Origin: a virus
DNA length: 64,000 nucleotides
Direction: 5' to 3' (one strand)
Virus record (IMG/VR): IMGVR_UViG_3300024999_000040
Location: 1 to 64,000 of that record
Positions 1-64,000 of this stretch are shown here, in pieces. Positions within the stretch are counted from its first letter, which is position 1. Each line of letters begins with the position of its first letter. The position numbers were made by a program, and so were the translations under genes. The notes beneath the pieces were generated by a model that was not told the origin of the DNA, searched no databases, and saw nothing but the letters and a program-made list of their open reading frames with translations.

Positions 1-2
1 AA

Positions 3-1259
3 GAAGGTGGAGGCAGTGGAACAGAAGGTTACAGTCCATTAACTTTAGAAGAATTTGGTCAAGGAATTTTATGGAAAACATATACAACAACACCTTCAAA
101 TAATGACTATCGTATTAGAAAATCAGGTTCTACTACATTTTGGGAAAAATTCTATGACCCATTGGGTGCTATAGCATATGAATGGCATCAAGTATCAGAT
201 ATTGAAATTCCAGATGTAACACAAAATAATGATTTGTTATCTCTTTATCTTCGAGGTAATGAAAACATAGAAAACAGTGTTCGCCTACATATAGAGAATG
301 GTGTAACCAAACTACAAAAGTTGATTGGTGAAAATTGGGCTAATGCGTCTTTTCAATCTGGTAGTGCTACTATACTTCTTGGTGATGATGTATCCGTAGG
401 AGGTATTGGGCATCATTTAAAAATTAGCGCAAAATCTATGGGAGCAAATTTTATTGCTATACAAGTCCCTTTTGATAATACAGGAACAGGCGAAATTGGC
501 ACTTCTGTCATGGGAGAGAAGCAAATTAGAGGAGTAACTCAATCTAACGATACTGGTGAATGGTCTGGTACTAAATTAACATACACAGTTCCAATAGGTT
601 CAAATAATGTAGTTGATAAAGTATATTATAGAATAGGTTCAATCCCTGCTACAAAGTCAATAATTATTAAATTATATAGAGAAATTGAAGATTATGAACA
701 TAAATTTTTTGAAGGAGTAATTCCAACTGCTAGAGCTACTGTAAATACTGAAGTTGATCTTACTTTATTAGAAACTGTTGGATTTAATGCAGGATTTAAT
801 ATGATAGTTGTGATGGAAAGTGCTGCAACATTTAGTTTAAAAATCAATGCTGCTGGTACTAGTCCTTGGTTTGCAAGAGATTATTGGGTTGAGCATCATG
901 AATATATTCCACATTGGCATACATGGGAAGCAGGAGAATATGAATCTGCTACTATAATTGTGCAAAGCGGGGTTCTTTATGTATGTCAGGAAGATGGAGA
1001 ACAGATAGGTACATTTACTACTAATTTGTCTTTGGGAAAATGGAAATCTTTAGAAGATGTATTGAGTGGAATTGGTGATAGTGATAGTAATGAATTACAG
1101 TTTGTTAATGAAATTAATGGAGGGTCAATTCTTGATACAAGTAATTGTTTTACATTAAATGGAGGATCATTATCTGATACTTCAATAGGTTATATTTTTG
1201 ATTGTGGTAATATTGCTGATATTGTAGCAACAACTTGTATTGATGGTGGTACTTTTTAA
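3..1259 (+). CDS. Tail fibre-like structural protein, 5' end cut by window edge
   Basis: The reading frame is open from base 3, so the true start lies upstream; the first internal start-like codon (TTG at 162) has no good ribosome binding site. The visible part (about 418 residues) is rich in Gly, Ser, Thr and Asn with alternating hydrophobic strands, and has a mid-region with HHEYIPHWHTW followed by repeated NGG-S-D motifs at the C-terminus. This composition and its place ahead of two more fibre genes suggest a virion fibre or baseplate-associated protein on the tail. No enzymatic motif is visible. The next gene starts 25 bp downstream after an AGAGAGG Shine-Dalgarno. The structural assignment is inference from composition and neighbourhood. 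Confidence 0.55.
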   Translation, partial: EGGGSGTEGYSPLTLEEFGQGILWKTYTTTPSNNDYRIRKSGSTTFWEKFYDPLGAIAYEWHQVSDIEIPDVTQNNDLLSLYLRGNENIENSVRLHIENGVTKLQKLIGENWANASFQSGSATILLGDDVSVGGIGHHLKISAKSMGANFIAIQVPFDNTGTGEIGTSVMGEKQIRGVTQSNDTGEWSGTKLTYTVPIGSNNVVDKVYYRIGSIPATKSIIIKLYREIEDYEHKFFEGVIPTARATVNTEVDLTLLETVGFNAGFNMIVVMESAATFSLKINAAGTSPWFARDYWVEHHEYIPHWHTWEAGEYESATIIVQSGVLYVCQEDGEQIGTFTTNLSLGKWKSLEDVLSGIGDSDSNELQFVNEINGGSILDTSNCFTLNGGSLSDTSIGYIFDCGNIADIVATTCIDGGTF

Positions 1260-1284
1260 ACTATTAAGAGAGGAATGAATTAAA

Positions 1285-2148
1285 TTGGCTAATAAAATAA
1301 TTTTTAAAAATGGCTCAGATGCAGAAAGACTTGCAAAAACGCCCGATAATGGTGAGCCAATATGGATTACTGATACAAAAAAAATGTATTGTGGGGATGG
1401 ATCTACAGTCGGGGGAAATTTAATCTCAGGTGGTTTATCAGGTGGTAAAACATCAACTATCCATACTAGTGGGGTAGAAGATTTAGTAGTAACTGATATA
1501 CATAATAATACGGAGATACACCTTGAAAGTGAGGGGGATGTTGCTATTGATGCGGCAAATATTACAGACGACACATTTACGTGTAGGGTTCTAAATACTT
1601 CTACCATTGATAACACTATTACTTCATCTGGATTTATAACAACATATCTTCGTGACGGTGCTCACGATGAGAATATTATAACTACCCCATTAATAATAAA
1701 ACCAAATCAGAGTTACATTTTATCAGTTACTAATAATGGCGGTAGTAAGTTCTTAAATATATTTCCAGTAAATCAAGATACTCTTAGTTGGACTTGTACT
1801 GTAACGGCTGAAGCAGCAGATCCAGATCTTTCTGGAGCAACATTCATTATAAAAAATGCTAAATATTTTAAAGTTGGAAGCTTTGTATATTTTGGACTTT
1901 CATTTACTCTAACGGATTGGACAATGGGAAGGTATATACTTGGAAGTTTTAATTTGCCAGTTTCTAGGAAATCTACCGATTTTAGTACTATTGTAGCTTC
2001 TGCTAATTTTAGTACTTATGTACCTATAGAGGTTGGTAGTTTATTTGGTGGAGTGTTGTTTAATATAGGTAGCAATGCTGTTAGATTACCTGCTTCGGGA
2101 TCAACGGCAACTGTAAATATAACTGGCTTTTATGAGATGGCTGGGTAA
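1285..2148 (+). CDS. Tail fibre protein with tropism-determinant-type N-terminus
   Basis: This 287-residue protein opens with a short module (IIFKNGSDAERLAKTPDNGE, then WITDTKKMYCGDGSTVGG) that is typical of the N-terminal attachment repeat of many phage fibre and tropism proteins, where it binds the fibre to the baseplate. The remainder is beta-rich and probably forms a trimeric shaft or head domain that contacts the host surface. The start is a TTG at 1285 preceded by AGAGAGG; no ATG fits. It is the middle gene of a three-gene fibre run with 15-25 bp gaps, so it is probably co-transcribed and co-assembled. The family call rests on the N-terminal motif. Confidence 0.7.
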   Translation: MANKIIFKNGSDAERLAKTPDNGEPIWITDTKKMYCGDGSTVGGNLISGGLSGGKTSTIHTSGVEDLVVTDIHNNTEIHLESEGDVAIDAANITDDTFTCRVLNTSTIDNTITSSGFITTYLRDGAHDENIITTPLIIKPNQSYILSVTNNGGSKFLNIFPVNQDTLSWTCTVTAEAADPDLSGATFIIKNAKYFKVGSFVYFGLSFTLTDWTMGRYILGSFNLPVSRKSTDFSTIVASANFSTYVPIEVGSLFGGVLFNIGSNAVRLPASGSTATVNITGFYEMAG

Positions 2149-2163
2149 GAAGGAGGTATAAAC

Positions 2164-4830
2164 ATGAGCGATATTCTCCTAAAAAGAGGCAAGGAATCAA
2201 ATCGTATAAATGTAACCCCAAAACGTGGCGAGCCATTGGTTAGCTTCGATGATACAACAGGTAAGCCGAGATTATTTTTAGGTACAGGTACGGATATTGG
2301 TGGCATTGAAATAGGTGCAAGTTCAAGCGAAACTATATCTTCACTACCATCAACAATTTCATCATTTAAAGGATATAAAATAAAAAAATTTAGAATTCGT
2401 ATATCGGCGAATGATCTCAATAATGAAGCTATGCTTGGTCATTTTTCTGTAAAACCATTAGGAGGTAATTGGACGGATGACCCAACAGATTTTGTAATTA
2501 CAAAAGGGGTTAATTCAAGTTACAATCTTAATCCTACAGTTACTCATATGGGTTTTGAGTATGGAGAACATATTCCATGGACTGTATGCAATATCCCAAG
2601 TAGTGGCACTTATGATGGTACATTTGTAGAATTTACATTAAGTTTTGTTGATGGTTTAGCTAAAGAAATAGATAGACTTATATTTGCTGGCACAAATACT
2701 CATACTGGTAAATATCATGCAATGTCTTTAGCCATACAAATAGAATCTGAAGCAGGATCAAATACTAATGGATCAGATGGAATATGGCGAGATATGGTTT
2801 CATCTAGTTCTATGCAATATAATTCTACGGCATCTTTAGATACATCTTATAAATGGATAGTTGTTGATAATGAGTCATATACACCTGAATTTATAATGGA
2901 TTTAGGTTGGAAGAAGATTAAGAAAACAAGACTTCGTATTTCGGGTAATTCGCTTAGTTCTGAGAATGTTAATATGCAAAGGTTTTTATTTTATGATGAA
3001 GATGACAACTATGCTAATAATACAATGTTAACATGGGCAACTGGTAAGTATAGTAGTAGTAATTTAATAATGGCTAATGGTGGAAGTATGTTTTATGATA
3101 ATAGCGCATCAGCAGATGTAGGCAGACCAAGAAATCATAGAGCAGAGGTATTTCTTGAATTAGTAGTAACTTTTAATGATGTTCGTAAGTTAACAAAAGT
3201 TGATATTATGTTAGATGATAATACAGATCAAAATTACGAAATGTTTTGTGTTGACGTACAGTTTGAAGGTGATGTTGGAGTAAACGTTGATGGTTCTGAC
3301 GGTACATGGTATAGGATTATACTACCTAGAAGTATTTCTGGGACTGAAGAAATTATTGGGAATTATATACAATATATAGCAAATAATTTAGAAGAATCAA
3401 AAGAAAATATTTCTAACAAAGTAACTACATTTCAAACCACTCCAGATGACACTCATTATCCTAGTGAGAAATTAGTTAAAGATCAATTAGATTATAAATC
3501 TTCTTTTGAATCTCCCTTATGTTTATATCCAACAGAAGGGCTAGTTGTAGCATCAAGAATTCCATATGTAATAACTGAGGCAGGAAGTGCAATTAGATAT
3601 TCTAATTTATCTGCAAATATTCAAACATTAGCTGTTTTACAAGATGTTGCATGGAGTACAGTAATTGCTGACTATGATACATACAATGGAATTATTAAAA
3701 TAGTTTCAGATACAACTATAGAATTTACTGATGATGTATTCGTTTCATTAGAAGCAACTTTAAGGGCAGATAATTTTACTGGATCTAGTGATAAATTTTT
3801 AAGATTTGCATGGGTGTGGGCTGATAATAATGAAGTTATATCTGGAACAAACACATCGTATATTTTTCCACCAACAGAAAGTGAAGTGTCTAATTTATTA
3901 CCAATAGTAAAAGTATCAAGGAAATTTTATAAAGGAAATAAAATTAAACTTAGGGTCACTGGAGCAGGTTCAACTGGGACTTCAACGGCTAGAATTTTAA
4001 AAGAAAGTACAAAGTGTTATATTTATGAAGTTAATAATACTTCAGGATATGAAAGAGATAAAGTGAGTGTTTTTATTCGTAAAAAATCTGATAGTAGCAT
4101 TGTGTGGAATAGCGGAGAAATTGGAAGAACTACTAATCTTATTAAACGTTCTATGAATATGGCATATTCTACTATATGGGATAAAGATGAGTGTACAGTA
4201 ACTGGTAATGCAAATTCACTTGGTATGTCAAAAATTACTTTGGCTGGTTTGACAGATATGAGTGTTAAGCAAAAAATAATTGGATATAGAAGCGGTGATG
4301 AGTATACTGCACAAATTATAATTATGAACCCAACAATAAGTAAAATAAAAATATCATTAGAAGATTATCTTGTAACTCAGGGGATTTATGCGGAGTTTGG
4401 TTTAACTGGTAGTGGCTCTATTCTATCTAGTGGTACACAAGGAACTGATGCAGGGACATTAGTACAAGCACAAATTACTTCTCCACAAACAGGAATATAT
4501 ATATTAAATATTAGGGGAACTCCTGTGGCTGACACTAGTAGTTGGAAAGATGTAGATTTGCAATTAAACTTGAGATTTGAAGATGCTATTAGCGGTGAAA
4601 TTTATATTGGATTTACCAGTGTAAAAAAAGGATTATATGACATTACTAATAATTATCATTTATTAACTGATGATGCTAATATTCCTGAACAAACATATGT
4701 CAAATATTTAGTTGGATTAGATACTATATTGGATGCTTCAGAAAATTATGAAGTAATAATTGAAGATGTAACTACAAAAGGATTAAAAACATCTCAAAGT
4801 GATGCTGTAAGTTTTTCAACTGGTACGTAA
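2164..4830 (+). CDS. Large tail fibre protein
   Basis: This 888-residue protein repeats the attachment module of the preceding gene in divergent form (ILLKRGKESNRINVTPKRGE, then GKPRLFLGTGTDIGG). Two similar internal blocks follow at about residues 55-210 and 215-385: each has a WxxIKKxRxRISxNxLxxE segment and ends in GSDGxW. This suggests a duplicated beta-sandwich, perhaps carbohydrate-binding. The C-terminal half is beta-rich with a hydroxylated STGT end. A GGAGG site lies 5 bp before the ATG. It ends the first fibre run and is followed by a dispersed palindrome. Receptor binding is inferred; no depolymerase motif was seen. Confidence 0.65.
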   Translation: MSDILLKRGKESNRINVTPKRGEPLVSFDDTTGKPRLFLGTGTDIGGIEIGASSSETISSLPSTISSFKGYKIKKFRIRISANDLNNEAMLGHFSVKPLGGNWTDDPTDFVITKGVNSSYNLNPTVTHMGFEYGEHIPWTVCNIPSSGTYDGTFVEFTLSFVDGLAKEIDRLIFAGTNTHTGKYHAMSLAIQIESEAGSNTNGSDGIWRDMVSSSSMQYNSTASLDTSYKWIVVDNESYTPEFIMDLGWKKIKKTRLRISGNSLSSENVNMQRFLFYDEDDNYANNTMLTWATGKYSSSNLIMANGGSMFYDNSASADVGRPRNHRAEVFLELVVTFNDVRKLTKVDIMLDDNTDQNYEMFCVDVQFEGDVGVNVDGSDGTWYRIILPRSISGTEEIIGNYIQYIANNLEESKENISNKVTTFQTTPDDTHYPSEKLVKDQLDYKSSFESPLCLYPTEGLVVASRIPYVITEAGSAIRYSNLSANIQTLAVLQDVAWSTVIADYDTYNGIIKIVSDTTIEFTDDVFVSLEATLRADNFTGSSDKFLRFAWVWADNNEVISGTNTSYIFPPTESEVSNLLPIVKVSRKFYKGNKIKLRVTGAGSTGTSTARILKESTKCYIYEVNNTSGYERDKVSVFIRKKSDSSIVWNSGEIGRTTNLIKRSMNMAYSTIWDKDECTVTGNANSLGMSKITLAGLTDMSVKQKIIGYRSGDEYTAQIIIMNPTISKIKISLEDYLVTQGIYAEFGLTGSGSILSSGTQGTDAGTLVQAQITSPQTGIYILNIRGTPVADTSSWKDVDLQLNLRFEDAISGEIYIGFTSVKKGLYDITNNYHLLTDDANIPEQTYVKYLVGLDTILDASENYEVIIEDVTTKGLKTSQSDAVSFSTGT

Positions 4831-4835
4831 TAAAA

Positions 4836-4864
4836 ACTCAATAAAATTAGCATTTTAATGGAAT
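4836..4864. repeat. Dispersed palindrome, copy 1
   Basis: ACTCAATAAAATTAGCATTT continues to TTAATGGA, with arms AATAAAAT and ATTTTAAT. It lies 5 bp after the fibre stop codon and before a weak hairpin (AGCCTTGATATAGGCT). Confidence 0.55.
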
Positions 4865-5006
4865 TTACAAGTCTTGAAAGCCTTGATATAGGCTGATTTC
4901 AATTTTGGTCAAAAACAAAATAAATTATAAAGGAATGAATTAAAATTATATAGGATATGGGAAGCAGACCACTTCCCTACCCTATTCAAAAAAAGGACGT
5001 GAATTA

Positions 5007-5108
5007 ATGGAATACTATAACTTCTGTTTTTCGTGTGGATATTGTTTCCAAAAGATTAAGTTTATGATGTATATTTTAAAAAAATTTATGATGAAGGGAA
5101 TGAGATAA
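5007..5108 (+). CDS. Small Cys-rich peptide, 33 aa
   Basis: This frame has an AAAGGACG ribosome binding site 8 bp before its ATG. It encodes a 33-residue basic peptide with an FCFSCGYCF segment (C-x2-C-x2-C) and a hydrophobic, Lys-rich tail. It lies just after a GGGAAG/CTTCCC hairpin (4959-4985). I do not recognise a family. The Cys spacing could bind metal, or the peptide may be a short membrane-associated accessory product. Chance occurrence cannot be excluded at this length; only the ribosome binding site supports it. Confidence 0.3.
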   Translation: MEYYNFCFSCGYCFQKIKFMMYILKKFMMKGMR

Positions 5109-5117
5109 AACGGGTGG

Positions 5118-5321
5118 ATGAATAATTCCACCCTTTATAATTATGGGATGAGTATGACGAATTTATTAATCATTATATTGTTAGTAAGTATTTTGTTAAG
5201 TATGTGGATTGTGTATTTTAAGTTAAGGAAAAAGATGAGAGAGTTTCATGATTTTAATGTGGGAGAACACAGAACGATGCAACAAATGTATTTAATGTCA
5301 AATAAGAAACAAACTAAATAA
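5118..5321 (+). CDS. Single-span membrane protein, 67 aa
   Basis: One strong transmembrane segment (LLIIILLVSILLSMWIVYF, about residues 15-33) is followed by a Lys/Arg-rich cytoplasmic tail, giving N-out/C-in topology by the positive-inside rule. The first ATG at 5118 lies inside a GGGTGGA/TCCACCC hairpin that could act as terminator or translational switch; an in-frame ATG at 5148 is the alternative start. Small one-span proteins among phage fibre genes are often lysis-related or moron products. The function is unknown. Confidence 0.45.
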   Translation: MNNSTLYNYGMSMTNLLIIILLVSILLSMWIVYFKLRKKMREFHDFNVGEHRTMQQMYLMSNKKQTK

Positions 5322-5347
5322 TAGAGAGGGTGTTAATGAAGCAATGA

Positions 5348-5743
5348 ATGGATAAACAATTTCATAATTTATTGAAAGACAATTTAGATTCGGTGTATGA
5401 AATAAGAGATAAGTATTTTAATGGTTTATCTTTAACTCCATTGTACAATTATGAAAGGAATGAATTAACAGGAGTATATGAAGATGTGGTAAATGAGTTG
5501 GAAGTAAATGTAAATTGTCACATGTACATTTGCTTTGTAAAAAATGACGACAAAATTTATTTGAGGCACTATAATCTTGCTCAAAACAATGGCGGGAAAA
5601 AAAATAATGGTGGGGGTAAAATGAAATTTCATGTTGAAAAACATACCTTCACAAATTGGTATATGACTCTAAAATGGTTGTCAAGTTCACATCTTTATAA
5701 GCCTAGTCAAAAGAAAGATATTTTCGATTTATTGAAAAAGTAG
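5348..5743 (+). CDS. Hypothetical protein, 131 aa
   Basis: No family is recognised. The protein has an acidic N-terminal half, a Gly/Asn/Lys-rich linker (residues about 81-92, NNGGKKNNGGGK) and a basic, aromatic C-terminal half (FTNWYMTLKWLSSSHLYKP). No signal or membrane segment is present. It starts 26 bp after the membrane gene with a GAGAGGG site and is closed by a strong intrinsic terminator at 5792-5828. It is probably a small cytoplasmic phage accessory protein. Confidence 0.5.
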   Translation: MDKQFHNLLKDNLDSVYEIRDKYFNGLSLTPLYNYERNELTGVYEDVVNELEVNVNCHMYICFVKNDDKIYLRHYNLAQNNGGKKNNGGGKMKFHVEKHTFTNWYMTLKWLSSSHLYKPSQKKDIFDLLKK

Positions 5744-5791
5744 AATATAAAATTTTTAAAAGATAGATTGAGCCTCATAAACTCAATCGAC

Positions 5792-5828
5792 AAGAGTAGG
5801 AATCCTTGTACCCTACTCTTCTTTTATT
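5792..5828 (+). terminator. Intrinsic terminator
   Basis: The stem AAGAGTAGG/CCTACTCTT is followed by CTTTTATT. It closes the 5.1-5.7 kb transcript before the inserted endonuclease gene. Confidence 0.7.
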
Positions 5829-5872
5829 GTTCAAAAAACAAGGAAATATAACATCAAGGAGTGGATATAATA

Positions 5873-7237
5873 ATGGGTGGAAAAAGTTCTACATATGAAA
5901 TAATTAAAAATTTTGTGGAAATAGAATCACAAAGTGGGTGTAAATTACTAAGTAAAGAATACGTTTCAAATACTATTTTATATTTCGAATGTAAATGTGA
6001 AAATGAATTTTCTACAACATTTAATAATTTTAAAAATAATAATAAAAGACAATGTAATGATTGTGGAAAAGAAAGTGAGAAAAACAAAAGAAAACAACCA
6101 TATATAGAAGTTAAAAAATATGTTGAAAATTTAGGATATGAATTAATTGATAATGAATATATAAACAACTATACACCTATAACATTAAAAGATGAATATG
6201 GTTATTTTTATTATATAAAATTTAAAGGACTAAAATTGGGCAATATTCCTCATAAATTTAACACTTCAAATCCATATACAATACAGAATATTAAATTATG
6301 GTGCAAATTGAATAATAAACCTTTAGAATTATTAAGTGAAATATATAAAGGAAATAAGAAAAAGCTTTTATGGAAATGTTTAAAAGATGATTGTAAAGAA
6401 ACATTTGATGCAATATTTGTAAATATGGTTTCTACTGGTGAATGTGGTTGTCCTTATTGTGCAGGAGTAAGAGTAGGTTTGTCAAATTGTTTAGCAATTA
6501 AAAGACCAGAATTAATTTTAGAGTGGCATCCTACTAAAAATGGAGATTTGACTCCTTATGATGTTACTTGTGGTAGTCATAAAGATATTTGGTGGATATG
6601 TGAAAAAGGGCATGAATGGTCTTCAAAAATAAAAAATAGAAAAACAACAGATTGTCCTTATTGCTCTGGATTTTATCCTAGTGAAGATTATAATTTGGAA
6701 GTTTGCAATCCTGAATTAATTTTAGAATGGGATTATAGTAAAAATAATAAAAAACCAAAAGAATATTGTCCTGGTACTCAACAATATGCTTGGTGGAAAT
6801 GTCAAAAATGCAATCATGAATGGGAAGCCATAATTAATACTAGAACAAGAAAAACAAGACCATCTGGTTGTCCACAATGTGCAGAATCAAAAGGCGAAAA
6901 AGAAATAAACAATGTATTAACTAGATATAATAATCCATATGATTCAGAACACACCTTTGCTGATTTGATTGGTCTTGGCGGTGGATTATTAAGATTTGAT
7001 GTACCTGTGTTTTGGGATTATAAAAAAACACAATTAAGATTGTTAATAGAATATGATGGTATTCAACATTTTGAATGGGTTAAAGGTATGATGACTGAAA
7101 AACAGTTTGAAATATTACAAATACATGACAATCTTAAAGATGAATATTGCAAGAAAAATGATATAAAATTGTTCCGTATTCCCTATTGGGATTTTGATAA
7201 TATAGAACAAATTCTCAAAAAAGAGTTAAATCTTTGA
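5873..7237 (+). CDS. Zinc-ribbon homing endonuclease (paralogue of 35132-36259)
   Basis: The N-terminus carries CxC...CNDC fingers (residues about 40-70). It is followed by repeated zinc ribbons of the DUF4379 type (C-P-Y-C-A-G near 195, C-P-Y-C-S-G near 265, C-P-Q-C near 335), each with a W-x-C-x-(K/x)-G-H-E-W signature. The C-terminal about 100 residues (LLIEYDGIQHFEW ... CKKNDIKLFRIPYWDFDN) look like a Vsr/PD-(D/E)xK-type nuclease. Such free-standing genes are known in clostridial and bacilli phages as homing endonucleases that cut intron- or gene-less alleles. The ATG at 5873 sits 11 bp from AAGGAG. It lies between two terminators, as expected for an inserted mobile gene. Confidence 0.72.
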   Translation: MGGKSSTYEIIKNFVEIESQSGCKLLSKEYVSNTILYFECKCENEFSTTFNNFKNNNKRQCNDCGKESEKNKRKQPYIEVKKYVENLGYELIDNEYINNYTPITLKDEYGYFYYIKFKGLKLGNIPHKFNTSNPYTIQNIKLWCKLNNKPLELLSEIYKGNKKKLLWKCLKDDCKETFDAIFVNMVSTGECGCPYCAGVRVGLSNCLAIKRPELILEWHPTKNGDLTPYDVTCGSHKDIWWICEKGHEWSSKIKNRKTTDCPYCSGFYPSEDYNLEVCNPELILEWDYSKNNKKPKEYCPGTQQYAWWKCQKCNHEWEAIINTRTRKTRPSGCPQCAESKGEKEINNVLTRYNNPYDSEHTFADLIGLGGGLLRFDVPVFWDYKKTQLRLLIEYDGIQHFEWVKGMMTEKQFEILQIHDNLKDEYCKKNDIKLFRIPYWDFDNIEQILKKELNL

Positions 7238-7279
7238 TTTATTAAAAAAGTAAATAAAGTAAATTTATTGTAGATTAAG

Positions 7280-7305
7280 AACACTTCGTTATGAAGTGTT
7301 TTTTG
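7280..7305 (+). terminator. Intrinsic terminator
   Basis: AACACTTC/GAAGTGTT stem with TTTTTTG, downstream of the zinc-ribbon endonuclease. Confidence 0.75.
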
Positions 7306-7309
7306 TTGT

Positions 7310-7378
7310 GCAATAAAGCACAAATAAACAGACTAGGCTTGCAACCGAACACCGTAATCCTTAACGGCTGTCTGTTTA
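7310..7378 (+). other. Structured leader before antirepressor
   Basis: AAACAGAC (7327) pairs with GTCTGTTT (7367) around a loop containing CCG...CGG, upstream of the AAAGGAG site of the antirepressor. It could be an RNA leader or a protein operator; nothing decides between them. Confidence 0.3.
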
Positions 7379-7418
7379 TAAAATTATTTAAGGACAATAT
7401 AAAAAGGAGATATTAAAT

Positions 7419-8237
7419 ATGAATGAGTTAGTAGTAAAAGAAGTAAGTTTTAATGGTGACAATTTAATTGTTGTACAAAGTAATGAAGATGGTAAAATTT
7501 ATGTTGGCGTAAATTGGGTTACTAAAGGTATAGGATTAAGTGAAGATCAATGTAAAAAACAAGGAAGAAATATTCAAGAAGACATTGTATTGAAGAAAGG
7601 AAGTAAAAAGCTGAGTGCCAAATTTGACACTGGGGAAAATCGTGAAGTATGGTGTATTGAATTAGATTATTTTCCTTTATGGTTAGCTAAAATTTCAATT
7701 ACTCCATCAATGATAGAGAATAATCCAGAAGTTGTAAATAAACTTATTGAATATCAATTAAAAGCGAAAGATGTTTTAGCCAAAACATTTATAAATGAAA
7801 TTGATATAGATAAACAATTATCTAATTATTTGAATCTTGATGAAGATGAACGTGCAATTCAATATTTTAGAGAACGCAAAGAAAGAAAGCAAATTGAGCA
7901 AGAAAAGAAATTATTAGCAGAACAAAATGAAATTTTACAGCCTAAAGCTGAAAGTTTCGATATATTTATTGATGCTAAGAACAACCAAAAAATGAACGAT
8001 GTCGCAAAATCGCTTTCAGTTGGCAGAAATAAACTATTTGAATTTCTTAGAGAAAAGAAAGTTTTAATGAGCGATAATGTTCCTTATCAAAGATTTTGTG
8101 ACTCAGGATATTTTGTAGTAAAAGAATATACTATTGAAATGGGTAGTTATTGTAAAAATACAGCACAGACATTTGTAACTTCTAAAGGTGTAGATTACAT
8201 AAGAAAACTTTTAAAAGAAGTTGACTATAAAATTTAA
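7419..8237 (+). CDS. Phage antirepressor (P22 Ant-type N-terminus, KilA-C C-terminus)
   Basis: The protein has 272 residues. Residues 1-120 match the phage antirepressor N-terminal pattern (IYVGVNWVTKGIGLSEDQ, then VWCIELDYFPLWLAKI and MIENNPEVVNKLIEYQLKA). A charged coiled linker (about 140-180) leads to a KilA-C/Ant DNA-binding domain (MNDVAKSLSVGRNKLFEFLR ... YTIEMGSYCKNTAQTFVTSKG). Proteins of this type bind or displace lysogeny repressors and favour lytic growth. The gene stands alone between a hairpin leader and a strong promoter for the next module. Which repressor it antagonises cannot be seen here. Confidence 0.85.
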   Translation: MNELVVKEVSFNGDNLIVVQSNEDGKIYVGVNWVTKGIGLSEDQCKKQGRNIQEDIVLKKGSKKLSAKFDTGENREVWCIELDYFPLWLAKISITPSMIENNPEVVNKLIEYQLKAKDVLAKTFINEIDIDKQLSNYLNLDEDERAIQYFRERKERKQIEQEKKLLAEQNEILQPKAESFDIFIDAKNNQKMNDVAKSLSVGRNKLFEFLREKKVLMSDNVPYQRFCDSGYFVVKEYTIEMGSYCKNTAQTFVTSKGVDYIRKLLKEVDYKI

Positions 8238-8255
8238 CTAAGCAAATATAATAAT
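8235..8255 (+). repeat. Stop-proximal AAATATAATA element
   Basis: TAACTAAGCAAATATAATAA begins at the antirepressor stop codon and sits 13 bp upstream of a TTGACA promoter. Confidence 0.45.
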
Positions 8256-8268
8256 TTACAAAATCCTC

Positions 8269-8297
8269 TTGACATATCTGTGTATTCGTAATATAAT
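8269..8297 (+). promoter_or_regulatory. Strong sigma-A-type promoter for the agr-like module
   Basis: TTGACA (8269-8274), 17-bp spacer, TATAAT (8292-8297): consensus in both hexamers. It gives the accessory module its own transcription, as expected for a lysogeny-expressed moron. Confidence 0.8.
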
Positions 8298-8330
8298 AGG
8301 ATTATAGATATGTCAGGAGAATTAAAATGA

Positions 8331-8705
8331 ATGAATCATAAGGGTAATAGTATTATTACAAATATAATAAAGATAAAAACCATAATATTTATATTTTTTG
8401 TATCAATAACTTTTTCATATTGTTTAAAAAGTTACATACAAAATAATATATTAATTTTTAATAAAAGCAATGAAATTATCCTTTTCAGTTTATTTATTAT
8501 GATATTTTGGATTATGATTGTTTGCTTGTATTTGATTTATGAAAATAGAACATTAATAAAAGACAATACATTAATTACGTTAGAAAATCAGAAATTATTA
8601 TATAAAATATTAGAGATACAAGAAATTCATTATGATTCTATTATACAATCAAATACTATAACTAAAGAATTAATAATGGATGGTAAAGTAAATGGGGAAA
8701 TATAA
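8331..8705 (+). CDS. Two-span membrane protein, 124 aa
   Basis: Two hydrophobic spans (about residues 15-35 and 49-70) are followed by a charged, possibly helical cytoplasmic tail (residues 72-124) with HYD at about 100. AGGAGA lies about 12 bp upstream; an out-of-frame ATG at 8327 stops after four codons, so 8331 is the start. It is the first gene of a promoter-led unit, overlaps the next gene by 14 bp, and precedes an AgrC-sensor-like gene and an AgrB-like gene. No family is recognised. A membrane partner of that module is the best guess. Confidence 0.5.
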   Translation: MNHKGNSIITNIIKIKTIIFIFFVSITFSYCLKSYIQNNILIFNKSNEIILFSLFIMIFWIMIVCLYLIYENRTLIKDNTLITLENQKLLYKILEIQEIHYDSIIQSNTITKELIMDGKVNGEI

Positions 8706-9048
8706 TAACTATGAAGATATTCATGTTGATTTATGGTTAAAAAGAAATTCTATTAAAGAAAAAGAAGATTATTTAAATAAAGTGATGCATCAACATGGTA
8801 TAAATTGTAATTTTACGCATAATAGATATGGAGAATATGATATTTGGTTTACATATATGAGAAAAAATTATAGAATAGAAATAAATGAACAAGAATTATG
8901 TTACAATTTATTAGAAGAAAATATGGCAGGAATAAAGATGAAAAATAAATATCATCTAGTAGAAAAATTTTATGGAGATGATATTTTATATAAAATAATT
9001 AAATATGTACAAAAAAGAGGTAATGTTAATGTTGGAGTTATTGAGTGA
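8692..9048 (+). CDS. Hypothetical protein, 118 aa
   Basis: A soluble, mixed-charge protein with many Tyr, Asn and Lys residues (YGEYDIWFTYMRKNYRIEIN), with no membrane segment or known motif. It overlaps the upstream membrane gene by 14 bp and the downstream one by 20 bp, indicating translational coupling inside the agr-like module. Function unknown; a cytoplasmic partner of the membrane proteins is possible. Confidence 0.5.
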   Translation: MGKYNNYEDIHVDLWLKRNSIKEKEDYLNKVMHQHGINCNFTHNRYGEYDIWFTYMRKNYRIEINEQELCYNLLEENMAGIKMKNKYHLVEKFYGDDILYKIIKYVQKRGNVNVGVIE

Positions 9049-9517
9049 TATTGGCCTTGTATTTTTAATGAGTAGTTGGATAAATGCATGTATTGTAATA
9101 TGGTGGTTTAAAATAAACAATATTAATATTAGCAAAAAGAAATATATAGTTACTATATTATTATTGTCTGGTTTTCATGCAATAATTCAAAATATTATTC
9201 AACTTTTAGCCCCATTTTTAACTATTATATATTACCCTTTAATTATATCAATAATAACTAGAACAAAATTTCTAAACAATTTATGGATTAATACTAAACT
9301 TTTTATAATTATGTTATTAGTAGAAGCTAGTATTATGATGTTATTAGAATATATTTTTAATGTAAAACTTGTAAAGACAGAATCTATATTATTAACGTTG
9401 ATATATAGTATACCTGTAAGAATCATTGAAGTATTATGTGTATTATTTCTAAGTAAAAGGAGGAATTTTATATGTTTTGGCTATTATTTGGAAAACCGTC
9501 AAAAAAGAAAGATGTAA
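9029..9517 (+). CDS. Polytopic membrane protein resembling an AgrC sensor domain without kinase
   Basis: Starting from ATG 9029 (AGAGG 8 bp upstream) the protein has about 162 residues and roughly five hydrophobic spans (LGLVFLMSS-like start, then ATILLL, LLAPFLTIIYYPLII, IIMLLVEASIMMLL, IYSIPVRIIEVLCVLFL). This layout is like the membrane sensor half of AgrC-type histidine kinases (HPK10), which bind cyclic autoinducing peptides, but there is no H-box or ATPase domain. The C-terminus ends in a basic tail. Its end overlaps the small peptide ORF at 9472. The receptor assignment is inference from topology and from the AgrB-like gene next door. Confidence 0.4.
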   Translation: MLELLSDIGLVFLMSSWINACIVIWWFKINNINISKKKYIVTILLLSGFHAIIQNIIQLLAPFLTIIYYPLIISIITRTKFLNNLWINTKLFIIMLLVEASIMMLLEYIFNVKLVKTESILLTLIYSIPVRIIEVLCVLFLSKRRNFICFGYYLENRQKRKM

Positions 9518-9540
9518 AGAAAGAAGTAATCTGTAAGTAA
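9472..9540 (+). CDS. 22-aa peptide, possible signal peptide precursor
   Basis: A very good site (AAAGGAGGAATTTTAT) precedes this ATG. The product is MFWLLFGKP followed by a Lys-rich stretch and ending VICK. It starts inside the end of the membrane-protein gene in another frame. A hydrophobic N-terminal helix plus a charged tail is the general plan of AgrD-like precursors, but the only Cys is the penultimate residue, which does not fit a standard thiolactone AIP. A terminator separates it from the AgrB-like gene. Confidence 0.4.
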   Translation: MFWLLFGKPSKKKDVKKEVICK

Positions 9541-9561
9541 AACTAAAAACTAAATCAAAGA

Positions 9562-9607
9562 ACACAACGTAAGGGCTATCTATTGAGGTAGTCCTTTTTT
9601 GTTGTGC
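9562..9607 (+). terminator. Terminator/attenuator between peptide and AgrB-like gene
   Basis: An inner stem (GGGCTATC/GAGGTAGTCC) with TTTTTT is embedded in an outer CACAAC/GTTGTG stem, so it could attenuate expression of the AgrB-like gene rather than fully stop it. Confidence 0.6.
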
Positions 9608-9620
9608 TAAAAAAATGTAG

Positions 9621-10154
9621 GTGATAAAAATTTTCGATGCAATAACTGATACGATTATTCATATTTTGATACGATTTAAGTTAATCAAACAAGATCAGTC
9701 TGAAGCAATTTCTTATTATTTTTCTGGTATCTTATGCGAAATATCTATATTCTTTTTTCTAATATTAATTGGATATCATTCTAATCAGATTTTACCCATG
9801 TTGGTTATTCTAATTATATTTTCTGTTCTTAGAGGCTTTGGTGGTTCAGATGAATCTGAAGAAATTTTTCACTTCGATAATCTCGAAACATGCTTTTTTC
9901 TATCTATTCTTTCTCTTTTGGGAATTTTTTATATGTCATTGTTTTTACAAAATTTTATTATACAAATATTTATTATTTGTATAATTTTTATATTTTTCAG
10001 ATTAAGAAATATTATAAACAAAGGTATGATTTTTAAAATTATATTTTTTACTATTTTGATTATGGACTTGATATTAATGTTGCTTGGTATATATCAATTT
10101 GTAAATGCAATTATTTTGACATTATCAGTTGTTATATTTACAGTAACAAAATAA
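9621..10154 (+). CDS. AgrB-like cysteine protease membrane protein
   Basis: This 177-residue polytopic protein follows the AgrB plan: a soluble amphipathic N-terminus, YYFSGILCEISIF at the first membrane region, and then the family signature R-x-x-G-G (R71, G74, G75). In S. aureus AgrB the catalytic His and Cys are seven residues apart; here H84 and C91 keep exactly that spacing, with a seven-residue insertion between GG and His. Known AgrB proteins cleave AgrD to make cyclic signal peptides. The start is GTG 9621 with a weak site. The insertion makes the subfamily unusual, and its substrate is unknown. Agr genes on clostridial phages have been described (C. difficile phiCDHM1). Confidence 0.6.
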   Translation: MIKIFDAITDTIIHILIRFKLIKQDQSEAISYYFSGILCEISIFFFLILIGYHSNQILPMLVILIIFSVLRGFGGSDESEEIFHFDNLETCFFLSILSLLGIFYMSLFLQNFIIQIFIICIIFIFFRLRNIINKGMIFKIIFFTILIMDLILMLLGIYQFVNAIILTLSVVIFTVTK

Positions 10155-10264
10155 TAGTCTCTCCCCTCTCCCCTACCTCTCAAATCTAAATTAGAAAGGA
10201 ATGAAATAAAAATACGTTAAATTAACAGAAACGTATTAATTAATCTTGAGAGGATGATTAAAAA

Positions 10265-10600
10265 ATGGGTAATTTTCATGCGGGAACGCATTATTGTGGT
10301 GCAATATTAAGGTCTGAATTCAACTTCGATTATGATGCCACAAAAAATCAAATTACGCTAGGCGTTAATGATCAGATTTTTTATCTGGAAAATCCAACAG
10401 ATAATACTACAATGGTTGCAAGGGTATTTCTTTTCACTCCAATTGGAAGCGACATAAATTTTGATCTAAACAACAATTCAAATAGTAGACTTAAATGTCA
10501 AGACAGTATACCTAACGGAATCGAGAATGAAATGTATTTAAGTTCATTTAAGGTTAGTAGTGTACTTGGTAGTATATTTGAATTTTATTGTGTGGTTTAA
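10265..10600 (+). CDS. Hypothetical protein, 111 aa, probable virion component
   Basis: No family is recognised. The sequence is beta-rich (FNFDYDATKNQITLGVND, VARVFLFTPIGSD) with no signal peptide. It begins after a GAGAGG site, 108 bp after the AgrB-like gene, and sits 18 bp ahead of a long fibre gene. A small fibre-associated or decoration protein is plausible from position alone. Confidence 0.45.
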   Translation: MGNFHAGTHYCGAILRSEFNFDYDATKNQITLGVNDQIFYLENPTDNTTMVARVFLFTPIGSDINFDLNNNSNSRLKCQDSIPNGIENEMYLSSFKVSSVLGSIFEFYCVV

Positions 10601-10618
10601 GAGAGGATGTGAAATAAA

Positions 10619-13345
10619 ATGCCTTATATTGGTAATAGTTATGGAAGTGGAAGTAGTGGTTCTTCTTCTTCAAATAGTTCAACGACTTATATATCTTCAG
10701 GTACGGCTATAGCTCCAACCATTATATACAATACTGGTTTAGGAACAGTTACTATAGGTGATGGAACATATCGTTTATTTCATACTGCTAATTATACAGG
10801 AGTTATATCTGAACATGTTATAACAGGAAATACATTTGCAATAACTGAACATATTACATCATATATATGTTCAGATTACAATAACGGCACCCCAATAATT
10901 CGTACTATTACAGATTCATCTCAATTCAATTGGTCTAATATATGCCCTATTTATACAGTTACTAGAGATGGAGATAATTTTTCATATGTCAATTGGGACT
11001 CGCCCAGCAATGGTTTGCCGAATAAGATTCATGATCGTTTAATACGTACAGATAGATTTTCAAGAGAATCTGGATTAAGTATTGGAGAATCTGCAACTCC
11101 AATAATACGTACCATAATTGTATCATCGGGTATGATTTGGCAAGGGGTTTATAAAAATTCAATGGATTCAGTTGATTCATCAGTAGATATAGTTAAAATG
11201 TTATATACTGATGGCACTGGAAATTGGATAGATAGTTTTATAACTCAATATAATAACACACAATATGATACAGGAACAGGATTAGCTACTCTTACAGATG
11301 GTAATTATGCAGTAAATTGGATATTTAGAATGATAGGTAATCAAAAAGAAATTGTTGTATTTTTGGGTGATGGAGATTTTGATTTAAATACAGCAAAAGC
11401 ATCTCAGTTACCTAATAATATACCTGCTTTATTTGCTATTAATGGAATGCTTATAGGTCGTATTATTGTTTTGAAAAGTGCTGATGTCGCAATTCAAATA
11501 GACAGTGCATTTACAACAAAATTTGCTGCAAGTACAGTGACATCACATAGTGGTTTGACTAGTATTATTGGTGGGGATGCTCTCACAGGGAATTATTATC
11601 ATTCAGATCAAGAAATAAATAAAGATAGTGATGTTGAATTTGCTTCAGTAACAACAAATGATTATAGAAGTTTAGACAGTAATTTAAACTTAAATGCTTA
11701 TGTTGGTTATGATATTATAGCTCATGATAATATAATTCCTTCTTTAAATAATTCTAAAACATTGGGTGAGTCAAGTTTAGTGTATTCTGAAACATTTACA
11801 AGAAAAGTTACTAGTGATGATGATTTATCATTAGATGCTTTAACTGGTAAAAATATTATAATTAAGAAAAGCGTTTTACCAGATTTGACAAATACTCATA
11901 GTATAGGTTCTGCTACAAAAGTTATTAAAGAAGTTTTTACAGAAAAAGTTACTTCAGATGCAGATTTAATATTAGGTTCAGCTATTGGCTCTGATATTAT
12001 TTTAAGAAATGGAAACTCTGATGCTGGAATAATTACAGAAGCAGGTAATTGGGGAATTGGAAATATTAACCCCACTAAAAAACTTGAAATAACTGGTGAT
12101 GTATTAATTGATGGTGATTTGAATGTTGATGGCACAGTTACACAAATTGATGTTGTTAATCTTGATGTTACTAATAAAAACATAAACTTAGCTGTAACTG
12201 ATACTCCTACAGATGCTTTAGCAAATGGTGGGGGAATAGTTCTAAAAGGTACTACAGACAAAACAATACTATGGGATAATTCTAATGTTGAATGGGATAT
12301 TTCTGATGGATTAGATGTTGATGGTATTATTACTGCAAATGGAACTACTAGTGATGGTAGTACAAATATATTTATTGGTAAAGATTCTCTTGGAACAGAT
12401 GTGTTTAAAGTAGATACAGATGGTAGAGTTACAGCATCAGTCATTGCACCTACGGTAGATAGTACTACAGGTATTCAGATAACTAAAGCTGATAAAACAA
12501 CGCCAATCATTAATGTTGATACTACTAATGAAAGAGTAGAGATCAAAGGTGTTTCTGCTTATGGAATAGCACAGTTTATTGGAAATGGAGCAGATTCGGA
12601 ATCTTCAATTGGTTTTAAGGATTCTACTGATACAAATGATGAAGCTTGGGTTATTGGTAAGAATGTAGGTTTGAGTAATACAACAGGCAGATTTGGTATA
12701 TTTTATTTAAATGGTGAAAAATTAGTTATTACTACTGATGGTAATATTGGAGTGGGAACTGGAGAGCCTGATGATAGTGCGATACTTGATTTAACGAGTG
12801 TAAGTAAGGGATTTCTTTGCCCTAGAGTAACGAAAGCTCAACGGCTTGCTATGACAGCAGTTGAAGGATTGGAAGTTTATCAGACAGACAATGGCCCTGG
12901 TAAGTATTGCTACACAAACAGTATTTGGTGTCAAACTAGTGGATTAGAATATTTAGTTGGATATAAAACAGCTACGACAAATGTATCGTCTGCCATAGAT
13001 ATAGCTTTTGTAGTTGGCACTACAAATATGAGTTCAGTGACCTCGCCAAATATTCCATTAAAGAATGGGAAAGTATATTCTATTAATGCGTATGTCCAAA
13101 TTAATTCAACTGGATTATCTGGAGCAAGATTTTCTTTTGTAGACTCATCAAATGTAGCAATTTCTGCATTATATGATGGAATATGCTATACTGCATCAAG
13201 TGGAGATATTGGATCGCAACCAACAGCTGGTGGTATTTACAAACCAACCTCCGACCAAAATATAAAATTAAGAGCCGTAAGTGCATCTGGTACACCCATA
13301 TTGCAATATGATACGTTTAGAATTCAAGTTATACAAATATCTTAG
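10619..13345 (+). CDS. Long tail fibre/tail spike
   Basis: This 908-residue protein has a Gly/Ser-rich flexible N-terminus (residues 5-30), a beta-rich N-terminal half, then repeated shaft units of the form V-T-S-D-x-D-L-x-L-x-A-x-x-G-x-(D/N)-I-I (about residues 350-470). It carries the phage-fibre phrases WGIGNINPTKKLEI and NIGVGTGEPDDSAILDLTSV, followed by KGFLCPRVTKAQRLAM, commonly seen before fibre tips. A C-terminal beta-sandwich (about 770-908) may bind the receptor. There is no S74 autoprotease dyad at the end. AGAGGATG precedes the ATG. Confidence 0.75.
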   Translation: MPYIGNSYGSGSSGSSSSNSSTTYISSGTAIAPTIIYNTGLGTVTIGDGTYRLFHTANYTGVISEHVITGNTFAITEHITSYICSDYNNGTPIIRTITDSSQFNWSNICPIYTVTRDGDNFSYVNWDSPSNGLPNKIHDRLIRTDRFSRESGLSIGESATPIIRTIIVSSGMIWQGVYKNSMDSVDSSVDIVKMLYTDGTGNWIDSFITQYNNTQYDTGTGLATLTDGNYAVNWIFRMIGNQKEIVVFLGDGDFDLNTAKASQLPNNIPALFAINGMLIGRIIVLKSADVAIQIDSAFTTKFAASTVTSHSGLTSIIGGDALTGNYYHSDQEINKDSDVEFASVTTNDYRSLDSNLNLNAYVGYDIIAHDNIIPSLNNSKTLGESSLVYSETFTRKVTSDDDLSLDALTGKNIIIKKSVLPDLTNTHSIGSATKVIKEVFTEKVTSDADLILGSAIGSDIILRNGNSDAGIITEAGNWGIGNINPTKKLEITGDVLIDGDLNVDGTVTQIDVVNLDVTNKNINLAVTDTPTDALANGGGIVLKGTTDKTILWDNSNVEWDISDGLDVDGIITANGTTSDGSTNIFIGKDSLGTDVFKVDTDGRVTASVIAPTVDSTTGIQITKADKTTPIINVDTTNERVEIKGVSAYGIAQFIGNGADSESSIGFKDSTDTNDEAWVIGKNVGLSNTTGRFGIFYLNGEKLVITTDGNIGVGTGEPDDSAILDLTSVSKGFLCPRVTKAQRLAMTAVEGLEVYQTDNGPGKYCYTNSIWCQTSGLEYLVGYKTATTNVSSAIDIAFVVGTTNMSSVTSPNIPLKNGKVYSINAYVQINSTGLSGARFSFVDSSNVAISALYDGICYTASSGDIGSQPTAGGIYKPTSDQNIKLRAVSASGTPILQYDTFRIQVIQIS

Positions 13346-13664
13346 TAAAAACCCAATGAATCATTCGATTTATTTACTTTAGCATTACCCAATGAAATGA
13401 CAATTTTAATTGGAAATCATGTTAATATATAGTATGTGAATAAACAATTATACACAATGGGTAGTAGGTATGTTCCTCTACCCTATTCCTTTATTTTTAT
13501 GTCGATAAAAATATCTGTCATCACATTTTTTCCTACATAAAAATGTAGTTCATTCACATTTTTCATATCTAAATTATGCAATTCTAATAACAATTGCATA
13601 TTTCTATACAATTTCTTTTCAAAAAATAAAAAATTTAAAAAACAAATAAAGGAGGAATTTCAAA
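13346..13664 (+). other. Intergenic region with palindrome and hairpin
   Basis: Contains a half palindrome (13351-13374), a full dispersed palindrome (13387-13415), a GGGTAG/CTACCC terminator-like hairpin (13457-13490), then an A+T-rich leader with repeated AATTGCATATTT-like words up to the AAAGGAGG of the next gene. No ORF or RNA gene recognised. Confidence 0.5.
13387..13415. repeat. Dispersed palindrome, copy 2
   Basis: ACCCAATGAAATGACAATTT continues to TAATTGGAA; arms CCAAT(G)AAAT and ATTTTAATTGG. Confidence 0.55.
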
Positions 13665-14085
13665 ATGCAAACCAGTATATTTCTTATTGATGTACATAAT
13701 GCATCAACGACAATTCAAATAGGTAAGGTGGTTTCAGTTAATGACGCAACAGATTTATGTATACAAATTTGGGGAACATCAACTTCATTTATAGTATCAT
13801 TTGAAGCATCATTAGATGGTATAAATTTCGATACATTTGAAGGTTATAGAATTGGTGATACAACGAAGACATTAATAACCAGTGCAACAACGAAAGGGTT
13901 ATATGAATTTGATGTGACATTAGTTAAAGCATTCAGAGCAAATTTAATAGCAATAGCTAATGGAAACATAAGTGTAGCCGCTAATGGAGTAATATTAAAT
14001 GATTAAAAATAATTATAAAAGGTAGGTGATGAATTTGAGAGTGAAAAATAAAAAGAATATTTATAAATCTGATTCAAATATGGCT
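13640..14085 (+). repeat. Duplicated fibre cassette 5' region, copy A
   Basis: About 450 bp is highly similar to 19020-19464: the AAAGGAGGAATTT leader, the whole 113-residue gene, the AAAAGGTAGGTGAT leader of the next gene and its first codons. Similarity then stops, leaving unrelated downstream domains. Confidence 0.8.
13665..14006 (+). CDS. Small structural protein, copy A (paralogue of 19044-19385)
   Basis: 113 residues with a single beta-sandwich pattern: TIQIGKVVSVNDATDLCIQI, then SFEASLDGINFDTFEGYRIG, then AFRANLIAIANGNISVAANG. This resembles small fibre-associated or carbohydrate-binding-like virion proteins of Gram-positive phages. About 80% of positions are shared with the second copy at 19044. 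In both places it directly precedes a spike gene (28 bp), so it may be an adaptor or capping partner for that spike. AAAGGAGG precedes the ATG. Confidence 0.6.
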   Translation: MQTSIFLIDVHNASTTIQIGKVVSVNDATDLCIQIWGTSTSFIVSFEASLDGINFDTFEGYRIGDTTKTLITSATTKGLYEFDVTLVKAFRANLIAIANGNISVAANGVILND

Positions 14086-16227
14086 AATATGTCGCAAGAA
14101 ATGAATGGAAAAGCAAGTATTATAAACTCCTCACATATTTTTGTAGATGATGCAGCGAGAGATGTTTATTTTACTGCAAATCCAACTGAAAAAGTTGAAA
14201 ACTTATTGATAAGTGTTGGAGATGGATTTCAAGAATGGAGTGGTACAGCATGGATTAGTAAAACTAAAGTGGTTGAAGATCATACTTTGAAAGTTGAATT
14301 AGTAGCTAGAGGTATTACTTGTACTCAACTAGGAATGGTGGTAAATGATAATAATGAAGGTGTTAATAATGCAAACAAACTATCGTTAGGGTTAAAAAAT
14401 TATGGTACTGTAATTGTAGACAATGTTTATTACCTTAAAGCTCCATCTTCGGCTGTTGCTGAAGGAGATATTGAAATTTATGGTATTAAAGGTGGAGAGT
14501 TTAGGTTTAATCATACCAGTTCTACGGTTATGTTTAATCCTATGTATTTTACCAGTATAAAATTAAAAAATCTTAAGATGACAAATGAGTCAGTTAACAG
14601 TGTGTTGTTTTTTTATGGGGCATCAGATTTAAGCATACATCTGACAGAAGTTTCAGTTGAAGGATGCTCGTTTAACGGTTCAATTTCTTTATATAGGCAT
14701 AGTGGCCCTGAGAACGTAAATCCATATGTCACGTTCTATGGAATAGATAGATTTGTATTCAAGAACAATGTAGTAAATAATACAACTTTAAGTTTTATTA
14801 CTCTTGAGGATGTTCCAATTCCAATGATTATTTGTGAAGGTAATACTATTAAAAATTTTAGCCATACATTCTTAAGTGTTGGTACAACAAATGGTTTAAC
14901 GTATGGTTCTCAGATTGGAACTATTAGAAGAATGGCTGAAATAAAGAATAACTATGTATACAATGATAATACTTGGTTTACTGCTGATACGGTTTATCAT
15001 ACATTTTTCTTGTATGAAGGATTTGAATGTAAGTACGAGGGAAACCATGTTGAGGGATTGAAGTCAATTTATGATGATGCGGTCTATGATGCATATATCT
15101 CTTGCGAAACTTTAATTTATATGAACAACACTTGGAAGAATAATATATGTTTTAATGCTACAAAAACAAACAATGTTCTATTGAAATCAAAAGGTTCTGG
15201 TACTGGGGGATTGCTTAAGAGATATTACAAAAACAATGTATATATTGTCGAGGAGGGTTATGCTGCGGCTGTAGGTCAGGACATTACTAATTTACGGGTT
15301 GCTTTCATGAGTTTGACTTCTGACTGTGAGGAATATGTTGTTGAGAACAATACTTTTGATGTATATGATTTACGTTTTGATGTATCTGGAAATCCGCACA
15401 GGAATTTTAAATTACTTAACAACAAGTTTAAATGTAAGTATACAGCAGGTTCTATGGTTATTTGTACAATATCTGATACACAACCAATTGAAAATATTAT
15501 TATTAAAGGCAATACTATTCAAATAGCAGAAGCAACCACATCGAAATTAAATATAGTTAAAATGAGTGATACAAGGGTAGTAAGTACCATTCTACCAAAT
15601 ATTGTGGTTGAAGATAATTATATAGATGTACCTATTTTTTATGTATTCTATACATTAGCTGCAAAAAAATTAATTTTCAGAAACAATATGATTATTACTA
15701 ACACTACAGGTAGTATTGGATTAATGTATTCAGGATTTTATAATGAATCTTTGATAGATAATAATATTGTTGAATCTCTTTTATCTACTTCATTCTATGA
15801 GGGTAGGCAGAATTATGGAAGTGGGTATAAGTATGAAAAAATTATGCTAATACGTACTTGTGTATCTGATGCTAATAATTGTCTTAATTTAAGATTTAAT
15901 CATACCACAACTACACGTACCTATTATAAACGTAAGTATAAAGTATATACCAACACTGGTATAAAAGAATTTTATTATAGGTTTAGTCTTATTTATAATA
16001 TAGATCATTGTGATATTACTTTTATTGATACAACAGATATAGAACACACCTATGCTATTGGCACATCTGAAGGGACTGGAACTTATATTAAATTGATTAA
16101 CATAGGAGATGAAACTAACACTTATACTGTACGATTCAATAACGGAGCTAGTGAGACATATCTATACGTTCCTAATTGGAATGGTGCAAAATTAAGAATG
16201 GAAATTGAAACAATAGCAACAGAGTAA
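14035..16227 (+). CDS. Tail spike with right-handed beta-helix pattern
   Basis: The protein has about 730 residues. Residues 1-15 (RVKNKKNIYKSD) are shared with the spike at 19414, marking an attachment peptide. The body shows repeated N/D-rich coils such as FKNNVVNNTTLSF, CEGNTIKNFSH, IKNNYVYNDN, VENNTFDVYD, LNNKFKCKY, IKGNTIQIAE and FRNNMIITN, the ladder expected of a parallel beta-helix of the pectate-lyase-like type used by spike depolymerases. The start is taken as TTG 14035, because the paralogue has no ATG upstream and AGGTAGGTG is well placed. Catalytic residues cannot be named from sequence alone. Confidence 0.7.
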   Translation: MRVKNKKNIYKSDSNMANMSQEMNGKASIINSSHIFVDDAARDVYFTANPTEKVENLLISVGDGFQEWSGTAWISKTKVVEDHTLKVELVARGITCTQLGMVVNDNNEGVNNANKLSLGLKNYGTVIVDNVYYLKAPSSAVAEGDIEIYGIKGGEFRFNHTSSTVMFNPMYFTSIKLKNLKMTNESVNSVLFFYGASDLSIHLTEVSVEGCSFNGSISLYRHSGPENVNPYVTFYGIDRFVFKNNVVNNTTLSFITLEDVPIPMIICEGNTIKNFSHTFLSVGTTNGLTYGSQIGTIRRMAEIKNNYVYNDNTWFTADTVYHTFFLYEGFECKYEGNHVEGLKSIYDDAVYDAYISCETLIYMNNTWKNNICFNATKTNNVLLKSKGSGTGGLLKRYYKNNVYIVEEGYAAAVGQDITNLRVAFMSLTSDCEEYVVENNTFDVYDLRFDVSGNPHRNFKLLNNKFKCKYTAGSMVICTISDTQPIENIIIKGNTIQIAEATTSKLNIVKMSDTRVVSTILPNIVVEDNYIDVPIFYVFYTLAAKKLIFRNNMIITNTTGSIGLMYSGFYNESLIDNNIVESLLSTSFYEGRQNYGSGYKYEKIMLIRTCVSDANNCLNLRFNHTTTTRTYYKRKYKVYTNTGIKEFYYRFSLIYNIDHCDITFIDTTDIEHTYAIGTSEGTGTYIKLINIGDETNTYTVRFNNGASETYLYVPNWNGAKLRMEIETIATE

Positions 16228-16315
16228 CTACCGCACAATAGGTAAAAATAATGCTAAAATAAAAGTTCAAAATCTACACATACTAACATAACGGATACTT
16301 TATCTGTTTCTATAT

Positions 16316-16371
16316 AAGAGTGGTTGAGAAGACTTTACATCTTCCCTATCACTCTTTTATTTTATATTATC
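16316..16371 (+). terminator. Intrinsic terminator
   Basis: AAGAGTG ... CACTCTT stem with internal GAAGA/TCTTC and a TTTTATTTTAT tail, after the beta-helix spike. Confidence 0.65.
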
Positions 16372-16399
16372 TTTTTCCTTTCTAGTTAATTCTCAAACA

Positions 16400-16424
16400 C
16401 CCAATAAAATTCGTGTTTTAATGG
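16400..16424. repeat. Dispersed palindrome, copy 3
   Basis: CCCAATAAAATTCGTGTTTT continues to AATGG. Confidence 0.6.
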
Positions 16425-16508
16425 AAGTAAATTTTCAAGTCTGCAAATGTAGATATATCAAGGGTTTCAAATTTCAATAAAATTCTAAAATATTATAGAA
16501 AGAAGTGA

Positions 16509-16955
16509 TTTCTCATATCTCAAATATTAAAACTAGTCATAGATAATGACATCGTGGACAAATATCATAAACATTATTTTAAATTATATCCTAAACGTAA
16601 GAAGAAACCAATAGAAGCCCCTACTCACCCATCTATTAATAAGTGGATGGTATTACCTAGAATACAGATGAACGCTTTGAAACAGACATGGAAAGAATTT
16701 ATAATCTGGTTTGTTGTAAATCAAGGTTTAAAAGATAAAAAAATAGAAAAATGTTCTATGACTTTTATATCTTATTTCAAAACCAAAATTCGTAAGGATT
16801 GTGACAATACTGTACCGAAATTCATTCTTGATGGAATGGCTGATGAGAATGCACAGTTGATTGTGGATGATGATTCTTTACATGTGACAAGTCTAACTCT
16901 TAAATGCGAATATGACAAAGAAAGACCAAGAACAGAAATCTATATTGAATATTAA
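16509..16955 (+). CDS. rusA: RusA-family Holliday junction resolvase
   Basis: The C-terminal half has the RusA signature: RKDCDNTVPKFILDGM, then a DDD-x-L segment (IVDDDSLHVTSLTLKCEYD), with the acidic residues that bind metal and cleave four-way junctions. RusA resolves branched phage DNA during replication or packaging. From GTG 16554 the protein is 133 residues, but that start would remove the conserved first strand. The frame is open back to 16509 and reads ILKLVIDNDIV just after AAGAAGTGAT, so translation probably starts at a rarer codon (ATA or TTA region). The left coordinate is therefore uncertain. Confidence 0.7.
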   Translation, partial: FLISQILKLVIDNDIVDKYHKHYFKLYPKRKKKPIEAPTHPSINKWMVLPRIQMNALKQTWKEFIIWFVVNQGLKDKKIEKCSMTFISYFKTKIRKDCDNTVPKFILDGMADENAQLIVDDDSLHVTSLTLKCEYDKERPRTEIYIEY

Positions 16956-16974
16956 ACTAAGTAAATATAATAAT
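16953..16974 (+). repeat. Stop-proximal AAATATAATA element
   Basis: TAAACTAAGTAAATATAATA starts at the RusA stop codon and lies 40 bp before the next start. Confidence 0.45.
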
Positions 16975-17014
16975 GTTTCACATGAAACAATTGCTTGAAA
17001 GGAGCATCAATACA

Positions 17015-17566
17015 ATGTCTAAAGGTAAAAAGTTAAATATTTCCACTCTCAAACAGGCACATGATAAGAATTTTAATACTAAAAAGAAAATAATTGTTCA
17101 AATTGACAATAAAGATTATCCTATCCTCATAGCTGAAAAATTCGAAATAACAAAAGTTCAGGATATGATTTCTGAATTGTTAGAAGTGCATAAAACTTTT
17201 GTAGATATGAAAGAAGTTTGGAATCTTCCTATATACTCTATCTTTTTACTCTTAAAGCACTTTACAGATTTAGAGTTAGAAGGTTTATCCTATGAAGAAG
17301 CAGTAATGGTTGTAAAATATCTCACCGATTTTGAAGTTCTTGAAACTATTATTGGTGCGTTTGATGAATTTGAAGTTGCTAAATTCAATACTTATATGAA
17401 GAAAGCAAAAGAGAATGTTGAAAAGTTTGCTAAGAGTCCTGAAGTACAAGCAGAATGGCAAAATATATTTGCTGATTTGAAACAGGATTTGGGCGAGGAT
17501 TTGGAAGTTACTGAAGTTGAGTCGGAAGAAAATCAGGAAGTGGTTGAAGAAAGTACAGGTGAATAA
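17015..17566 (+). CDS. Hypothetical protein, possible tail assembly chaperone-like
   Basis: From ATG 17015 (GAAAGGAG upstream) the protein has 183 residues: a Lys-rich N-terminus, a helical middle (ITKVQDMISELLEVHKTFVDM, LSYEEAVMVVKYLTDFEVLE), and a strongly acidic tail (EVTEVESEENQEVVEE). Helical proteins with acidic tails in tail modules are often assembly chaperones, but the family signature is not clear, and no slippery frameshift site into the next gene was seen. It starts a run of closely packed genes (17569, 17892, 18166, 18677), consistent with head-tail assembly. Confidence 0.45.
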   Translation: MSKGKKLNISTLKQAHDKNFNTKKKIIVQIDNKDYPILIAEKFEITKVQDMISELLEVHKTFVDMKEVWNLPIYSIFLLLKHFTDLELEGLSYEEAVMVVKYLTDFEVLETIIGAFDEFEVAKFNTYMKKAKENVEKFAKSPEVQAEWQNIFADLKQDLGEDLEVTEVESEENQEVVEESTGE

Positions 17567-17568
17567 TT

Positions 17569-17892
17569 ATGGAAGGTAATATACAATTAAAAATATCGTG
17601 TGTATTTGATAATGAATCTTCAGAATTATTTAAAGAAGAAGTTAGAAAAATAGTTAAGGATATTATTAAAGAAGAGATAGCAAAGGCTGTAAAAGATATG
17701 CCTATTCCTTATTATCCTGTATATCCAGTTTATCCAACATATCCAATGTCCCCTATTTACACTACTAATCAACCTCCTATACAAGAATATGTAACTATCA
17801 CATGTGATTGTACTGCTTCTATTGCTGATTGTGGAAATAAGATTATAGAAAGTTTAAAGAATAGTAGTAAGAAATGTGGGTGTAGTTACTGA
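17569..17892 (+). CDS. Hypothetical protein with Tyr-Pro repeats
   Basis: The 107-residue protein has a charged helix (residues 17-45), a low-complexity Y-P repeat (PYYPVYPVYPTYPMSPIY, about 49-66), and a Cys-containing C-terminus (CDCTASIADCG ... CGCSY). The repeat is probably an extended linker, and the Cys pairs may bind metal or form disulphides. Its stop codon overlaps the next ATG by one base. No known family is recognised. Confidence 0.45.
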   Translation: MEGNIQLKISCVFDNESSELFKEEVRKIVKDIIKEEIAKAVKDMPIPYYPVYPVYPTYPMSPIYTTNQPPIQEYVTITCDCTASIADCGNKIIESLKNSSKKCGCSY

Positions 17893-18164
17893 TGTCACTT
17901 GATAAACAAAGAAAAATAAGTGATTTCCCTCAAGGTGGAATTATAAATAGCCAAGATGGTTTAAATCTTGGCTATGCTTGTATTCATAATAATGGTATTA
18001 TGTTAAATACTCAATTTGGTAGATTAAATCATGTAGTAAACAATATAAATTCATCTAATATTAACATGAGTGATTTAAATAATATTAGAATTGATTTCAA
18101 TGCTAAACCTGATGTAGAGAAAATTGTAGAAGGAATTATAACACAATTAAAGAAGGTGAAATGA
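17892..18164 (+). CDS. Hypothetical protein, 90 aa
   Basis: A small soluble protein starting MSLDKQRKISDFPQGG, with an Asn-rich middle (NNINSSNINMSDLNN) and a helical Lys-rich C-terminus. It is translationally coupled to the previous gene (overlap TGATG) and ends one base before the TTG of the gp10-like gene. Function unknown; position suggests head-tail joining. Confidence 0.45.
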   Translation: MSLDKQRKISDFPQGGIINSQDGLNLGYACIHNNGIMLNTQFGRLNHVVNNINSSNINMSDLNNIRIDFNAKPDVEKIVEGIITQLKKVK

Positions 18165-18165
18165 T

Positions 18166-18657
18166 TTGGAATTCAGAACAATTAAGGAACTCAACGAATA
18201 CATTAAAAAGCAGCTAGCAGCATCTATGCAAAAAGTTGGTGAAACAGCAGAAAGAGTGGTTCGTGAGCATGTAGATTCTGACGTTTATCGTGCATATACC
18301 CCCAAGGAATATGAAGCCACTTTTGAATTACGTGAATCACTTCATACTAAAACACCAAGAATTAAAAATGATGTTGTTGAAGTCGAAGTAAAACATAATA
18401 CAGATAATATCCATTCATATGAACCTAATCAACATCATTCAGTTGTAGAAAATTATAACCCACAAGATGTTTCAGATTGGTTGCCTTACCTTGTTCATGA
18501 AGGTCAGACACATAATTTATGGGGTGATAATTCTGATGCAGCTTATTTGAAGCCTAGACCTTATTTTGATAATGCAAAAAAAGAATTAGAGCAAAGTAAG
18601 GAACATGTTGAAACGTTAAAAAGAGAATTGAATGCTAAGGGTATAAAAGTAATATAA
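18166..18657 (+). CDS. HK97 gp10-like head-tail protein
   Basis: This 163-residue protein fits the gp10 (neck/tail-completion) pattern: an N-terminal helix with VGETAERVVREHVDSDVYRA, then YTPKEYEATFELRESL, a beta hairpin around VVEVEVKHN, and a late YLVHEGQTHNLWG followed by a proline-rich PRPYFDNAKKELEQ helix. gp10-type proteins connect the portal-proximal head to the tail tube. The start is TTG 18166 with AAGAAGGTGA upstream. Finding it here, far upstream of the tape measure gene, shows that fibre and accessory genes have been inserted into the usual head-tail order. Confidence 0.6.
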   Translation: MEFRTIKELNEYIKKQLAASMQKVGETAERVVREHVDSDVYRAYTPKEYEATFELRESLHTKTPRIKNDVVEVEVKHNTDNIHSYEPNQHHSVVENYNPQDVSDWLPYLVHEGQTHNLWGDNSDAAYLKPRPYFDNAKKELEQSKEHVETLKRELNAKGIKVI

Positions 18658-18676
18658 GAATGAAAGGAAATAAGCA

Positions 18677-18913
18677 ATGTTAAAAATCCCTGAATTTAAA
18701 ATCAATGATAAAGTATTAATCAAAGACAATCTTCTTGTTGAATTACTTCGTTTAGAATTTACAGAAGAAACAGCAAAATCTTTTTCAAAGAAGTTTACAG
18801 GTAAAAAGAAAAAGATATATGACATTTGGACTGATAAAGATTCTGAACAACAATATGCAACTATAGATTTATGCTGTGAAGTACCTTTGCAATGTTTGGA
18901 ATTGTGTCAGTAA
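18677..18913 (+). CDS. Hypothetical protein, 78 aa
   Basis: A small Lys-rich protein (KKFTGKKKKIYDIWTDKD) with three Cys at the C-terminus (CCEVPLQCLELCQ). No family is recognised. GAAAGGAAA lies upstream of ATG 18677, 19 bp after the gp10-like gene. It ends the head-tail run and is followed by a palindrome and a strong terminator. Confidence 0.45.
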   Translation: MLKIPEFKINDKVLIKDNLLVELLRLEFTEETAKSFSKKFTGKKKKIYDIWTDKDSEQQYATIDLCCEVPLQCLELCQ

Positions 18914-18941
18914 CACGATAAAATCAAAATTTCATAGGGAA
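18914..18941. repeat. Dispersed palindrome, copy 4 (degenerate)
   Basis: CACGATAAAATCAAAATTTC continues to ATAGGGAA, one base after a stop codon. Confidence 0.4.
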
Positions 18942-18957
18942 TTTTTAGTGAGTCTTG

Positions 18958-18989
18958 AAAGCCTTGTAAATCAAGGCTTTGTTTTTTAT
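18958..18989 (+). terminator. Intrinsic terminator
   Basis: AAAGCCTTG/CAAGGCTTT stem, then GTTTTTTAT. Confidence 0.75.
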
Positions 18990-19019
18990 AAAAAATGCAG
19001 TTATTAACAATAAAAAAAC

Positions 19020-19464
19020 AAAATAAAGGAGGAATTTTTAAAAATGCAAACAGCAGTATTTTATTTAGATGTACATAATATATCAACGACAGTGCAAACA
19101 GGTAAAGTAGTTTTAGTGAATGATTGTACGGATTTATGCATACAAATTTCAGGAACATCAACTTCATTTACAATAACTTTTGAGGCATCATTAGATGGAG
19201 TAAATTTTGATACATTTGAAGGTTATAGAATTGGTGATACAACGAAAACATTAATAACCAGTACAATAACAAAAGGTTTATATGAATTTGATGTAACGTT
19301 AATCAAAGCATTCAGAGCAAATTTAACGGCAATTGCTAATGGTAATATAAGTGTGGCTGCTAATGGAGTAATATTAAATGATTAAAAATAATTATAAAAG
19401 GTAGGTGATAATTTTGAGAGTGAAAAATAAAAAAAATATATATAAATCTGATACGCAATTGGCA
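19020..19464 (+). repeat. Duplicated fibre cassette 5' region, copy B
   Basis: The partner of 13640-14085; the breakpoint falls within the first 20 codons of the downstream spike gene. Confidence 0.8.
19044..19385 (+). CDS. Small structural protein, copy B (paralogue of 13665-14006)
   Basis: 113 residues. The last 60 are nearly identical to copy A (FEGYRIGDTTKTLITS, AFRANL, NGNISVAANGVILND), and most changes fall in the first third. It precedes the deacetylase-type spike by 28 bp, as copy A precedes the beta-helix spike, so each spike has its own partner protein. AAAGGAGG precedes the ATG. Confidence 0.6.
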   Translation: MQTAVFYLDVHNISTTVQTGKVVLVNDCTDLCIQISGTSTSFTITFEASLDGVNFDTFEGYRIGDTTKTLITSTITKGLYEFDVTLIKAFRANLTAIANGNISVAANGVILND

Positions 19465-21195
19465 ACTATTGCGCGGCAGAATAAAGAAGCAAGTAGTAAT
19501 GTAGCTGGCTTTAAAATTAGTATAGTGCATGATGACGGCGATACTGGTTTTGCAACAATTATGAAAGTCAGCCTTGACGCAAGAAGTTTAAAGTGTGATT
19601 TAGCTGTAAACATAGGACGTGTAGACGATGGGGTTACTGCTGGAAAATATTCAGCATCTCAATTACTGGCTTTACAGGCCGCCGGATTTGGAATACTTAA
19701 TCACGGGTGGATACACGAAGCTCCAGCCGATTTAACGACAGCAGAAATAGACAATAGAGCAGCATTAGAAAAAGCTCGGTTTGCAGAGCTTGAAATTAAC
19801 GATGCTTATGATTATTACTGTTATCCAGGCGTAATGACAACGGGTAGTTTGACATTAAAAAATTACCTGAAAAATATATATAAATGTAATCTCTGCAATA
19901 CTGGTGCGCCCGATAATACATTTCCGTTTGATACAATGGAAATACATCGCCATCCATTGCCTAATACATCAGATAATCTTGCAACTGTTACCGCTTATCT
20001 AAATGATTGTTATAAAAACAATGAATGGGCGGTTTTATTTGCTCACACAAGTAATTTTACGGTATCTACGTACTTAGATACATTGCTTGATTATATCGTT
20101 GCTCAAGGATGGACTATAACGCCTGTAAAAACGGTGATAGATCAATTTAGAAATGTAATCGAACTTGGAAACAAAGGCGGGTCACATTTTTATTTAGATG
20201 AAAACGGCAACGTTGATTTTAGTCAAGTTAATCCGCTTATATCCTTTGATGATACCATCAGAGCATCTATTGCCGACTATTTTACAAACTGTGTTACGCA
20301 TCAAATCGTTGAATACAATACAATTGCAGATATGCCCACAATAGAAACTGGAACGCTTGAAACGTATAGATTTGCCAATTATAGCACAGACAGATACGGA
20401 TATCAAAAATTCAGAAAATTCAACACTACTGATCAGTGGTTTAGAAGATGGGATGCAACAGGGGGTGCTTGGGAGAGCTGGGTTAAGTATGATGTATTTA
20501 CGGAACGTGCAACAAAAGATTTTGAAATTTTTGATGATTTCATATACCAGACATTAACTGCTGCTAATACTCCGTGGATACTAAATAAAGGCACAGATGA
20601 AACAGCAATAGCACCTGCGATCGCAGTAATAACTGAACGTGGCACAGCAAGGCTTATTTCAGGCAATACAACTGGAGGTTTAATAGCAGATAATGGATCA
20701 CAACTAGTATGTGCAATACCAGTGCAAGCGGATACGGTTGGTCTTGCTGTTGAAGCAAGATTATTTATTAGTAATATTTTAAACATTAGTGTGAATTTTG
20801 GTTTAACTGATATAACAACTCTGGAAGAACCTTTTGAAATAGGTGCAAGTGATGCGATAACTTCAAATGCTTCAGACGCTTGTTGCTTTGTATTTGATGA
20901 TGGAGCAGACACAAAAGAATGGTTTGCTTGTGCCGTAGATAGTGATGCTGACGATACAGGGAATTCTTCTACTGGAATTGCTCCTGTTTCGGGTGTAAAT
21001 CAAACATTGAGAATAGAGGTAAACAATACCGGGAATACAATAACTTTTTATATTGGTGGAGTATTAGTAAAAACTCTATCAAATGCGGGAGTTACTCCAA
21101 ACGTAAATTTATATGCAACGGTTGTTGTAAATTCTACATCAACTATAAGCAGATACGTTTCACTGGACTACATTAGCATATCTCACAACAGATAA
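19414..21195 (+). CDS. Tail spike with polysaccharide deacetylase (NodB) domain
   Basis: About 593 residues. The attachment peptide RVKNKKNIYKSD is shared with the other spike. Residues about 30-240 show carbohydrate esterase family 4 (NodB) motifs: FKISIVHDDGD (motif 1, catalytic Asp pair), ILNHGWIHE (metal-binding His-x3-His), YDYYCYPG (motif 3) and VLFAHTS (late His motif). The C-terminal part (about 350-593) is beta-rich, with NRWDATGGAWESWVKYD-like fibre repeats and a lectin-like sandwich. Such spikes remove acetyl groups from capsule or wall glycans during adsorption. TTG 19414 is preferred as start. Activity is inferred from motifs. Confidence 0.78.
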   Translation: MRVKNKKNIYKSDTQLATIARQNKEASSNVAGFKISIVHDDGDTGFATIMKVSLDARSLKCDLAVNIGRVDDGVTAGKYSASQLLALQAAGFGILNHGWIHEAPADLTTAEIDNRAALEKARFAELEINDAYDYYCYPGVMTTGSLTLKNYLKNIYKCNLCNTGAPDNTFPFDTMEIHRHPLPNTSDNLATVTAYLNDCYKNNEWAVLFAHTSNFTVSTYLDTLLDYIVAQGWTITPVKTVIDQFRNVIELGNKGGSHFYLDENGNVDFSQVNPLISFDDTIRASIADYFTNCVTHQIVEYNTIADMPTIETGTLETYRFANYSTDRYGYQKFRKFNTTDQWFRRWDATGGAWESWVKYDVFTERATKDFEIFDDFIYQTLTAANTPWILNKGTDETAIAPAIAVITERGTARLISGNTTGGLIADNGSQLVCAIPVQADTVGLAVEARLFISNILNISVNFGLTDITTLEEPFEIGASDAITSNASDACCFVFDDGADTKEWFACAVDSDADDTGNSSTGIAPVSGVNQTLRIEVNNTGNTITFYIGGVLVKTLSNAGVTPNVNLYATVVVNSTSTISRYVSLDYISISHNR

Positions 21196-21217
21196 CTACC
21201 GTGTAAGGAGGAAAAAT

Positions 21218-21361
21218 ATGGATAAAAAAACAATAAAACCACAACTTATCGAAAATGGCGAAGGAGAAATTGCAAAAGTTCTAACTAGCATTTCCACGCA
21301 TGTCAAAGAAATGAATGAATTAGGTAAAGAAGTAAAACCGTTTAAAATTAGTATAGTTTAA
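21218..21361 (+). CDS. Small protein, 47 aa
   Basis: TAAGGAGGAAAAAT precedes this ATG, an excellent site. The product is acidic/basic mixed (IENGEGEIAKVLTSISTHVK) and ends KPFKISIV. The same word KISIV occurs in motif 1 of the spike just upstream (FKISIVHDDG), so this may be the remnant of a second deacetylase gene that now stops at that point. Otherwise it is an unrecognised short protein. Confidence 0.5.
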   Translation: MDKKTIKPQLIENGEGEIAKVLTSISTHVKEMNELGKEVKPFKISIV

Positions 21362-21428
21362 ATAACTCATTTTGCCAATCCCCTTATTGTGATATAATTA
21401 CTACTATAATTTATCAGTTTGCAGGGGA

Positions 21429-22076
21429 GTGGTTCTTATTAGTGTTTTAGTTGCAATTGCAGTAAAACCAAAAGATGGGTTAAAACCATACTTATTAATG
21501 GGTTCAGACTCTAAAGAAGTTTTAATCGAAGCAGTACCATTGGTAAGCGGAGAATTAGATTTTAAAATTTCTACAAATGAGAATAAAGAAAAAATTTTCA
21601 GGGTTAATGATATACTTGTTGGTATGACAGGTAAGCATGATGATACATTAATGGTATCTTTTATAGAACATCTGCGAGAAAATGACATGGAATTTGAAAA
21701 ATTATCTTATTTGAGTTTTGATTACATTAAAAAATATGTAGAAAATGAAAATCGATATGATGCATTATGTGCTGTAACAATGGGTTGCTGCAAAAATTCA
21801 AAACCGATTTTAACCCGATTCACAGTAGATAAAACAAAATTAACTGATGCTAATATCAGGATTATAGAACCTCCGGATAACAATTGTATACCTTCTTATT
21901 CTGGCAAGTCAGTTGGTTTGGATGATTTACGAGAAAAGTTCGAGAAAGGTGTAAGAGACAGTATTAACATAAATCTGGTGGCTGTTAAGAAAACCGCAAC
22001 GGAATATTTGAAGGCAGCCGCTGCACGCTATCCAGAAACATGTAACCAAAACATTCGTATCATGTATTTGAAGTAG
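21429..22076 (+). CDS. Possible Ntn-hydrolase (proteasome-like) protein
   Basis: 215 residues. Three segments resemble proteasome/HslV-type Ntn-hydrolases: an N-terminal strand pair ISVLVAIAVKPKDGLKPYLLMGSDS, a later KIFRVNDILVGMTGKHDD followed by a helix (TLMVSFIEHLREND), and a strand hairpin YDALCAVTMGCCKNSKPILTRF. In those enzymes the first residue after Met is the Thr or Ser nucleophile; here Ser follows Ile5 and would be residue 2 only if ATT 21438 were the start, which is well spaced from GGGGAG. The family call is weak and function unknown. It is a single gene after the spike cassette with a terminator at 22110. Confidence 0.4.
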   Translation: MVLISVLVAIAVKPKDGLKPYLLMGSDSKEVLIEAVPLVSGELDFKISTNENKEKIFRVNDILVGMTGKHDDTLMVSFIEHLRENDMEFEKLSYLSFDYIKKYVENENRYDALCAVTMGCCKNSKPILTRFTVDKTKLTDANIRIIEPPDNNCIPSYSGKSVGLDDLREKFEKGVRDSININLVAVKKTATEYLKAAAARYPETCNQNIRIMYLK

Positions 22077-22109
22077 TAACTACCACGCAATAGGTAATAA
22101 GGTTACGGT

Positions 22110-22137
22110 AAAGAGACTTAAAATATAGTCTCTTTCC
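22110..22137 (+). terminator. Intrinsic terminator
   Basis: AAAGAGACT/AGTCTCTTT stem, then CCTTC; less U-rich than the others. Confidence 0.6.
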
Positions 22138-22152
22138 TTCTCTATTTCATTT

Positions 22153-22182
22153 AACACTATAAAATTTAGGTTTTATTTGGTA
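22153..22182. repeat. Dispersed palindrome, copy 5
   Basis: AACACTATAAAATTTAGGTT continues to TTATTTGGTA. Confidence 0.5.
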
Positions 22183-22274
22183 TGCTATATGTAGTGGTAT
22201 AAAGTTCAGTTTATATACTATATCTTGTATATGGAATTCATTAATATTTTAACTAAATAAATATAATATTTCTA

Positions 22275-22303
22275 TTGACAAGACTTTTCTATGGTAGTAT
22301 AAT
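22275..22303 (+). promoter_or_regulatory. Promoter for tRNA/structured RNA region
   Basis: TTGACA (22275-22280), 17 bp, TATAAT (22298-22303). An AACTAAATAAATATAATATT element (22251-22271) lies just upstream, the same arrangement as at 8235-8297. Confidence 0.75.
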
Positions 22304-22411
22304 GTAATAGTACAAACAAAATAGCTTATCTTCCATGTGAAGAAAAAAGTAACGTATTCCTTTTGGGAATATAGATAATAACGTTTTTCGGTATCGTATA
22401 ACCGAATATAT

Positions 22412-22486
22412 CGCGGATTGGAGCAGTGGTAGCTTGTGAGAGTCATAATCTCAAGGTCAGTAGTTCGAATCTACTATCCGCAACCA
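22412..22486 (+). tRNA. tRNA-Met(CAT), initiator-like
   Basis: Cloverleaf: acceptor CGCGGAT/ATCCGCA with a C1:A72 mismatch, D-arm GAGCAGTGGTAGCTT, anticodon stem TGAGA/TCTCA with CAT in the loop, T-arm AGTAG-TTCGAAT-CTACT, encoded ACCA. The C1:A72 mismatch is the hallmark of bacterial initiator tRNA, but the three G:C pairs normally found in the initiator anticodon stem are missing. It is therefore either a divergent phage initiator or an elongator derived from one. Confidence 0.85.
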
Positions 22487-22700
22487 TGCCCGGTAGGGTA
22501 TTGCTATAGCAAAGATTTGTCAATTGTGGAGTAACTTTGGTCAGTTTCCATAATTGACACATATGCTGTAAGTATGGAACAATGGTAATCCCATCTAAGA
22601 ATGGTTAGTCCGTTTCATATTTAGACCAACAGTGTATGTGGTTTCATTAGTGTAAATATTAGTGAAATGACATATGCTGTTGAAACAAAATTAATTACAC
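22487..22700 (+). ncRNA. Structured non-coding segment after tRNA-Met
   Basis: A 13-bp hairpin (TGTCAATTGTGGA with TCCATAATTGACA, about 22518-22559) is followed by a helix CATATGCTGT/ACAGTGTATG enclosing a D-arm-like GGAACAATGGTAATCC (about 22560-22640). ACATATGCTGT repeats near 22670. It looks like a decayed or modified tRNA-like RNA and is not a canonical tRNA. Confidence 0.35.
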
Positions 22701-22707
22701 AAAAAAC

Positions 22708-22736
22708 TTGACACAATTTAACTAAGGTGATATAAT
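22708..22736 (+). promoter_or_regulatory. Promoter of the 22787 gene
   Basis: TTGACA (22708-22713), 17 bp, TATAAT (22731-22736). The spacer carries AATTTAACTAAGGTGA, nearly the same as the spacer of the promoter at 50686. Confidence 0.8.
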
Positions 22737-22786
22737 AATAGTGTAATCAAAAACAAAAATAATTGAAATTAAAGGAGATAAAAAGT

Positions 22787-23449
22787 ATGCTATCATTAAA
22801 GGAAAGTTTCAGAATCATGAATAATCTAGATTCAACTATCAATTCTCTATCCTATTATATAAAGGATACAAATAACGCAGTAAAAGTAGTTGAGAAACAT
22901 TATAAGTCAAAATCTAACTCTGATACAACAGATGAGGAAATAGATATGACAGTCGTTCGTACATATCCAAATGCTACAATTGTTGATATTGTGTATTTGG
23001 TTAAACAGTTAGTTGAAGAAAAGACAAAGTTATCACTTGCAATTGAGGATGCTAAAAAATATAGTATCGCACTTGATTACAAGGAGAATGATGAAAGACT
23101 TACTCTTGACTCTGCTGTTGAAACTGCAAAGAAAAGTAGAGATTTAGCAAATACACTAAAGAATCTTGTTGATTTAAAAGCTTCAGAAACTAAGAAAATT
23201 GGGAACTCTTATAAGTTCAACATCAACGGTGATCAAACTGTATACAAGTATGATATAGAAGTAGTAAAGACAATAGATTTTGATAGAACTGTTGTCAATG
23301 ACAACTATAAGAGATTGCTTGATAAGGCTGACACTTTATCTACACAGATTGAATCAGTCATGTTGAAAGATGTAGTAAATTATACACCCAAGTATAGTAT
23401 ACATGACTCTTTGACAGACATAGTTGATAAGTACATAGCTAGTAAGTAG
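22787..23449 (+). CDS. Hypothetical helical protein, 220 aa
   Basis: The ATG at 22787 has AAAGGAGA 8 bp upstream, so the in-frame TTG at 22763 is unlikely. The product is soluble and mostly helical: an N-terminal coiled coil (LKESFRIMNNLDSTINSLSYYIKD), a middle helix pair (IVDIVYLVKQLVEEKTKLSLAIEDAKK) and a C-terminal helix. Its layout is reminiscent of DIP1984-like small phage/bacterial proteins, but I cannot confirm that family. It has its own strong promoter and terminator inside the tRNA region, suggesting expression independent of the structural genes. Confidence 0.6.
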   Translation: MLSLKESFRIMNNLDSTINSLSYYIKDTNNAVKVVEKHYKSKSNSDTTDEEIDMTVVRTYPNATIVDIVYLVKQLVEEKTKLSLAIEDAKKYSIALDYKENDERLTLDSAVETAKKSRDLANTLKNLVDLKASETKKIGNSYKFNINGDQTVYKYDIEVVKTIDFDRTVVNDNYKRLLDKADTLSTQIESVMLKDVVNYTPKYSIHDSLTDIVDKYIASK

Positions 23450-23454
23450 GGTTT

Positions 23455-23483
23455 AAGAGGTAGTAATACCTCTCCTCTATTTC
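23455..23483 (+). terminator. Terminator
   Basis: AGAGGTA/TACCTCT hairpin followed by CCTCTATTTC. Confidence 0.6.
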
Positions 23484-23920
23484 TATAAAATCCAAAAACA
23501 AGAATTGTGAATCGGTTCTGTTCATCGTTGGAACTATGCTAATGATGAGGTAGTCAATGCCTTAAATTGTCTAGTCATTTATTGATTAGTGAATACTAAA
23601 CTTTATAATAATAGTTATCTAACTGGTAATTTACTTTATAAATAAAAGTAATGCAAATTACATACAACAAGTATGTTTAAGAGGTTCGATAATCGTTTCA
23701 AGAAGCGTAAATTCATTAATTCGATAGGTCATTAGTTCGATAAACCGATAAATCAATAGTACAAGAAGCGATTCGTTAAGCGTATTAAATATTAAAGAAC
23801 AAAAACTTCTTTAAATTAGAAGAATTAAAAATTTCTGATTTTAATATAAATCAAATTGGTGCTTAAAATGATTCCTTTCTTGTTTTTTGGATAAAATAAA
23901 TAGTTAAGAAAATTTATATA
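23484..23920 (+). other. Non-coding region with short repeats
   Basis: No gene is seen. Between 23690 and 23790 the word TTCGATA occurs three times (GGTTCGATA, AATTCGATA, AGTTCGATA) and CAAGAAGCG twice (23699 and 23763), spaced 20-60 bp. GAACTATGC...GATGAGG and AACTTCTTTAAATTAGAAG hairpins flank it. It could be iteron-like protein-binding sites or structured RNA; both are guesses. Confidence 0.35.
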
Positions 23921-23996
23921 GGGAATTATATCAGCTGGTTAGATAGTTCGTCTGATACGCGAAAAGTCATTGGTTCGAATCCAATATTCCCTACCA
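23921..23996 (+). tRNA. tRNA-Ile(GAT)
   Basis: Acceptor GGGAATT/(A)ATTCCC, D-arm ATCAGCTGGTTAGAT, anticodon stem TTCGT/GCGAA with loop CTGATAC (anticodon GAT), T-arm ATTGG-TTCGAAT-CCAAT, encoded ACCA. A complete cloverleaf. Confidence 0.9.
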
Positions 23997-24000
23997 AATA

Positions 24001-24185
24001 GTATCCCTACAGCCTCTTATCGTAAGATAATGCACAACGGTAGCATATTAGTTACCAATATCATATAATATTGGTAACATCCTGTGGACTAGTGGTTTCC
24101 ACAATGGCAGGATAAGAAATTAATGTGGGAATAGTACTTGCAAAAATTATAGTCTCGTACTATTCCTATGTTAATTAAATTTGTT
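24001..24185 (+). ncRNA. Structured RNA candidate after tRNA-Ile
   Basis: A perfect 11-bp hairpin GTTACCAATAT/ATATTGGTAAC, a nested ATCCTG(TGGA...TCCA)CAGGAT helix, a closing TCTTATC/GATAAGA helix and a 10-bp GGAATAGTAC/GTACTATTCC stem lie in succession. There is no tRNA anticodon arm. It may be a phage non-coding RNA. Confidence 0.4.
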
Positions 24186-24192
24186 AAAGGAT

Positions 24193-24339
24193 GTGATTGT
24201 AATAATCAAAATAGATAAAACAAATACAACAGGATTAACAAAAGAAAAGAAAGAAATATTAAAAAATGCAATGGGTTCTTGTAATTGTAAGATTTGTTTA
24301 ACAGATGTTTTGCAGGAATGTCAACTAACCCCCACTTAA
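24193..24339 (+). pseudogene. 5' fragment of a small Cys-containing gene broken by IscB element
   Basis: A GTG start with AAAGGATG upstream opens a 48-codon frame with LTKEKKEILKNAMGSCNCKI followed by CLTDVLQEC. It runs into the left hairpin of the IscB element and stops there. C-x-C-x2-C is like the start of a treble-clef or HNH domain. A convincing 3' half was not found after the element. Confidence 0.35.
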
Positions 24340-24615
24340 AATGCGAAAGCATTTTTGAAGTGGAGGCTTGGAGTAGAAATACTCTGTAGCAGTTGATTAG
24401 CCTCAGTAGTGAAAACTACTACGTTATGGGAAAATATATAGGTACTTCAGGATACTCCACAAGTCCTGAACTCTACGGTCTAAGACTAAACATCTCTGAG
24501 GGTAAGGAGAAGTGTTTTGGACATTAAACTTCCTAATAACATTGGCGATGTGGCTCGACCTTTATCTTTATGCTAAAGGCATTATTTATTAAGTTAAATA
24601 AAGGAGGTATTAAAG
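24325..24615 (+). ncRNA. Omega-RNA of IscB 1
   Basis: About 290 nt without an ORF sits directly 5' of iscB, where known omega-RNAs are encoded. It holds successive stems: the end hairpin, GGAGTA-GAAA-TACTC, TAGTAG(T)GAAAACTACTA, and a CAGGA...TCCTG helix. ACTACTACGTTATGGG is comparable to the GCTACGTTGTTTAGG of the second element. The 15-20 nt before the left hairpin would be the guide. Confidence 0.6.
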
Positions 24616-24620
24616 GAAAC

Positions 24621-25961
24621 ATGGTCTATATTTTAAATTTAAAAGGAGAACCTTTGATGCCTTCAACTAGGCACGGAAAAGTTAAACATCTTCTTAAAGA
24701 AGGTAAGGCAAAAGTAATAAAGAAAAACCCTTTTACTATTCAACTTTTGTATGATACTACAAATTACACTCAATTTATTACACTGGGTATTGATTCAGGA
24801 TACAGTAATATTGGGTTCTCTGCTATATCAGAGACAAAAGAACTTATATCAGGGGAAGTAAAACTCATTAGTAACCAACCTGAACGTACCAGGGACAGAC
24901 AACAATACAGGAGACAAAGACGAAATAAACTTCGTCACAGGAAGCCTCGTTTTGATAATAGGCGAAGAACCAAAGGTTGGTTAGCCCCTACTATACAAAA
25001 CAAACTAGATCAACATATTAAATTGGTTGAAAGAGTTAAATCTTTAATCCCAGTTAATAAAACAATTATTGAAGTAGCAAACTTTGATATACAAGCAATA
25101 AAAGATATTGATATTCAAGGTATAGGATATCAACAAGGTGTACAATATGGATTTTGGAACTTGCGTGAGTATATTTTACATCGTGACAGTCATATTTGTC
25201 AGAATCCTAATTGTAAGCACAAAAAAAATGCACCTAAGTTTGATTATATAAAAAGCAATATACCGTTACAGGTACATCATATTGGTTATTGGCACAATGA
25301 CCGAACAGATAGACCAGAGAATCTAATAACACTTTGTATTCACTGTCATACCTCTGCTAATCACAAGAAAGGTAAATTTCTTTATGAATGGCAGCCGAAA
25401 CTAAAATGCTTTAAATCAGAAACCTTTATGTCAATTATACGGTGGAGATTAGTAAACCTAATTCAAAATGAACACACTTATGGTTTTCTGACCAAAAGCA
25501 AAAGAATTACACTTAATTTAGAGAAAACACATTACAATGATGCTTTTTGTATTGCTGGTGGTTCAACTCAAAAGAGAGTAACCCCCTTAATGATAACCAA
25601 AAAACGCAGAAATAACCGAATACTACAAAAGTTTTATGATGCTAAGTATGTAGACCAACGAACAGGTGAGAAAGTATCTGCTTCAGATTTGCATTGTGGC
25701 AGAAGAAAACGGAATAAAAATTTAAATGACGAGAACCTAAAAAAGTATCGTGGTAAAAAAATAAGTAAAGGCAGAATAACTATAAGAACAAAACGTTATA
25801 AATTACAACCTAATGCAGAAGTAAATTATCAAGGTAAGAAATATCTTGTAACAGGTGTTGTGAATTACGGTAACTATGTAAGGTTAAAAGGATTAAAGAA
25901 GGATATTAAATCAAAAGAGGTACAATTACTTTATCTTAATACAGGGGCTTTAATCTGTTAA
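24621..25961 (+). CDS. iscB: IscB RNA-guided nuclease, element 1
   Basis: 446 residues from ATG 24621 (AAGGAGG upstream). Domains in order: the PLMP domain (GEPLMP at 9-14), RuvC-I (LGIDSG, Asp58), an Arg-rich bridge helix (RRQRRNKLRHRKPRF, about 95-112), RuvC-II (IIEVANFD, about 145-152), an HNH with Cys ligands (ICQNPNC; VHHI near 219; ENLITLCIHCH), RuvC-III (HYNDAF, about 317) and a C-terminal TAM-interaction-like region with RTKRYKLQPNAEVNY. IscB is the Cas9 ancestor and uses omega-RNA to guide cleavage of DNA. All catalytic residues look intact. It probably maintains or spreads the element and may also act on rival DNA. Confidence 0.92.
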   Translation: MVYILNLKGEPLMPSTRHGKVKHLLKEGKAKVIKKNPFTIQLLYDTTNYTQFITLGIDSGYSNIGFSAISETKELISGEVKLISNQPERTRDRQQYRRQRRNKLRHRKPRFDNRRRTKGWLAPTIQNKLDQHIKLVERVKSLIPVNKTIIEVANFDIQAIKDIDIQGIGYQQGVQYGFWNLREYILHRDSHICQNPNCKHKKNAPKFDYIKSNIPLQVHHIGYWHNDRTDRPENLITLCIHCHTSANHKKGKFLYEWQPKLKCFKSETFMSIIRWRLVNLIQNEHTYGFLTKSKRITLNLEKTHYNDAFCIAGGSTQKRVTPLMITKKRRNNRILQKFYDAKYVDQRTGEKVSASDLHCGRRKRNKNLNDENLKKYRGKKISKGRITIRTKRYKLQPNAEVNYQGKKYLVTGVVNYGNYVRLKGLKKDIKSKEVQLLYLNTGALIC

Positions 25962-25990
25962 TGTCATTCACTCCCCACTTGAAGAAGTGG

Positions 25991-26546
25991 GGCTACTCTG
26001 ACACAAAACTGATAGAGATAGTTTTATAAGCCAATGAATTCGGTCTTTTAACGTGTTTTACTTGATGGCGGGTATGCCAACCGAAATTATCCATTAAAAC
26101 CACAACGACAACATCATAGCACCCCAAAATAAGCTTGGTTGTACGACAGTGGGAGGATAAAACACACAAATAGTTTGTTGATGTCAAATTTGTGTGAAGA
26201 GAAATCAACCATGATACACGTATAGTTGCCTGTCGTATGTGTAAAGTGAATCCTGCTTGGAATAAGCAACAGGAGAAAATCTAAACATCTATAAGGTCGG
26301 AAATGGTTCCCGACACACTTTTGTAATCGAATTCAAAATAATGGAGTGGCTTCGTTCGTTTTGAGTTTGTGAGAAAGTATCTGAGATGCAGGATATGCCG
26401 CCCTGCTGTAGATGTTTGGAAATCTATATAGAGCTTTAGGCTCAATCTTATTTTTATTGTAGAAGGAAACATCCGCATGTCTATACGATTTGCGGATATT
26501 TTCGTGTGTAATAAAATAAAAAAATAAAACAACGGAGGTGGAACGA
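25991..26546 (+). other. Structured non-coding region upstream of recombinase
   Basis: No coding frame is convincing. Several hairpins are visible: GTCGG/CCGAC (near 26297), a 9-bp AATTCAAAA/TTTTGAGTT stem around 26330-26375, GCAGG/CCTGC (near 26395) and ATCCGCA/TGCGGAT with a T-rich tail (26470-26505), the last a likely terminator. The remaining sequence may contain a second structured RNA or remains of the gene broken by IscB 1. Confidence 0.4.
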
Positions 26547-27608
26547 ATGGCAAAAGTAGTAAAAATAAAATATTTTACAGATGAAAAGAAAGCATTAATA
26601 AATCCAGATAATAAGATTCTTTATGGTAAATATTTAAAATCAAATATTCTTAAAAATAAAGAGGTTAAGGATACAACCTATGCTATATATGAAAATTATG
26701 TAACTCAATTCTTAGTTTATTTAGCTGAAGAATGGGATAATGTTAATTTATATCATGAAGATTTTTTTGAAAATGCCATAGAAATTATAGAAGGATTTAT
26801 GTCGTTTTGTCAGGACACTTTGCAAAATAATAAAAAGGTAATTAATACTAAAGTATCAGCAGTATCTTCTTTTTATAATTGGAGTGTTAAAAGAAAAGAG
26901 ATTACATATCATCCTTTTGATGGTAAAATCGAAAGAATGAAAGGTGCTGGAGATGAAAGAATAACTAAAGATTATTTTCTTACTGAAGAACAAATTTTGA
27001 CAGTTGCTAAAGAATTAATTACAAATCCAAAATTTGATATTCAAGATAGGATATTATTTCATTTAGCAATAGATTCAGCTAATCGTATTGGAGCAATTTC
27101 AAAACTTACTTTATCAGCATTGGATATAGATAATATGCTATTCGAAAATATACGTGAAAAACGGGGGAATCGTGTAGAAGTTGTCTTTGAGGAGTTATGT
27201 AAATCCTACATTGAAGAATGGCTTATTATGAGAAAAGATATGGATAATCTTACGATTGATTCTTTATTTATGACTAGATATCATAATGAATATAGGATTA
27301 TGACAAGGAGTACTATATCTGACAGAGCTAGAAAAATAGGTACTTTATTAGGAATTGAAGATTTCCATATGCATTGTTTTCGTAAGACTTCTATAAATAA
27401 TGTAATGCTTTTAAGTGGTGATATTGAAATGGCAAAAGAACACGCTGGGCATAAATCGACTGACACAACTTTGATCTATATCAAAAAGAAATCGAAAACG
27501 GAGATCAGAGAAAAATTAAAAGAATTAAAAGAAAAGAAAAAGGCTGAAGCAGATAAAGTTAAACAACCAGAATTAATAACTCCAATAATTAATGAAGAGC
27601 AGGAATAG
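26547..27608 (+). CDS. Tyrosine recombinase (second integrase)
   Basis: 353 residues from ATG 26547 (CGGAGGTGG upstream). A SAM-like N-terminal domain (about 25-105) is followed by the catalytic domain: Arg in ANRIGAISKLTLSALD, His-x-x-Arg in HMHCFRKTSINN, EHAGHKSTDTTLIYIK with the second His and the nucleophile Tyr. It then has a Lys/Glu-rich tail. Enzymes of this form integrate, excise or resolve DNA circles. Because an integrase with an attP lies at 55-57 kb, this one may instead resolve multimers of a phage-plasmid or invert or excise an accessory segment. It stands just before the tail module. Confidence 0.85.
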   Translation: MAKVVKIKYFTDEKKALINPDNKILYGKYLKSNILKNKEVKDTTYAIYENYVTQFLVYLAEEWDNVNLYHEDFFENAIEIIEGFMSFCQDTLQNNKKVINTKVSAVSSFYNWSVKRKEITYHPFDGKIERMKGAGDERITKDYFLTEEQILTVAKELITNPKFDIQDRILFHLAIDSANRIGAISKLTLSALDIDNMLFENIREKRGNRVEVVFEELCKSYIEEWLIMRKDMDNLTIDSLFMTRYHNEYRIMTRSTISDRARKIGTLLGIEDFHMHCFRKTSINNVMLLSGDIEMAKEHAGHKSTDTTLIYIKKKSKTEIREKLKELKEKKKAEADKVKQPELITPIINEEQE

Positions 27609-27787
27609 AGAACAAAATCACATTCCCCTTAAAGAAAAATAACTAAGTCCTCTACCCTAACTCCTACATATTAAATTATACCCAAAGAGATTGCTAATGT
27701 CAAATGCAATCAAATTCGATTGCAATAAGTTCAAATAGTAAATAGATATATGATATTTAAAAGAGAGGTAATAAATGGTGAAATAAT

Positions 27788-28225
27788 ATGGTTGAATTAC
27801 AATTTACTGAGGAACATATAGAACGAATTGTAACGCTTGAAACAAAAGTTGATAATATAGAGGACAAGATTGGCTCATTAAATAAAATAGAAAATGCTAT
27901 AACAAAAATATCTACACTTATGGAAATTCAAGCAAAAGATGAAGATAAGAAAGAAAAAAATTTAATGAAACAATCTGAAATGTTATCAGGATTAAGTAAA
28001 ACTCTTACGAAAGTAAATGACAATCTTGATTCTTTAAATACAGAAATTAAGGAAACGAATATAAGGATTGATAAATTGGAGAATAAGTTTAGTATTGAAA
28101 CTGAAAAAAGTAAAATAGATATACGAGACTGGTTAAAGACTGTAATCTTGAAGTTTTTGTTGCCCACAAGTGCTATTGGTTTTATTGTCTATGAAGCTGG
28201 AAAAGTTTTAAAGATAATTAAATAA
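27788..28225 (+). CDS. Coiled-coil protein with C-terminal membrane span
   Basis: 145 residues: a long heptad region (residues 10-110, LETKVDNIEDKIGSLNKIEN ... TNIRIDKLENKFSIETEK) and one C-terminal hydrophobic span (FLLPTSAIGFIVYEAG). This is the plan of XhlA/haemolysin-type phage lysis proteins and of some tail-associated membrane proteins. It is immediately upstream of the tape measure gene and far from the lysis genes at 50-55 kb, so a DNA-injection or membrane-anchoring role is also possible. It starts at ATG 27788; a GAGAGG lies upstream. Confidence 0.5.
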   Translation: MVELQFTEEHIERIVTLETKVDNIEDKIGSLNKIENAITKISTLMEIQAKDEDKKEKNLMKQSEMLSGLSKTLTKVNDNLDSLNTEIKETNIRIDKLENKFSIETEKSKIDIRDWLKTVILKFLLPTSAIGFIVYEAGKVLKIIK

Positions 28226-28253
28226 GTATAATAATTAAAAACAAGAACAATAA

Positions 28254-28281
28254 GGCAATAAAAACATTGATTCATTGGGTT
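28254..28281. repeat. Dispersed palindrome, copy 6
   Basis: GGCAATAAAAACATTGATTC continues to ATTGGGTT, directly before a terminator. Confidence 0.55.
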
Positions 28282-28288
28282 AATTTTT

Positions 28289-28317
28289 AGAGAGTCATTA
28301 ATTGGCTCTCTTTTTAG
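28289..28317 (+). terminator. Intrinsic terminator
   Basis: AGAGAGTCA...TGGCTCTCTTTTT. Confidence 0.7.
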
Positions 28318-28360
28318 TTTAGGAAATTACTTAAAAAGTTTATATAGAAAAGAAATCACA

Positions 28361-28397
28361 AGAGAGTATTGGATATTATCCTATCTCTTTTTTTATT
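28361..28397 (+). terminator. Second terminator-like hairpin before tape measure gene
   Basis: AGAGA...TTGGATATTATCC...TCTCTTTTTTT. Together with the hairpin at 28289 it insulates the tape measure transcript from upstream genes. Confidence 0.55.
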
Positions 28398-28434
28398 GTT
28401 TAAAAATAAATTATGAAAGGATGATGATATAACG

Positions 28435-29730
28435 ATGGCTAACGACAACTCACAACTTTCCATATTATTACGTGCTAAATTGGATTCCGCACAAGAATCA
28501 TTAAAATCAATAAATTTAGAAATTGATAAGCTTTCTAAAAACCCTGCTTTAAGTAAGTTAAAATTAAAAATTGACATTGATACTAAAAGTGTTGAAGATT
28601 TATTATCTAAGATAAATAAATTACAAGCTGGATTTAATGGCTCTGGTGGTGGAACTGGTTCTAAACCTTTTATAGATGATAATTTAGTAACTGAAAAAAT
28701 TCAAAGAATCAATAATTCTCTTGAACGGTTAAAAATAAATAAAGATAAAGTTTTTGCTGATGTAGGAGTAATAGCAGAAGTTAACAGACTTAAAGAAATG
28801 GAAACTTCATTTAAAAAAGGTGAAGTTACTGCTAGACAATATGCATTACAAATGGATAATGTACGGACTAAAGTTGCTCAAGTTTCTGGTTCGTTTCAAA
28901 ACGTAAATAAAGATGGGTATTCATTTGTTCAAATGCTTGAACTTGCTGCAAAAAAAATAGCAATTTGGGGCTTGAGTACTCAATTGGTGTACGGAAGTTT
29001 CAAACAACTAAAACAGGGAATTTCTTACATTTCCGAATTATCGAATTTTCTCAACGAGATTCAAATTGTAACAAATAGAACTAGTTCTGAAGTTGATAAT
29101 CTAGCAAAAAGTTATAATAACCTTGCAAGAGAAATGAAAGTTACTACAAAAGAGATTGCAGGAGAAGCAGCAAATTTGTACAGACAAGGTTTGGATGATA
29201 CTCAGGTCGAAGAAAGAATGAAGGGTATTATTCAGTATGCGAAGATAAGCAGTATTTCTTTGGCTGATTCTAATAAAATTATAACTGCTACTGCTAATGC
29301 AACTGGACAGTCAATTCAAAAAATTATAGATATTTTTGCATTATTGGGAGATACTACCAGCTCAGGTGCAGATGAAATTGGTGAAGCCCTACAGAGAGTG
29401 GCTTCTGCTGCTGAAAATAGCAATCTATCTTTAGAGAAAACTTCAAGCTGGTTGGCAACAATTTCTAGTATTTCCAGAGAAAGTTCATCAACTATAGGAC
29501 GTTCTTTAAATAGCATTATTTCACGATATGAATCTATAAAAGCTAAAGGCTTTAATGAAGAAGACGCTACAAAAATTAATGATGTTACTAAAGCTCTTTC
29601 TGCAATTAAAATAAATCCCACAGTAAATGGACAATTACGTGATTTGGCTGAAGTTATGGATGAAGTAGGTTCTAAGTGGGATGGATTAACTAAAAATGAA
29701 AAGGCATATATAGCTACTACGATGGCGGGT
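28435..29730 (+). CDS. Tape measure protein, exon 1
   Basis: 432 residues ending exactly at GGT of MAG. An N-terminal coiled coil (KLDSAQESLKSINLEIDKLS) leads into the conserved TMP_TMED-type core (LYRQGLDDTQVEERMKGIIQ, ATANATGQSIQKI, TTSSGADEIGEALQRVASAA, GRSLNSIISRYESI, KNEKAYIATTMAG). Tape measure proteins set tail length and pass through the membrane during DNA entry. The reading frame meets a stop two codons into the intron, and joining to 30706 restores ...TTMAG-TFQRNRF, the usual continuous sequence of this family. RBS AAAGGATG before the ATG. Confidence 0.9.
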
Positions 29731-30705
29731 TAACAAAAAAAGCCCTTTTATACAGTAATGTATATCAATAGTGAACCATATCGGTGAAAGTCTTAGCCGT
29801 AAAGGTCGGAAGATAACGCCGAGATAAGAAATATATAAATATAATGGAGGTAGAATGAGATGAAAAATACATCTTTGTTATCTAATCAATTAGAAATAAT
29901 ATTAGGTGGTCTTTTAGGGGATAGTTCAATTAGAAAAAATACTAATCAAATTAATTTTGGTCATTCAGAAAAACAGTTCGAATATTTAAGTTGGAAACAT
30001 AATGAATTAAAAAGCATAAGTACAAATATAACAAAAGTATTAGTAGATAATAAATATATACGATATAATTTTGAAACTTTAAAAAAAGTTAGTGAAGAAT
30101 TTAAATTTATATCATTATTAATATTTGATAAATTTGGTAAAAAAAGAGTTAATAGAAAATGGTTGAATCAATTAACTCCTTTATCTTTAGCTATATGGTG
30201 GATGGATGATGGTTGTTTATCAATACATAAAGGCAACAGATATGGTAAATTATGTACTCATTGCTTTTCATATGAAGAGCATGAAATAATGAAACAATAT
30301 TTTAAAGTTAAATGGGATATTGATATTCAAATTAAATTAGAAAAAAATGAATATTATTTTTGTAGATTAAATGTAGAAAATTTAAAAAAATTAATAAGTA
30401 TTATATACCCCTATATAATACTTATACCTAATATGATTTATAAAATTGATTTAAATTATATTAACAATGTTAATTTAGGAGATTTTGAAGTAATATATAA
30501 TATTATAAAAAATTCTAAATTAACATAATATATATTTCAATCTTAACGACTGAATGTTCACCTCCTATTTTATAGGATGAAGTCACAGTCTGAACATCTA
30601 TGGAAACATAGAGAGTTGAGGTCAAGTGTAAAGACACTTTTAAGAAGAACCTTAACCACCATATATTAATATGGTCAGTAAGCGAAAGCTGAAAGTAACA
30701 GAATG
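29731..30705 (+). other. Group I intron in tape measure gene
   Basis: 975 nt. The 5' exon ends GCGGGT and its GGGT pairs with GCCC at 29742-29745, with the obligatory U.G at the splice site (P1). The intron ends in G (GAATG). Core elements are visible: GGTGAAAGTCTTAGCC...GGTCGGAAGATAACGCCGAG (P4-P6 side, 29780-29825) and GACTGAATGTTCACC...AGTCTGAACATC (P3/P7 side, 30548-30600). Splicing joins codons GGT and ACA without frame change. The LAGLIDADG gene sits in a peripheral loop. Confidence 0.85.
29860..30528 (+). CDS. LAGLIDADG homing endonuclease, intron-encoded
   Basis: 222 residues with two LAGLIDADG motifs: LGGLLGDSS (about 15-23) and LAIWWMDDG (about 110-118), each ending in the catalytic acidic residue, separated by the expected alpha-beta-beta-alpha spacing. 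It would cut the intronless tape measure allele and drive intron homing. GGAGG precedes the ATG. The gene is inside the intron, after its P4-P6 region, and is more A+T-rich than the exons. Confidence 0.9.
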   Translation: MKNTSLLSNQLEIILGGLLGDSSIRKNTNQINFGHSEKQFEYLSWKHNELKSISTNITKVLVDNKYIRYNFETLKKVSEEFKFISLLIFDKFGKKRVNRKWLNQLTPLSLAIWWMDDGCLSIHKGNRYGKLCTHCFSYEEHEIMKQYFKVKWDIDIQIKLEKNEYYFCRLNVENLKKLISIIYPYIILIPNMIYKIDLNYINNVNLGDFEVIYNIIKNSKLT

Positions 30706-33700
30706 ACATTCCAACGTAATAGATTTATAACCCTCATGAATAATTATGATGATTCTCTTAAAAATTATGAGAATGCTATGAATTCAGCAGGGACAGCTTC
30801 TCAGAAGTTCGCTATTTACCAAGATTCTGTTCAGGCAAAATTGGATGAAGTAACTGCATCATGGGAAGGATTTTGGCAAAATAGTATTAATTCTTCTGTA
30901 ATAAAAACAGTGTTAGAATTATTATCTCAATTAATAGATGGATTTGATAATGTCGGTAGAATAATATTAATTACTTCTGGAATATTTATTGCATTTAAAT
31001 CTAAGGCAATTATTGATTTTATTGTTGGTATTGCCGCCACTATAAAAGGGTTATTTACTTTTACGGCTGCTGCTAACGGTGCTGCCGTTGCTGCTTCTAC
31101 TTTTCAAAAAGCATTAGGTATATTTGGATTAATTACAACTGCCATTACTTTACTGGTTGTTGCTATTGATACACTATCAAATAAACAGGAAAATCTTAAT
31201 AAACAAATTCAAGAAAATATTAATAAATATCAACAACAAAAATCAGCTATAGATCAATTAATTTCATCATATAAACAAAATGCCGAATTAGCAAAAACAG
31301 ATGAAGATGCTAAAAATACTCTTTATGATATTCAAGCTGAATTAGTTACAATATTTGGAGAAAGTGCCAAAGCAATAGATTTAGAAAGTGGTGCTATTGA
31401 TGATAATATTGTCAAGATTAAAGAATTAAATAAAGTTAAATTACAAGAATTTTTAGATGCTAATAAAATAATTGCTGATGAAAATAAAAGAATATTGGCA
31501 GAGCAAAAGTTTGGCACGGCTAGTTTTGATGTTGGTACGTATGGTGCTTCTGTAGGAAAATTTATTACTAATGGTGATAATTTAACTCTTAAAGAATATA
31601 TAGATTCTTTAAAAAAATTAAGAAATGAGTTAAGTACTGGAGCATTACCTGATTATACAATTGATTCAATTAAAGGTGTTCAAAATTTAAACACAGAAAT
31701 TGACAAACAGGAAAAGAAATATAATGAACTAAATGGAATTATAGTTCAAGTTGATACAGCACAAAAACAATTAACTGGTTCAACTGAAAATACAGGTGAT
31801 GTAGTAGAAGATGCAGGAAATAAAATTCAAAAGTACACTCAAGACTTAGACGAACTAAATAAAGTTACCGATTCAGCACAATCCACCTTCAAAGATTTAT
31901 CCTCTATGTATGAACAGGTTAACGAAGGTCAAGAACTCAACAATGATCAAATGCTTGATTTAATTCAAAATTATCCTGTCGTTCTTAATTATATGGATTC
32001 TGAAGGTAATCTCCTAGTATCTCAAACAGATTTATTAAAGATTCTTTTTGAAGCCAAAAAAGCAGACCTTAAATTAACGCTTCAAACTGAGAAAGACAAA
32101 GCAGATGCAGTTATTAGAAGTTTAGAAGTTCAAAGAGATGCATATTTAGGGTTTTATAGTGCTATAGGAGCTACTTTAGGATATTCTGAAGAACAAGCAG
32201 CAACCATGTTTGGTTTTGATAAAGAATCGTATGATAAAGCAGTTGTGGCAGCTAAAGATGCACAGGCTAAAATTAATGCTTTAGATAAGTTGACTTTTAA
32301 GGATTATAGTGGTAAAAAAACTAGTTCTAGCGGTAAAGAAATAGATGCTAATCTCTCCCTTATCGAAAAGGACAGATATTCCCAACTAGAAGCCTCTCTA
32401 AATAAAACGGATGTTTTATTGGAAAAAAATAAAGCACTTCAAGCACTTCATGAAGATGATATTTCTTTAATGAAGGAGGAGCAACAACTTCTTAAACAGA
32501 AGCAAGATCAATTGCATCTCATAAATGAAGAACGCCGTAAAGAACGTGATGAACTTCAAAAATCTATGTCTTCTCAGGGGTTTAGTTTTAGTGGTACTGG
32601 GGACTCTACCTCTGTTGCAAATTACACAAATGTAATTAATAAACTTACTGATGATGTGAACAAACACAGAACCGATAAAGATAAAACTTATTACAATACT
32701 CTAAAACAACGTCTTGAAGATGCACAGAATAATTTTAAAAGATTTAATGAACTTCAGATTAATGAAATTCCTAAAGCATCTATTGAATGGTGGAATTTGC
32801 AAAAAGCTATAGGAGATGTTGATGCTCAGATTTTAGAGACAACTGAAAATCTTGCAGAAGAACGTCTTCAAAACTTAGCTGATGTTGAAAAACAACTTGT
32901 AGAAATTATCAAGCAAGGTGTTCAAGATAAGATTGACGTTTTAGAAAAAGAACATGATAAAGAAATGGAATTGCTTGAAGAACGTCATGATGCTCGTATT
33001 GAATCATATGAAGATGATTTAGATGAATTTGAGGATTACACTAATGAGAAATTAGGACTTCTTGAAGATCAATATGATGAAGAAGATTTTCTTAAAGAAC
33101 TTTCAAAGAAACGTAAAGAAGCTAATGAGATTCAGCAGAAAATAAATGAATTATCTCTTGATGATAGTCTTGAAGCTCGTACTAAAGTTGCTGAATTAGT
33201 AGAAGAATTAGCAGATAAAGAAACAGAAATTACTAAATTCAAAACTGATAGAGAACGTACATTAAGAAAAGATGGCTTATCTGATCAATTATCTGATTAT
33301 CAAAAATATATTCAAGAGTTGAAAGATAAAGAGAATGACAGATACGAAACTAAAAAAGATATTCTTGAAGATGAATATGAAGAAGATAAAACTCGTTTAA
33401 ACAAACAATTAGAAAATGAATCTTTATATGCTGAAGCCAGAAAATTATTAATGAATAGTACTTTGGAAGAAATTGCTGAAAAATTTGATTTGTTTTCAGA
33501 TAAATTTGGTGAAGGATTATCTGTTTTAGGAGATAAAATTCAAAACGAATTTATTGAAAAACTTAAAGATGCTTTAGCTTTAATTGAAGAAATGGGTGGA
33601 TTTGATATTGAAACTGGTACTTCTGGAAGTTCTTCAATTATAGATAAAATGAAACAAAATTCTGCTGCTTGGTTTGATGCTTCTGCTTCAGAAAAAGAAC

Positions 33701-34140
33701 GTCTTGCTAATGAAAATCTTGAATTGGGTACATCTCTAGGTTGGGTTCGTAAAGATGATGGGCATTGGTATAAACCAGATGGTACTAGAGCATATGCCAG
33801 TGGAACATTAAGTGCTAAAGCAGGATTAGCCAAAGTTAATGAACAAGGTACAGAACTTAGAGTTTTAAATTCTGGTGATGGTATTGTAAATGCTGGTTTG
33901 ACTAAGAATCTTATTGATTTTGCTAAAATTGCTCCTGATTTCTTGAATAATTTTAAGTTTCTTACTCCAAAATTACCTAATATATCAGGTGGTAATGGAA
34001 TGACAATTGATGCTTCTATTACAGTTGTTGGTAGTGTGGATAAGTCGTTTATGTCTCAATTGGAAAAATCTCAAAATAATCAACTCGATAAAATAATAAA
34101 GAGTGTAAGTAGGACTACTGTGGGTAGAGGGAGTTTTTAA
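30706..34140 (+). CDS. Tape measure protein, exon 2
   Basis: 1144 residues continuing from exon 1 (total about 1576). It begins TFQRNRFITLMNNYDDSLKN, has a hydrophobic pair of segments (IILITSGIFIAF, LGIFGLITTAITLLVVAI, about 85-165) that could be the membrane-inserting region, then a very long Lys/Glu coiled coil (about 560-960). The end (YASGTLSAKAGLAKVNEQGT, GDGIVNAGLTKNL) is typical of Firmicute tape measure C-termini. No muramidase or peptidase motif is seen. The next gene is Dit. Confidence 0.92.
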   Translation, partial: TFQRNRFITLMNNYDDSLKNYENAMNSAGTASQKFAIYQDSVQAKLDEVTASWEGFWQNSINSSVIKTVLELLSQLIDGFDNVGRIILITSGIFIAFKSKAIIDFIVGIAATIKGLFTFTAAANGAAVAASTFQKALGIFGLITTAITLLVVAIDTLSNKQENLNKQIQENINKYQQQKSAIDQLISSYKQNAELAKTDEDAKNTLYDIQAELVTIFGESAKAIDLESGAIDDNIVKIKELNKVKLQEFLDANKIIADENKRILAEQKFGTASFDVGTYGASVGKFITNGDNLTLKEYIDSLKKLRNELSTGALPDYTIDSIKGVQNLNTEIDKQEKKYNELNGIIVQVDTAQKQLTGSTENTGDVVEDAGNKIQKYTQDLDELNKVTDSAQSTFKDLSSMYEQVNEGQELNNDQMLDLIQNYPVVLNYMDSEGNLLVSQTDLLKILFEAKKADLKLTLQTEKDKADAVIRSLEVQRDAYLGFYSAIGATLGYSEEQAATMFGFDKESYDKAVVAAKDAQAKINALDKLTFKDYSGKKTSSSGKEIDANLSLIEKDRYSQLEASLNKTDVLLEKNKALQALHEDDISLMKEEQQLLKQKQDQLHLINEERRKERDELQKSMSSQGFSFSGTGDSTSVANYTNVINKLTDDVNKHRTDKDKTYYNTLKQRLEDAQNNFKRFNELQINEIPKASIEWWNLQKAIGDVDAQILETTENLAEERLQNLADVEKQLVEIIKQGVQDKIDVLEKEHDKEMELLEERHDARIESYEDDLDEFEDYTNEKLGLLEDQYDEEDFLKELSKKRKEANEIQQKINELSLDDSLEARTKVAELVEELADKETEITKFKTDRERTLRKDGLSDQLSDYQKYIQELKDKENDRYETKKDILEDEYEEDKTRLNKQLENESLYAEARKLLMNSTLEEIAEKFDLFSDKFGEGLSVLGDKIQNEFIEKLKDALALIEEMGGFDIETGTSGSSSIIDKMKQNSAAWFDASASEKERLANENLELGTSLGWVRKDDGHWYKPDGTRAYASGTLSAKAGLAKVNEQGTELRVLNSGDGIVNAGLTKNLIDFAKIAPDFLNNFKFLTPKLPNISGGNGMTIDASITVVGSVDKSFMSQLEKSQNNQLDKIIKSVSRTTVGRGSF

Positions 34141-34210
34141 TTTAATTCCCTCTCTTCCCTATTTTAAATTTTAAAAAATTAATTCTTAAAAGAAAGTGAG
34201 GTGTGGTTCA

Positions 34211-34993
34211 ATGTTTATTTCTACAAATTTCACATACGATAATTCTACAAGTGATGAGATGGGAGTTTGGCTAGTTAGAGTCGAAACAGGATTGGTAGAA
34301 CAAAATTTTGGTATTCCTAGAACCACTATAACAGAGAAAATTAAAGGTCGGAAAAGACCTTATTTATATGGTTTTACAGAGGAAGTTATTAAATTCAGTA
34401 TTACATTAGCAAAAAGTAATACCAATCATACTTGGACTCTTGCCGAAAAAAGATCAATCTGTACTTGGTTGTTTAAAAATTCATATAAAGATTTTGTCTC
34501 TGATGATGATATCGAAATTGTTTATAAATGCGTTGCTGTTGGTTCTCCGAAATTTTATACTAGTACAAATGAAGATGGATACTGCGTTGTGGATTTTGAG
34601 TGTGATGCACCTCATCCATGGAGTGCTTCGAATGTACAGACATTTGATTTGAGTAGTATTAGTTCTGCTACTACGATTCAGATTCAGAATTTAAGTAATA
34701 TAGATGATTATTATTATCCTGAGTTGGAATTCCAATTAAAAAGTACTGCAACTGCATTTAAACTTGTGAATAACAATGACGGTGGGAGAATATTCGAATT
34801 TACAGGACTTAATGCTTTGGAAACAGTTTATATAAATAATGAAACTAAACAAATTATCTCGGACTCGGGTAACTATAGGTATTCTGCGCTCACCGATAAA
34901 AGATTCTTTCGGCTCCCTTATGGTACATCAAATTGTGTAATTTCGTATCCTTGTATTATTACAGTTAGATCACAATTTCCGATAGCAAAGTAA
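34211..34993 (+). CDS. Distal tail protein (Dit)
   Basis: About 260 residues from ATG 34211 (GAAAGTGAGG upstream; the in-frame GTG at 34196 is part of that site). The N-terminal belt domain is typical of siphoviral Dit: FTYDNSTSDEMGVWLVRVET, RKRPYLYGFTEEVIKFSITL, then WLFKNSYKDFVSDDD and a DFECDAPHPWS turn. The C-terminal galectin-like part ends in FPIAK. Dit forms the hexameric hub that joins the tail tube to Tal and the receptor-binding proteins. It lies between the tape measure gene and Tal as usual, separated from Tal by an inserted endonuclease gene. Confidence 0.85.
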   Translation: MFISTNFTYDNSTSDEMGVWLVRVETGLVEQNFGIPRTTITEKIKGRKRPYLYGFTEEVIKFSITLAKSNTNHTWTLAEKRSICTWLFKNSYKDFVSDDDIEIVYKCVAVGSPKFYTSTNEDGYCVVDFECDAPHPWSASNVQTFDLSSISSATTIQIQNLSNIDDYYYPELEFQLKSTATAFKLVNNNDGGRIFEFTGLNALETVYINNETKQIISDSGNYRYSALTDKRFFRLPYGTSNCVISYPCIITVRSQFPIAK

Positions 34994-35131
34994 AAATTTT
35001 ATAGTTTTTGATTAATGATTATTTGGAAAAGAAAAAAAGTTTTAGGGATAGATTGAATTAGCTATTCAATTGAAAAGTGTCCTCCACTTCCCTTTTTATT
35101 TTTGTGGAGGATAAGAAGGAGGAAAATTATA

Positions 35132-36259
35132 ATGGCTATAAAAAAATATACATTAGTTATTGCAAAAGAATATATTGAAAGTATTGGATTTACATTACTT
35201 AATTATGATGAAAAAACTACATATGCTATATTTATTGATAAAGAAGGTTATTTATATAAATCTCAAATTTATAAGTTAAAATCTAATAGGAGGCCAAGAT
35301 TTATAGATTCCAGAAATCCATTTGTAGTATACAATATAAAATTATGGTTATTAAATCATAGAAATAATTTAAGATTAGTTTCGGATTACAAAAATTGGAC
35401 AACAAAATTAGTTGTTAAAGATTATGAAGGGTATATATATTCTATTTTACCACAAGGAATAATAAGAAATTATATACCTAGAATTGTTGATATGGCAAAT
35501 GATTGTTCTATACAAAATTTAAAGTTATGGTTAATAAAAAATAATAAAAATTTTATTTTACTATCATCCGAATATAATGGGTGTGAAAATAAATTATTAT
35601 TTAAATGTATAAATGAAAATTGTAGGGAAAGTTTTTATATGAATTGGTTGGATATATCTCAAGGAAATGGTTGTCCTTTTTGTGCTGGCAAACAAGCTGG
35701 ATTATCAAATTGTTTAGCAACCAAAAGACCTGATTTAATATCAGAATGGCATTTAAGTCTCAACGGAGACTTAACACCATATGATGTAACTTGTGGGTGT
35801 AATAAGGATATAATATGGCAATGTGGTAATAATCTTAATCATATATGGAAGGCGAAAATATATAATAGAACACTTAGAAATGATGGATGTCCACAATGTA
35901 ATCAATCAAAAGGAGAGGTAAAAATAGAGGAAGTTTTAAACATAAATAAAATTTATAATATTTCTCAACATAAGTTTCTTGATTGTAAATATATTAATAG
36001 TTTGGAATTTGATTTTTTCTTACCTGATTATAATATAATTGTCGAATATCAAGGTAAGCATCACTATGAACCTGTAGATTTTGCTGGTAGAGGCATAGAG
36101 TGGGCTGAGGAACAATTTAAAGAGAATCAAATTAAAGATCAAATTAAAAGAGATTATTGTAAAAATAATGATATAAAACTTATTGAAATACCATATTGGG
36201 ATTTTGATAATATTGAAGAAATCTTAATCAAAGAATTAAATTTAGATAAAGTAAACTAA
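35132..36259 (+). CDS. Zinc-ribbon homing endonuclease (paralogue of 5873-7237)
   Basis: About 375 residues from ATG 35132 (AAGGAGG upstream). Two N-terminal repeats (YTLVIAKEYIES..., each with a Y-x-Y-x(I/F)D-K/Y-E-G-Y strand) precede the zinc ribbons (C-P-F-C-A-G, then C-P-Q-C-N-Q). LSNCLATKRPDLISEWH and GDLTPYDVTCG are almost identical to the 5873 gene. The C-terminal nuclease-like domain has FDFFLPDYNIIVEYQGKHHY and CKNNDIKLIEIPYWDFDN. It splits the usual Dit-Tal adjacency without harming either gene. Confidence 0.75.
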   Translation: MAIKKYTLVIAKEYIESIGFTLLNYDEKTTYAIFIDKEGYLYKSQIYKLKSNRRPRFIDSRNPFVVYNIKLWLLNHRNNLRLVSDYKNWTTKLVVKDYEGYIYSILPQGIIRNYIPRIVDMANDCSIQNLKLWLIKNNKNFILLSSEYNGCENKLLFKCINENCRESFYMNWLDISQGNGCPFCAGKQAGLSNCLATKRPDLISEWHLSLNGDLTPYDVTCGCNKDIIWQCGNNLNHIWKAKIYNRTLRNDGCPQCNQSKGEVKIEEVLNINKIYNISQHKFLDCKYINSLEFDFFLPDYNIIVEYQGKHHYEPVDFAGRGIEWAEEQFKENQIKDQIKRDYCKNNDIKLIEIPYWDFDNIEEILIKELNLDKVN

Positions 36260-36282
36260 TATAATAAAGAAGGTGATTACAA

Positions 36283-39153
36283 TTGTTAGTAGATGCTTTA
36301 ACTATCTACAAATTTCCTAGTCGTTATAGACTTTATTTATGCAAACCTAATAAGGAAATAATTTCCATATTAGAAGAAGCATACAACATAGTATATTCTC
36401 CAAACCTTGTAAATTGTGATGATTTAACATTCACAATTCCTTATCTTATTGATGGTGAAGTAAATCCTAATTTTGATTTAATTCGTGGACACTATTTAAT
36501 ATTTATGGAGCAAATTCTAGAAGAAGATAACACGGTATTACTTCAAAAATATTTCTTAATAATAAAACCTAACAAACAGGGTGACAATCAAGATATATTA
36601 GAAATTGAATGTAAATCATTAGAAAAACAACTTACTAAAATTTTAAGAAATTTTAAAGGTGTTAAGAAATTATACAGGACTTCTGCTGAAATTGCTGCAT
36701 ATGTAGCCTCAGAAACATATCCAACTTTACAATCATTTATAGAAAGCGGAATACTAAATGTAGTAATTTCACGTTGTCCTAGTTGGTCTATAGGAGATAT
36801 AGACACTGATTTGAATAATATATATAGAAATATTGATGTAGATTCTCAGGCAGTATTAGATTTTTTGCTTAATACATGTCAAAAATCATTTAATGCAATA
36901 TTTTTATTTGATACGATTAATAAGAGTATAAGTGTAAAAAAACTAAGTTCAGTAGGCATTAATAAAGGTCTTTTTATATCAGAAGAAAATTACATAAAAC
37001 AATTTGGTGAAAACGCTGATTTTTCTGAAATTTGTACGAGGCTCTACTGCTATGGTAAGGATTCACTTTCAATCAACGCAATCAATCCCACTGGAACCAG
37101 TTATATCCAAAGTTTCTCATATTATAAGTCAACAACGTATATGAGTCAAAGTTTAATAGATGCTTTAAACGCTTATGACACTTTATTAACTAGTAAAAAT
37201 ACAGAGTTCCAAACACTACTAACTAGTCTCAACACATATACATCTCAATTAGCTACAAAAAATGACGAGTTGGATGTGTTGGAGGCGGCTCTTACTGTAT
37301 TGAATGATACGAAGGATGGGTATATACAACAAGATAGTCAAGGTACTATTCCTACATACAGTGGTTCTACATCATATATAGTAGGTAATGTTGTAAAATA
37401 TAATAATTTATTTTACAAATGTATATTAGCATCTATAGGTAATTTACCAACAAATATAACATATTGGTCTTCCATCAATGCACAGATAACAGCAAAAGAG
37501 ACTGAGATAACGACTAAGAATACTGAAATAACTACAACTCAAGGCAATATTGACACTACTAATACAAGTATTACTACTTTGAGGAATACAATTTCATTGT
37601 CTAGTAATTTTACTGTTGCTCAAATTTCGGAACTTGATAATTTTGTGCATGAACGAGATTTTAATGACACAAATTACATTGACCCAACCGAATTGAGAGA
37701 TGCAGGTATAGAAGTATTAGCAAGAATCAATACTCCTCCAATCGAATTGAACCTTGAAATTGTGGATTTTTTGAATATTGTAGAATGCCAACAGGATTGG
37801 AATAAATTAAAAATTGGGGATATTATAAATATACAATACTCTAAATTTAACATGAATGTAGAATTGAGGCTCATAGGGTACGTTCACAATTGGGAGGAAA
37901 ACTCCCTTCAATTAACATTCAGCAACAAAAGTCGTTTAAACGATCCGAATATGATCTGGGAAGAGCTACTTCAGAATTCAGTAACCACATCTACATCCAT
38001 CGACATTAACAAATTCACTTACGGGCAGTATGTTGATTCTGGTGAGCAATCACAGTTATTATCTTACATCTCATCTGAATTAGACCTAGCAGCACAGAAA
38101 GCGAAAGCAGGAACGAATCAGAACATTGAGATAAGCAAGCGAGGGATTACGTTAACTAACACCACATCTGATTTGAGACAATTGAGGTTATTAAATGATT
38201 TGTTAGTATTTTCAACTGATGGTGGTCAGACAGTAAAACTTGCGATTTCGCCTGATGGGGTAGTAGCAGAAAATGTTTACGGAAAGTTAGGAGCATTTGC
38301 AACAGTAGTAGCAGACCAAATAGTTGTTGGTGACGCTGGAGAAAAAATTGCAGATGGTGTAATTAACAGTGCAACTACATGGAATAATAGTGTACAACGA
38401 GATACATATTATAATAGAGTAAAAATATCAACAACAGGTGGAATTCAAGTTTTTGACAATCAAGTTACTCCTGTAGAAAGAATACAAATTGGTAATTATG
38501 CTACTGATAAATATGGTATTAGAATTAAAAATGCTGCTGGAACTGCAACTGTGCTTGACCAAGATGGTATTATTCAATCATGGGGCGATAGTTATGCTGA
38601 TAATGTGGATGCTACTCATAAGCTAAAAGTTAAATTCTATGTTCCTACTGAAACATTATCAGTTAAAAAAGTATTGCTTAATTTTTCTCTTGAAGCATTC
38701 AGATCATATGAGACAGGTGCATCAAGTGGAGGAGGACAGACATCAAGCAGTGGAGGTAGTGGGACTTATAGCACCACTGATGAAACGGGTTTAGGCTATG
38801 GTGGATATACGGACAATGCATCAGCAACTTCACCGCATAATCACTGGTTTGATTTTTCCCTTTCTAATCATTCACATAATGTAACGCTATCCAGTCATTC
38901 ACATACTGTGTCAGACCATACCCATAACTTGACATTTGGCATATACGAGGGTACTTCCGCTACAGGTGTTAAGGTCTATGTTGACGGTACTTTAAGACTT
39001 GACAATGGTGGTGCAGGATATACAACGGATCAGGCAAGTCTTGATTTATCGTCATGGATTACAACGACTGGCTGGCACTACATAGAGCTTTCAAGCACAC
39101 AATTGGGTAGAATTAATTGCGCTTATTTTATGCAGGTATTTTTAGGAGTATAA
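36283..39153 (+). CDS. Tail-associated protein (Tal/prophage tail endopeptidase family)
   Basis: 956 residues from TTG 36283 (AAGAAGGTGA upstream). Residues 1-250 match the Tal hub domain (YSPNLVNCDDLTFTIPYLID, LIIKPNKQGDNQDILEIECK, ISRCPSWSIGDID), followed by a coiled coil (about 285-430, many T-T-x-N-x-E repeats with an inserted W-S-G-type glycan-binding-like piece), a shaft, and a C-terminal tip. The tip has Gly/Ser repeats (about 805-840) and a His cluster (NHSHNVTLSSHSHTVSDHTH) like metal-binding fibre tips. Tal contacts the cell wall at the tail end. No protease active site is evident. Confidence 0.85.
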   Translation: MLVDALTIYKFPSRYRLYLCKPNKEIISILEEAYNIVYSPNLVNCDDLTFTIPYLIDGEVNPNFDLIRGHYLIFMEQILEEDNTVLLQKYFLIIKPNKQGDNQDILEIECKSLEKQLTKILRNFKGVKKLYRTSAEIAAYVASETYPTLQSFIESGILNVVISRCPSWSIGDIDTDLNNIYRNIDVDSQAVLDFLLNTCQKSFNAIFLFDTINKSISVKKLSSVGINKGLFISEENYIKQFGENADFSEICTRLYCYGKDSLSINAINPTGTSYIQSFSYYKSTTYMSQSLIDALNAYDTLLTSKNTEFQTLLTSLNTYTSQLATKNDELDVLEAALTVLNDTKDGYIQQDSQGTIPTYSGSTSYIVGNVVKYNNLFYKCILASIGNLPTNITYWSSINAQITAKETEITTKNTEITTTQGNIDTTNTSITTLRNTISLSSNFTVAQISELDNFVHERDFNDTNYIDPTELRDAGIEVLARINTPPIELNLEIVDFLNIVECQQDWNKLKIGDIINIQYSKFNMNVELRLIGYVHNWEENSLQLTFSNKSRLNDPNMIWEELLQNSVTTSTSIDINKFTYGQYVDSGEQSQLLSYISSELDLAAQKAKAGTNQNIEISKRGITLTNTTSDLRQLRLLNDLLVFSTDGGQTVKLAISPDGVVAENVYGKLGAFATVVADQIVVGDAGEKIADGVINSATTWNNSVQRDTYYNRVKISTTGGIQVFDNQVTPVERIQIGNYATDKYGIRIKNAAGTATVLDQDGIIQSWGDSYADNVDATHKLKVKFYVPTETLSVKKVLLNFSLEAFRSYETGASSGGGQTSSSGGSGTYSTTDETGLGYGGYTDNASATSPHNHWFDFSLSNHSHNVTLSSHSHTVSDHTHNLTFGIYEGTSATGVKVYVDGTLRLDNGGAGYTTDQASLDLSSWITTTGWHYIELSSTQLGRINCAYFMQVFLGV

Positions 39154-39522
39154 AAATTTGAAAAGCAGTTCAATGTTGATGAAATCGGTATAACCCCTGA
39201 TAATTACTTGAGTTTTGTCGTTGAGGTCAATATTGAGCTGCTTACCTTTAAAGGTTAATGCCAATTCGGTTATTATTGTTTTCCCGTTTTCGATGGAAGC
39301 TGATTCACTGACGGCAACATCGTATTTCTTTATGATAGTGTCCGTGCTTAAATAGGTATTTCCATCAGTATAAAGCAGTTCATAGCCATTGTCGTATATT
39401 TTAACGATACCATTACTACCCGTTTCAATTTCAAGCTCTTTGGTTTCTTCTTGGGCGAAAGCTCCAGTAAACATTGTAGTCATGATGGCGATTGTTAGAA
39501 TTAAACTTATGATTTTTTTCAT
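39142..39522 (-). CDS. Secreted protein, 126 aa, minus-strand moron
   Basis: It has a classical signal peptide (MKKIISLILTIAIMTTMFTG, cleavage near AFA-QE). The mature part is small, acidic and beta-rich (YDNGYELLYTDGNTYLSTDT, ITELALTFKGKQLNIDL). It lies opposite to its neighbours, its end overlaps the last 12 bp of Tal on the other strand, and it has its own promoter. The abrupt FKFLYS end inside Tal suggests a 3' truncation. No family is recognised; it may be a lysogenic-conversion product. Confidence 0.6.
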   Translation of the reverse strand: MKKIISLILTIAIMTTMFTGAFAQEETKELEIETGSNGIVKIYDNGYELLYTDGNTYLSTDTIIKKYDVAVSESASIENGKTIITELALTFKGKQLNIDLNDKTQVIIRGYTDFINIELLFKFLYS

Positions 39523-39597
39523 GGTATTTTACCTTCCTTTTTAAATAATTTATTTATGTAAGTATACGTTTGTATTTCGTATTTGTCTTACAATACC

Positions 39598-39626
39598 ATT
39601 ATACTACTATGGGAAAAATTTGTAAA
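39598..39626 (-). promoter_or_regulatory. Promoter of minus-strand secreted protein
   Basis: On the minus strand: TTTACA (39626-39621), 17 bp, TATAAT (39603-39598), then AAAAGGAAGG before the ATG at 39522. Confidence 0.65.
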
Positions 39627-39764
39627 GGGTTTTAACAAAATAAATATAATATTTTTAAAAATTTATTTTATTGGTAAGATGAACTAAATATGTTGGGATA
39701 AATATAAAAGTAATTACTTCCTTATTATAGTAGTTTAGAAAACGTTACCATTTCATAACAAATA

Positions 39765-39792
39765 TTTACATACTGTAAAACTATGATATACT
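39765..39792 (+). promoter_or_regulatory. Promoter of lipoprotein gene
   Basis: TTTACA (39765-39770), 16 bp, TATACT (39787-39792), 40 bp before the ATG. Confidence 0.55.
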
Positions 39793-39831
39793 ATATATAA
39801 GAAATATTATAATATTCTGGAGGTATTTGTT

Positions 39832-40350
39832 ATGAAAAGAATTAAATGGTTTACTTTAGGTGTTGTTTTAATATTATCGATATCTTTATTACTTATCGGA
39901 TGTTCAGACATTGAAACTAATGCCACTTCTATAACTGAAACTATTGTTACCTCAATTCCTACTGCAACTCCCATACCAGAACCAGTTGGTTTTGAGAAGT
40001 TTATGAAGGATAATTCATTAACTTTAACAGCAAAAGATTTGCAATTTGATATGGTTAATAATCTTGATAAAGAATTTGGATTAGAAGGTTATGCTGAATT
40101 AGATGATTATTATAATTACGGATTTGATTCAGACATAGAGAAAGATTATTTTTGTATGAGAGTTGAACCTGTCGGTGGAAGGTTTTCTGATTCGTGGTAT
40201 ATTTATTGTCATCGTGATAGTTTTAAGAAATTGTTTCAAAAGTTAAAAGACCTTAATGTTGTTGAGGTTTATGTAAAATGTAAAATACCAAAAAGTATAT
40301 ATGAGGATAATCAAGGTAATATGGCTGAAGCTATGAGAATTGGCTATTAG
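39832..40350 (+). CDS. Lipoprotein, 172 aa
   Basis: The signal peptide ends in a lipobox (LLLIGC, Cys24), so the mature protein is lipid-anchored outside the membrane. A Ser/Thr/Pro linker (TSIPTATPIPEP) leads to a single acidic domain of about 120 residues (FEKFMKDNSLTLTAKDLQFD ... FSDSWYIYCHRDSFKKLF). Phage lipoproteins often block superinfection by other phages at the cell surface; that role is inference here. CTGGAGG precedes the ATG, and it has its own promoter. Confidence 0.7.
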   Translation: MKRIKWFTLGVVLILSISLLLIGCSDIETNATSITETIVTSIPTATPIPEPVGFEKFMKDNSLTLTAKDLQFDMVNNLDKEFGLEGYAELDDYYNYGFDSDIEKDYFCMRVEPVGGRFSDSWYIYCHRDSFKKLFQKLKDLNVVEVYVKCKIPKSIYEDNQGNMAEAMRIGY

Positions 40351-40406
40351 AAAGAGAGATTTAATCTTTCTTTCTAAATATTTTAACAAAACAAATATAA
40401 TGACTC

Positions 40407-40436
40407 TTGACAATATTACGTTTTGTGTGGTATAAT
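40407..40436 (+). promoter_or_regulatory. Promoter of RHH-like gene
   Basis: TTGACA (40407-40412), 18 bp, TATAAT (40431-40436). A TTTTAACAAAACAAATATAA element (40381-40400) lies immediately upstream. Confidence 0.7.
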
Positions 40437-40519
40437 TAATTATGTTAAATTTTTAACCTCTATTCCCTATTTGAAATTTTAATACATATATAATATAATG
40501 GTGAATGGAGGATTATAAT

Positions 40520-40846
40520 ATGATTAAGATTATAAGCAGAGAAGATTCAATAGATGATAAAATTATTAAAGATGATAAAATAGTTGTTAGGATCAATACA
40601 GAATTAAAAGAAAAATTCATAAAATTACTTGATACCAAAGGTACTAATGCTTCAGATTATTTAAGACAATATATTGTTGAAACAGTAAACAACATTAACA
40701 AATATAAATTTGAAGATTCAACTAAATCATACATTATGGAAACAACACAGCCAGAGATTGAATTATATAAAAGATTAAGTGAACTTGAAGCCAAAGTAAA
40801 AGCAATGGAAAATATTTTGAAAAATCAAGGAATCGTTAAATATTAG
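40520..40846 (+). CDS. Ribbon-helix-helix-type DNA-binding protein
   Basis: About 108 residues from ATG 40520 (GGAGG upstream). Residues about 18-52 (DKIVVRINTELKEKFIKLLD, then GTNASDYLRQYIVETV) fit a CopG/Arc-type ribbon-helix-helix: a short strand followed by two helices with the G-x-(N/T)-x-S-D-x-L-R turn. The C-terminus is a coiled coil (ELYKRLSELEAKVKAMENIL) for oligomerisation. It is probably an autoregulated repressor of the accessory region or a plasmid-type copy/partition regulator. No partner antitoxin or toxin gene is coupled to it. Confidence 0.6.
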   Translation: MIKIISREDSIDDKIIKDDKIVVRINTELKEKFIKLLDTKGTNASDYLRQYIVETVNNINKYKFEDSTKSYIMETTQPEIELYKRLSELEAKVKAMENILKNQGIVKY

Positions 40847-40991
40847 AAGTAAAGTGAAGATAGTTTGAGCTAATTGATTATAATGCTTTGTTATCACGTT
40901 GTTACAACATTGTTATAACAGTAAATATCCTTTATACTATATTTTGTAAGGTAAATATTGCCTTAACGAAATGTATATGGAGGTTTTTATT

Positions 40992-41381
40992 ATGTGTACA
41001 AAATCAATCAGAAAATCCAAACTCAAAAAATCAAAAGAAACCCAACTCACTCCCCTATCAGTCTTAGAATTCAAGAAAGACATCAAGCGGTACAAAGGAA
41101 ATCCAGCATCCATAGAATTCATGGGAGAACATATTAATATTGGTTGTAATTTTGACCAATTGAATTTACTTTCAAGTGATGATATGGGATTGCTTGTATT
41201 TTTAAACTGGGACATTTCTAGACCTGAGATATCCATAAGAGAAGAAAACATTAGTAAGGTATTCTATTCAACACATTACTACCAGATTGAGTTAAAAAAC
41301 CATGACTTAATACATATTAGTTTTACAGAAAACGAGTATCTTGAGATCGGTACTTCTGGTAAGGTGGTGTTGAATATGTAA
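40992..41381 (+). CDS. Hypothetical protein, 129 aa; IS66 inserted at its stop codon
   Basis: From ATG 40992 (GGAGG upstream) the protein has a basic N-terminus (KSIRKSKLKKSKET) and a mixed alpha/beta body (FKKDIKRYKGNPASIEFMGE, then VFYSTHYYQIELKNHDLIHI). No family is recognised. The TAA stop at 41379-41381 is also the first three bases of the 8-bp IS66 target duplication, so the insertion leaves the protein intact. Confidence 0.5.
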   Translation: MCTKSIRKSKLKKSKETQLTPLSVLEFKKDIKRYKGNPASIEFMGEHINIGCNFDQLNLLSSDDMGLLVFLNWDISRPEISIREENISKVFYSTHYYQIELKNHDLIHISFTENEYLEIGTSGKVVLNM

Positions 41382-41588
41382 ATGGAGTTACTGTTCACAC
41401 CCCCTTAAGCAGTTTAAAATAAATTGTGTCGCAATAATCAACTCGTAACCCAAAACATAGAATCATCAGTAGCAAAAAGACTTTGAAACCATTGAAATTT
41501 CAAGGTTTTTTTGCATTTTTTATTGACATAAATATGGTTATGTGATATACTTAACACATAACCATATTTATCTGAGGAGGTCTTGATT

Positions 41589-41897
41589 ATGGCTGTTATA
41601 TACCAATACGACAAGCGCTCCGGTATCACTTACGCATACGAGTCTTATTCCTATTGGGACAAAGAAAAGAAAATGACTCGGGCGAAGCGCAAACTGATCG
41701 GGAGGCTTAACAAAGAAACCGGCGAGATTGTGCCGACGGACGGTAGGAATAGAGACGGGAAGCTCAAGGAAACCGTTGATAAGGAGCCAGACTACAAATC
41801 ACTGTATGAGAAACTGTTGAAAAAATACGCAGCGCAGGAAACTTTGGTGACGGCGCTGAAAGAAGAACTCAAAAAACTAAAGAAGAAGGGTGAGTAA
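41589..41897 (+). CDS. IS66 accessory protein
   Basis: 102 residues from ATG 41589 (GAGGAGG upstream). The N-terminus (AVIYQYDKRSGITYAYESYS, DKEKKMTRAKRKLIGRLN) is a small basic domain like that at the start of several IS transposase families; the C-terminus is a Lys-rich coiled coil (YKSLYEKLLKKYAAQETLV). It lies 3 bp upstream of the transposase gene. Its exact role in transposition is not known to me. Confidence 0.65.
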   Translation: MAVIYQYDKRSGITYAYESYSYWDKEKKMTRAKRKLIGRLNKETGEIVPTDGRNRDGKLKETVDKEPDYKSLYEKLLKKYAAQETLVTALKEELKKLKKKGE

Positions 41898-41900
41898 TGT

Positions 41901-43571
41901 ATGTTGTTCGGAAGATTTGAATTCATCACAGATTTGCAATATAAGGTAAAGCATCTTCAACATGAAGTAGATGCTTTTAAGTCTGGCGAAAAATATGTAA
42001 AGATGAATTCAAGCTTCCAAGCAATGCTCGATGAAAGAAACCGCGAGGTAAAAAAGCTGCGGAACGAACTTGCCGACTCCCGCAGCGAGATGGTGACCGT
42101 CCGCAACAACTGGATGCAGGTATTTGAGGACTTACAGGAGGAACACGCTAAGGCAATCCACAATAAGGAGCGCATCAATAAAGCTCTTGAAGAACGGGCT
42201 CTCAAAGCCGAGAGGCGTGTCGACGAGCTTAAGGATGAAAACTTAGCGTTGAAACGGGAACATTATGCAATTCAAACCGAGTTGGAAGAAGAACGCGCCA
42301 AAAACCAAAAGCTACTATCGCAGATAAAGAAAACCCACGAAAACTCTTCGATCCCATCGTCTATGAAACCAAACCACAAACCAATCACCAACAACCGCGA
42401 AAAGTCAGGCAAAGCGCCTGGTGGGCAATTGGGTCATGAGGGACACGGTCGCAAGAAACAAAAAGCGACCGAAGTGATAGAAATCCCGCCACCGAGGGAA
42501 TACGCGGACAATCCGGATTACGAAGCGACCGGCAGAATAATCAAGAGGCAGCGGGTAGGTGTAAAGGTACTGCCGTACACTGAGGAATATGTCACCCTGG
42601 AATTCAGGAACATAAAGACGGGAAAGCTTGTATATGCTGATTTCCAAGCAGGCGTGGAGAATGATGTAAACTACGATGGGAGCGTCAAGGCGTTTGCGTT
42701 TTTGTTAAACAACCATTGTAATGTCTCAATGGACAAAACGTGCGAGTTCCTATCAGAAGTGACAGATGGGGCATTACAGATCTCAAAAGGCATGGTTTGT
42801 GGCTTAAGCCGTGAGTTCTCGGAGAAATCTAAGGCAGAGCAAGCAGAGGCGTTTTCAAACCTCGTAGTCGCCCCGGTGTTACATATAGATTTCACAACCG
42901 CCAAAGTGAACGGAAAGAATGTCAACGTTGCCGTCTGCGCCACGCCGCAAAATGCAGCATATTTTGCGCGGAAACACAAAGGCCATGAAGGTATTAAGGA
43001 CACACCGGCCGAGCTAAACCCAAACACCCTTGTGCACGATCATGACAAGACTTTCTACAGTTATGGACGCTTGCACCAAGAATGTTTAATACATATACTG
43101 CGATATCTTTTGGACAGCATACAAAACGAGAAGAACCTAACATGGAGCACATTGATGCGGGAACTTCTGAGGGAGATGATACACTACCGCAACAGTTTAG
43201 ATCTTGAAGAGGATTTAGATCCTGTCAAAGTCGCAGGATTCGAGGAAAGGTTTGGGCAAATCCTTGATATTGCAGACGCGGAGTACGATTACGAACCGCC
43301 CAGCAAATATTACAAAGATGGGTTCAATCTAAAAGAGAGGTTACGGGAATTTAGGGAAGCACATCTTCTGTTCTTACATGACAAAAATGTTCCAACATCA
43401 AACAATATTGCGGAGCGCCTGCTCAGAATATTCAAGCGAAAACAAAGACAAGTCATGTCTTTCAGAAGCTTTAGCACCCTTGATTACCTATGCCAGAGTT
43501 TTACCATGTTAGCGCAGTTGTGCTCTCGCAAGGTTAATGTTTATAGAAGTGTCGCCGACATTTTCGGTTGA
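41901..43571 (+). CDS. IS66-family transposase
   Basis: 556 residues: an N-terminal coiled coil (about 10-135), the linker typical of IS66 (NSSIPSSMKPNHKPITNN, GKAPGGQLGHEGHGR), then the DDE catalytic domain with LHIDFTTAKVNG (first Asp), VHDHDKTFYSYG (second Asp region), HQECLIHILRYL, and the final Glu in TSNNIAERLLRIFKRKQR. The gene is complete, so the element may be active. An IS-internal terminator follows (43591-43622). Confidence 0.9.
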   Translation: MLFGRFEFITDLQYKVKHLQHEVDAFKSGEKYVKMNSSFQAMLDERNREVKKLRNELADSRSEMVTVRNNWMQVFEDLQEEHAKAIHNKERINKALEERALKAERRVDELKDENLALKREHYAIQTELEEERAKNQKLLSQIKKTHENSSIPSSMKPNHKPITNNREKSGKAPGGQLGHEGHGRKKQKATEVIEIPPPREYADNPDYEATGRIIKRQRVGVKVLPYTEEYVTLEFRNIKTGKLVYADFQAGVENDVNYDGSVKAFAFLLNNHCNVSMDKTCEFLSEVTDGALQISKGMVCGLSREFSEKSKAEQAEAFSNLVVAPVLHIDFTTAKVNGKNVNVAVCATPQNAAYFARKHKGHEGIKDTPAELNPNTLVHDHDKTFYSYGRLHQECLIHILRYLLDSIQNEKNLTWSTLMRELLREMIHYRNSLDLEEDLDPVKVAGFEERFGQILDIADAEYDYEPPSKYYKDGFNLKERLREFREAHLLFLHDKNVPTSNNIAERLLRIFKRKQRQVMSFRSFSTLDYLCQSFTMLAQLCSRKVNVYRSVADIFG

Positions 43572-43590
43572 TTTTACGGAGCAAATTTTC

Positions 43591-43622
43591 GCCGACATGT
43601 GGGAGTTCCATGTCGGCTTTAT
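43591..43622 (+). terminator. IS66 internal terminator
   Basis: GCCGACATG/CATGTCGGC stem, then TTTATATTT. Confidence 0.65.
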
Positions 43623-43697
43623 ATTTGTTGGGGCGGTTCCTCCCCTGTGAACAGTAACTAAATGGATTATTAGGCAATTAAAGGGAAAGTAAAAAAT

Positions 43698-43726
43698 TTG
43701 CAATTAAATCTTATTTATGGTATAAT
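43698..43726 (+). promoter_or_regulatory. Promoter of toxin-antitoxin operon
   Basis: TTGCAA (43698-43703), 17 bp, TATAAT (43721-43726). Confidence 0.65.
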
Positions 43727-43769
43727 CATTATAAAAATAGCATATACTTACTAATTGAGGTGATGATAT

Positions 43770-43961
43770 ATGCACTATAGGAGGAAAAATAGAGATATGA
43801 ATGCTATAGTAGAAAGACCTTTTACAATATTAGAGTCTATTGAAGAAAGTTTTAAACAGATTAAAGAATTTAAAGAAGGCAAAAGGCAATTAAAAACTGT
43901 TGATGAATCTTTTACAGAATGGGAAAAGTGGGCAAAGGAAGTTGAAGATGAATCAAAATGA
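43770..43961 (+). CDS. Antitoxin of RelE/ParE-type module
   Basis: 63 residues, charged and helical (ILESIEESFKQIKEFKEGKR). Its end overlaps the toxin gene by 14 bp, the usual order and coupling of type II modules. GAGGTGATG lies upstream of ATG 43770. No clear DNA-binding fold is present, so autoregulation is uncertain. Confidence 0.6.
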   Translation: MHYRRKNRDMNAIVERPFTILESIEESFKQIKEFKEGKRQLKTVDESFTEWEKWAKEVEDESK

Positions 43962-44328
43962 AGAATTGATTTATTATTCACTTCATCATACGGATACATT
44001 TAATGATGAAGTGAAATATTATATTAAGAGCAAAAAGTTCACAAAATTTCCTAAAGATATTGAGAATATTAAAGATGATTTGAAAAAAGGTATATTTAAT
44101 GGTACGATAATTGGAAATTTAGATTTAGATGAAAATAGAGTTGCTTACAAGATAAGAGCAAAAAATTCAAATACTGGAGTTGGAAAATCAAATGGTTATC
44201 GCCTTATATATTTAGTTGAAGATAATAATAAAATTATTTTTTTAGTAACTATATATTATAAGAAAGATGATAATAAAATTCCAAATGATTCAGAAATAAA
44301 ACAATTAATTAAAAAATATTGTATATAA
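43948..44328 (+). CDS. RelE/ParE-family toxin
   Basis: 126 residues from ATG 43948. It fits the RelE/ParE fold: YYSLHHTDTFNDEVKYYIKS, KKGIFNGTIIGNLDL, VAYKIRAKNSNTGVGKSNGY, RLIYLVEDNNKIIFLVTIYY, ending in KYCI. These toxins cut mRNA at the ribosome or poison gyrase, and the antitoxin blocks them. On a phage or phage-plasmid this would stabilise inheritance or act in abortive infection. A terminator follows directly. Confidence 0.72.
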   Translation: MNQNEELIYYSLHHTDTFNDEVKYYIKSKKFTKFPKDIENIKDDLKKGIFNGTIIGNLDLDENRVAYKIRAKNSNTGVGKSNGYRLIYLVEDNNKIIFLVTIYYKKDDNKIPNDSEIKQLIKKYCI

Positions 44329-44358
44329 GACCGCACCTAACTAGTGGGGTCTTTTTGC
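44329..44358 (+). terminator. Intrinsic terminator
   Basis: GACC-CAC/GTGG-GGTC hairpin and TTTTTG after the toxin. Confidence 0.65.
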
Positions 44359-44429
44359 TGTGTGGAAATTTCTCAGTAAATTAAGTAAATATAATAATAC
44401 AATTTTATTAGGAAAAGAGGTAGCAATAG

Positions 44430-44655
44430 TCAACCACCCACGACCCTAAAGGGTCGGGGCTTGCAAAAGTCTGATTGACTAGACTAAGCGAAAAGCTACG
44501 TTGTTTAGGTCATGATACCCAAGAATATTTATCCTAGTTCTTGGCTCTATCGTATAGTATTAAAAGTTCTAAGAGGTAGGAACGGTGTACTATATACAAC
44601 AAGCCTTTACAACATTGTCTAAGGATATTAACTCTAATATACGGAGGTTTTAAAA
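44430..44655 (+). ncRNA. Omega-RNA of IscB 2
   Basis: About 220 nt with stacked stems and GCGAAAAGCTACGTTGTTTAG, matching in part the corresponding segment of the first element; also AGTTCTTGGC/TCCTAGTT and AGAGGTAGGAACGG pieces. It ends a few bases before the iscB GGAGG. Confidence 0.6.
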
Positions 44656-44660
44656 ACAAA

Positions 44661-45899
44661 ATGGTATATGTATTAAATATTCAAGGCAATCCAATTATGC
44701 CTTGTAAAGAAGCAAAAGCAAGAAAGTTACTTAGAGACAATCTTGCAAGAGTAATTAAGAAAGAACCTTTCACTATTCAATTGATTTTTGAATGTGAAAA
44801 TCAAGTGCAAGATATTACTCTTGGAATTGATGCAGGAAGTAAGATAATAGGTATATCTGCTACTACTGATAAACAAGAATTATATTCATCAGAGGTTGAA
44901 TTGAGGAATGATATTGTAGATTTACTGGCTACTCGTAGACAAAATAGACGCACAAGAAGAAACAGACTTAGATATAGAAAAGCTAGGTTTCTCAATCGTG
45001 TAGGTAGTAAAAACAAAGGATGGCTTGCACCTAGTATTGAAAACAAAATACAAACACATTTGAGTATTGTTGAGAAACTTTATAAGATACTGCCTATATC
45101 TAAAATTATAGTTGAAGTAGCATCATTTGATATTCAAAAGATTAAGAATCCTGATATACAGGGTGAAGAATATCAGCAAGGTGAAATGATGGGATGGAAT
45201 GCAAGAGAATATGTATTATTCAGGGATGGACACCAATGTCAAGGTAAAAAAGGTTGTAAGAATAAAATATTACGAACACATCATATAGAATCAAGGAAGA
45301 CAGGGGGAGATACACCGAATAATCTAATAACTTTATGTAAAGAATGTCATGATGATTATCATTTAGGTAAATTAAAACTTAATCTAAAACGTGGCAAATC
45401 ATTTAGAGATGCGGCTTTTATGGGTATTATGAGATGGGCATTTTATAATAAACTTAAAGAAATATATCCCAATGTAAGTTTGACATATGGGTATATAACT
45501 AAGAACACAAGAATTGAAAATAAACTACCAAAAGAACATAGGATTGATGCATTGTGCATTAGTGGTAATCCATTAGTTAAAAGATTGGATAGCTATTATT
45601 ATATTAAGCAAGTAAGAAAACACAATAGACAAATACACAAAGCAAATATCTTAAAAGGTGGAATCAAAAAACTAAATCAAGCACCATATGAGGTAAAAGG
45701 ATTTAGATTATTTGATAAGGTCAAATACAAAGGACAGGAGTGTTTTATATTTGGAAGAAGAAGTAGTGGATATTTTGATTTGAGAAAACTTGATAGAACA
45801 AGTATTCATAAATCTGCAAGTTATAAGGATTTAGAATTAGTAAGTAAAAGAAATAGTTTATTAATTGAGAGGAGAAAGGCGATTCCTCCACTCCCCTAA
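44661..45899 (+). CDS. iscB: IscB RNA-guided nuclease, element 2
   Basis: 412 residues. PLMP domain variant (GNPIMPC), RuvC-I (LGIDAGSK, Asp57), bridge helix (RRQNRRTRRNRLRYRKARF), RuvC-II (IIVEVASFD), HNH (CKNKILRTHHIESRKTGGD, NNLITLCKECHDDYH), RuvC-III (EHRIDALCIS) and a C-terminal domain with GFRLFDKVKYKGQECFIFGR. It is only moderately similar to IscB 1, so the two elements arrived separately. All catalytic residues are present. GGAGG precedes the ATG. Confidence 0.92.
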   Translation: MVYVLNIQGNPIMPCKEAKARKLLRDNLARVIKKEPFTIQLIFECENQVQDITLGIDAGSKIIGISATTDKQELYSSEVELRNDIVDLLATRRQNRRTRRNRLRYRKARFLNRVGSKNKGWLAPSIENKIQTHLSIVEKLYKILPISKIIVEVASFDIQKIKNPDIQGEEYQQGEMMGWNAREYVLFRDGHQCQGKKGCKNKILRTHHIESRKTGGDTPNNLITLCKECHDDYHLGKLKLNLKRGKSFRDAAFMGIMRWAFYNKLKEIYPNVSLTYGYITKNTRIENKLPKEHRIDALCISGNPLVKRLDSYYYIKQVRKHNRQIHKANILKGGIKKLNQAPYEVKGFRLFDKVKYKGQECFIFGRRSSGYFDLRKLDRTSIHKSASYKDLELVSKRNSLLIERRKAIPPLP

Positions 45900-45928
45900 A
45901 GGGAAGTGGTTTCCTCGCCAAAATTTTA

Positions 45929-46315
45929 ATGAAAATAAGTGAATTATCTTTATTTGTCAATAATAAATTGGTAAATAATCAATTATTAAATGGTGATATA
46001 ACAAAGTATATTAATATAGGATGGAACACTATTAAAATTCAAACTAAGGATTTGTGTCAAATTTGTAGTTCATATCAAGTAAGTATTAAAATAGAGAATA
46101 AAAATCAATCTTGGGGTTGTTCTGAAACTGAAAATTCAGATAAAAATCATCTTATTAAATTATTACTTTTTGTTCCTAATGAAACAGAAAATATAAATAA
46201 AGTATTATTGAAAACATCAATTGTGAAAGACAAAAATATATTATTTGAAGAATTTAGTAAAGATTTATTCACAAGTCATACTAATCCATGTTTAACAACT
46301 TGTTCAACAAGATAA
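45929..46315 (+). CDS. Hypothetical protein, 128 aa
   Basis: It starts just after the IscB 2 right end (ATG 45929) without a good ribosome binding site, so the original start may have been displaced. It is beta-rich (ISELSLFVNNKLVNNQLLNG, VSIKIENKNQSWGCSE), with Cys pairs CQIC and CLTTC. No family is recognised. A dispersed palindrome and a strong hairpin follow. Confidence 0.45.
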   Translation: MKISELSLFVNNKLVNNQLLNGDITKYINIGWNTIKIQTKDLCQICSSYQVSIKIENKNQSWGCSETENSDKNHLIKLLLFVPNETENINKVLLKTSIVKDKNILFEEFSKDLFTSHTNPCLTTCSTR

Positions 46316-46318
46316 TAA

Positions 46319-46345
46319 CCCCATAAAAGTGACATTTTATTGGAT
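46319..46345. repeat. Dispersed palindrome, copy 7
   Basis: CCCCATAAAAGTGACATTTT continues to ATTGGAT. Confidence 0.6.
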
Positions 46346-46368
46346 AAAAATTGAAATTTAAGAAGATG

Positions 46369-46438
46369 AACCTTGCAAATTTAAGTGAATTTTAATGATA
46401 TTTATTAATTTACTTAATATTTTGCAAGGTTTTTATTA
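46369..46438 (+). terminator. Long terminator hairpin
   Basis: AACCTTGCAAA at 46369 pairs with TTTGCAAGGT near 46421-46431, followed by TTTTATT. Confidence 0.6.
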
Positions 46439-46468
46439 TAGAAAATCATAAAAAGGAGGCATAAAAAT

Positions 46469-49400
46469 ATGATAATTGACTTTAAATCCCCTATCGTAAT
46501 TAGATTCAATACAGATTCAAATGGAAATGCTATTACTGAACCGATTATAAATGAATCAAAGCAAGTCATTAACCAAATGGTCGTTTTGGATCAAATTCCA
46601 AATAAACTGAACAGAATTTTGATTACTGGATATACTGAAATAGAACAACATGAAACTCTTACATTAGCTACGCAATTCCGCTGTAACTACCAAAATGGAA
46701 TCTTAACGTTCCATTCTTCAAAAGAAGGAAACACTATAAATATTGATAGTTATGCCGGAAGAGGGATAATTTATACTCCATCCACTCGTATTTATACAAA
46801 TTTGGATGGAATTGGTAATGTAAATCAAACATTATATGATCTCATAGCAATAACTTATAAAACACCTGTTTCTACCTTCACAGCACTCTCAACCATCTAT
46901 CCAACTCCAGAAAAAAATTGGACTGCACAATGCGAAGATACAGGAAAATTTTATAAATGGAGTGGTAGTGCATGGGAATATATTTCAATATTAAACAGTA
47001 GTCAAATTACGCAATTAAATAATGATATAGACAATTTAGCAGGTACAGGAAGAACAACAGAAACGGTAAAAGGAAATTCAGACAACATTAACGAAATCAA
47101 CAACAAACTTGATTCTGGCACAATCAACTCCCCTACCTTTATTTATGGTATGAATGGTGTGATAACTCATACAGGTGAAGTAATAGCATTCCCCGGAATA
47201 AGCTTCACTGGAATGACTATTGTCAATCTGCTAGGTAAAGATGGGGATTGTGAAGATGTAAGTAAGTGGTCGGGTTCTTCTGCTACATTATCTTTAGATT
47301 CAACAAATAAGATATTTGGAAGTAATGGTATTAAGATAACCTTAACATCGACAGCAGGTTCTGCATATAAAACATTGTCAACACTTAATGTAGATGTAAG
47401 TAAATATTATATGATGTCTGCATATTTAAAAAATGGGAATGCAACTAATGTGCGTCTATATAAAAGTGCAACAGGTGGAGGTGTATCGAAATCGGGGCCT
47501 TTTATTACAGATACTACTGCATTTACAAGAACCGTAATGAAATTACAACCATCTGATTTAAATGTTGCAAATACTATAACTTTATATGTAACTGGAGCAA
47601 GTACTCAATATGCTTATGCTGATGGAGTAATGTTTAACGAAATCTCCGCAGCAGACTATGCATTAACCGAATCTGAACTCCTAGCAAAATACCCATATGT
47701 CGAATCCTACGCAGCTTTACAAAATCCGTACTTTGAAAATCGCAGATATAACATGATTAGGAACGGTAACGGTGAGGAAGGTGTTGGGTATTGGATTCTA
47801 CATGATAGTAGTGTCACTCTATCTATAGAAAATGATAGATTTAAGATTGTGACTACTGCTGCGAGTCTAGTAAAACAGAAAATCAAAGTAAAACTAAATA
47901 CAGATTATTATTTTACTGCAAATGTAACTGGTTCAGGTGTTTCTGCTAGAGTATATCATTCCGATGCGACAACTGTTCTTAAAATAGGAGCAGGTTCTTT
48001 TAATAGTGGTGCTAACACAGAAATATGGGCAGCAATAAGAAACGCAGATGCAGAAACTTCATATTTTGATTCCATAATACTCACAGAAGGCACGACAGCC
48101 CCAACAACTTACCTATCCTGTGACTTACAGCGTTTTGTCATAGAAGGTCAATTCACAGATGACGATACTGTGACTGTGAAAGATGGTCAGGTATCAGGGT
48201 TGTTGAATTGGAAACATAGAACGTTGTATGGTAAGGATTATGATTGGATATATGCGGCAGATGGGACTGGATGGAAAAGAATGACTTGTTCATATGGTTT
48301 CCCTATCGGTTTATCTGCTAGTTATGGTGCAGGAAATACACATTTTGTAAAAAATAACGGAGATATTGTACGATTTAAACTTGAAGTTGATGAAAGTAAT
48401 ACATATGCTATGGGTAATGCTGATGCCACAAAAGTACATATTGCCGTAGCAGACACAGACACTGGCTTTGCAGAGTCTATAGCCCCTAATTCTGATGAAG
48501 TTAAAGCATTTATGAATGGGTGGAAGGCTACAGCCAATGATGGTACACGTTATACAGCATGGGTAAGTGTAGTAGATGGTGTAACTGTACCTACAGCACA
48601 AACTATTGACTTTGTTAAAGCTAATATAGCAAGCGGTTATGAAGGCTACAGGCTACATTACAAATTGGCAAATCCTGAACCGATAACCGATGTAAATGTA
48701 CATGTTCATGGCAGTATTTGGGGACTTGTGCCTGGAGATAATTATGTGACGGTGGATTCGGGGATGGTGTTGGAGGAAGTTGCGAATCCTATAAATGTAA
48801 CATCAAATTATTTTATAAATGATAATCGTTATGCAGATTTGCTGCAATATAAGGCAGAAACTATATTTCATATAAATAAAAATAGTTTGTTTGATTCGCT
48901 ATGGACATTAGATAGCAATTTAACATATACATATGGAAATTTACGAGCGTATACAGCCGTGGTAAATTTCAATGTAAATGCAGTATATACAGTAAAATAT
49001 CAAATACTAAAAACTCTTCATGTTCAGTCATTTGGTAACCTTGCAATGCAGTATGCACAGGATGTTTTTAGTAGTATTACGGCTATGGGAAAGGCACTGG
49101 AGGAAAAGCAGCAAAAGAATATCAGTCTTGATTCATTAGTGGATTTAAGTATATACGAGGAGTTTAAAAGTCTATACATTGTTGGTAGGTGGTTAAGGGC
49201 AGATTCAACTGCTCCATATATTTGCTACTTGCAATTAAAAATGTCTCCTAAAAAGGCGGTGCCGGTAATTAATCTAAAAGCAAACAGTGGTGTTGCTTTT
49301 AATGGTTCGGGCAGTTATACGACAATCCCATTGTCGAACATTTTAATTAGAACAACAATTATAGATACTAACAATTTACTTATTTATGCAACATATGTAG

Positions 49401-49489
49401 GAACTGATGCTACTATACAATCAAATTTATTGGCATATGGTGGGTGGGTAAATGTTAAAGTCATTGCAGACTGTCGCGGGAGGATTTAA
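46469..49489 (+). CDS. Receptor-binding tail fibre, 1006 aa
   Basis: Phage-type N-terminal domain (FKSPIVIRFNTDSNGN ... LITGYTEIEQHETLTL), then a coiled-coil segment (about 170-215), a carbohydrate-binding-module-like sandwich with DGDCEDVSKWSGSSATLSLD and VRLYKSATGG (about 250-400), a repeat of that domain ending YPYVESYAAL (about 410-560), and a C-terminal fibre region. This is the layout of baseplate upper/receptor-binding proteins downstream of Tal. AAAGGAGG precedes the ATG. It is followed 3 bp later by a short baseplate-associated gene. Confidence 0.75.
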   Translation: MIIDFKSPIVIRFNTDSNGNAITEPIINESKQVINQMVVLDQIPNKLNRILITGYTEIEQHETLTLATQFRCNYQNGILTFHSSKEGNTINIDSYAGRGIIYTPSTRIYTNLDGIGNVNQTLYDLIAITYKTPVSTFTALSTIYPTPEKNWTAQCEDTGKFYKWSGSAWEYISILNSSQITQLNNDIDNLAGTGRTTETVKGNSDNINEINNKLDSGTINSPTFIYGMNGVITHTGEVIAFPGISFTGMTIVNLLGKDGDCEDVSKWSGSSATLSLDSTNKIFGSNGIKITLTSTAGSAYKTLSTLNVDVSKYYMMSAYLKNGNATNVRLYKSATGGGVSKSGPFITDTTAFTRTVMKLQPSDLNVANTITLYVTGASTQYAYADGVMFNEISAADYALTESELLAKYPYVESYAALQNPYFENRRYNMIRNGNGEEGVGYWILHDSSVTLSIENDRFKIVTTAASLVKQKIKVKLNTDYYFTANVTGSGVSARVYHSDATTVLKIGAGSFNSGANTEIWAAIRNADAETSYFDSIILTEGTTAPTTYLSCDLQRFVIEGQFTDDDTVTVKDGQVSGLLNWKHRTLYGKDYDWIYAADGTGWKRMTCSYGFPIGLSASYGAGNTHFVKNNGDIVRFKLEVDESNTYAMGNADATKVHIAVADTDTGFAESIAPNSDEVKAFMNGWKATANDGTRYTAWVSVVDGVTVPTAQTIDFVKANIASGYEGYRLHYKLANPEPITDVNVHVHGSIWGLVPGDNYVTVDSGMVLEEVANPINVTSNYFINDNRYADLLQYKAETIFHINKNSLFDSLWTLDSNLTYTYGNLRAYTAVVNFNVNAVYTVKYQILKTLHVQSFGNLAMQYAQDVFSSITAMGKALEEKQQKNISLDSLVDLSIYEEFKSLYIVGRWLRADSTAPYICYLQLKMSPKKAVPVINLKANSGVAFNGSGSYTTIPLSNILIRTTIIDTNNLLIYATYVGTDATIQSNLLAYGGWVNVKVIADCRGRI

Positions 49490-49492
49490 ATT

Positions 49493-50104
49493 ATGAGAAA
49501 TCAATGTAGAATAGATGAAAATAATATTCTTTATTTCCAACCATATGAAGGAGAAGAAATTGTTCTTTGCAATATTAATGAGGTAAATATTCAAGACAAT
49601 ATGTTAATGGTAGATGGTGGATGTTATCCACTAGCAGAAAACTTTGGAAACGAAGTTGAGATACTAAATAAATGGAAAGAAATATATCCAAATGGTAAAC
49701 CAGAAACTATTAACATCGAATCCATTCGTCAATCAGTCATTTCAGCAATGGCTACTCAATGTGAATACAAAATAGTCAATGAGTTTTATTCTGATTGTTT
49801 AGGTGAATCTCTTCATTTTGGTTGTAAAAAAGATGAAGACCAGCAATGGATAATGGGTAAGTTTTTTAAAGCTCAATTAATCAAACAATCAAATCCTGAA
49901 CTCGCAGATGTGGCATTAGAAGCATTAGCATGGAAAAATCAAGTTGCTTTACAGTGTTTTGCATTTAGTCCTAATCAGATGATTGCTCTTGGAGAAGACA
50001 TGGAAACTCATTTAGCAGAAAAGAAAAATAGGTTTTATGAACTGAGGATTTGGGCTTTGGATGAGGTAAGAACGGTTGAGGAATTGGAGAATTGGGTATG
50101 GTAA
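49493..50104 (+). CDS. Fibre-associated protein, 203 aa
   Basis: An N-terminal 60 residues of short beta strands (YFQPYEGEEIVLCNINEVNI) and a C-terminal all-helical part (LIKQSNPELADVALEALAWK, LRIWALDEVRTVEELENWVW) like the DUF4376 domain that follows many fibre genes and may assist fibre assembly. It is 3 bp from the large fibre and overlaps the next gene by 7 bp. Confidence 0.55.
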   Translation: MRNQCRIDENNILYFQPYEGEEIVLCNINEVNIQDNMLMVDGGCYPLAENFGNEVEILNKWKEIYPNGKPETINIESIRQSVISAMATQCEYKIVNEFYSDCLGESLHFGCKKDEDQQWIMGKFFKAQLIKQSNPELADVALEALAWKNQVALQCFAFSPNQMIALGEDMETHLAEKKNRFYELRIWALDEVRTVEELENWVW

Positions 50105-50523
50105 GCGTATTGAGGGCTATATTTAAACATTTAGTCCTCTTTCTTATTTTAGGATTAATATATTATGGTATTGAGGTATGGTTTAGAGGTTATTCTTATT
50201 GGCAAATGGTAGTTGTAGCAATGATTATTACATTTCTCATTGATAGCTTAAATGAATATGTGCCTTGGTCTATGCCTCTTTATCAACAAGTTGGACTAGC
50301 AACTATTTTTTCAATTAGTATTGAGTTCTTCAGTGGATTATTATTTCGTAGTTTAGGTTGGATACTTTGGGATTATTCTAATATGGCATTTAATATATTG
50401 GGAGTAATTCAATTGTATTTTTGTTTAGCATGGATTCCACTTTCGGCGTTGGCAATTTTCTTATCAGATTTATTAAGGTACTTGTTGATGGATGAAGATT
50501 TTCCACACTATAAAATATTCTAA
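50098..50523 (+). CDS. Polytopic membrane protein, CmpB-like
   Basis: About 141 residues from ATG 50098, overlapping the previous stop. Four hydrophobic spans and the motif WILWDYSNMAFNILGVIQLY, then CLAWIPLSALAIFLSD, resemble the putative ABC-transporter permease family CmpB (DUF1113). Here it stands alone without an ATPase and next to lysis genes, so it may have been adopted as a holin or membrane-modifying moron. That role is inference. Confidence 0.55.
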   Translation: MVSVLRAIFKHLVLFLILGLIYYGIEVWFRGYSYWQMVVVAMIITFLIDSLNEYVPWSMPLYQQVGLATIFSISIEFFSGLLFRSLGWILWDYSNMAFNILGVIQLYFCLAWIPLSALAIFLSDLLRYLLMDEDFPHYKIF

Positions 50524-50524
50524 C

Positions 50525-50588
50525 AACACATTAAAACATAGATTTTATTGGGAAATGGAAACTCAATAAATCAGTACTTTTATTGGGA
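50525..50588. repeat. Dispersed palindrome, copies 8a and 8b in tandem
   Basis: 8a ACATTAAAACATAGATTTTA continues to TTGGG (50528-50553). 8b ACTCAATAAATCAGTACTTT continues to TATTGGGA (50561-50588). The only tandem pair in the window. Confidence 0.6.
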
Positions 50589-50610
50589 TGTTTTAAAGAC
50601 AAAGGGATGT

Positions 50611-50649
50611 AACTAATAGGGATGAAAACCACATCCCTATTAGTTTTAT
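50611..50649 (+). terminator. Intrinsic terminator
   Basis: AACTAATAGGGATG/CATCCCTATTAGTT, a 14-bp stem followed by TTAT. Confidence 0.75.
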
Positions 50650-50685
50650 CGTTGCTGAAGCAACGAATATAATTATAACTAAATA

Positions 50686-50714
50686 TTGATTAATTTTAAC
50701 TAAAGTGATATAAT
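50686..50714 (+). promoter_or_regulatory. Promoter before the 50740 gene
   Basis: TTGATT (50686-50691), 17 bp, TATAAT (50709-50714). The spacer TTTTAACTAAAGTGA almost matches that at 22714-22730. Confidence 0.7.
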
Positions 50715-50739
50715 AATATAAGAAAGAGAGATGATGATT

Positions 50740-50982
50740 ATGACAACTATTTATTCAACAAAGGATTTCTATTTAGCATCTTTATTGCTAAGTTCTGATT
50801 TTAAATTTGTTGATTCTGAAAAGAAACAAGAAGGAGTTTATTTTAATTTTATAAACTCAAACGATGAATTATTGAAAAAATTGCTTAATGATTTTATTAA
50901 TTATCAGGCAATGGTTAACATGAGAAAATTCACTTCTGCTCTCACTAGATTGAGAAAGGAACTAGATAAATATAAACACTAA
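50740..50982 (+). CDS. Small protein resembling DUF5659
   Basis: About 80 residues from ATG 50740 (GAAAGAGAG upstream). STKDFYLASLLLSSDFKFVD then FNFINSNDELLKKLLNDFIN match the DUF5659 pattern found next to phage and plasmid replication or regulatory genes. Its biochemical role is unknown. It starts a transcript (own promoter) that includes the winged-helix gene. Confidence 0.5.
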   Translation: MTTIYSTKDFYLASLLLSSDFKFVDSEKKQEGVYFNFINSNDELLKKLLNDFINYQAMVNMRKFTSALTRLRKELDKYKH

Positions 50983-51014
50983 TGGTTTTTTAGAGATGAT
51001 GGAGATGACGAAAT

Positions 51015-51617
51015 ATGAACGATAAAGCACATCGTATCTTATCAAGTGTAATGATTATTGATGCAGATACAAATAAAGAACAAGAAGTTAGAAATTTGGT
51101 AAGTGGTTTTCTAGTAGATAATATAATTTCAAATACAAAATTCGAAAATGTAAATACAAGTTTATTTGTAAAAGATACATCATTAAAACACTGGAAACCT
51201 AAGGCACATTTCACAAAAATATTTAATAACGAAATAGAATACGCAAAAGAACTTTATGGTTTGACAAGAACCGAAGTTCTTTTTTTATATTCACTTTCAC
51301 CTTATTTATTATGGGAAAATAATTTGTTGGTTGATGAAGAAGATGACCCACTTAATCAAAAAAGACTTGCTGAATTATTAGGAATAGAAAGAAAAACTGT
51401 TCAACGAAATATGAAAACCTTAGAAGAAAAGAAATGTATTTATAGCATCCCATATGAAAGGGATGTTTTTTATTTGGTTAATCCTAGTTTGATGTACGCA
51501 GGACAACAAATAAATATGATTATTCCTTCCCTATTTCGCGCATCAGGTTATGAACCTAGCGAAAGCATTAGAAGTAATAGAGATAAAGCAACTAAAAACA
51601 ATCAAATCAAGGCTTAG
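51015..51617 (+). CDS. Winged-helix regulator or RepL-like initiator
   Basis: 200 residues. The central part LTRTEVLFLYSLSPYLLWEN, then LNQKRLAELLGIERKTVQRN followed by MKTLEEKKCIYSIPYERDVF, is a winged helix-turn-helix with the recognition helix IERKTVQRNMKTLEEK. The YLVNPSLMYAGQ(Q)IN end is like Firmicute RepL/replication-type winged helix proteins. It could be a replication initiator of a phage-plasmid or a regulator. GGAGATG lies upstream. Confidence 0.6.
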   Translation: MNDKAHRILSSVMIIDADTNKEQEVRNLVSGFLVDNIISNTKFENVNTSLFVKDTSLKHWKPKAHFTKIFNNEIEYAKELYGLTRTEVLFLYSLSPYLLWENNLLVDEEDDPLNQKRLAELLGIERKTVQRNMKTLEEKKCIYSIPYERDVFYLVNPSLMYAGQQINMIIPSLFRASGYEPSESIRSNRDKATKNNQIKA

Positions 51618-51619
51618 AA

Positions 51620-51691
51620 GGCGATTTTATGTACCTTTAATGTCTCATGAGGTGACGAGAAATCAAGGGTTTTAAACGCCATATGGGACAT
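51620..51691 (+). ncRNA. Pseudoknot-type RNA candidate upstream of GIY-YIG gene
   Basis: GGCG (51620-51623) can pair with CGCC (51677-51680), and ATGTCTCAT (51640-51648) with ATGGGACAT (51683-51691). The two helices interlock. No ORF covers it. Confidence 0.3.
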
Positions 51692-51730
51692 TTCACATTA
51701 TTAGAGAAAATGAAAATGGAGGAATTTTAA

Positions 51731-52450
51731 ATGAATACAAATATTATGGGAATTTACAAGATTACTAATATTACAAATAATAAAATATACATAGGTAGTA
51801 GTGTTGATATTCATGGCAGATGGTTACAGCATCAAAATCAACTAAACAAGAATAAACATTGTAATAATTATTTGCAAAATTCTTGGAAAAAGCATGGAAA
51901 GGATAATTTTAAATTTGAAGTTGTTGAACTTGTTTCAGATGAGGATTTATTATTTTCAGCAGAACAGAAATGGATTAACAAAACAAAATGTTACGATAGT
52001 AATTATGGCTATAACATTTCAATAGAAGCAAGCAGACCTAATTGTGGGGATGGAACAAATCGATTAAATGCTAATTTTGTATTTAGGAATAAAATTACTG
52101 ATATTGTTGATATGAAATTAGATAAAAATGAAAAACTTGTTTATTATGTTCTTAGAGATTTTGCACAACATCCCTCAAACTGTATAATGCTAAATAATAT
52201 TGTACCTTCTTTTAAGGAATTAGAACCATTAGTGTCTTTAACTGAAAGAACAATTAGGGATGCTTTGAAAACACTTGAACAGAAGAATTTATTAAAGTTG
52301 GTACAGTCTGGTCACAAGAAGGCTATATACATAAATCCAGAATATTATTCTACAGGTAAAGAACTTAACATAGATACATTAGACCTTTTTAATTTGGAGT
52401 TATATACTTATGAAGATGTTGAAAATTATAAGAAGAAAAACACTAATTGA
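51731..52450 (+). CDS. GIY-YIG endonuclease fused to winged-helix domain
   Basis: 239 residues. N-terminal GIY-YIG nuclease: MGIYKITNITNNKIYIGSSV, then R28 region (DIHGRWLQHQNQL), NYLQNSWKKHGKDNFKFEVV and EQKWINKTKCYDSNYGYNIS. From about residue 110 a different domain follows: KNEKLVYYVLRDFAQHPSNC, FKELEPLVSLTERTIRDALK, LEQKNLLKLVQSG, YINPEYYSTGKELN, a winged helix like the one encoded just upstream. Homing enzymes usually carry small DNA-binding modules; a full winged-helix regulator-like tail is unusual. GGAGG precedes the ATG. Confidence 0.8.
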   Translation: MNTNIMGIYKITNITNNKIYIGSSVDIHGRWLQHQNQLNKNKHCNNYLQNSWKKHGKDNFKFEVVELVSDEDLLFSAEQKWINKTKCYDSNYGYNISIEASRPNCGDGTNRLNANFVFRNKITDIVDMKLDKNEKLVYYVLRDFAQHPSNCIMLNNIVPSFKELEPLVSLTERTIRDALKTLEQKNLLKLVQSGHKKAIYINPEYYSTGKELNIDTLDLFNLELYTYEDVENYKKKNTN

Positions 52451-52479
52451 ACAAATATAATAAAAGGAGGAAAAATCCA

Positions 52480-52668
52480 ATGGCTCCAGCAAAACCAAGT
52501 AAAACAAATCCAGATGTAAAGCAAAAAAGTCAGAAAAGCATCCTAGTTACTTCAGATAAGTGTATTGCGTGTTTAGAGCAATGTGAAAAAGGTTTAGCGT
52601 ATATTCAGACAGTCAAGAAAAAGTTTGGTAGTGGCTGTGTTTGTTATAAACTAAAGGAAAATAAGTAA
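52480..52668 (+). CDS. Small Cys-containing protein, 62 aa
   Basis: From ATG 52480 (AGGAGG, preceded by an AAATATAATA element). A Lys/Pro/Ser-rich N-terminus and a C-terminal CIACLEQCEKG ... CVCYK cluster with five Cys, possibly binding zinc. No family is recognised. Confidence 0.5.
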   Translation: MAPAKPSKTNPDVKQKSQKSILVTSDKCIACLEQCEKGLAYIQTVKKKFGSGCVCYKLKENK

Positions 52669-52695
52669 ACAAATATAATAAAAGGAAGTGAAATC

Positions 52696-52992
52696 ATGTT
52701 TAAGAAAATAATTGAATCTTTCAAAAAAACAACAACCTCTAAAAAACTCACAGCATTGATAGTTGCGTTTTGGATTATGGTAATTATAGCAGATATAATT
52801 ATCTATTTAATTACAGGCAATACAATTAATGTAGTGGTCGATTATGTAAATACTGCATTCCTAGTTATTTTAGGTTCATATTTTGGTAAGAGTTTGATTG
52901 AAAATGTAGCAAAAGGTATAGAGAACAATATTACATCCAAGGCTACAGATATACCTACAGAATCAACAGAAAATCAAGAGTCTCAAGGTTGA
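52696..52992 (+). CDS. Holin-like protein
   Basis: 98 residues with a basic N-terminus, two hydrophobic spans (ALIVAFWIMVIIADIIIYLI, about 20-40, and VDYVNTAFLVILGSYFGKSL, about 48-68), and a polar acidic tail. Its size, topology and place three genes before an amidase are those of a phage holin that opens the membrane to time lysis. An AAATATAATA element and AAAGGAAG site precede the ATG. Confidence 0.6.
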   Translation: MFKKIIESFKKTTTSKKLTALIVAFWIMVIIADIIIYLITGNTINVVVDYVNTAFLVILGSYFGKSLIENVAKGIENNITSKATDIPTESTENQESQG

Positions 52993-53006
52993 AGGAGATG
53001 ATTTAA

Positions 53007-53633
53007 TTGAAATATTACAAAGTATTTATTACACATGTTATAGAACTTGACCCATTAGAAATTCGTGCATCATTAGTTTCTGCTACAGGAAAATCAATTA
53101 TTAAGAAATTTAAAAATTTCATCAATTGTAATTTTTTCTCAGGTAGTAAAACAGTTGGTTGGTTAATATCTGAAGGCAAAGTTTTATCAGAAAGACATGA
53201 ATATAAAATATGGAAAGGGAATCCAAAAGGCAGTTTGATAGTCTACAAAGATGGTTCAGTTTTCGTAGGTTGGAAATATGATTCAGAAATTGTAGCTGAA
53301 CTTGATAAGATATGGTTCTGTTGTCAAGGGTTTAACTTATTCCCTACTGGTATGGATGTAATTTCTGGAATAAAGAAAGAGGGATTTGACCCTAATCAGG
53401 TAGGTTATACAACGAACAGAATTGCTATTGGCTATAATAAGGTTACTAATAAAATAGTAATTACTGTAAGACCTTCTAGTAATGCTCAAAGGGCTGTTTC
53501 TACTATGAAAAACTTAGGTTGTGATGGTAATGCCATATGCCTTGACAGTGGAGGAAGCGTCAATTTAGGATTATTAGGGAAGTTGATATTTTCAACGTCT
53601 AGGAGATTAACAAACATCTTATGGTGGAATTAA
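53007..53633 (+). CDS. Phosphodiester glycosidase (NAGPA)-like protein
   Basis: 208 residues. The NAGPA family pattern is visible: INCNFFSGSKTVGWLISEGK, KGNPKGSLIVYKDGSVFVGW, RIAIGYNKVTNKIVITV and the conserved terminal block AVSTMKNLGCDGNAICLDSG followed by GS. Bacterial members remove GlcNAc-1-phosphate-type caps or act on wall polymers. Next to the amidase, a wall or teichoic-acid target is plausible. It has no signal peptide, as expected if the holin releases it. The start is TTG 53007 with AAGGAGATG upstream. Confidence 0.7.
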   Translation: MKYYKVFITHVIELDPLEIRASLVSATGKSIIKKFKNFINCNFFSGSKTVGWLISEGKVLSERHEYKIWKGNPKGSLIVYKDGSVFVGWKYDSEIVAELDKIWFCCQGFNLFPTGMDVISGIKKEGFDPNQVGYTTNRIAIGYNKVTNKIVITVRPSSNAQRAVSTMKNLGCDGNAICLDSGGSVNLGLLGKLIFSTSRRLTNILWWN

Positions 53634-53647
53634 AGGAAGTGAAAAAT

Positions 53648-54580
53648 ATGGTAAAAATAAATGAACAACTAATTCCTGTAGGTCATCCAAATAGAGCAGG
53701 AACAAAAACAATTCCTATAGCTGTGATTGTACATTATACAGCTAATGATGCACCTTCCGCAACAGATACAGCAAACGCTAATTATTTTGCAAGAAAGTAT
53801 ATTGTCAAAAATGGAGTTATATATGAATCAAATGGTATTGATAAATTTAGATATGGTTCTACTCAATGGATTATAGATCAAGATAGTGCGACATTAGTAA
53901 TCCCTCAAAATGAAGTGTCATGGGGTTGCGGAGATAGGCAGTTACCTTATAACAATGGATATAAGGGGCAAACAAAAATAGCATATGATATATTTAATCA
54001 TAAACAGAATTATTTAACTATTAATTATGAAATTTGTAATAATGATACCATTAAAAATTCTAATGCTGATTGGCAAATGGCTTGTAACAATGCTATAGAG
54101 ATTATTGCACAAGATATGATTAAATATAATATTCCTATAGATAGAATTTATAAGCACCAAGATTTATCAGGTAAGATATGTCCAAAACCATTTATTGATA
54201 ATCCTAAATCATGGGAAGATTTCAAAAACAGAATCATAAATAAAATAAATAATAAGCAAGAAGGAAGTGAATCAGAAGTGATAATGGATAAAGTTTATAC
54301 TTGTAAAAGAATAGTAACTACTACATTAAATGTTAGAACTTCACCTAGTACAGATGGAAAAATTCTTGGACAATTTAAGGCCGATGAAGTCATTGTATGT
54401 ACAGGTGAAGTTGGTAATGGTTGGATAAGAGTTGTCTATCAAGATCAGGATGGATTTTGCTCAGAAAAGTATACAAATCCATTTATAGAACTAGATTATA
54501 AATCTAAGTGTGAACAATTAAGTAAAGATAATAATGCACTCACAAGTAAATTGAATGCCATTAAAAATATTTTAGATTAG
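53648..54580 (+). CDS. N-acetylmuramoyl-L-alanine amidase (endolysin)
   Basis: About 310 residues from ATG 53648 (AAAGGAAGTG upstream). The amidase_2 (PGRP) domain (about 1-190) has the zinc ligands in IVHYTAND (His), YKHQDLSGKICP (His and Cys) and a conserved INYEICNN strand. An SH3_3 wall-binding domain follows (about 220-280, TTTLNVRTSPSTDGKILGQF, NGWIRVVYQDQDGF), then a short coiled coil. It cuts the bond between MurNAc and L-Ala to release progeny. It overlaps the preceding region tightly. Confidence 0.92.
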   Translation: MVKINEQLIPVGHPNRAGTKTIPIAVIVHYTANDAPSATDTANANYFARKYIVKNGVIYESNGIDKFRYGSTQWIIDQDSATLVIPQNEVSWGCGDRQLPYNNGYKGQTKIAYDIFNHKQNYLTINYEICNNDTIKNSNADWQMACNNAIEIIAQDMIKYNIPIDRIYKHQDLSGKICPKPFIDNPKSWEDFKNRIINKINNKQEGSESEVIMDKVYTCKRIVTTTLNVRTSPSTDGKILGQFKADEVIVCTGEVGNGWIRVVYQDQDGFCSEKYTNPFIELDYKSKCEQLSKDNNALTSKLNAIKNILD

Positions 54581-54591
54581 GATGTGATTGT

Positions 54592-54807
54592 ATGTTCAAT
54601 ATAACACATCCAAAGTACTCAAATATCACTTGGAGAAGCGAAGAAAACCAGAAAAGGATAAATACAATTATGTTAATTATGAACTACATCAATCGTGATG
54701 TAAACGATTTAGAATTCATGAAGGATAAAAGTGATTCTGAAAAGGCTGTACTTCAAGAATATATAACAATTCTCAGAAATTTACTTATCGAAGAAATGTC
54801 AGTATAA
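54592..54807 (+). CDS. Hypothetical protein, 71 aa
   Basis: An acidic, helical small protein (FMKDKSDSEKAVLQEYITIL) in the lysis cluster, 11 bp after the amidase. No membrane segment, so it is not a holin; it may be a lysis regulator or antiholin partner. AGGATGTGATTG precedes the ATG. Confidence 0.45.
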   Translation: MFNITHPKYSNITWRSEENQKRINTIMLIMNYINRDVNDLEFMKDKSDSEKAVLQEYITILRNLLIEEMSV

Positions 54808-54809
54808 AA

Positions 54810-54839
54810 ACCAAATAAAATAGATTTTTTATTTGTTTT
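54810..54839. repeat. Dispersed palindrome, copy 9
   Basis: ACCAAATAAAATAGATTTTT continues to TATTTGTTTT. Confidence 0.5.
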
Positions 54840-54939
54840 GGTTTTAGTATAGGTTTTGGTATGTACAAACATTAAGTCCATATTCTTGTATGAACTATAA
54901 ATAAAAAATAAGGTTAAATTAAGAAAGGTTAGGTGTATC

Positions 54940-55317
54940 ATGGACGTATTATTACAGTTAGGAATTTATTTGGCAATTGCAATTGGTATAGCAGGAATCG
55001 CTATAGTTGGAATTTGGTTAAGACGAAGATTCAATATCAAGGACTCTGAGATAGAATTAGCAAAATTAATACTTCAGGTAGTTGATTTAATTGTTGCTAA
55101 AGGGAACGTAAAATATAAGGGAGAGATTTCAGTTGTTATCAATTACGTAATCGAAGGAATAAAATTTGTCAATGAATTTGAGCAGGTAGATTCTATTCAT
55201 CAACAGAAAGAATTAGTTGCTGAAAAGGCACTTAGTATATGTGAAGAAAATGGAATAACTCCAGATCAGGCAGTAGTAGAATTAATAGACCAGGTGATAG
55301 AATATTTTATTAAATAA
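54940..55317 (+). CDS. Phage holin, LLH-like
   Basis: 125 residues: one N-terminal membrane span (YLAIAIGIAGIAIVGIWL, about 8-26), a short basic hinge (RRRFNIKD) and a long helical cytoplasmic region (EIELAKLILQVVDLIVAKGN ... EKALSICEENGITPDQAVVE). This matches the holin_LLH family plan (lactobacillus phage LL-H holin). Together with the 52696 gene it may form a holin/antiholin pair. A strong terminator ends the operon. Confidence 0.65.
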   Translation: MDVLLQLGIYLAIAIGIAGIAIVGIWLRRRFNIKDSEIELAKLILQVVDLIVAKGNVKYKGEISVVINYVIEGIKFVNEFEQVDSIHQQKELVAEKALSICEENGITPDQAVVELIDQVIEYFIK

Positions 55318-55328
55318 ACAAATATAAT

Positions 55329-55374
55329 AGGGATACAAGAATATTAAATTATTCTGTATCCCTATTTTTTTACG
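55329..55374. terminator. Bidirectional terminator between holin and integrase
   Basis: AGGGATACAGAATA-type stem: AGGGATACAAGAATA pairs with TATTCTGTATCCCT, with T-runs on both strands. It serves the convergent integrase as well. Confidence 0.8.
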
Positions 55375-55389
55375 TTTTTATTTTACCAA

Positions 55390-56586
55390 TTACATATCAT
55401 CCAATAAATCAATAGCCTTATTTTTTTGTTCTTGAATTAAATGTATATATGTTTCATAAGTTATTCTCACATCTGCATGACCTAACAATTCACTTACGGT
55501 TTTTACATCTATTCCTTTTTTAAAAAGCATGGAAGCAAAAGTATGTCTTAATACATGAAGTCCTTTATGCTTAATCCCTGCTCTCTCTAAAATAGCATCA
55601 AAAGTATTTTGTAAATTCCTTGGTCTTATTGGTGTATTATTGTTTGTAAAAAATATATAGCTATCTGGTGTATAATGATACATCTTATTAAGTTCTATAA
55701 GAGCATTTAAAGCCTTTTTACTTAACTGTATTGATCTATTTCCTTTTGGGGTTTTTGTGGTATCTTGGTGAACCATAATATTTTTGGGAGATGATTCATC
55801 TTTTCGTTTTCTATTTTTGGTTATAATGATACTGTTCTTCACATTTATTCTTTTATTTTCGATATCAACATCTAACCATCTTAATGCTAATGCTTCAGAC
55901 ATTCTTACACCGATATAGAGCATTAATATAAATCCATATCCTTTTTTAAATATGAATTCGTTATTATTATATTTTGTCAAACATACTTCTTCAAATTTTT
56001 CTTTTTCATTATCAGTAAATATTTCAATCTCTTTCTTTTTAAATTTAGAAGAAGAAGGTTTGGTTACTGTATTAACAGGATTAAATATTACCTTTCTATT
56101 GTCAGCAGCATATTTCATACAAGCATTGATGGCATCATAAGCTTTTTTTATTGATGAGTAAGACTTTCCATCTTCCACCATTTTATTGATTAATTCTTCC
56201 TGTATAACAGGTGCTGTAAGTTTATTTAATTCATAATGTCCAATATTTGGTATTATATGATTATTAATGGTTGATTCTAATCTATCATATGATAATGGTT
56301 TAAGATCATTTGTTTTTGTTAATTTTAGCCAACTTAAAATATAATCTTTTAAAGTATCGTTTGCTAAGTTATCTAATCCTTGAGATTGTAATAAATGATA
56401 TTCTTTTAATTTTGCCACAACTTCTTTTCGTTCTTTTCCATAAAAAGTTTTAATGATAGGTGTTCCTGATTCAGAAGTACCAGTTTGAATTTTTGCACAC
56501 CAACGATCATCTTTTCTTTGGAATATACTTCCTTCTCCATTTCCTCTCCTAGTATTTTTCTTTTCTTTTATTGTTTTTTCCTTCAT
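55390..56586 (-). CDS. int: Phage integrase (tyrosine recombinase)
   Basis: About 398 residues. The start is taken as ATG 56586; the GTG at 56595 is part of the GAGGTG ribosome binding site. N-terminal AP2-like arm-binding domain (GEGSIFQRKDDRWCAKIQTG), SAM-like core-binding domain (about 60-160), catalytic domain with Arg (GVRMSEALALRWLDVD), HVLRHTFASMLF (His-x-x-Arg), LGHADVRITYETYIH (His and Tyr). It recombines attP with the 3' end of tRNA-Cys. An ACCTCATG/CATGAGGT inverted repeat covers its ribosome binding site. Confidence 0.93.
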   Translation of the reverse strand: MKEKTIKEKKNTRRGNGEGSIFQRKDDRWCAKIQTGTSESGTPIIKTFYGKERKEVVAKLKEYHLLQSQGLDNLANDTLKDYILSWLKLTKTNDLKPLSYDRLESTINNHIIPNIGHYELNKLTAPVIQEELINKMVEDGKSYSSIKKAYDAINACMKYAADNRKVIFNPVNTVTKPSSSKFKKKEIEIFTDNEKEKFEEVCLTKYNNNEFIFKKGYGFILMLYIGVRMSEALALRWLDVDIENKRINVKNSIIITKNRKRKDESSPKNIMVHQDTTKTPKGNRSIQLSKKALNALIELNKMYHYTPDSYIFFTNNNTPIRPRNLQNTFDAILERAGIKHKGLHVLRHTFASMLFKKGIDVKTVSELLGHADVRITYETYIHLIQEQKNKAIDLLDDM

Positions 56587-56593
56587 TATTTTC

Positions 56594-56619
56594 ACCTCAT
56601 GAAAATTATAACATGAGGT
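56594..56619. promoter_or_regulatory. Inverted repeat over the integrase ribosome binding site
   Basis: ACCTCATG (56594-56601), 10 bp, CATGAGGT (56612-56619): a perfect 8-bp dyad that could bind a repressor or hide the Shine-Dalgarno in an RNA hairpin. Confidence 0.5.
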
Positions 56620-56734
56620 ATATTTTTAATCAAGGTTTATACACCAATTTTGACACCAATACCGTTATAAAACTATATAAAAACTTGTAAATGGTTGTAA
56701 AGTAAAAGGGAGTTTAGAGTATATATTTAAGCAA

Positions 56735-56775
56735 TAAAAAACCCACAAACCGCTTATATCAAGCAACTTGTGGGT
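56735..56775 (-). terminator. Terminator of tRNA-Cys remnant
   Basis: On the minus strand ACCCACAA/TTGTGGGT followed by TTTTTTATTG; it follows the tRNA-Cys 3' end and belongs to the captured core. Confidence 0.7.
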
Positions 56776-56784
56776 CGTTTATTT

Positions 56785-56832
56785 TGGAGGCGCCACCCAG
56801 ATTCGGACTGGGGATAAAGGTTTTGCAGACCT
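56785..56832 (-). tRNA. 3' half of tRNA-Cys (attachment core)
   Basis: Read on the minus strand: GAGGTCTGCAAAACC (anticodon GCA), variable loop, CCCAG-TCCGAAT-CTGGG T-arm, GGCGCC, TCCA. The 5' half (D-arm and 5' acceptor strand) is absent; the sequence to the right is unrelated. It is a fragment, not a working gene. Confidence 0.85.
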
Positions 56833-56927
56833 CATATCATAAGTCTTGTAAGTATTGATACATAATGGTTATAAGGTTTATGATGAAATACTTGACACTA
56901 ATTGTACACTAATTCTTATTTTTGACA

Positions 56928-57134
56928 CTATTTATTACACCAAAACTTTTCTGCTTGTTTATTAAACCATTCATCAACCTTGTTCTCTATTATATAGTAT
57001 TTACCACCAATTTTTAAAGCAGGAAAATCTTTGCGTTTAGCCAAAGCACGAACAGCATGTATTCCTATAATTTCTTTTTTATCTTTATTTAGATATTCAT
57101 ATAACTTCTGTGGGGTTATTAATATATTTTCCAT
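56928..57134 (-). CDS. xis: Excisionase-like DNA-binding protein
   Basis: 68 residues with a MerR/HTH_17-type fold: LITPQKLYEYLNKDKKEIIG, then IHAVRALAKRKDFPALKIGG and KYYIIENKVDEWFNKQAE. This is the standard form of Tn916-type and clostridial phage excisionases, which bend att DNA and direct the integrase toward excision. It is transcribed toward the integrase but the att core lies between them. Its last codons cover a right-arm repeat. Confidence 0.75.
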   Translation of the reverse strand: MENILITPQKLYEYLNKDKKEIIGIHAVRALAKRKDFPALKIGGKYYIIENKVDEWFNKQAEKFWCNK

Positions 57135-57181
57135 GGTTTTGTCCTTATCTATGTATAATATATTTGTATCGTAGATATCAT

Positions 57182-57433
57182 TTAAAAATTAAATGCTTTT
57201 GCAAAAGCGTCAAGATCATCAATAATAAACAAGTCACTACTCCAATTCCCAGGCCAAACAGCATATAATGTTGTATCTTTTTTTACTGCTCGTAAATAAG
57301 ATTCAAAAACTCCTTGTTTATCAGACTTATTTTTATGATGAATATGATTTGTATTACCCTGTTTATCGACCTCAAAGTAACAAACTGTTTTCATATTATA
57401 TGGAAAATTATCTGATTCCTTTGCACTTCTCAT
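57182..57433 (-). CDS. Hypothetical protein, 83 aa
   Basis: From ATG 57433 with AAAGGAGA upstream and an AAATATAATA element before it. The sequence (YFEVDKQGNTNHIHHKNKSD, YLRAVKKDTTLYAVWPGNWS, then LFIIDDLDAFAKAF) looks like a small alpha/beta protein with a W-P-G-x-W loop. No family is recognised. It is transcribed with the genes between cas3 and xis, a location where accessory or anti-defence genes would be expected. Confidence 0.5.
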   Translation of the reverse strand: MRSAKESDNFPYNMKTVCYFEVDKQGNTNHIHHKNKSDKQGVFESYLRAVKKDTTLYAVWPGNWSSDLFIIDDLDAFAKAFNF

Positions 57434-57449
57434 TTTATTTTATCTCCTT

Positions 57450-57497
57450 TATTATATTTACTCGCTTTACCCCATAAAATTGGCTTTTTATTGTCTT
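57450..57497. repeat. AAATATAATA element plus dispersed palindrome, copy 10
   Basis: Minus-strand AAATATAATAA (57460-57450) just before the ribosome binding site of the 83-aa gene; ACCCCATAAAATTGGCTTTT continues to TATTGTCTT (57469-57497). Both motifs of the tail region occur here on the CRISPR side. Confidence 0.55.
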
Positions 57498-57898
57498 ATA
57501 TCTCTCGGTTTTTTAATTTCAATTTTCATTGATTCATCTTGATTCTTTCTTACTGTCTGCCATGAATTGGATTGATCATTTTTATAATTCCAAGGAACAT
57601 AGAAAGTAAAATTAGAGTTGTCTTCATAACAAATAGCTACAGCAGTAATATCTCCACCTGTAAATATTCTTTCGGAAAATGGCTTGCTCCATTCCCAATA
57701 TGCTTTTATATCCTTTAAATTCTTAACAGATAATAAAAAACTATAAGCTCTAAGAGATGTAGAACAATCACCATAATCACCTTGAATATAGTATTTTTTT
57801 TTAAATCCATCAACATTCATTCTGTCTATACATTTAGCAGGTATTATATAATACTCAGAATTTTCTAATGTAACCTCAATACATTTAAATTTTTTCAT
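57488..57898 (-). CDS. Hypothetical protein, 136 aa
   Basis: No family is recognised. A compact beta-rich protein (CIEVTLENSEYYIIPAKCID, FKKKYYIQGDYGDCSTS) with a W-E-W-S-K-P-F-S segment and a basic C-terminus. GAGAAA(TATG) and an AAATATAATA element lie upstream. It is 65 bp downstream of cas3 and separated from it by a palindrome. A role with the CRISPR system (or against one) is only a guess from position. Confidence 0.5.
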   Translation of the reverse strand: MKKFKCIEVTLENSEYYIIPAKCIDRMNVDGFKKKYYIQGDYGDCSTSLRAYSFLLSVKNLKDIKAYWEWSKPFSERIFTGGDITAVAICYEDNSNFTFYVPWNYKNDQSNSWQTVRKNQDESMKIEIKKPRDIRQ

Positions 57899-57913
57899 AT
57901 TTTCTCCTTTAAT

Positions 57914-57961
57914 TATTATATTTATTTTATTTACACACTATAAAAATTGATTTTTATTGGG
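57914..57961. repeat. AAATATAATA element plus dispersed palindrome, copy 11
   Basis: Minus-strand AAATATAATA (57923-57914); CACTATAAAAATTGATTTTT continues to ATTGGG (57936-57961), three bases after the cas3 stop codon. Confidence 0.6.
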
Positions 57962-57963
57962 TT

Positions 57964-59994
57964 TTATTCAAACTTACTTATATCTAAACCTATATCTTCA
58001 TTGTAGTTTATATAGCAAATATCATTATTATCTATTAATCCCTTTTGTTTTAACTTGTAATATTGTCCTTTGCTTAAATTTACAGTCAGACTATTTGCAG
58101 TTAAATAATCATTATTAGCAATATAGGTATCATATTCGTTTTTTAGATTGATACATATTACTGAATAATTATCTCCTTCAATCATTTTGTCACTATAATT
58201 CTTATCATAATGAGATACTTTATATTCATTTATAACTGAATTAACATATAAATTTGCATATTTATTATAAGTTTCAATATCCATATTTTGATATACATGA
58301 TTTAAATATTCTTGTACTTTATTTTCATTAAGGATATCAATGTTTTGTATAGTTTTACAGGTATTGTTTAATATTTCTTTATCGTAAAATGGTATATTTT
58401 TGTAATCACAATTATATATGTATATATTTTTGATATCAGTTACTATTCTTTTTCTATTTACCCTTCCAAATCTTTGAATTAATGAATCTATAGGAGCAAT
58501 TTCTGTATATAATTCATCATAATCTATATTTAAACTCACTTCTAATGCTTGGGTTCCTATAAGTAATTTTATATTGTTTGATTTATCGTATAATTCTTTT
58601 TCTATCCTTTCTCTACTTCGAGCATTAAATTTACCATGTAACATCTTAATATTTATCTTATTATGAATACAAAATTTTTCAAAATAGTAATAAGTGTCAA
58701 TAGCTTTCTGTACTGTATTAACACATATCAATACTTTTTTATTTGTGCTTAATAATTGATTTTTTATATGTTCAAAATCATTTTCTATAAAATAATTTTT
58801 ATAATGCAATTTATGTCTTTGTATATAGTTCTCTTTTATTGTAGGAGATATTATCTTATATATACTTAGTTTATTTTGAATTAAATCTATTAATGGTTGC
58901 GGTATACTTGCACTCATGATACATATACTAATATTATAGTTATCTTTTAAATATTTTAAACTCTCTAATATATAACAAAGAGTTTTGGTATCAAAAGCAT
59001 GTATTTCATCAATTATAAAAATAGAATTTTCAAACATAGATAATATCATTTCACTAAATTTACAATTAAAGAATGCTTTAACTATTTGAAATATTGTACA
59101 TACTGTAACTTGTTTAATTAAGTTTTTAAATGTTTGATATTCTTGTTTTACATTTATATTATCTAATTCTTTTGATAAAAAATATTCAGCTTTACTATGT
59201 AACATTCCAACATCTATTCCTTCATTTTTTAATCTTGTATACATAGCATTTATACTCGCTGTAAAAGGCAATATATAATATATTCTTCTACTCTTTGTTT
59301 GATTTTGAATAGAATTAGACCAAAATAAACTTGCTTCTGTTTTCCCTAGTCCTGTACGACCTATTAACAAACAATCTTCTTTAGTTTGTTTGCAAACCTG
59401 TTGCATTGAATTATATGAATCAAATTTAAATATTTCTGTAGTATTTAATCCAGTACTTATTTTAGTAATATTAGCTGATGCTAAATGGTCACATTGATTC
59501 AATATTCCTTTATGTAATATAGCTTGTTTAGATTTTAATAATTCCTCATTCTTTATGTATTCTAATATTTTAGGTTTAATATCTAAAGTGTCTATATTAT
59601 CTGATTTACTTTTAAAATTTTCTAGTTCTTGTTGATATGATTTTTCCTGTCTAGGAGTTTGTATTAATCCATATAAGTCATTTAATGTTTTATGGTGTGT
59701 AATAATACTTAACCTTTGAATTTCAGTTAAATCAATTAAACTAGCACTTAATATTTCATGTCTACATTTTCTAAATTTAGAAGTAATATTCTCTTGAAAA
59801 TCATCAGTTATTTTACCTATATCATGATAAAGAATTGATTTTCTTAACAACAAATATTCTTTATGAGATAAATTGAGTATAGTTTTCAATTGTTTTAATA
59901 CTTTGAATAATTTTTTATTGTGTTCAAATATAGTTTCATTATTTGATTTAGCTTTGTATTTTTTAAGTATCTTATTAACTTGTTGTGTTTTCAT
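57964..59994 (-). CDS. cas3: Cas3 helicase-nuclease (HD at N-terminus)
   Basis: About 676 residues; the start is ATG 59994 with AAAGGAGA 7 bp upstream (the in-frame TTG at 60015 lacks a site). HD nuclease: YHDIGK (His57-Asp58), CRHEILSA, THHKTL, QCDHLASAN. SF2 helicase: GRTGLGKTE (Walker A, 212-219), FIIDEIHAFD (DExH), IMSASIP, then GTQALEVSLNIDYD and LIQRFGRVNR (motif VI). It unwinds and degrades DNA recruited by Cascade. All key residues are intact. The array ends 28 bp upstream of its start, so both may share a transcript. Confidence 0.93.
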   Translation of the reverse strand: MKTQQVNKILKKYKAKSNNETIFEHNKKLFKVLKQLKTILNLSHKEYLLLRKSILYHDIGKITDDFQENITSKFRKCRHEILSASLIDLTEIQRLSIITHHKTLNDLYGLIQTPRQEKSYQQELENFKSKSDNIDTLDIKPKILEYIKNEELLKSKQAILHKGILNQCDHLASANITKISTGLNTTEIFKFDSYNSMQQVCKQTKEDCLLIGRTGLGKTEASLFWSNSIQNQTKSRRIYYILPFTASINAMYTRLKNEGIDVGMLHSKAEYFLSKELDNINVKQEYQTFKNLIKQVTVCTIFQIVKAFFNCKFSEMILSMFENSIFIIDEIHAFDTKTLCYILESLKYLKDNYNISICIMSASIPQPLIDLIQNKLSIYKIISPTIKENYIQRHKLHYKNYFIENDFEHIKNQLLSTNKKVLICVNTVQKAIDTYYYFEKFCIHNKINIKMLHGKFNARSRERIEKELYDKSNNIKLLIGTQALEVSLNIDYDELYTEIAPIDSLIQRFGRVNRKRIVTDIKNIYIYNCDYKNIPFYDKEILNNTCKTIQNIDILNENKVQEYLNHVYQNMDIETYNKYANLYVNSVINEYKVSHYDKNYSDKMIEGDNYSVICINLKNEYDTYIANNDYLTANSLTVNLSKGQYYKLKQKGLIDNNDICYINYNEDIGLDISKFE

Positions 59995-60022
59995 AGTTCT
60001 CCTTTTCATTAACAAAAAATAG

Positions 60023-60907
60023 TCTATAATATATAATATTCAAATTAAAACCGCTTGCCAAAAAGTTGAAGCTGTATAGTAAGGATTATTTATAATATAC
60101 AATATTTAAATTAAAACTTGCAAGCTCAATAAGCACAAAGAAGGTCGTTGGGCATTTATAATATATAGTATTTAAATTAAAACTTTCCAACTTATACCAA
60201 ATGATGGTAATTACTGACACATTTATAATATACAATATTTAAATTAAAACTGATGAAACTAGAGCACTTGATGTAGCTACGAACTTTATAATATATAATA
60301 TTTAAATTAAAATAATCTACAATTTGGGTGAGAGTCTAGTCCAGGAATGTTTATAATATACAATATTTCAATTAAAACGTGGAGCGTAGTAGGATAATTG
60401 TTTTTTGGAACATAATTTATAATATATAATATTTAAATTAAAACGTCTAAACCTGCATCAGTTAGCATTTTATCAAATTCATTTATAATATATAATATTC
60501 AAATTAAAACTGGTAAAGCTGTTAGTAATTGTAAGATAACGGTTGTGTTTATAATATATAGTATTCAAATTAAAACCAGATTGCTTGGGATATGGTATAT
60601 GTGAATTTACATTATTTATAATATATAGTATTTAAATTAAAATAAGGAATTTCCAGTTATCAGCAGTCTGATTTTCGTCATTTATAATATATAGTATTTA
60701 AATTAAAACATTATTTAAAAATGAAAATTATCAAATTCCTGATTGATTTATAATATACAATATTTAAATTAAAACCATATCATATCAATTTGCACAAATA
60801 GTTTATGATATATTTATAATATACAATATTTAAATTAAAACAAGTACTGGAATTAATAAGATATATGTGAAAGCGAAATTTATAATATACAATATTCTAA
60901 TTAAAAC
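60023..60907 (-). CRISPR. CRISPR array, 14 repeats of 29 bp, 13 spacers
   Basis: Plus-strand repeat words TTTATAATATA(C/T)A(A/G)TATT followed by (T/C)AAATTAAAAC start at 60023, 60089, 60155, 60222, 60285, 60350, 60416, 60482, 60548, 60615, 60681, 60747, 60813 and 60879. Spacers are 34-38 nt, mostly 37. Read on the minus strand the repeat begins GTTTTA and ends ATAAA, like clostridial I-B repeats. The repeat nearest cas3 is degenerate at that end (TCTATAAT), as expected for the leader-distal repeat; both favour minus-strand transcription from the 61 kb side. Repeats at 60285 and 60615 end in T instead of C. Three middle variants (ACAAT, ATAAT, ATAGT) coexist. Confidence 0.95.
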
Positions 60908-61107
60908 CCATCGTATTTACAAGCCTTATTATTAAAGGCTTTTAGATACTAAAACTATCGATGTATTATTAAATTATCAAAGTTCACATATATTTTACAA
61001 AAATCAAACAAACTAAAGTTCATAGCTATTGATTCTAGTAGGGTTATAATACTTTGTCGATGCATTGGTATTTTTGCATTATATTACATCGACAAAGTAT
61101 TCTTTAA
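60908..61107 (-). promoter_or_regulatory. CRISPR leader and cas7 3' region
   Basis: 200 bp without a gene. It contains an AAGCCTT/AAGGCTT hairpin (60919-60943) and a 14-bp inverted repeat ATACTTTGTCGATG ... CATCGACAAAGTAT (61050-61100) just after the cas7 stop, a probable terminator. The stretch between them is A+T-rich and is the likely leader for minus-strand array transcription. There is no room for cas5. Confidence 0.55.
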
Positions 61108-62172
61108 TTATATTAATGTATTCTTTAAATATTCAATATAATTATCATAAGTTTTTCCGATAGTAGAAATTATAATTCTTTCATCACCTTCAAAAGTATC
61201 TTTTAAATCTTGTTCTAATTCACCCATAAATCCAGACCTAATGCCTATATATATCTTTGAAATTCTGAATTCTTCATTGTCATCAATGGTTTGTTTTAAA
61301 TATTCAAGATTTAATTTATTCTCTCTAAATATATTACAGAATATTCCACCGCCAATACTATAATCAGCAAGTATTGTAAATTTACTATTTAAATCTTCCA
61401 AATGATTTCCAACATCAGTTCTTAAATGTTGAATTGCTTTTAATGTATGAGAAATTCTATTAAATCTTTCATCTTTACTCAATAGAATATTACCATTTTT
61501 ATCTGCTTGTATTCCTAAAGTAGATAATTCATTTGGTAAAAAATCTACATAACCACATTCATCAGGTTTAATAGTGAATTGTCCAACTCTATCTACTTCA
61601 AAACAGAAAGGCATTGACATTTTACAAGAATAAACTTCTTTAGTATATAATATATTATTAGAATTTGTTTTTTTTGTGCAAAATTCTTCTTGAATCGTAG
61701 TATGTCCTATTGCTTGTAAAGACGAGATAAATAAACATTTATATCTTTTTTTAGTCATAGCTCTAGTATATTTTTTACCCTTTTCTTCGTATAAAGATTG
61801 CTTTTCTTTTGACAATAAATCATAATCTTTTTTATTGATCTCAATAGTTTTAGCTCTCATAAAGCCCATGACATCTTCATCATAATTTATATATGGATTT
61901 GCTTCTATAATAACTGTTTGTTTATCAGCTTCTCCATCTAACTCAATATTTGAGTTCTTATGTCCATATGTATCCCTTACAATTATCTTAATACAATATT
62001 TCATATTTTGAGGACTAGCATATGGGAAAATACCTTCATTACTTTTAATTTTCTTGACATAACTTTTATTTGTAGTCCCTCCTGTAGCTTTTCCTTCAAC
62101 TTCTTTACTGCTCATGTTTAACCTTGCATTTCTCGTTTCTATTGCTGTAATTCCCTGCAAAAATCTTGTCAT
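61108..62172 (-). CDS. cas7: Cas7, type I-B (Cst2/DevR family)
   Basis: 354 residues. The Cas7 RNA-backbone signature is present: FLQGITAIETRNARLNMSSK, then FPYASPQNMKYCIKIIVRDT, EANPYINYDEDVMGFMRA, FISSLQAIGHTTIQEEF, the glycine-rich GQFTIKPDECGYVDFLP and ADYSIGGGIF. Multiple copies coat the crRNA in Cascade. AAAGGAGA precedes the ATG. It follows cas8 by 46 bp. Normally cas5 comes next; here the CRISPR array does. Confidence 0.88.
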   Translation of the reverse strand: MTRFLQGITAIETRNARLNMSSKEVEGKATGGTTNKSYVKKIKSNEGIFPYASPQNMKYCIKIIVRDTYGHKNSNIELDGEADKQTVIIEANPYINYDEDVMGFMRAKTIEINKKDYDLLSKEKQSLYEEKGKKYTRAMTKKRYKCLFISSLQAIGHTTIQEEFCTKKTNSNNILYTKEVYSCKMSMPFCFEVDRVGQFTIKPDECGYVDFLPNELSTLGIQADKNGNILLSKDERFNRISHTLKAIQHLRTDVGNHLEDLNSKFTILADYSIGGGIFCNIFRENKLNLEYLKQTIDDNEEFRISKIYIGIRSGFMGELEQDLKDTFEGDERIIISTIGKTYDNYIEYLKNTLI

Positions 62173-62218
62173 AACAATAATCTCCTTTTAAAAATTTTAT
62201 TTGAATTTATTTTAATAA

Positions 62219-63316
62219 TTACTGCATAGTTATTCTGAATTGAAGAGAAGTTTTATAATCTTTCCATTTTCTAAAATTTAAAACTTCTTCCATTTCATCT
62301 AAGTTAGATAGAATATTTAAACTTTCTTGATATTTAAGCAAAAAATCTTGAAATTTAGATTTATTATCACAACATCTTAGTTGTTTAGACAGTTCTTTAC
62401 TATCTTCTGATTCAAGTAACTTTATACATATCTTATTAACAATTTCTTTTTGCTTTTCTGTCATTTCATAATCCTCCAATAATTCATATAATTCTTTTGA
62501 GCAATTTTTATTATATTTTAATAATGTATTTGTAAAACTACTTTTATTTATCAAATTATAAAATAAACCTAGTTCAATAAATTCATGTAGTAATTGAGAT
62601 GATTTTAAATCTGATAATAAATTATAATCTTTTCTATTAAGAACTTTTTCATCATAAAAAACATTTTGTCCATTTGCAATGCAGTGTTGAGATAAGTAAT
62701 TTGAATTAAACATATCTTGAATTCGCTTTATATTTAAACAAGTTTCAATGTAATTATCAGTTTTCTTTATTTTAACATCAATTAATTGATTCTTGTCTAT
62801 TTTAAGTTGTTGTTGATTAGTTATATATCTCATGGCTTCATCTGAGTCACTATTATACAATATAGCAGAACCAATTCTTTGATTATTTAAAACACTTATT
62901 AAAGATAAATAAACACAAATCGGACATATATCTACATGCTTTAAATTACTAGCATGGTTAAAAAAAGTTTGTGATACCAAGTTAGCTATATATTTTCTAT
63001 CCACTTCTATATTAGTGTTAACTTGTTTTTCTCCACAGATTATACAATATTTATGATTAGATATATTATTTAATAATTCTCTCATAACTTCTTCTATGGA
63101 TTTTTTAGATTTAGTCTGAGTTAATATAGAATTAAAATGTGTTAATGCTTGACAAATGTCTACTCCTTCAGATTTTATTGCAGATTGTATTTTAGCACTT
63201 ATAATTTTATTATTTTCAAATAAATCTTGAATAGTAATTTCTGAATAAGGTTTCTTTATTATATTTTCTAAAACAAATAATCCATTATCAACTTGATAGT
63301 GATATGTTCTTTTCAT
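62219..63316 (-). CDS. cas8b: Cas8b-like large subunit (Cst1-type), short
   Basis: 365 residues, shorter than most Cas8b/Cst1 proteins (commonly about 450-600). It has a zinc-finger-like pair of Cys motifs (CIICGEK near 92 and CPICVYLS near 133), a helical C-terminal bundle (LYELLEDYEMTEKQKEIVNK), and SDLKSSQLLHEFIELGLFYN. The identity rests on the CxxC pattern and the position between cas6 and cas7. Cas8 recognises the PAM and recruits Cas3. Its ATG directly follows the cas6 stop with no gap. Confidence 0.75.
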   Translation of the reverse strand: MKRTYHYQVDNGLFVLENIIKKPYSEITIQDLFENNKIISAKIQSAIKSEGVDICQALTHFNSILTQTKSKKSIEEVMRELLNNISNHKYCIICGEKQVNTNIEVDRKYIANLVSQTFFNHASNLKHVDICPICVYLSLISVLNNQRIGSAILYNSDSDEAMRYITNQQQLKIDKNQLIDVKIKKTDNYIETCLNIKRIQDMFNSNYLSQHCIANGQNVFYDEKVLNRKDYNLLSDLKSSQLLHEFIELGLFYNLINKSSFTNTLLKYNKNCSKELYELLEDYEMTEKQKEIVNKICIKLLESEDSKELSKQLRCCDNKSKFQDFLLKYQESLNILSNLDEMEEVLNFRKWKDYKTSLQFRITMQ

Positions 63317-63997
63317 TTAAGCCTCTTTTCTGGAAGTTATATAACTTAAACATCCAGCTCCCGAACTTGAATTTTGTCCTAATCCTAAATAATATATTAT
63401 CTTTTGCATTTTAGGAGAAGTTTGCACCCACACATTATATATATAACCGTTATTGTAGATTTCTTTTACTTTAAAACTTTTTGATTTTATCTCATCTATA
63501 TCATCTATATCAAAGAAAATTTCACCTTTAAAATCTTCTTGATATATTAGTTTATACTTCCTTTTAGCATTTTCAATGAGATTTTTATAATATAAACTTT
63601 CATAAACCGTAAGAGTATATGGCTTACAATTATCATCTTTAGAAGTTTCTATTACTGGACTAAGAGCCTTATATAACATTATGTTATTAAAAAGTACTGA
63701 CTTATCAACTTTAATATCTTTTAATATAAATTCATTGTCTTGTAATTTTATTTTTTTTGCATGAAGAATACCCTTAATGATTTTTTTGATAATATCTTCT
63801 TTACCAGAAATAATAAGTTTTAATATTGTATATTTATTTATTTTTATACCTTGTTTTGTAAAATGAGCATTCTCAAATAATAAAGTGAAGTTAAATAATT
63901 TATATATATGTCCTGATTCAACTCTATAACCTTGATTATGTAACATTTTTTCTAATATTTGATCAGATATTGATAAATAATAGTAACAATTTTTCAT
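63317..63997 (-). CDS. cas6: Cas6 crRNA-processing endoribonuclease
   Basis: 226 residues, complete at the window edge (ATG 63997). It has the tandem ferredoxin-like plan: SGHIYKLFNFTLLF (His30 is a candidate catalytic residue), ILKDIKVDKSVLFNNIMLYK, ALSPVIET, and the C-terminal glycine-rich loop YYLGLGQNSSSGAGCLSY, the Cas6 hallmark. It cleaves the pre-crRNA within repeats. It is the first cas gene seen on this strand; whether more cas genes lie upstream cannot be seen. Confidence 0.88.
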   Translation of the reverse strand: MKNCYYYLSISDQILEKMLHNQGYRVESGHIYKLFNFTLLFENAHFTKQGIKINKYTILKLIISGKEDIIKKIIKGILHAKKIKLQDNEFILKDIKVDKSVLFNNIMLYKALSPVIETSKDDNCKPYTLTVYESLYYKNLIENAKRKYKLIYQEDFKGEIFFDIDDIDEIKSKSFKVKEIYNNGYIYNVWVQTSPKMQKIIYYLGLGQNSSSGAGCLSYITSRKEA

Positions 63998-64000
63998 AAC

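What the first reader, a model, noticed from the sequence alone, without database searches (positions are those of the whole stretch)
8269..10154. agr-like peptide signalling module on the phage
A consensus promoter drives genes for a two-span membrane protein, an unknown protein, an AgrC-sensor-like membrane protein, a 22-residue peptide and an AgrB-like protease. The AgrB-like protein keeps R-x-x-GG and the His/Cys pair at the same seven-residue spacing as S. aureus AgrB, with a seven-residue insertion. No histidine kinase or response regulator is present. Known: one C. difficile phage carries agr genes. Inference: the phage may make, modify or intercept a peptide signal to influence lysis-lysogeny or host quorum sensing, next to the antirepressor gene.
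Basis: partly seen in the sequence, partly recalled or inferred. Interest (0 to 1): 0.8.

Follow-up and report, generated by a model that had tools for sequence, protein, structure and literature searches.

The report
Phage peptide-signalling module with RNA lock
Three distantly related large phages carry the same small gene set, related to a bacterial peptide-signalling system but without its kinase or its usual peptide, and an RNA hairpin appears to switch it off when the phage makes its virion proteins; it is a new variant of a rare, known kind of phage gene cassette.

Summary
The AgrB-like ORF passes the Pfam AgrB cut-off (29.6 vs 23 bits), and its syntenic homologues score 69-80. H84 and C91 are invariant. 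The five-gene order (2-TM protein, 118-aa soluble protein, 5-TM protein, short peptide, AgrB) recurs in two other large phage lineages at 24-45% identity. The 5-TM protein matches AgrC/GHKL sensor domains by profile (45 membrane decoys do not), but no GHKL kinase, LytTR regulator or classical AgrD occurs in the records held. The short peptide is real by position and ribosome site in all three phages. It is unlike known AgrD: 15-27 residues, no leader, no Cys in the core, aromatic-Phe-Gly then a basic tail. Best reading: a promoter-autonomous accessory module making a processed peptide in lysogens or early infection. Phage agr cassettes are known, so this is a new variant. Target and function are unproven.

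The parts
8266..8319 (+). Hairpin in read-through RNA (5' arm 8266-8287, 3' arm 8299-8319) that hides the Shine-Dalgarno AGGAG 8315-8319; the 5' arm lies upstream of the expected transcription start (about 8304)
   Evidence: Fold -26.7 kcal/mol, z -5.5, 0 of 200 shuffles as good; counterparts in L007 (z -5.1) and L008 (z -3.6; different sequence, pairing kept). SD unpaired probability 0.003 in read-through RNA vs 0.74 in own-promoter RNA.
8269..8297 (+). Sigma-A type promoter TTGACA-17-TATAAT, conserved in both relatives (L008 TTGACA-17-TATAAT; L007 TTGACA-18-TATATT)
8331..8705 (+). 124-aa protein with two membrane spans and a charged C-terminal tail
   Evidence: homologues L007 7977-8402 and L008 5832-6176, 30-34% identity
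8692..9048 (+). 118-aa soluble protein (p118), predicted helix-helix-five strands-helix; found only in these phages
   Evidence: 45% and 32% identity; 1 borderline match in 291 Clostridia
9029..9517 (+). Kinase-less membrane protein related to AgrC/GHKL sensor domains (ORF open from 9005; ATG 9029 has the ribosome site)
9472..9540 (+). 22-residue peptide MFWLLFGKPSKKKDVKKEVICK; SD -12.2 kcal/mol; same place in L007 (MMISTEKWWFGDIKRR) and L008 (MGGFYFGKPAKVNTQKQTETKKEEVKK)
9571..9596 (+). Intrinsic terminator between the peptide and agrB, with an outer stem CACAAC/GTTGTG; counterparts in both relatives
9621..10154 (+). AgrB-family membrane peptidase-like protein, 177 aa (probable start AUU 9630); H84 at 9870-9872, C91 at 9891-9893; six-residue insertion before His, about 20-residue loop deletion

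Best explanation
The region is a promoter-autonomous accessory module (a 'moron') inserted in the tail-fibre region of the late strand of a large phage of Bacillota affinity that carries an integrase. SHOWN by sequence: three diverged phages keep, in order, a 2-TM protein, the small soluble protein p118, a kinase-less AgrC-type sensor domain, a very short peptide with a strong ribosome site, a terminator, and an AgrB-family protein with invariant His and Cys. SHOWN by calculation: RNA that reads in from upstream hides the first gene's ribosome site, while RNA started at the module's own sigma-A promoter does not. INFERRED: the module is therefore made in lysogens and/or early infection and shut off in late virion transcripts, as a reversed version of T4 genes e, soc and I-TevI. 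INFERRED: AgrB, made at a lower level by reading through the terminator and from a weak start codon, cuts the basic tail off the aromatic peptide (near the F-G-K/D-P/I junction) and releases the N-terminal part as a signal. INFERRED: the lone sensor domain binds this peptide or a host peptide and passes the information to p118 and the 2-TM protein, or to a host kinase, since no phage kinase or regulator of the Agr type was found. Probabilities by step: Agr-derived module 0.9; RNA lock works 0.75; peptide is the AgrB substrate 0.5; the product acts as a signal 0.4.
For: AgrB: Pfam 29.6 bits here, 69.1 and 79.8 in the relatives; H and C invariant also against C. thermobutyricum. Conserved order and p118/sensor/AgrB homology. 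Sensor: hhalign score 55.6 against five AgrC/GHKL sensor domains and 41.6 against six lone clostridial sensors, versus 23.7 at most for 45 membrane decoys, 12.7 for reversed profiles and 10.7 for AgrB. A lone sensor ORF directly upstream of agrB in 6 of 30 clostridial loci read, so kinase-less sensor plus AgrB is a real cellular arrangement. Peptide: small ORFs with an SD this strong occur 0.047 per kb on this strand, yet one lies in the sensor-agrB gap of all three phages. Lock: z -5.5/-5.1/-3.6; SD unpaired 0.003/0.002/0.001 versus 0.74/0.54/0.80; least accessible of 14 SD-bearing genes; the only strong case among 20 promoter sites in the record. T4 precedent (PMC3014915, PMC2988022). Late tail context: Mtd_N-like neighbour.
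Against: The peptide lacks the leader, the core Cys and the acidic PxxP tail of AgrD, and no AgrD model matches. This phage's AgrB has a broken GG-to-His spacing, a loop deletion and the longest branch of the tree (2.06), so it may be altered or decaying. A terminator precedes agrB. The single-sequence signal of the sensor is weak. Nothing shows what p118 does (no significant fold match). The palindrome at the promoter could also be a DNA operator. Only three phage lineages are known, and no expression data exist.
Confidence: 0.45

Rival explanations
1. Host-signal interference: the phage makes no signal of its own. The kinase-less sensor acts as a decoy or dominant-negative partner of host AgrC (dimeric, from general knowledge) and the AgrB-like protein competes for or misprocesses host AgrD, so the lysogen is deaf to its host's quorum signal.
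For: Sensor domain without kinase and AgrB without a recognisable AgrD; AgrB-type agr loci occur in 59 of 148 Clostridia sampled.
Against: The short peptide is positionally conserved with a very strong ribosome site; p118 and the 2-TM protein would have no role; whether the host has agr is unknown.
Confidence: 0.2
2. Superinfection exclusion or lysogenic conversion: three membrane proteins and a short amphipathic peptide sitting among tail-fibre genes alter the envelope; AgrB was recruited to mature or export a membrane-active peptide rather than a signal.
For: Own promoter and insulation from late transcripts typical of prophage-expressed accessory genes; tail-fibre context; hydrophobic-aromatic N-terminus and basic tail of the peptide.
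Against: The AgrC-type sensor domain would be unexplained; no match to a known exclusion protein in Pfam, PHROGs or NCBIfam (the PADLOC library was not searched).
Confidence: 0.2
3. Leader-peptide attenuator: the short ORF and the terminator control agrB by translation-coupled attenuation, and the peptide itself has no destiny.
For: Short ORF followed by a terminator and then the gene, in all three phages.
Against: The predicted folds of the three terminators show no alternative antiterminator; the peptide keeps an aromatic-F-G motif and a basic tail rather than regulatory codon runs.
Confidence: 0.12
4. The copy in this phage is a decaying passenger of a once functional agr-like cassette.
For: AgrB with insertion before the catalytic His, deleted loop, no good AUG start, long branch.
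Against: All ORFs intact, promoter 12/12 and hairpin intact, H and C kept.
Confidence: 0.1

Closest known systems
Brevibacillus phages Davies and Abouo (and Emery): kinase-less membrane protein(s) - AgrB - putative AgrD (PMC3901668; records KC595518, KC595517)
   Same: Phage-borne AgrB with kinase-less membrane proteins directly upstream; the AgrBs group with these phages' AgrBs in the tree (91/94; Bacilli chromosomes not sampled); peptides without Cys but with a G-N/S-P site
   Different: Their membrane proteins are about 220 aa and show no profile similarity to ours; the peptide is about 40 aa and downstream of agrB; no p118 or 2-TM gene; located next to the integrase, not among tail-fibre genes; an RNA lock was not looked for there
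C. difficile phage phiCDHM1 agr3 locus (agrC-agrB-agrD, no agrA)
   Same: agr genes on a phage without a response regulator
   Different: phiCDHM1 has a kinase-domain AgrC and a 45-aa AgrD with a PxxP motif; none of these is found here
Clostridial agr loci with upstream non-kinase genes (C. perfringens CPE1563-CPE1562-agrB-agrD, PMC2706048; C. thermobutyricum L029/L034)
   Same: Small sensor-like membrane protein directly upstream of agrB without a kinase
   Different: C. thermobutyricum has a classical AgrD downstream of agrB (L034 1259-1396); p118 and the 2-TM protein are absent; whether CPE1562 itself is such a sensor was not tested
T4 genes e, soc, 49 and I-TevI: ribosome site hidden in read-through RNA, freed by an internal promoter (PMC3014915, PMC2988022)
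   Same: Promoter inside the 5' arm of a hairpin whose 3' arm holds the Shine-Dalgarno site
   Different: In T4 a late promoter frees the gene and early RNA is locked; here a sigma-A promoter would free it and late read-through RNA would be locked (inferred)

Membership tests
AgrB (PF04647) | Profile score over the curated cut-off | tested here: met
   29.6 vs 23 bits; syntenic relatives 69.1 and 79.8
AgrB (PF04647) | Conserved Arg, Gly, His and Cys of the active region | tested here: met
   R71, G75, H84, C91 invariant against L007, L008 and C. thermobutyricum; GG-to-His spacing altered by a six-residue insertion
AgrB (PF04647) | His and Cys close together in the fold | tested here: inconclusive
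   Model pLDDT 57, active region below 50
AgrB (PF04647) | Peptidase activity on an AgrD-type peptide | not testable with these tools
   needs co-expression and mass spectrometry
AgrC histidine kinase | Polytopic N-terminal sensor domain | tested here: met
   hhalign score 55.6 vs 23.7 at most for 45 membrane decoys
AgrC histidine kinase | GHKL kinase domain | tested here: not met
   ORF ends after the membrane part; no HATPase_c_5 in the records held
AgrD pre-peptide | Match to TIGR04223, leader, Cys/Ser core, acidic PxxP tail | tested here: not met
   No match over the cut-off (one 13.4-bit hit in G000 on the other strand, not at the peptide; control C. thermobutyricum 42.8 bits); no Cys in the core of any of the three peptides
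AgrD pre-peptide | Short ORF adjacent to agrB with a charged C-terminal tail | tested here: met
Complete Agr system | AgrA-type LytTR response regulator | tested here: not met
   No LytTR in G000, G002, G003, G004 (records may be fragments), found in G001
T4-type ribosome-site lock | SD hidden only in read-through RNA, promoter inside the 5' arm | tested here: met
   by calculation in three phages
T4-type ribosome-site lock | Translation differs between the two transcripts in vivo | not testable with these tools
   needs reporter fusions
Arbitrium (AimR/AimP) | AimR-type TPR receptor in the module | tested here: not met
   No such family among the module proteins in Pfam, NCBIfam or PHROGs; the rest of the record was not searched for AimR

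The most novel reading that the evidence does not exclude
A new class of phage peptide signal: a leaderless, Cys-free aromatic peptide (MFWLLFG-, MGGFYFG-, MISTEKWWFG-) released by an AgrB-family protease, perhaps linear, formylated or closed through its N-terminus instead of a thiolactone, read by a kinase-less AgrC sensor domain coupled to a phage-specific protein, and confined to the prophage or early state by an RNA hairpin that silences the module in virion-stage transcripts.
Probability: 0.28. Interest if true: 0.85.

Novelty: new variant of a known kind. Interest (0 to 1): 0.58.

Why it matters
Phage communication is known chiefly from arbitrium and a few agr-bearing phages. Here is an agr-derived module kept by three diverged large phages with a peptide unlike AgrD, a receptor domain without a kinase, and a built-in RNA switch that suggests when it acts. 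The module is small and its mutants (C91A, peptide stop, 5'-arm change) are easy to make in laboratory Bacillota strains, so the questions of what a kinase-less AgrC domain does and whether AgrB can mature a Cys-free peptide become directly testable. Similar lone sensors sit upstream of agrB in ordinary clostridia, so the answer would carry over to them.

Tried and rejected
Close relatives by single-sequence search: none in phage records, plasmids, viral contigs or genomes; relatives were reached through the downstream gene 10265. Further scans with p118, AgrB, sensor and g5348 profiles found no additional lineage. Relatives of the virus record cannot be drawn by the genome tool. AgrB active-site geometry by structure prediction: model too poor. 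p118 fold search: no significant match in PDB; best viral match is an uncharacterised phage protein (TM 0.67-0.73); a weak VCH_CASS14 likeness (Pfam E 0.034, PDB E 0.29) was not followed. Rotated-profile controls for the sensor were discarded as an improper null because they keep local similarity. Brevibacillus phage membrane proteins as homologues of our sensor: not supported. Rfam: no known RNA in the module. The antirepressor as a functional partner: rejected on synteny. No solved AgrB-like structure matched by sequence.

Full report
What was checked. The window is the first 64 kb of a 148.7-kb virus record. Its tape-measure protein has distant relatives in large Bacillus (SPbeta group), Brevibacillus (Sundance), Psychrobacillus and other Bacillota phages. 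Bases 1-55 kb carry the + strand tail and lysis genes; the integrase lies at 55.4-56.6 kb on the other strand, and most of the remaining genes follow on that strand. The reported ORFs, the perfect promoter at 8269 and the AgrB-like ORF are all present.

AgrB. The 177-aa ORF passes the curated PF04647 cut-off (29.6 vs 23 bits). Its syntenic relatives in L007 and L008 score 69.1 and 79.8 bits. The three phage proteins, also when compared with a C. thermobutyricum AgrB, keep R71, G75, H84 and C91. In this phage six extra residues (SDESEE) lie between GG and His, and about 20 residues of a later loop are missing. Its branch is the longest in a 35-protein tree. There the three phage AgrBs group together (91/86) and then with Brevibacillus phages Davies and Abouo (91/94), apart from 30 clostridial AgrBs; cellular AgrBs of Bacilli were not available, so a single phage origin is not shown. 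The GTG start has almost no ribosome site; AUU at 9630 has one (-9.7 kcal/mol) and fits the homologues' N-termini.

The module is real. Searching with the gene downstream of agrB (10265) found two further phage lineages: a 349-kb contig (L007) and three contigs with the same locus (L008, L010, L011). In both, the same order stands between homologues of g5348 and g10265: 2-TM protein, p118, 5-TM protein, short peptide, terminator, AgrB. Identities to the window are 30-34% (2-TM), 45/32% (p118), 24/37% (5-TM) and 26/30% (AgrB). The HNH gene (5861) and the antirepressor (7419) of the window are absent from that place in both relatives, so they are insertions; L008 carries its own HNH gene after agrB. 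p118 was not found in Clostridia apart from one borderline partial match in 291 genomes.

The 5-TM protein. The three phage sequences as a profile match five AgrC/GHKL sensor domains (hhalign 55.6, probability 95.7) and six lone clostridial sensors (41.6, 88.1), but not AgrB (10.7), the 2-TM protein (15.6) or reversed sensor profiles (12.7). Against 45 membrane proteins from two Clostridia the best score was 23.7, while six of eleven single sensor sequences scored 24.3-33.6. In 6 of 30 clostridial agrB loci a kinase-less sensor-like ORF lies directly upstream of agrB; in C. perfringens two non-kinase genes upstream of agrB are co-transcribed with it and were part of the only complementing construct (PMC2706048). 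No HATPase_c_5 or LytTR domain was found in the phage records, with the clostridial genome as positive control; the records may be fragments.

The peptide. A short ORF with a strong ribosome site lies between sensor and agrB in each phage: MFWLLFGKPSKKKDVKKEVICK (-12.2 kcal/mol), MMISTEKWWFGDIKRR (-12.9) and MGGFYFGKPAKVNTQKQTETKKEEVKK (-19.2). On the window's + strand only three ORFs of 13-40 codons have a site of -11 or better (0.047 per kb), and only this one has an aromatic-G-[KDNS]-[PI] motif. There is no leader, no Cys in the core and no AgrD-model match. The Davies and Abouo peptides are also Cys-free and have G-N-P and G-S-P sites, which makes F-G-K-P a plausible cleavage region; that is inference.

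The RNA lock. The promoter is conserved in all three phages and is wrapped in an inverted repeat. RNA containing both arms folds with z -5.5, -5.1 and -3.6; RNA from the expected start does not. The Shine-Dalgarno bases are unpaired with probability 0.003, 0.002 and 0.001 in read-through RNA and 0.74, 0.54 and 0.80 in own-promoter RNA. In L008 the paired sequences differ and the 5' arm sits in the spacer rather than on the -35 box, yet the Shine-Dalgarno pairing is kept, which favours an RNA role over an operator. This is the only strong case among 20 promoter-plus-SD sites in the record and the least accessible of 14 SD-bearing genes in the window. T4 genes e, soc, 49 and I-TevI work this way (PMC3014915, PMC2988022). 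Here the polarity would be reversed: late read-through RNA is silent and the sigma-A transcript is active. That the upstream RNA is a late transcript is inferred from the tail-fibre neighbourhood (Mtd_N-like ORF 1285-2148).

Interpretation. The best-supported reading is a promoter-autonomous accessory module expressed in lysogens or early infection, in which an AgrB-family peptidase matures a short aromatic peptide and a kinase-less AgrC-type sensor takes part in reading it. Rivals are interference with a host agr system, superinfection exclusion by membrane components, attenuation by the short ORF, and decay of this copy. Literature: phiCDHM1 (agrC, agrB, agrD) and the kinase-less cassettes of Davies, Emery and Abouo were reported in 2014 (PMC3901668). 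The concept is therefore known; the p118/2-TM partners, the peptide type, its place before agrB, and the hairpin lock are the new elements in what I could search.

Limits. Three phage lineages, no host identification, no expression data, a poor AgrB model, and no functional hint for p118 beyond its predicted fold.

Noticed in passing
window 24320-24559 and 44429-44632 (+): Two HEARO RNAs (RF02033, 117.8 and 140.5 bits), each directly upstream of a phrog_119 HNH endonuclease (24570-25961 and 44661-45899). From general knowledge HEARO is the guide RNA of IscB-type systems, so this phage may carry two of them.
   Followed up: partly
window 28435-34140 (+): The tape-measure gene appears split: ORFs 28435-29733 and 30703-34140 both match tape-measure family phrog_4211, with a LAGLIDADG endonuclease ORF (29860-30528, PF03161 114.5 bits) between them; no Rfam intron was found there.
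   Followed up: partly
window 41523-41583 (+): Another promoter covered by a near-perfect palindrome (about -21 kcal/mol) ending just before the GAGGAGG of the 104-aa ORF at 41583: a possible operator or second RNA switch.
   Followed up: no
window 56595-56640 (-): The integrase gene has its TATAAT inside a small hairpin (CCTCATG...CATGAGG) that pairs its Shine-Dalgarno bases, the same principle as in the agr-like module, with a weaker stem (-11.4 kcal/mol).
   Followed up: no
window 26286-26414 (+): Skipping-rope RNA (RF02924, 63.6 bits).
   Followed up: no
window 5749-5871 and L008 7780-7908: About 125 bases upstream of the HNH genes are 81% identical between the two phages although the genes sit at different places (before versus after the module), as if the HNH unit moves with its leader.
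   Followed up: no
window 8327-8341; L008 5824-5844: In two of the three phages the best-spaced ATG after the first Shine-Dalgarno site opens a tiny ORF (MNES*, MYFERL*) overlapping the start of the 2-TM gene; unexplained.
   Followed up: no
L034, L036, L048, L051, L059, L060: Kinase-less AgrC-like membrane proteins of 151-184 aa directly upstream of agrB in clostridial genomes; the AgrBs of all six loci fall in one supported clade (9 rows, 100/99), and the role of the lone sensors is undefined.
   Followed up: partly

What the first reader, a model, noticed from the sequence alone, without database searches (positions are those of the whole stretch)
56928..63997. Phage-borne, compact type I-B CRISPR-Cas without Cas5 or adaptation genes
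Seen: cas6, short cas8b, cas7, array and cas3 in one direction, with xis, int and an att site directly downstream. No cas1, cas2 or cas4 lies between cas3 and xis. The cas5 slot between cas7 and cas3 is taken by the array. Known: I-B Cascade normally needs Cas5 to hold the crRNA 5' handle. Inference: this is a reduced interference-only system carried by a phage or phage-plasmid, perhaps relying on host Cas1-Cas2, or with Cas8b or Cas6 taking over the Cas5 role. If cas5 is truly absent this would be an undescribed minimal I-B form.
Basis: partly seen in the sequence, partly recalled or inferred. Interest (0 to 1): 0.88.

Follow-up and report, generated by a model that had tools for sequence, protein, structure and literature searches.

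The report
Phage-carried CRISPR I-B lacking adaptation genes

Summary
The locus is real and phage-borne, but the headline claim fails. The window is the first 64 kb of a 148.7-kb IMG/VR phage record. Just beyond it, at 64080-64712 on the minus strand, lies a Cas5b gene (PADLOC Cas5b, E 4e-18). It overlaps cas6 by 11 bases, and consensus promoters lie upstream of it. The operon is cas5-cas6-cas8b-cas7-[array]-cas3. Cas5 is therefore the first gene and not missing.

The absence of cas1, cas2 and cas4 holds for the whole record, which may be a fragment. The phage context also holds: tail, lysis and replication genes lie on both sides, and integrase and xis flank an uninterrupted attP (the 3' half of tRNA-Cys).

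Cas3 keeps its HD and helicase motifs. Cas8b is short (365 aa against 553-588 in bacterial relatives) and contains an internal GGAGG-ATG start that would make an 81-aa Cas11b. The array has 14 repeats and 13 spacers; no targets were found.

Adaptation-less type I systems on phages and proviruses are already published, and I found more in IMG/VR. A side pattern may matter: repeats here (10 variants among 14) and in several unrelated viral loci without adaptation genes are diversified, while arrays beside cas1 are nearly uniform.

The parts
63317..64000 (-). cas6 (257 aa; the gene runs to record position 64090, beyond the window, and overlaps the end of cas5 by 11 bases). Just outside the window, in record coordinates: cas5 (Cas5b, 210 aa) at 64080-64712 (-) and a 12-of-12 sigma-70 consensus promoter at 64850-64879 (-), with a second site at 64737-64764
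   Evidence: cas6: (TIGR01877 over cut-off; PADLOC Cas6b 6e-37; matches solved Cas6 structures; glycine-rich loop GLGQNSSSGAG). cas5: (PADLOC Cas5b 4.2e-18; NCBIfam Cas5 domain 47.9 bits over cut-off 17.8; TIGR01895 Cas5t E 1.6e-17 but below its cut-off). Promoter: consensus match only
62219..63316 (-). cas8b-like large subunit, short (365 aa), with CxxC...CxxC motif
   Evidence: PADLOC Cas8b E 7.7e-5 over residues 86-135; weak profile match (probability 29, E 6e-4) to four Cst1-type Cas8b proteins of 553-588 aa over the CxxC region; position between cas6 and cas7
62219..62464 (-). Predicted internal start for Cas11b (81 aa) inside cas8b, GGAGG 8 bases before ATG
   Evidence: one of only 2 of 298 internal in-frame ATGs of long genes in this record with such a ribosome-binding site; inferred, not shown
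61108..62172 (-). cas7 (Cst2/DevR type, 354 aa)
   Evidence: TIGR02585 over its cut-off (92.9 against 72.75 bits); profile matches the Cas7 of solved I-B Cascades
61048..61101 (-). 17-bp perfect hairpin between cas7 and the array; unique in the record; no T-run after it
   Evidence: z-score -5.3 for the 202-nt stretch
60908..61107 (-). Stretch between cas7 and the first repeat (putative leader, including the hairpin)
   Evidence: position only
60023..60907 (-). CRISPR array: 14 repeats of 29 bases (10 variants), 13 spacers of 34-38 bases; GTTTTAATT..AATA.T.TATATTATAAA
57964..59994 (-). cas3 (HD nuclease plus DExH helicase, 676 aa from the ATG with a ribosome-binding site); start 28 bases after the last repeat
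   Evidence: PADLOC Cas3b 5.7e-152; TIGR01587 and TIGR01596 over cut-off; HD (H57, D58), Walker A and DEIH motifs intact
57488..57898 (-). ORF of 136 aa, unknown
   Evidence: no family over its cut-off
57182..57433 (-). ORF of 83 aa, unknown
   Evidence: no family over its cut-off
56928..57134 (-). xis-like excisionase (68 aa)
   Evidence: HTH_17 over cut-off; TIGR01764 excisionase weak (E 0.017)
56784..56832 (-). attP candidate: 3' half of a tRNA-Cys gene, not a whole tRNA
   Evidence: 80-92% identical to records including annotated tRNA-Cys; ARAGORN finds no whole tRNA here
55390..56595 (-). Tyrosine integrase (398-401 aa)
   Evidence: Phage_integrase 1.3e-24

Best explanation
This is a self-contained, interference-only type I-B CRISPR-Cas cassette in a large integrating temperate phage. 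Cas5, Cas6, Cas7, a short Cas8b and probably an internally translated Cas11b would form a Cascade loaded with crRNAs cut by Cas6 from the array, and Cas3 would shred DNA matching one of 13 spacers. The array is probably transcribed in the same direction as the cas genes. Most likely it acts from the prophage or during infection against competing phages or plasmids, with a fixed spacer set that changes rarely because the phage lacks Cas1, Cas2 and Cas4. Shown from sequence: gene content and order, intact Cas3 motifs, the array, absence of adaptation genes in the record, phage context. Inferred: complex assembly, expression, Cas11b, and the targets.
For: Cas5b at 64080-64712 overlapping cas6. 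Cas6, Cas7 and Cas3 over curated cut-offs. Cas3 HD and helicase residues invariant with relatives. Cas7 profile matches Cas7 chains of solved I-B Cascades. Internal GGAGG-ATG in cas8b, 1 of 2 among 298 internal ATGs, in the part of the gene where I-B Cas11b is known to start (PMC11899642, PMC11096372). No Cas1, Cas2 or Cas4 in the record. Phage tape measure and tail genes, SPbeta-like tail matches, DNA polymerase shared with viral contigs. Integrase, xis and attP. Array changes fall in 6 of 29 positions and leave the other 23 untouched, which suggests the repeats are still under constraint.
Against: No protospacer found for any spacer, so the target class is unknown. Cas8b identity rests on a weak match plus position; its structure prediction failed (pLDDT 32). 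The repeat alone folds into no hairpin. No second phage with this same cas set was found.
Confidence: 0.8

Rival explanations
1. A truly Cas5-less minimal I-B system in which Cas8b or Cas6 holds the crRNA 5' handle.
For: Within the window no cas5 is seen.
Against: Cas5b is the next gene upstream, coupled to cas6 by an 11-base overlap.
Confidence: 0.02
2. The phage cassette borrows the host's Cas1-Cas2-Cas4 and so still adapts ('adaptive outsourcing', as proposed for haloarchaeal proviruses).
For: Precedent in PMC12596717. Viral contig L016 has a run of 11 identical repeats followed by varied ones, as expected if spacers were recently added in trans.
Against: Here the repeats are mixed along the whole array, 10 variants among 14, with the leader-proximal repeat itself divergent. 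No genome in the species collection carries the repeat. The host is unknown.
Confidence: 0.25
3. The spacers silence or cut host genes or host-borne defence islands during infection, as ICP1 does, rather than rival phages.
For: Precedents: ICP1 type I-F against PLE (PMC11656645); huge-phage spacers against host genes (PMC7162821).
Against: No target found for any spacer, so there is no evidence either way. Cas3 is intact, which argues against pure silencing.
Confidence: 0.3
4. A decaying, non-functional passenger: an old bacterial I-B locus that lost adaptation genes and has drifting repeats.
For: Varied repeats; shortened and divergent Cas8b; no known targets.
Against: All genes are open with ribosome-binding sites; catalytic motifs are intact; changes in the repeats avoid 23 of 29 positions; a rare internal ribosome-binding site for Cas11b is present.
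Confidence: 0.12

Closest known systems
Provirus-encoded type I-B systems without cas1, cas2 and cas4 in haloarchaea (Haloferax lucentense, Natrinema, Halobacterium; PMC12596717)
   Same: Type I-B effector genes with arrays on an integrating virus, adaptation genes absent
   Different: Archaeal viruses; that study proposes that a co-resident plasmid system supplies adaptation. Here a bacterial phage, a short Cst1-like Cas8b, and the array lies between cas7 and cas3
Huge-phage CRISPR-Cas systems (PMC7162821), 'almost all' of which lack Cas1, Cas2 and Cas4
   Same: Phage-borne effector and array without acquisition genes
   Different: Those are on genomes above 200 kb and include other types (I-C variant, II, V); this is on a 149-kb record with SPbeta-like tail genes and a full I-B effector including Cas3
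IMG/VR contigs L015 (160.9 kb) and L016/L017 (61.8/54.9 kb), found here
   Same: cas6, cas5, cas3, cas8b, cas7 and array with no Cas1 in the contig
   Different: Their cas genes are like those of the Flammeovirga plasmid (Bacteroidota) rather than Cst1/Cst2 type (shown for L015; similar layout in L016); gene order differs and the array lies at the end
Bacterial Cst-type I-B loci (Lactobacillus intestinalis L014, Acetoanaerobium L010, Herpetosiphon L013, Runella L009, and the unverified 'Listeria phage' contig L011)
   Same: Cas3 26-30% identical; Cas7 20-23%; Cas5 matches; L014 even has a small array between cas5 and cas3
   Different: Those with annotation have cas1, cas2 and cas4; Cas8b is 553-588 aa in the four compared; cas5 follows cas7
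Vibrio phage ICP1 type I-F system (PMC11656645)
   Same: A phage uses its own CRISPR-Cas
   Different: ICP1 is type I-F, has an adaptation module and known targets (PLE)

Membership tests
Type I CRISPR-Cas | Signature Cas3 HD nuclease-helicase with intact motifs | tested here: met
Type I CRISPR-Cas | CRISPR array with regular repeats and spacers next to the cas genes | tested here: met
   14 repeats, 13 spacers
Subtype I-B | Cas7 of Cst2/DevR (I-B) type | tested here: met
   TIGR02585 92.9 bits, cut-off 72.75
Subtype I-B | Cas5b present | tested here: met
   PADLOC Cas5b 4e-18, Cas5 domain over cut-off; full-length TIGR01895 below cut-off; lies outside the window
Subtype I-B | Cas8b large subunit | tested here: inconclusive
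   (E 7.7e-5 over the CxxC region), weak profile match, position; no NCBIfam model hit; structure prediction uninformative
Subtype I-B | Cas11b small subunit from an internal start in cas8b | tested here: inconclusive
   rare GGAGG-ATG at 62464; translation not shown
Subtype I-B | Adaptation module cas1, cas2, cas4 (complete systems) | tested here: not met
   the record may be incomplete
Phage-borne adaptation-less CRISPR-Cas | Carried on a phage genome, not on a host chromosome | tested here: met
   148.7-kb virus record, phage genes on both sides, uninterrupted attP
Phage-borne adaptation-less CRISPR-Cas | Spacers target competing elements or host defence | tested here: inconclusive
   no targets found

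The most novel reading that the evidence does not exclude
In phage-borne type I systems that have lost adaptation, the repeats are diversified at positions the crRNA-processing machinery tolerates, which would keep a fixed spacer set from being lost by repeat-repeat recombination. In this locus cas3 sits directly behind the array, so its mRNA may be released by Cas6 cutting, tying Cas3 supply to crRNA supply.
Probability: 0.2. Interest if true: 0.6.

Novelty: new member of a known kind. Interest (0 to 1): 0.38.

Why it matters
It adds a bacterial temperate phage with SPbeta-like tail genes to the few reported viral type I-B systems without adaptation genes, and gives a compact, possibly complete I-B effector (short Cas8b, predicted internal Cas11b) that could be tested in a laboratory strain. 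If the contrast in repeat diversity between loci with and without adaptation genes holds in a systematic survey, it offers a way to tell frozen arrays from active ones by sequence alone. The Cas5-less claim, which gave the finding its high score, is not true.

Tried and rejected
Cas5-less reading: rejected by the sequence beyond 64000. Host-chromosome reading: rejected by phage genes on both sides and an uninterrupted attP. Search for sister cas loci with single proteins: nothing; the patterns chosen were not conserved ones, so the empty answers are weak. Repeat search in viral and species-representative genomes: nothing. Spacer targets in phages, plasmids, 17 related viral contigs, the record itself, and two exact IMG/VR scans: nothing beyond short or repeat-derived matches. 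The one search hits that I placed on the array lie largely in the A+T-rich repeats, not in spacers. LIBA6276 and pCd18_2 from Clostridioides carry a distant Cas3-like helicase with no other annotated cas gene nearby, so they are not comparable. 'Listeria phage' OR846720 has an I-B locus, but the record is an unverified unannotated contig and may be host DNA. AlphaFold2 of Cas8b failed for lack of homologues, so no fold search was run. Host naming was not possible: kin of a virus record are not drawn.
Full report
Check of the observation. The window is bases 1-64000 of a 148,716-bp IMG/VR virus record. ORFs and family searches confirm cas6 (TIGR01877 over cut-off), cas7 of Cst2/DevR type (TIGR02585, 92.9 bits), a Cas8b-like protein (PADLOC Cas8b, E 7.7e-5 over residues 86-135 only) and cas3 (PADLOC Cas3b 5.7e-152) on the minus strand, with an array of 14 repeats between cas7 and cas3. 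An xis-like gene and an integrase lie downstream, with two unknown ORFs in between.

cas5 is present. I took the rest of the record. The first gene to the right of the window, record 64080-64712 on the minus strand, is a 210-aa Cas5b (PADLOC Cas5b 4.2e-18; NCBIfam Cas5 domain over cut-off; the full-length Cas5t model scores 63.8, below its 96.7 cut-off). Its end overlaps the start of the full cas6 (64090) by 11 bases, and two strong sigma-70-like sites lie upstream of it, one matching 12 of 12.

No adaptation genes in the record. Pfam Cas1, Cas2 and Cas4 models give no match in the record while ringing in 9-10 control genomes each. The record has no end repeats, and two terminase models found nothing, so part of the phage may be missing; the control for phrog_2 rang in nearly every genome, so I give it little weight.

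It is a phage. Tail tape measure and minor tail proteins, the latter with matches to SPbeta-like and other large Bacillus and Lactococcus phages, lie left of the locus. Replication and nucleotide genes lie right of it, and the DNA polymerase is 76-84% identical to that of several IMG/VR contigs. Outside that polymerase the relatives are mosaic, and none of the 17 carries a Cas3 detectable with our profile, though they are mostly fragments. Between integrase and xis lies the 3' half of a tRNA-Cys gene (tRNA-Cys is annotated under some of the matches) that is not a whole tRNA, as expected of an attP in the phage form rather than an integrated end.

Parts of the effector. Cas3 keeps the HD residues (H57, D58 and further histidines), Walker A and DEIH motifs, conserved with the relatives aligned. 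Cas7 with its relatives matches the Cas7 of solved I-B Cascades. Cas8b is 365 aa against 553-588 aa in four Cst1-type proteins, and aligns weakly with them around the CxxC pairs. In cas8b an in-frame ATG at 62464 has GGAGG 8 bases before it; only 2 of 298 internal ATGs of genes of 600 bases or more in this record have such a site. It would give an 81-aa C-terminal product. I-B Cas11b is known to be made this way in Haloferax volcanii and Synechocystis (PMC11899642, PMC11096372). This is a prediction. AlphaFold2 on the single Cas8b sequence gave pLDDT 32 and says nothing.

Array. On the minus strand the repeat is GTTTTAATT..AATA.T.TATATTATAAA, 29 bases, with spacers of 34-38 bases. It begins and ends like I-B repeats of comparison loci (GTTTT...TAAAT), so the array is probably transcribed with the cas genes; this is inference. 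No spacer matches another place in the record and no convincing target was found in phages, plasmids or related contigs. Only 2 of 13 spacers were scanned exactly in IMG/VR. Between cas7 and the array is a 17-bp perfect hairpin without a T-run, of unknown role. cas3 starts 28 bases after the last repeat, so it is probably read from the array transcript or from a promoter inside the array.

Repeat diversity. The 14 repeats come in 10 variants. The 23 differences between neighbours fall in only 6 of 29 positions, and none of 100,000 random placements was as concentrated. The 23 other positions never change. In the bacterial comparison loci (L009, L010, L012, L013) and the unverified contig L011 the long arrays have nearly uniform inner repeats (distinct fraction 0.01-0.09), while short ones reach 0.25-0.5. 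In viral contigs without Cas1 the fraction is 0.94 (L015) and 0.62-1.0 (L020), mixed in L071 (0.4-1.0), and low in L021 and L022 (0.10-0.14); L025 has cas2 and 0.13. The comparison is small, the arrays were picked because I had them, and array length is not matched. Drift without homogenisation by new repeat copies explains it as well as selection does.

Comparison with what is known. [quoted passage not shown] I found further adaptation-less viral type I loci, among them two that look like complete I-B effector sets (L015 and L016). An array between the Cascade genes and cas3 also occurs in Lactobacillus intestinalis (L014). This locus is therefore a new member of a known kind, distinguished by a short Cst1-like Cas8b, cas5 first, and diversified repeats.

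Verdict. The Cas5-less claim is wrong; the phage-borne, interference-only I-B claim stands. Interest 0.38.

Noticed in passing
window 24320-24559 + 24621-25961; 44429-44632 + 44661-45899; record 131916-133148 with RNA 133177-133383 (-): Three IscB-type genes (RRXRR plus HNH domains), each with an intact HEARO/omega RNA just upstream (Rfam 118-146 bits): three RNA-guided nuclease loci on the same phage as the CRISPR system.
   Followed up: partly
window 26286-26414: A skipping-rope RNA (RF02924, 63.6 bits, gathering 36.7) just upstream of a second tyrosine recombinase gene at 26547-27608.
   Followed up: no
record 137880-138800 (-), locus L006: A third tyrosine recombinase, 306 aa.
   Followed up: no
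window 28435-34140: The tape measure region seems split by a 222-aa ORF at 29860-30528, a possible homing-endonuclease insertion; only the 30703-34140 part was matched to tape measure families.
   Followed up: no
L016 10118-12302: A viral I-B locus without Cas1 whose array has 11 identical repeats at one end and varied ones after, suggesting recent spacer acquisition in trans.
   Followed up: no
L020 and L071: Viral contigs of 225 and 232 kb with Cas3-centred type I loci that resemble I-E in gene order, arrays on both sides of cas genes, varied repeats and no Cas1.
   Followed up: partly
window 61048-61101: A unique 17-bp perfect hairpin between cas7 and the array, not followed by a T-run; role unknown.
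   Followed up: partly
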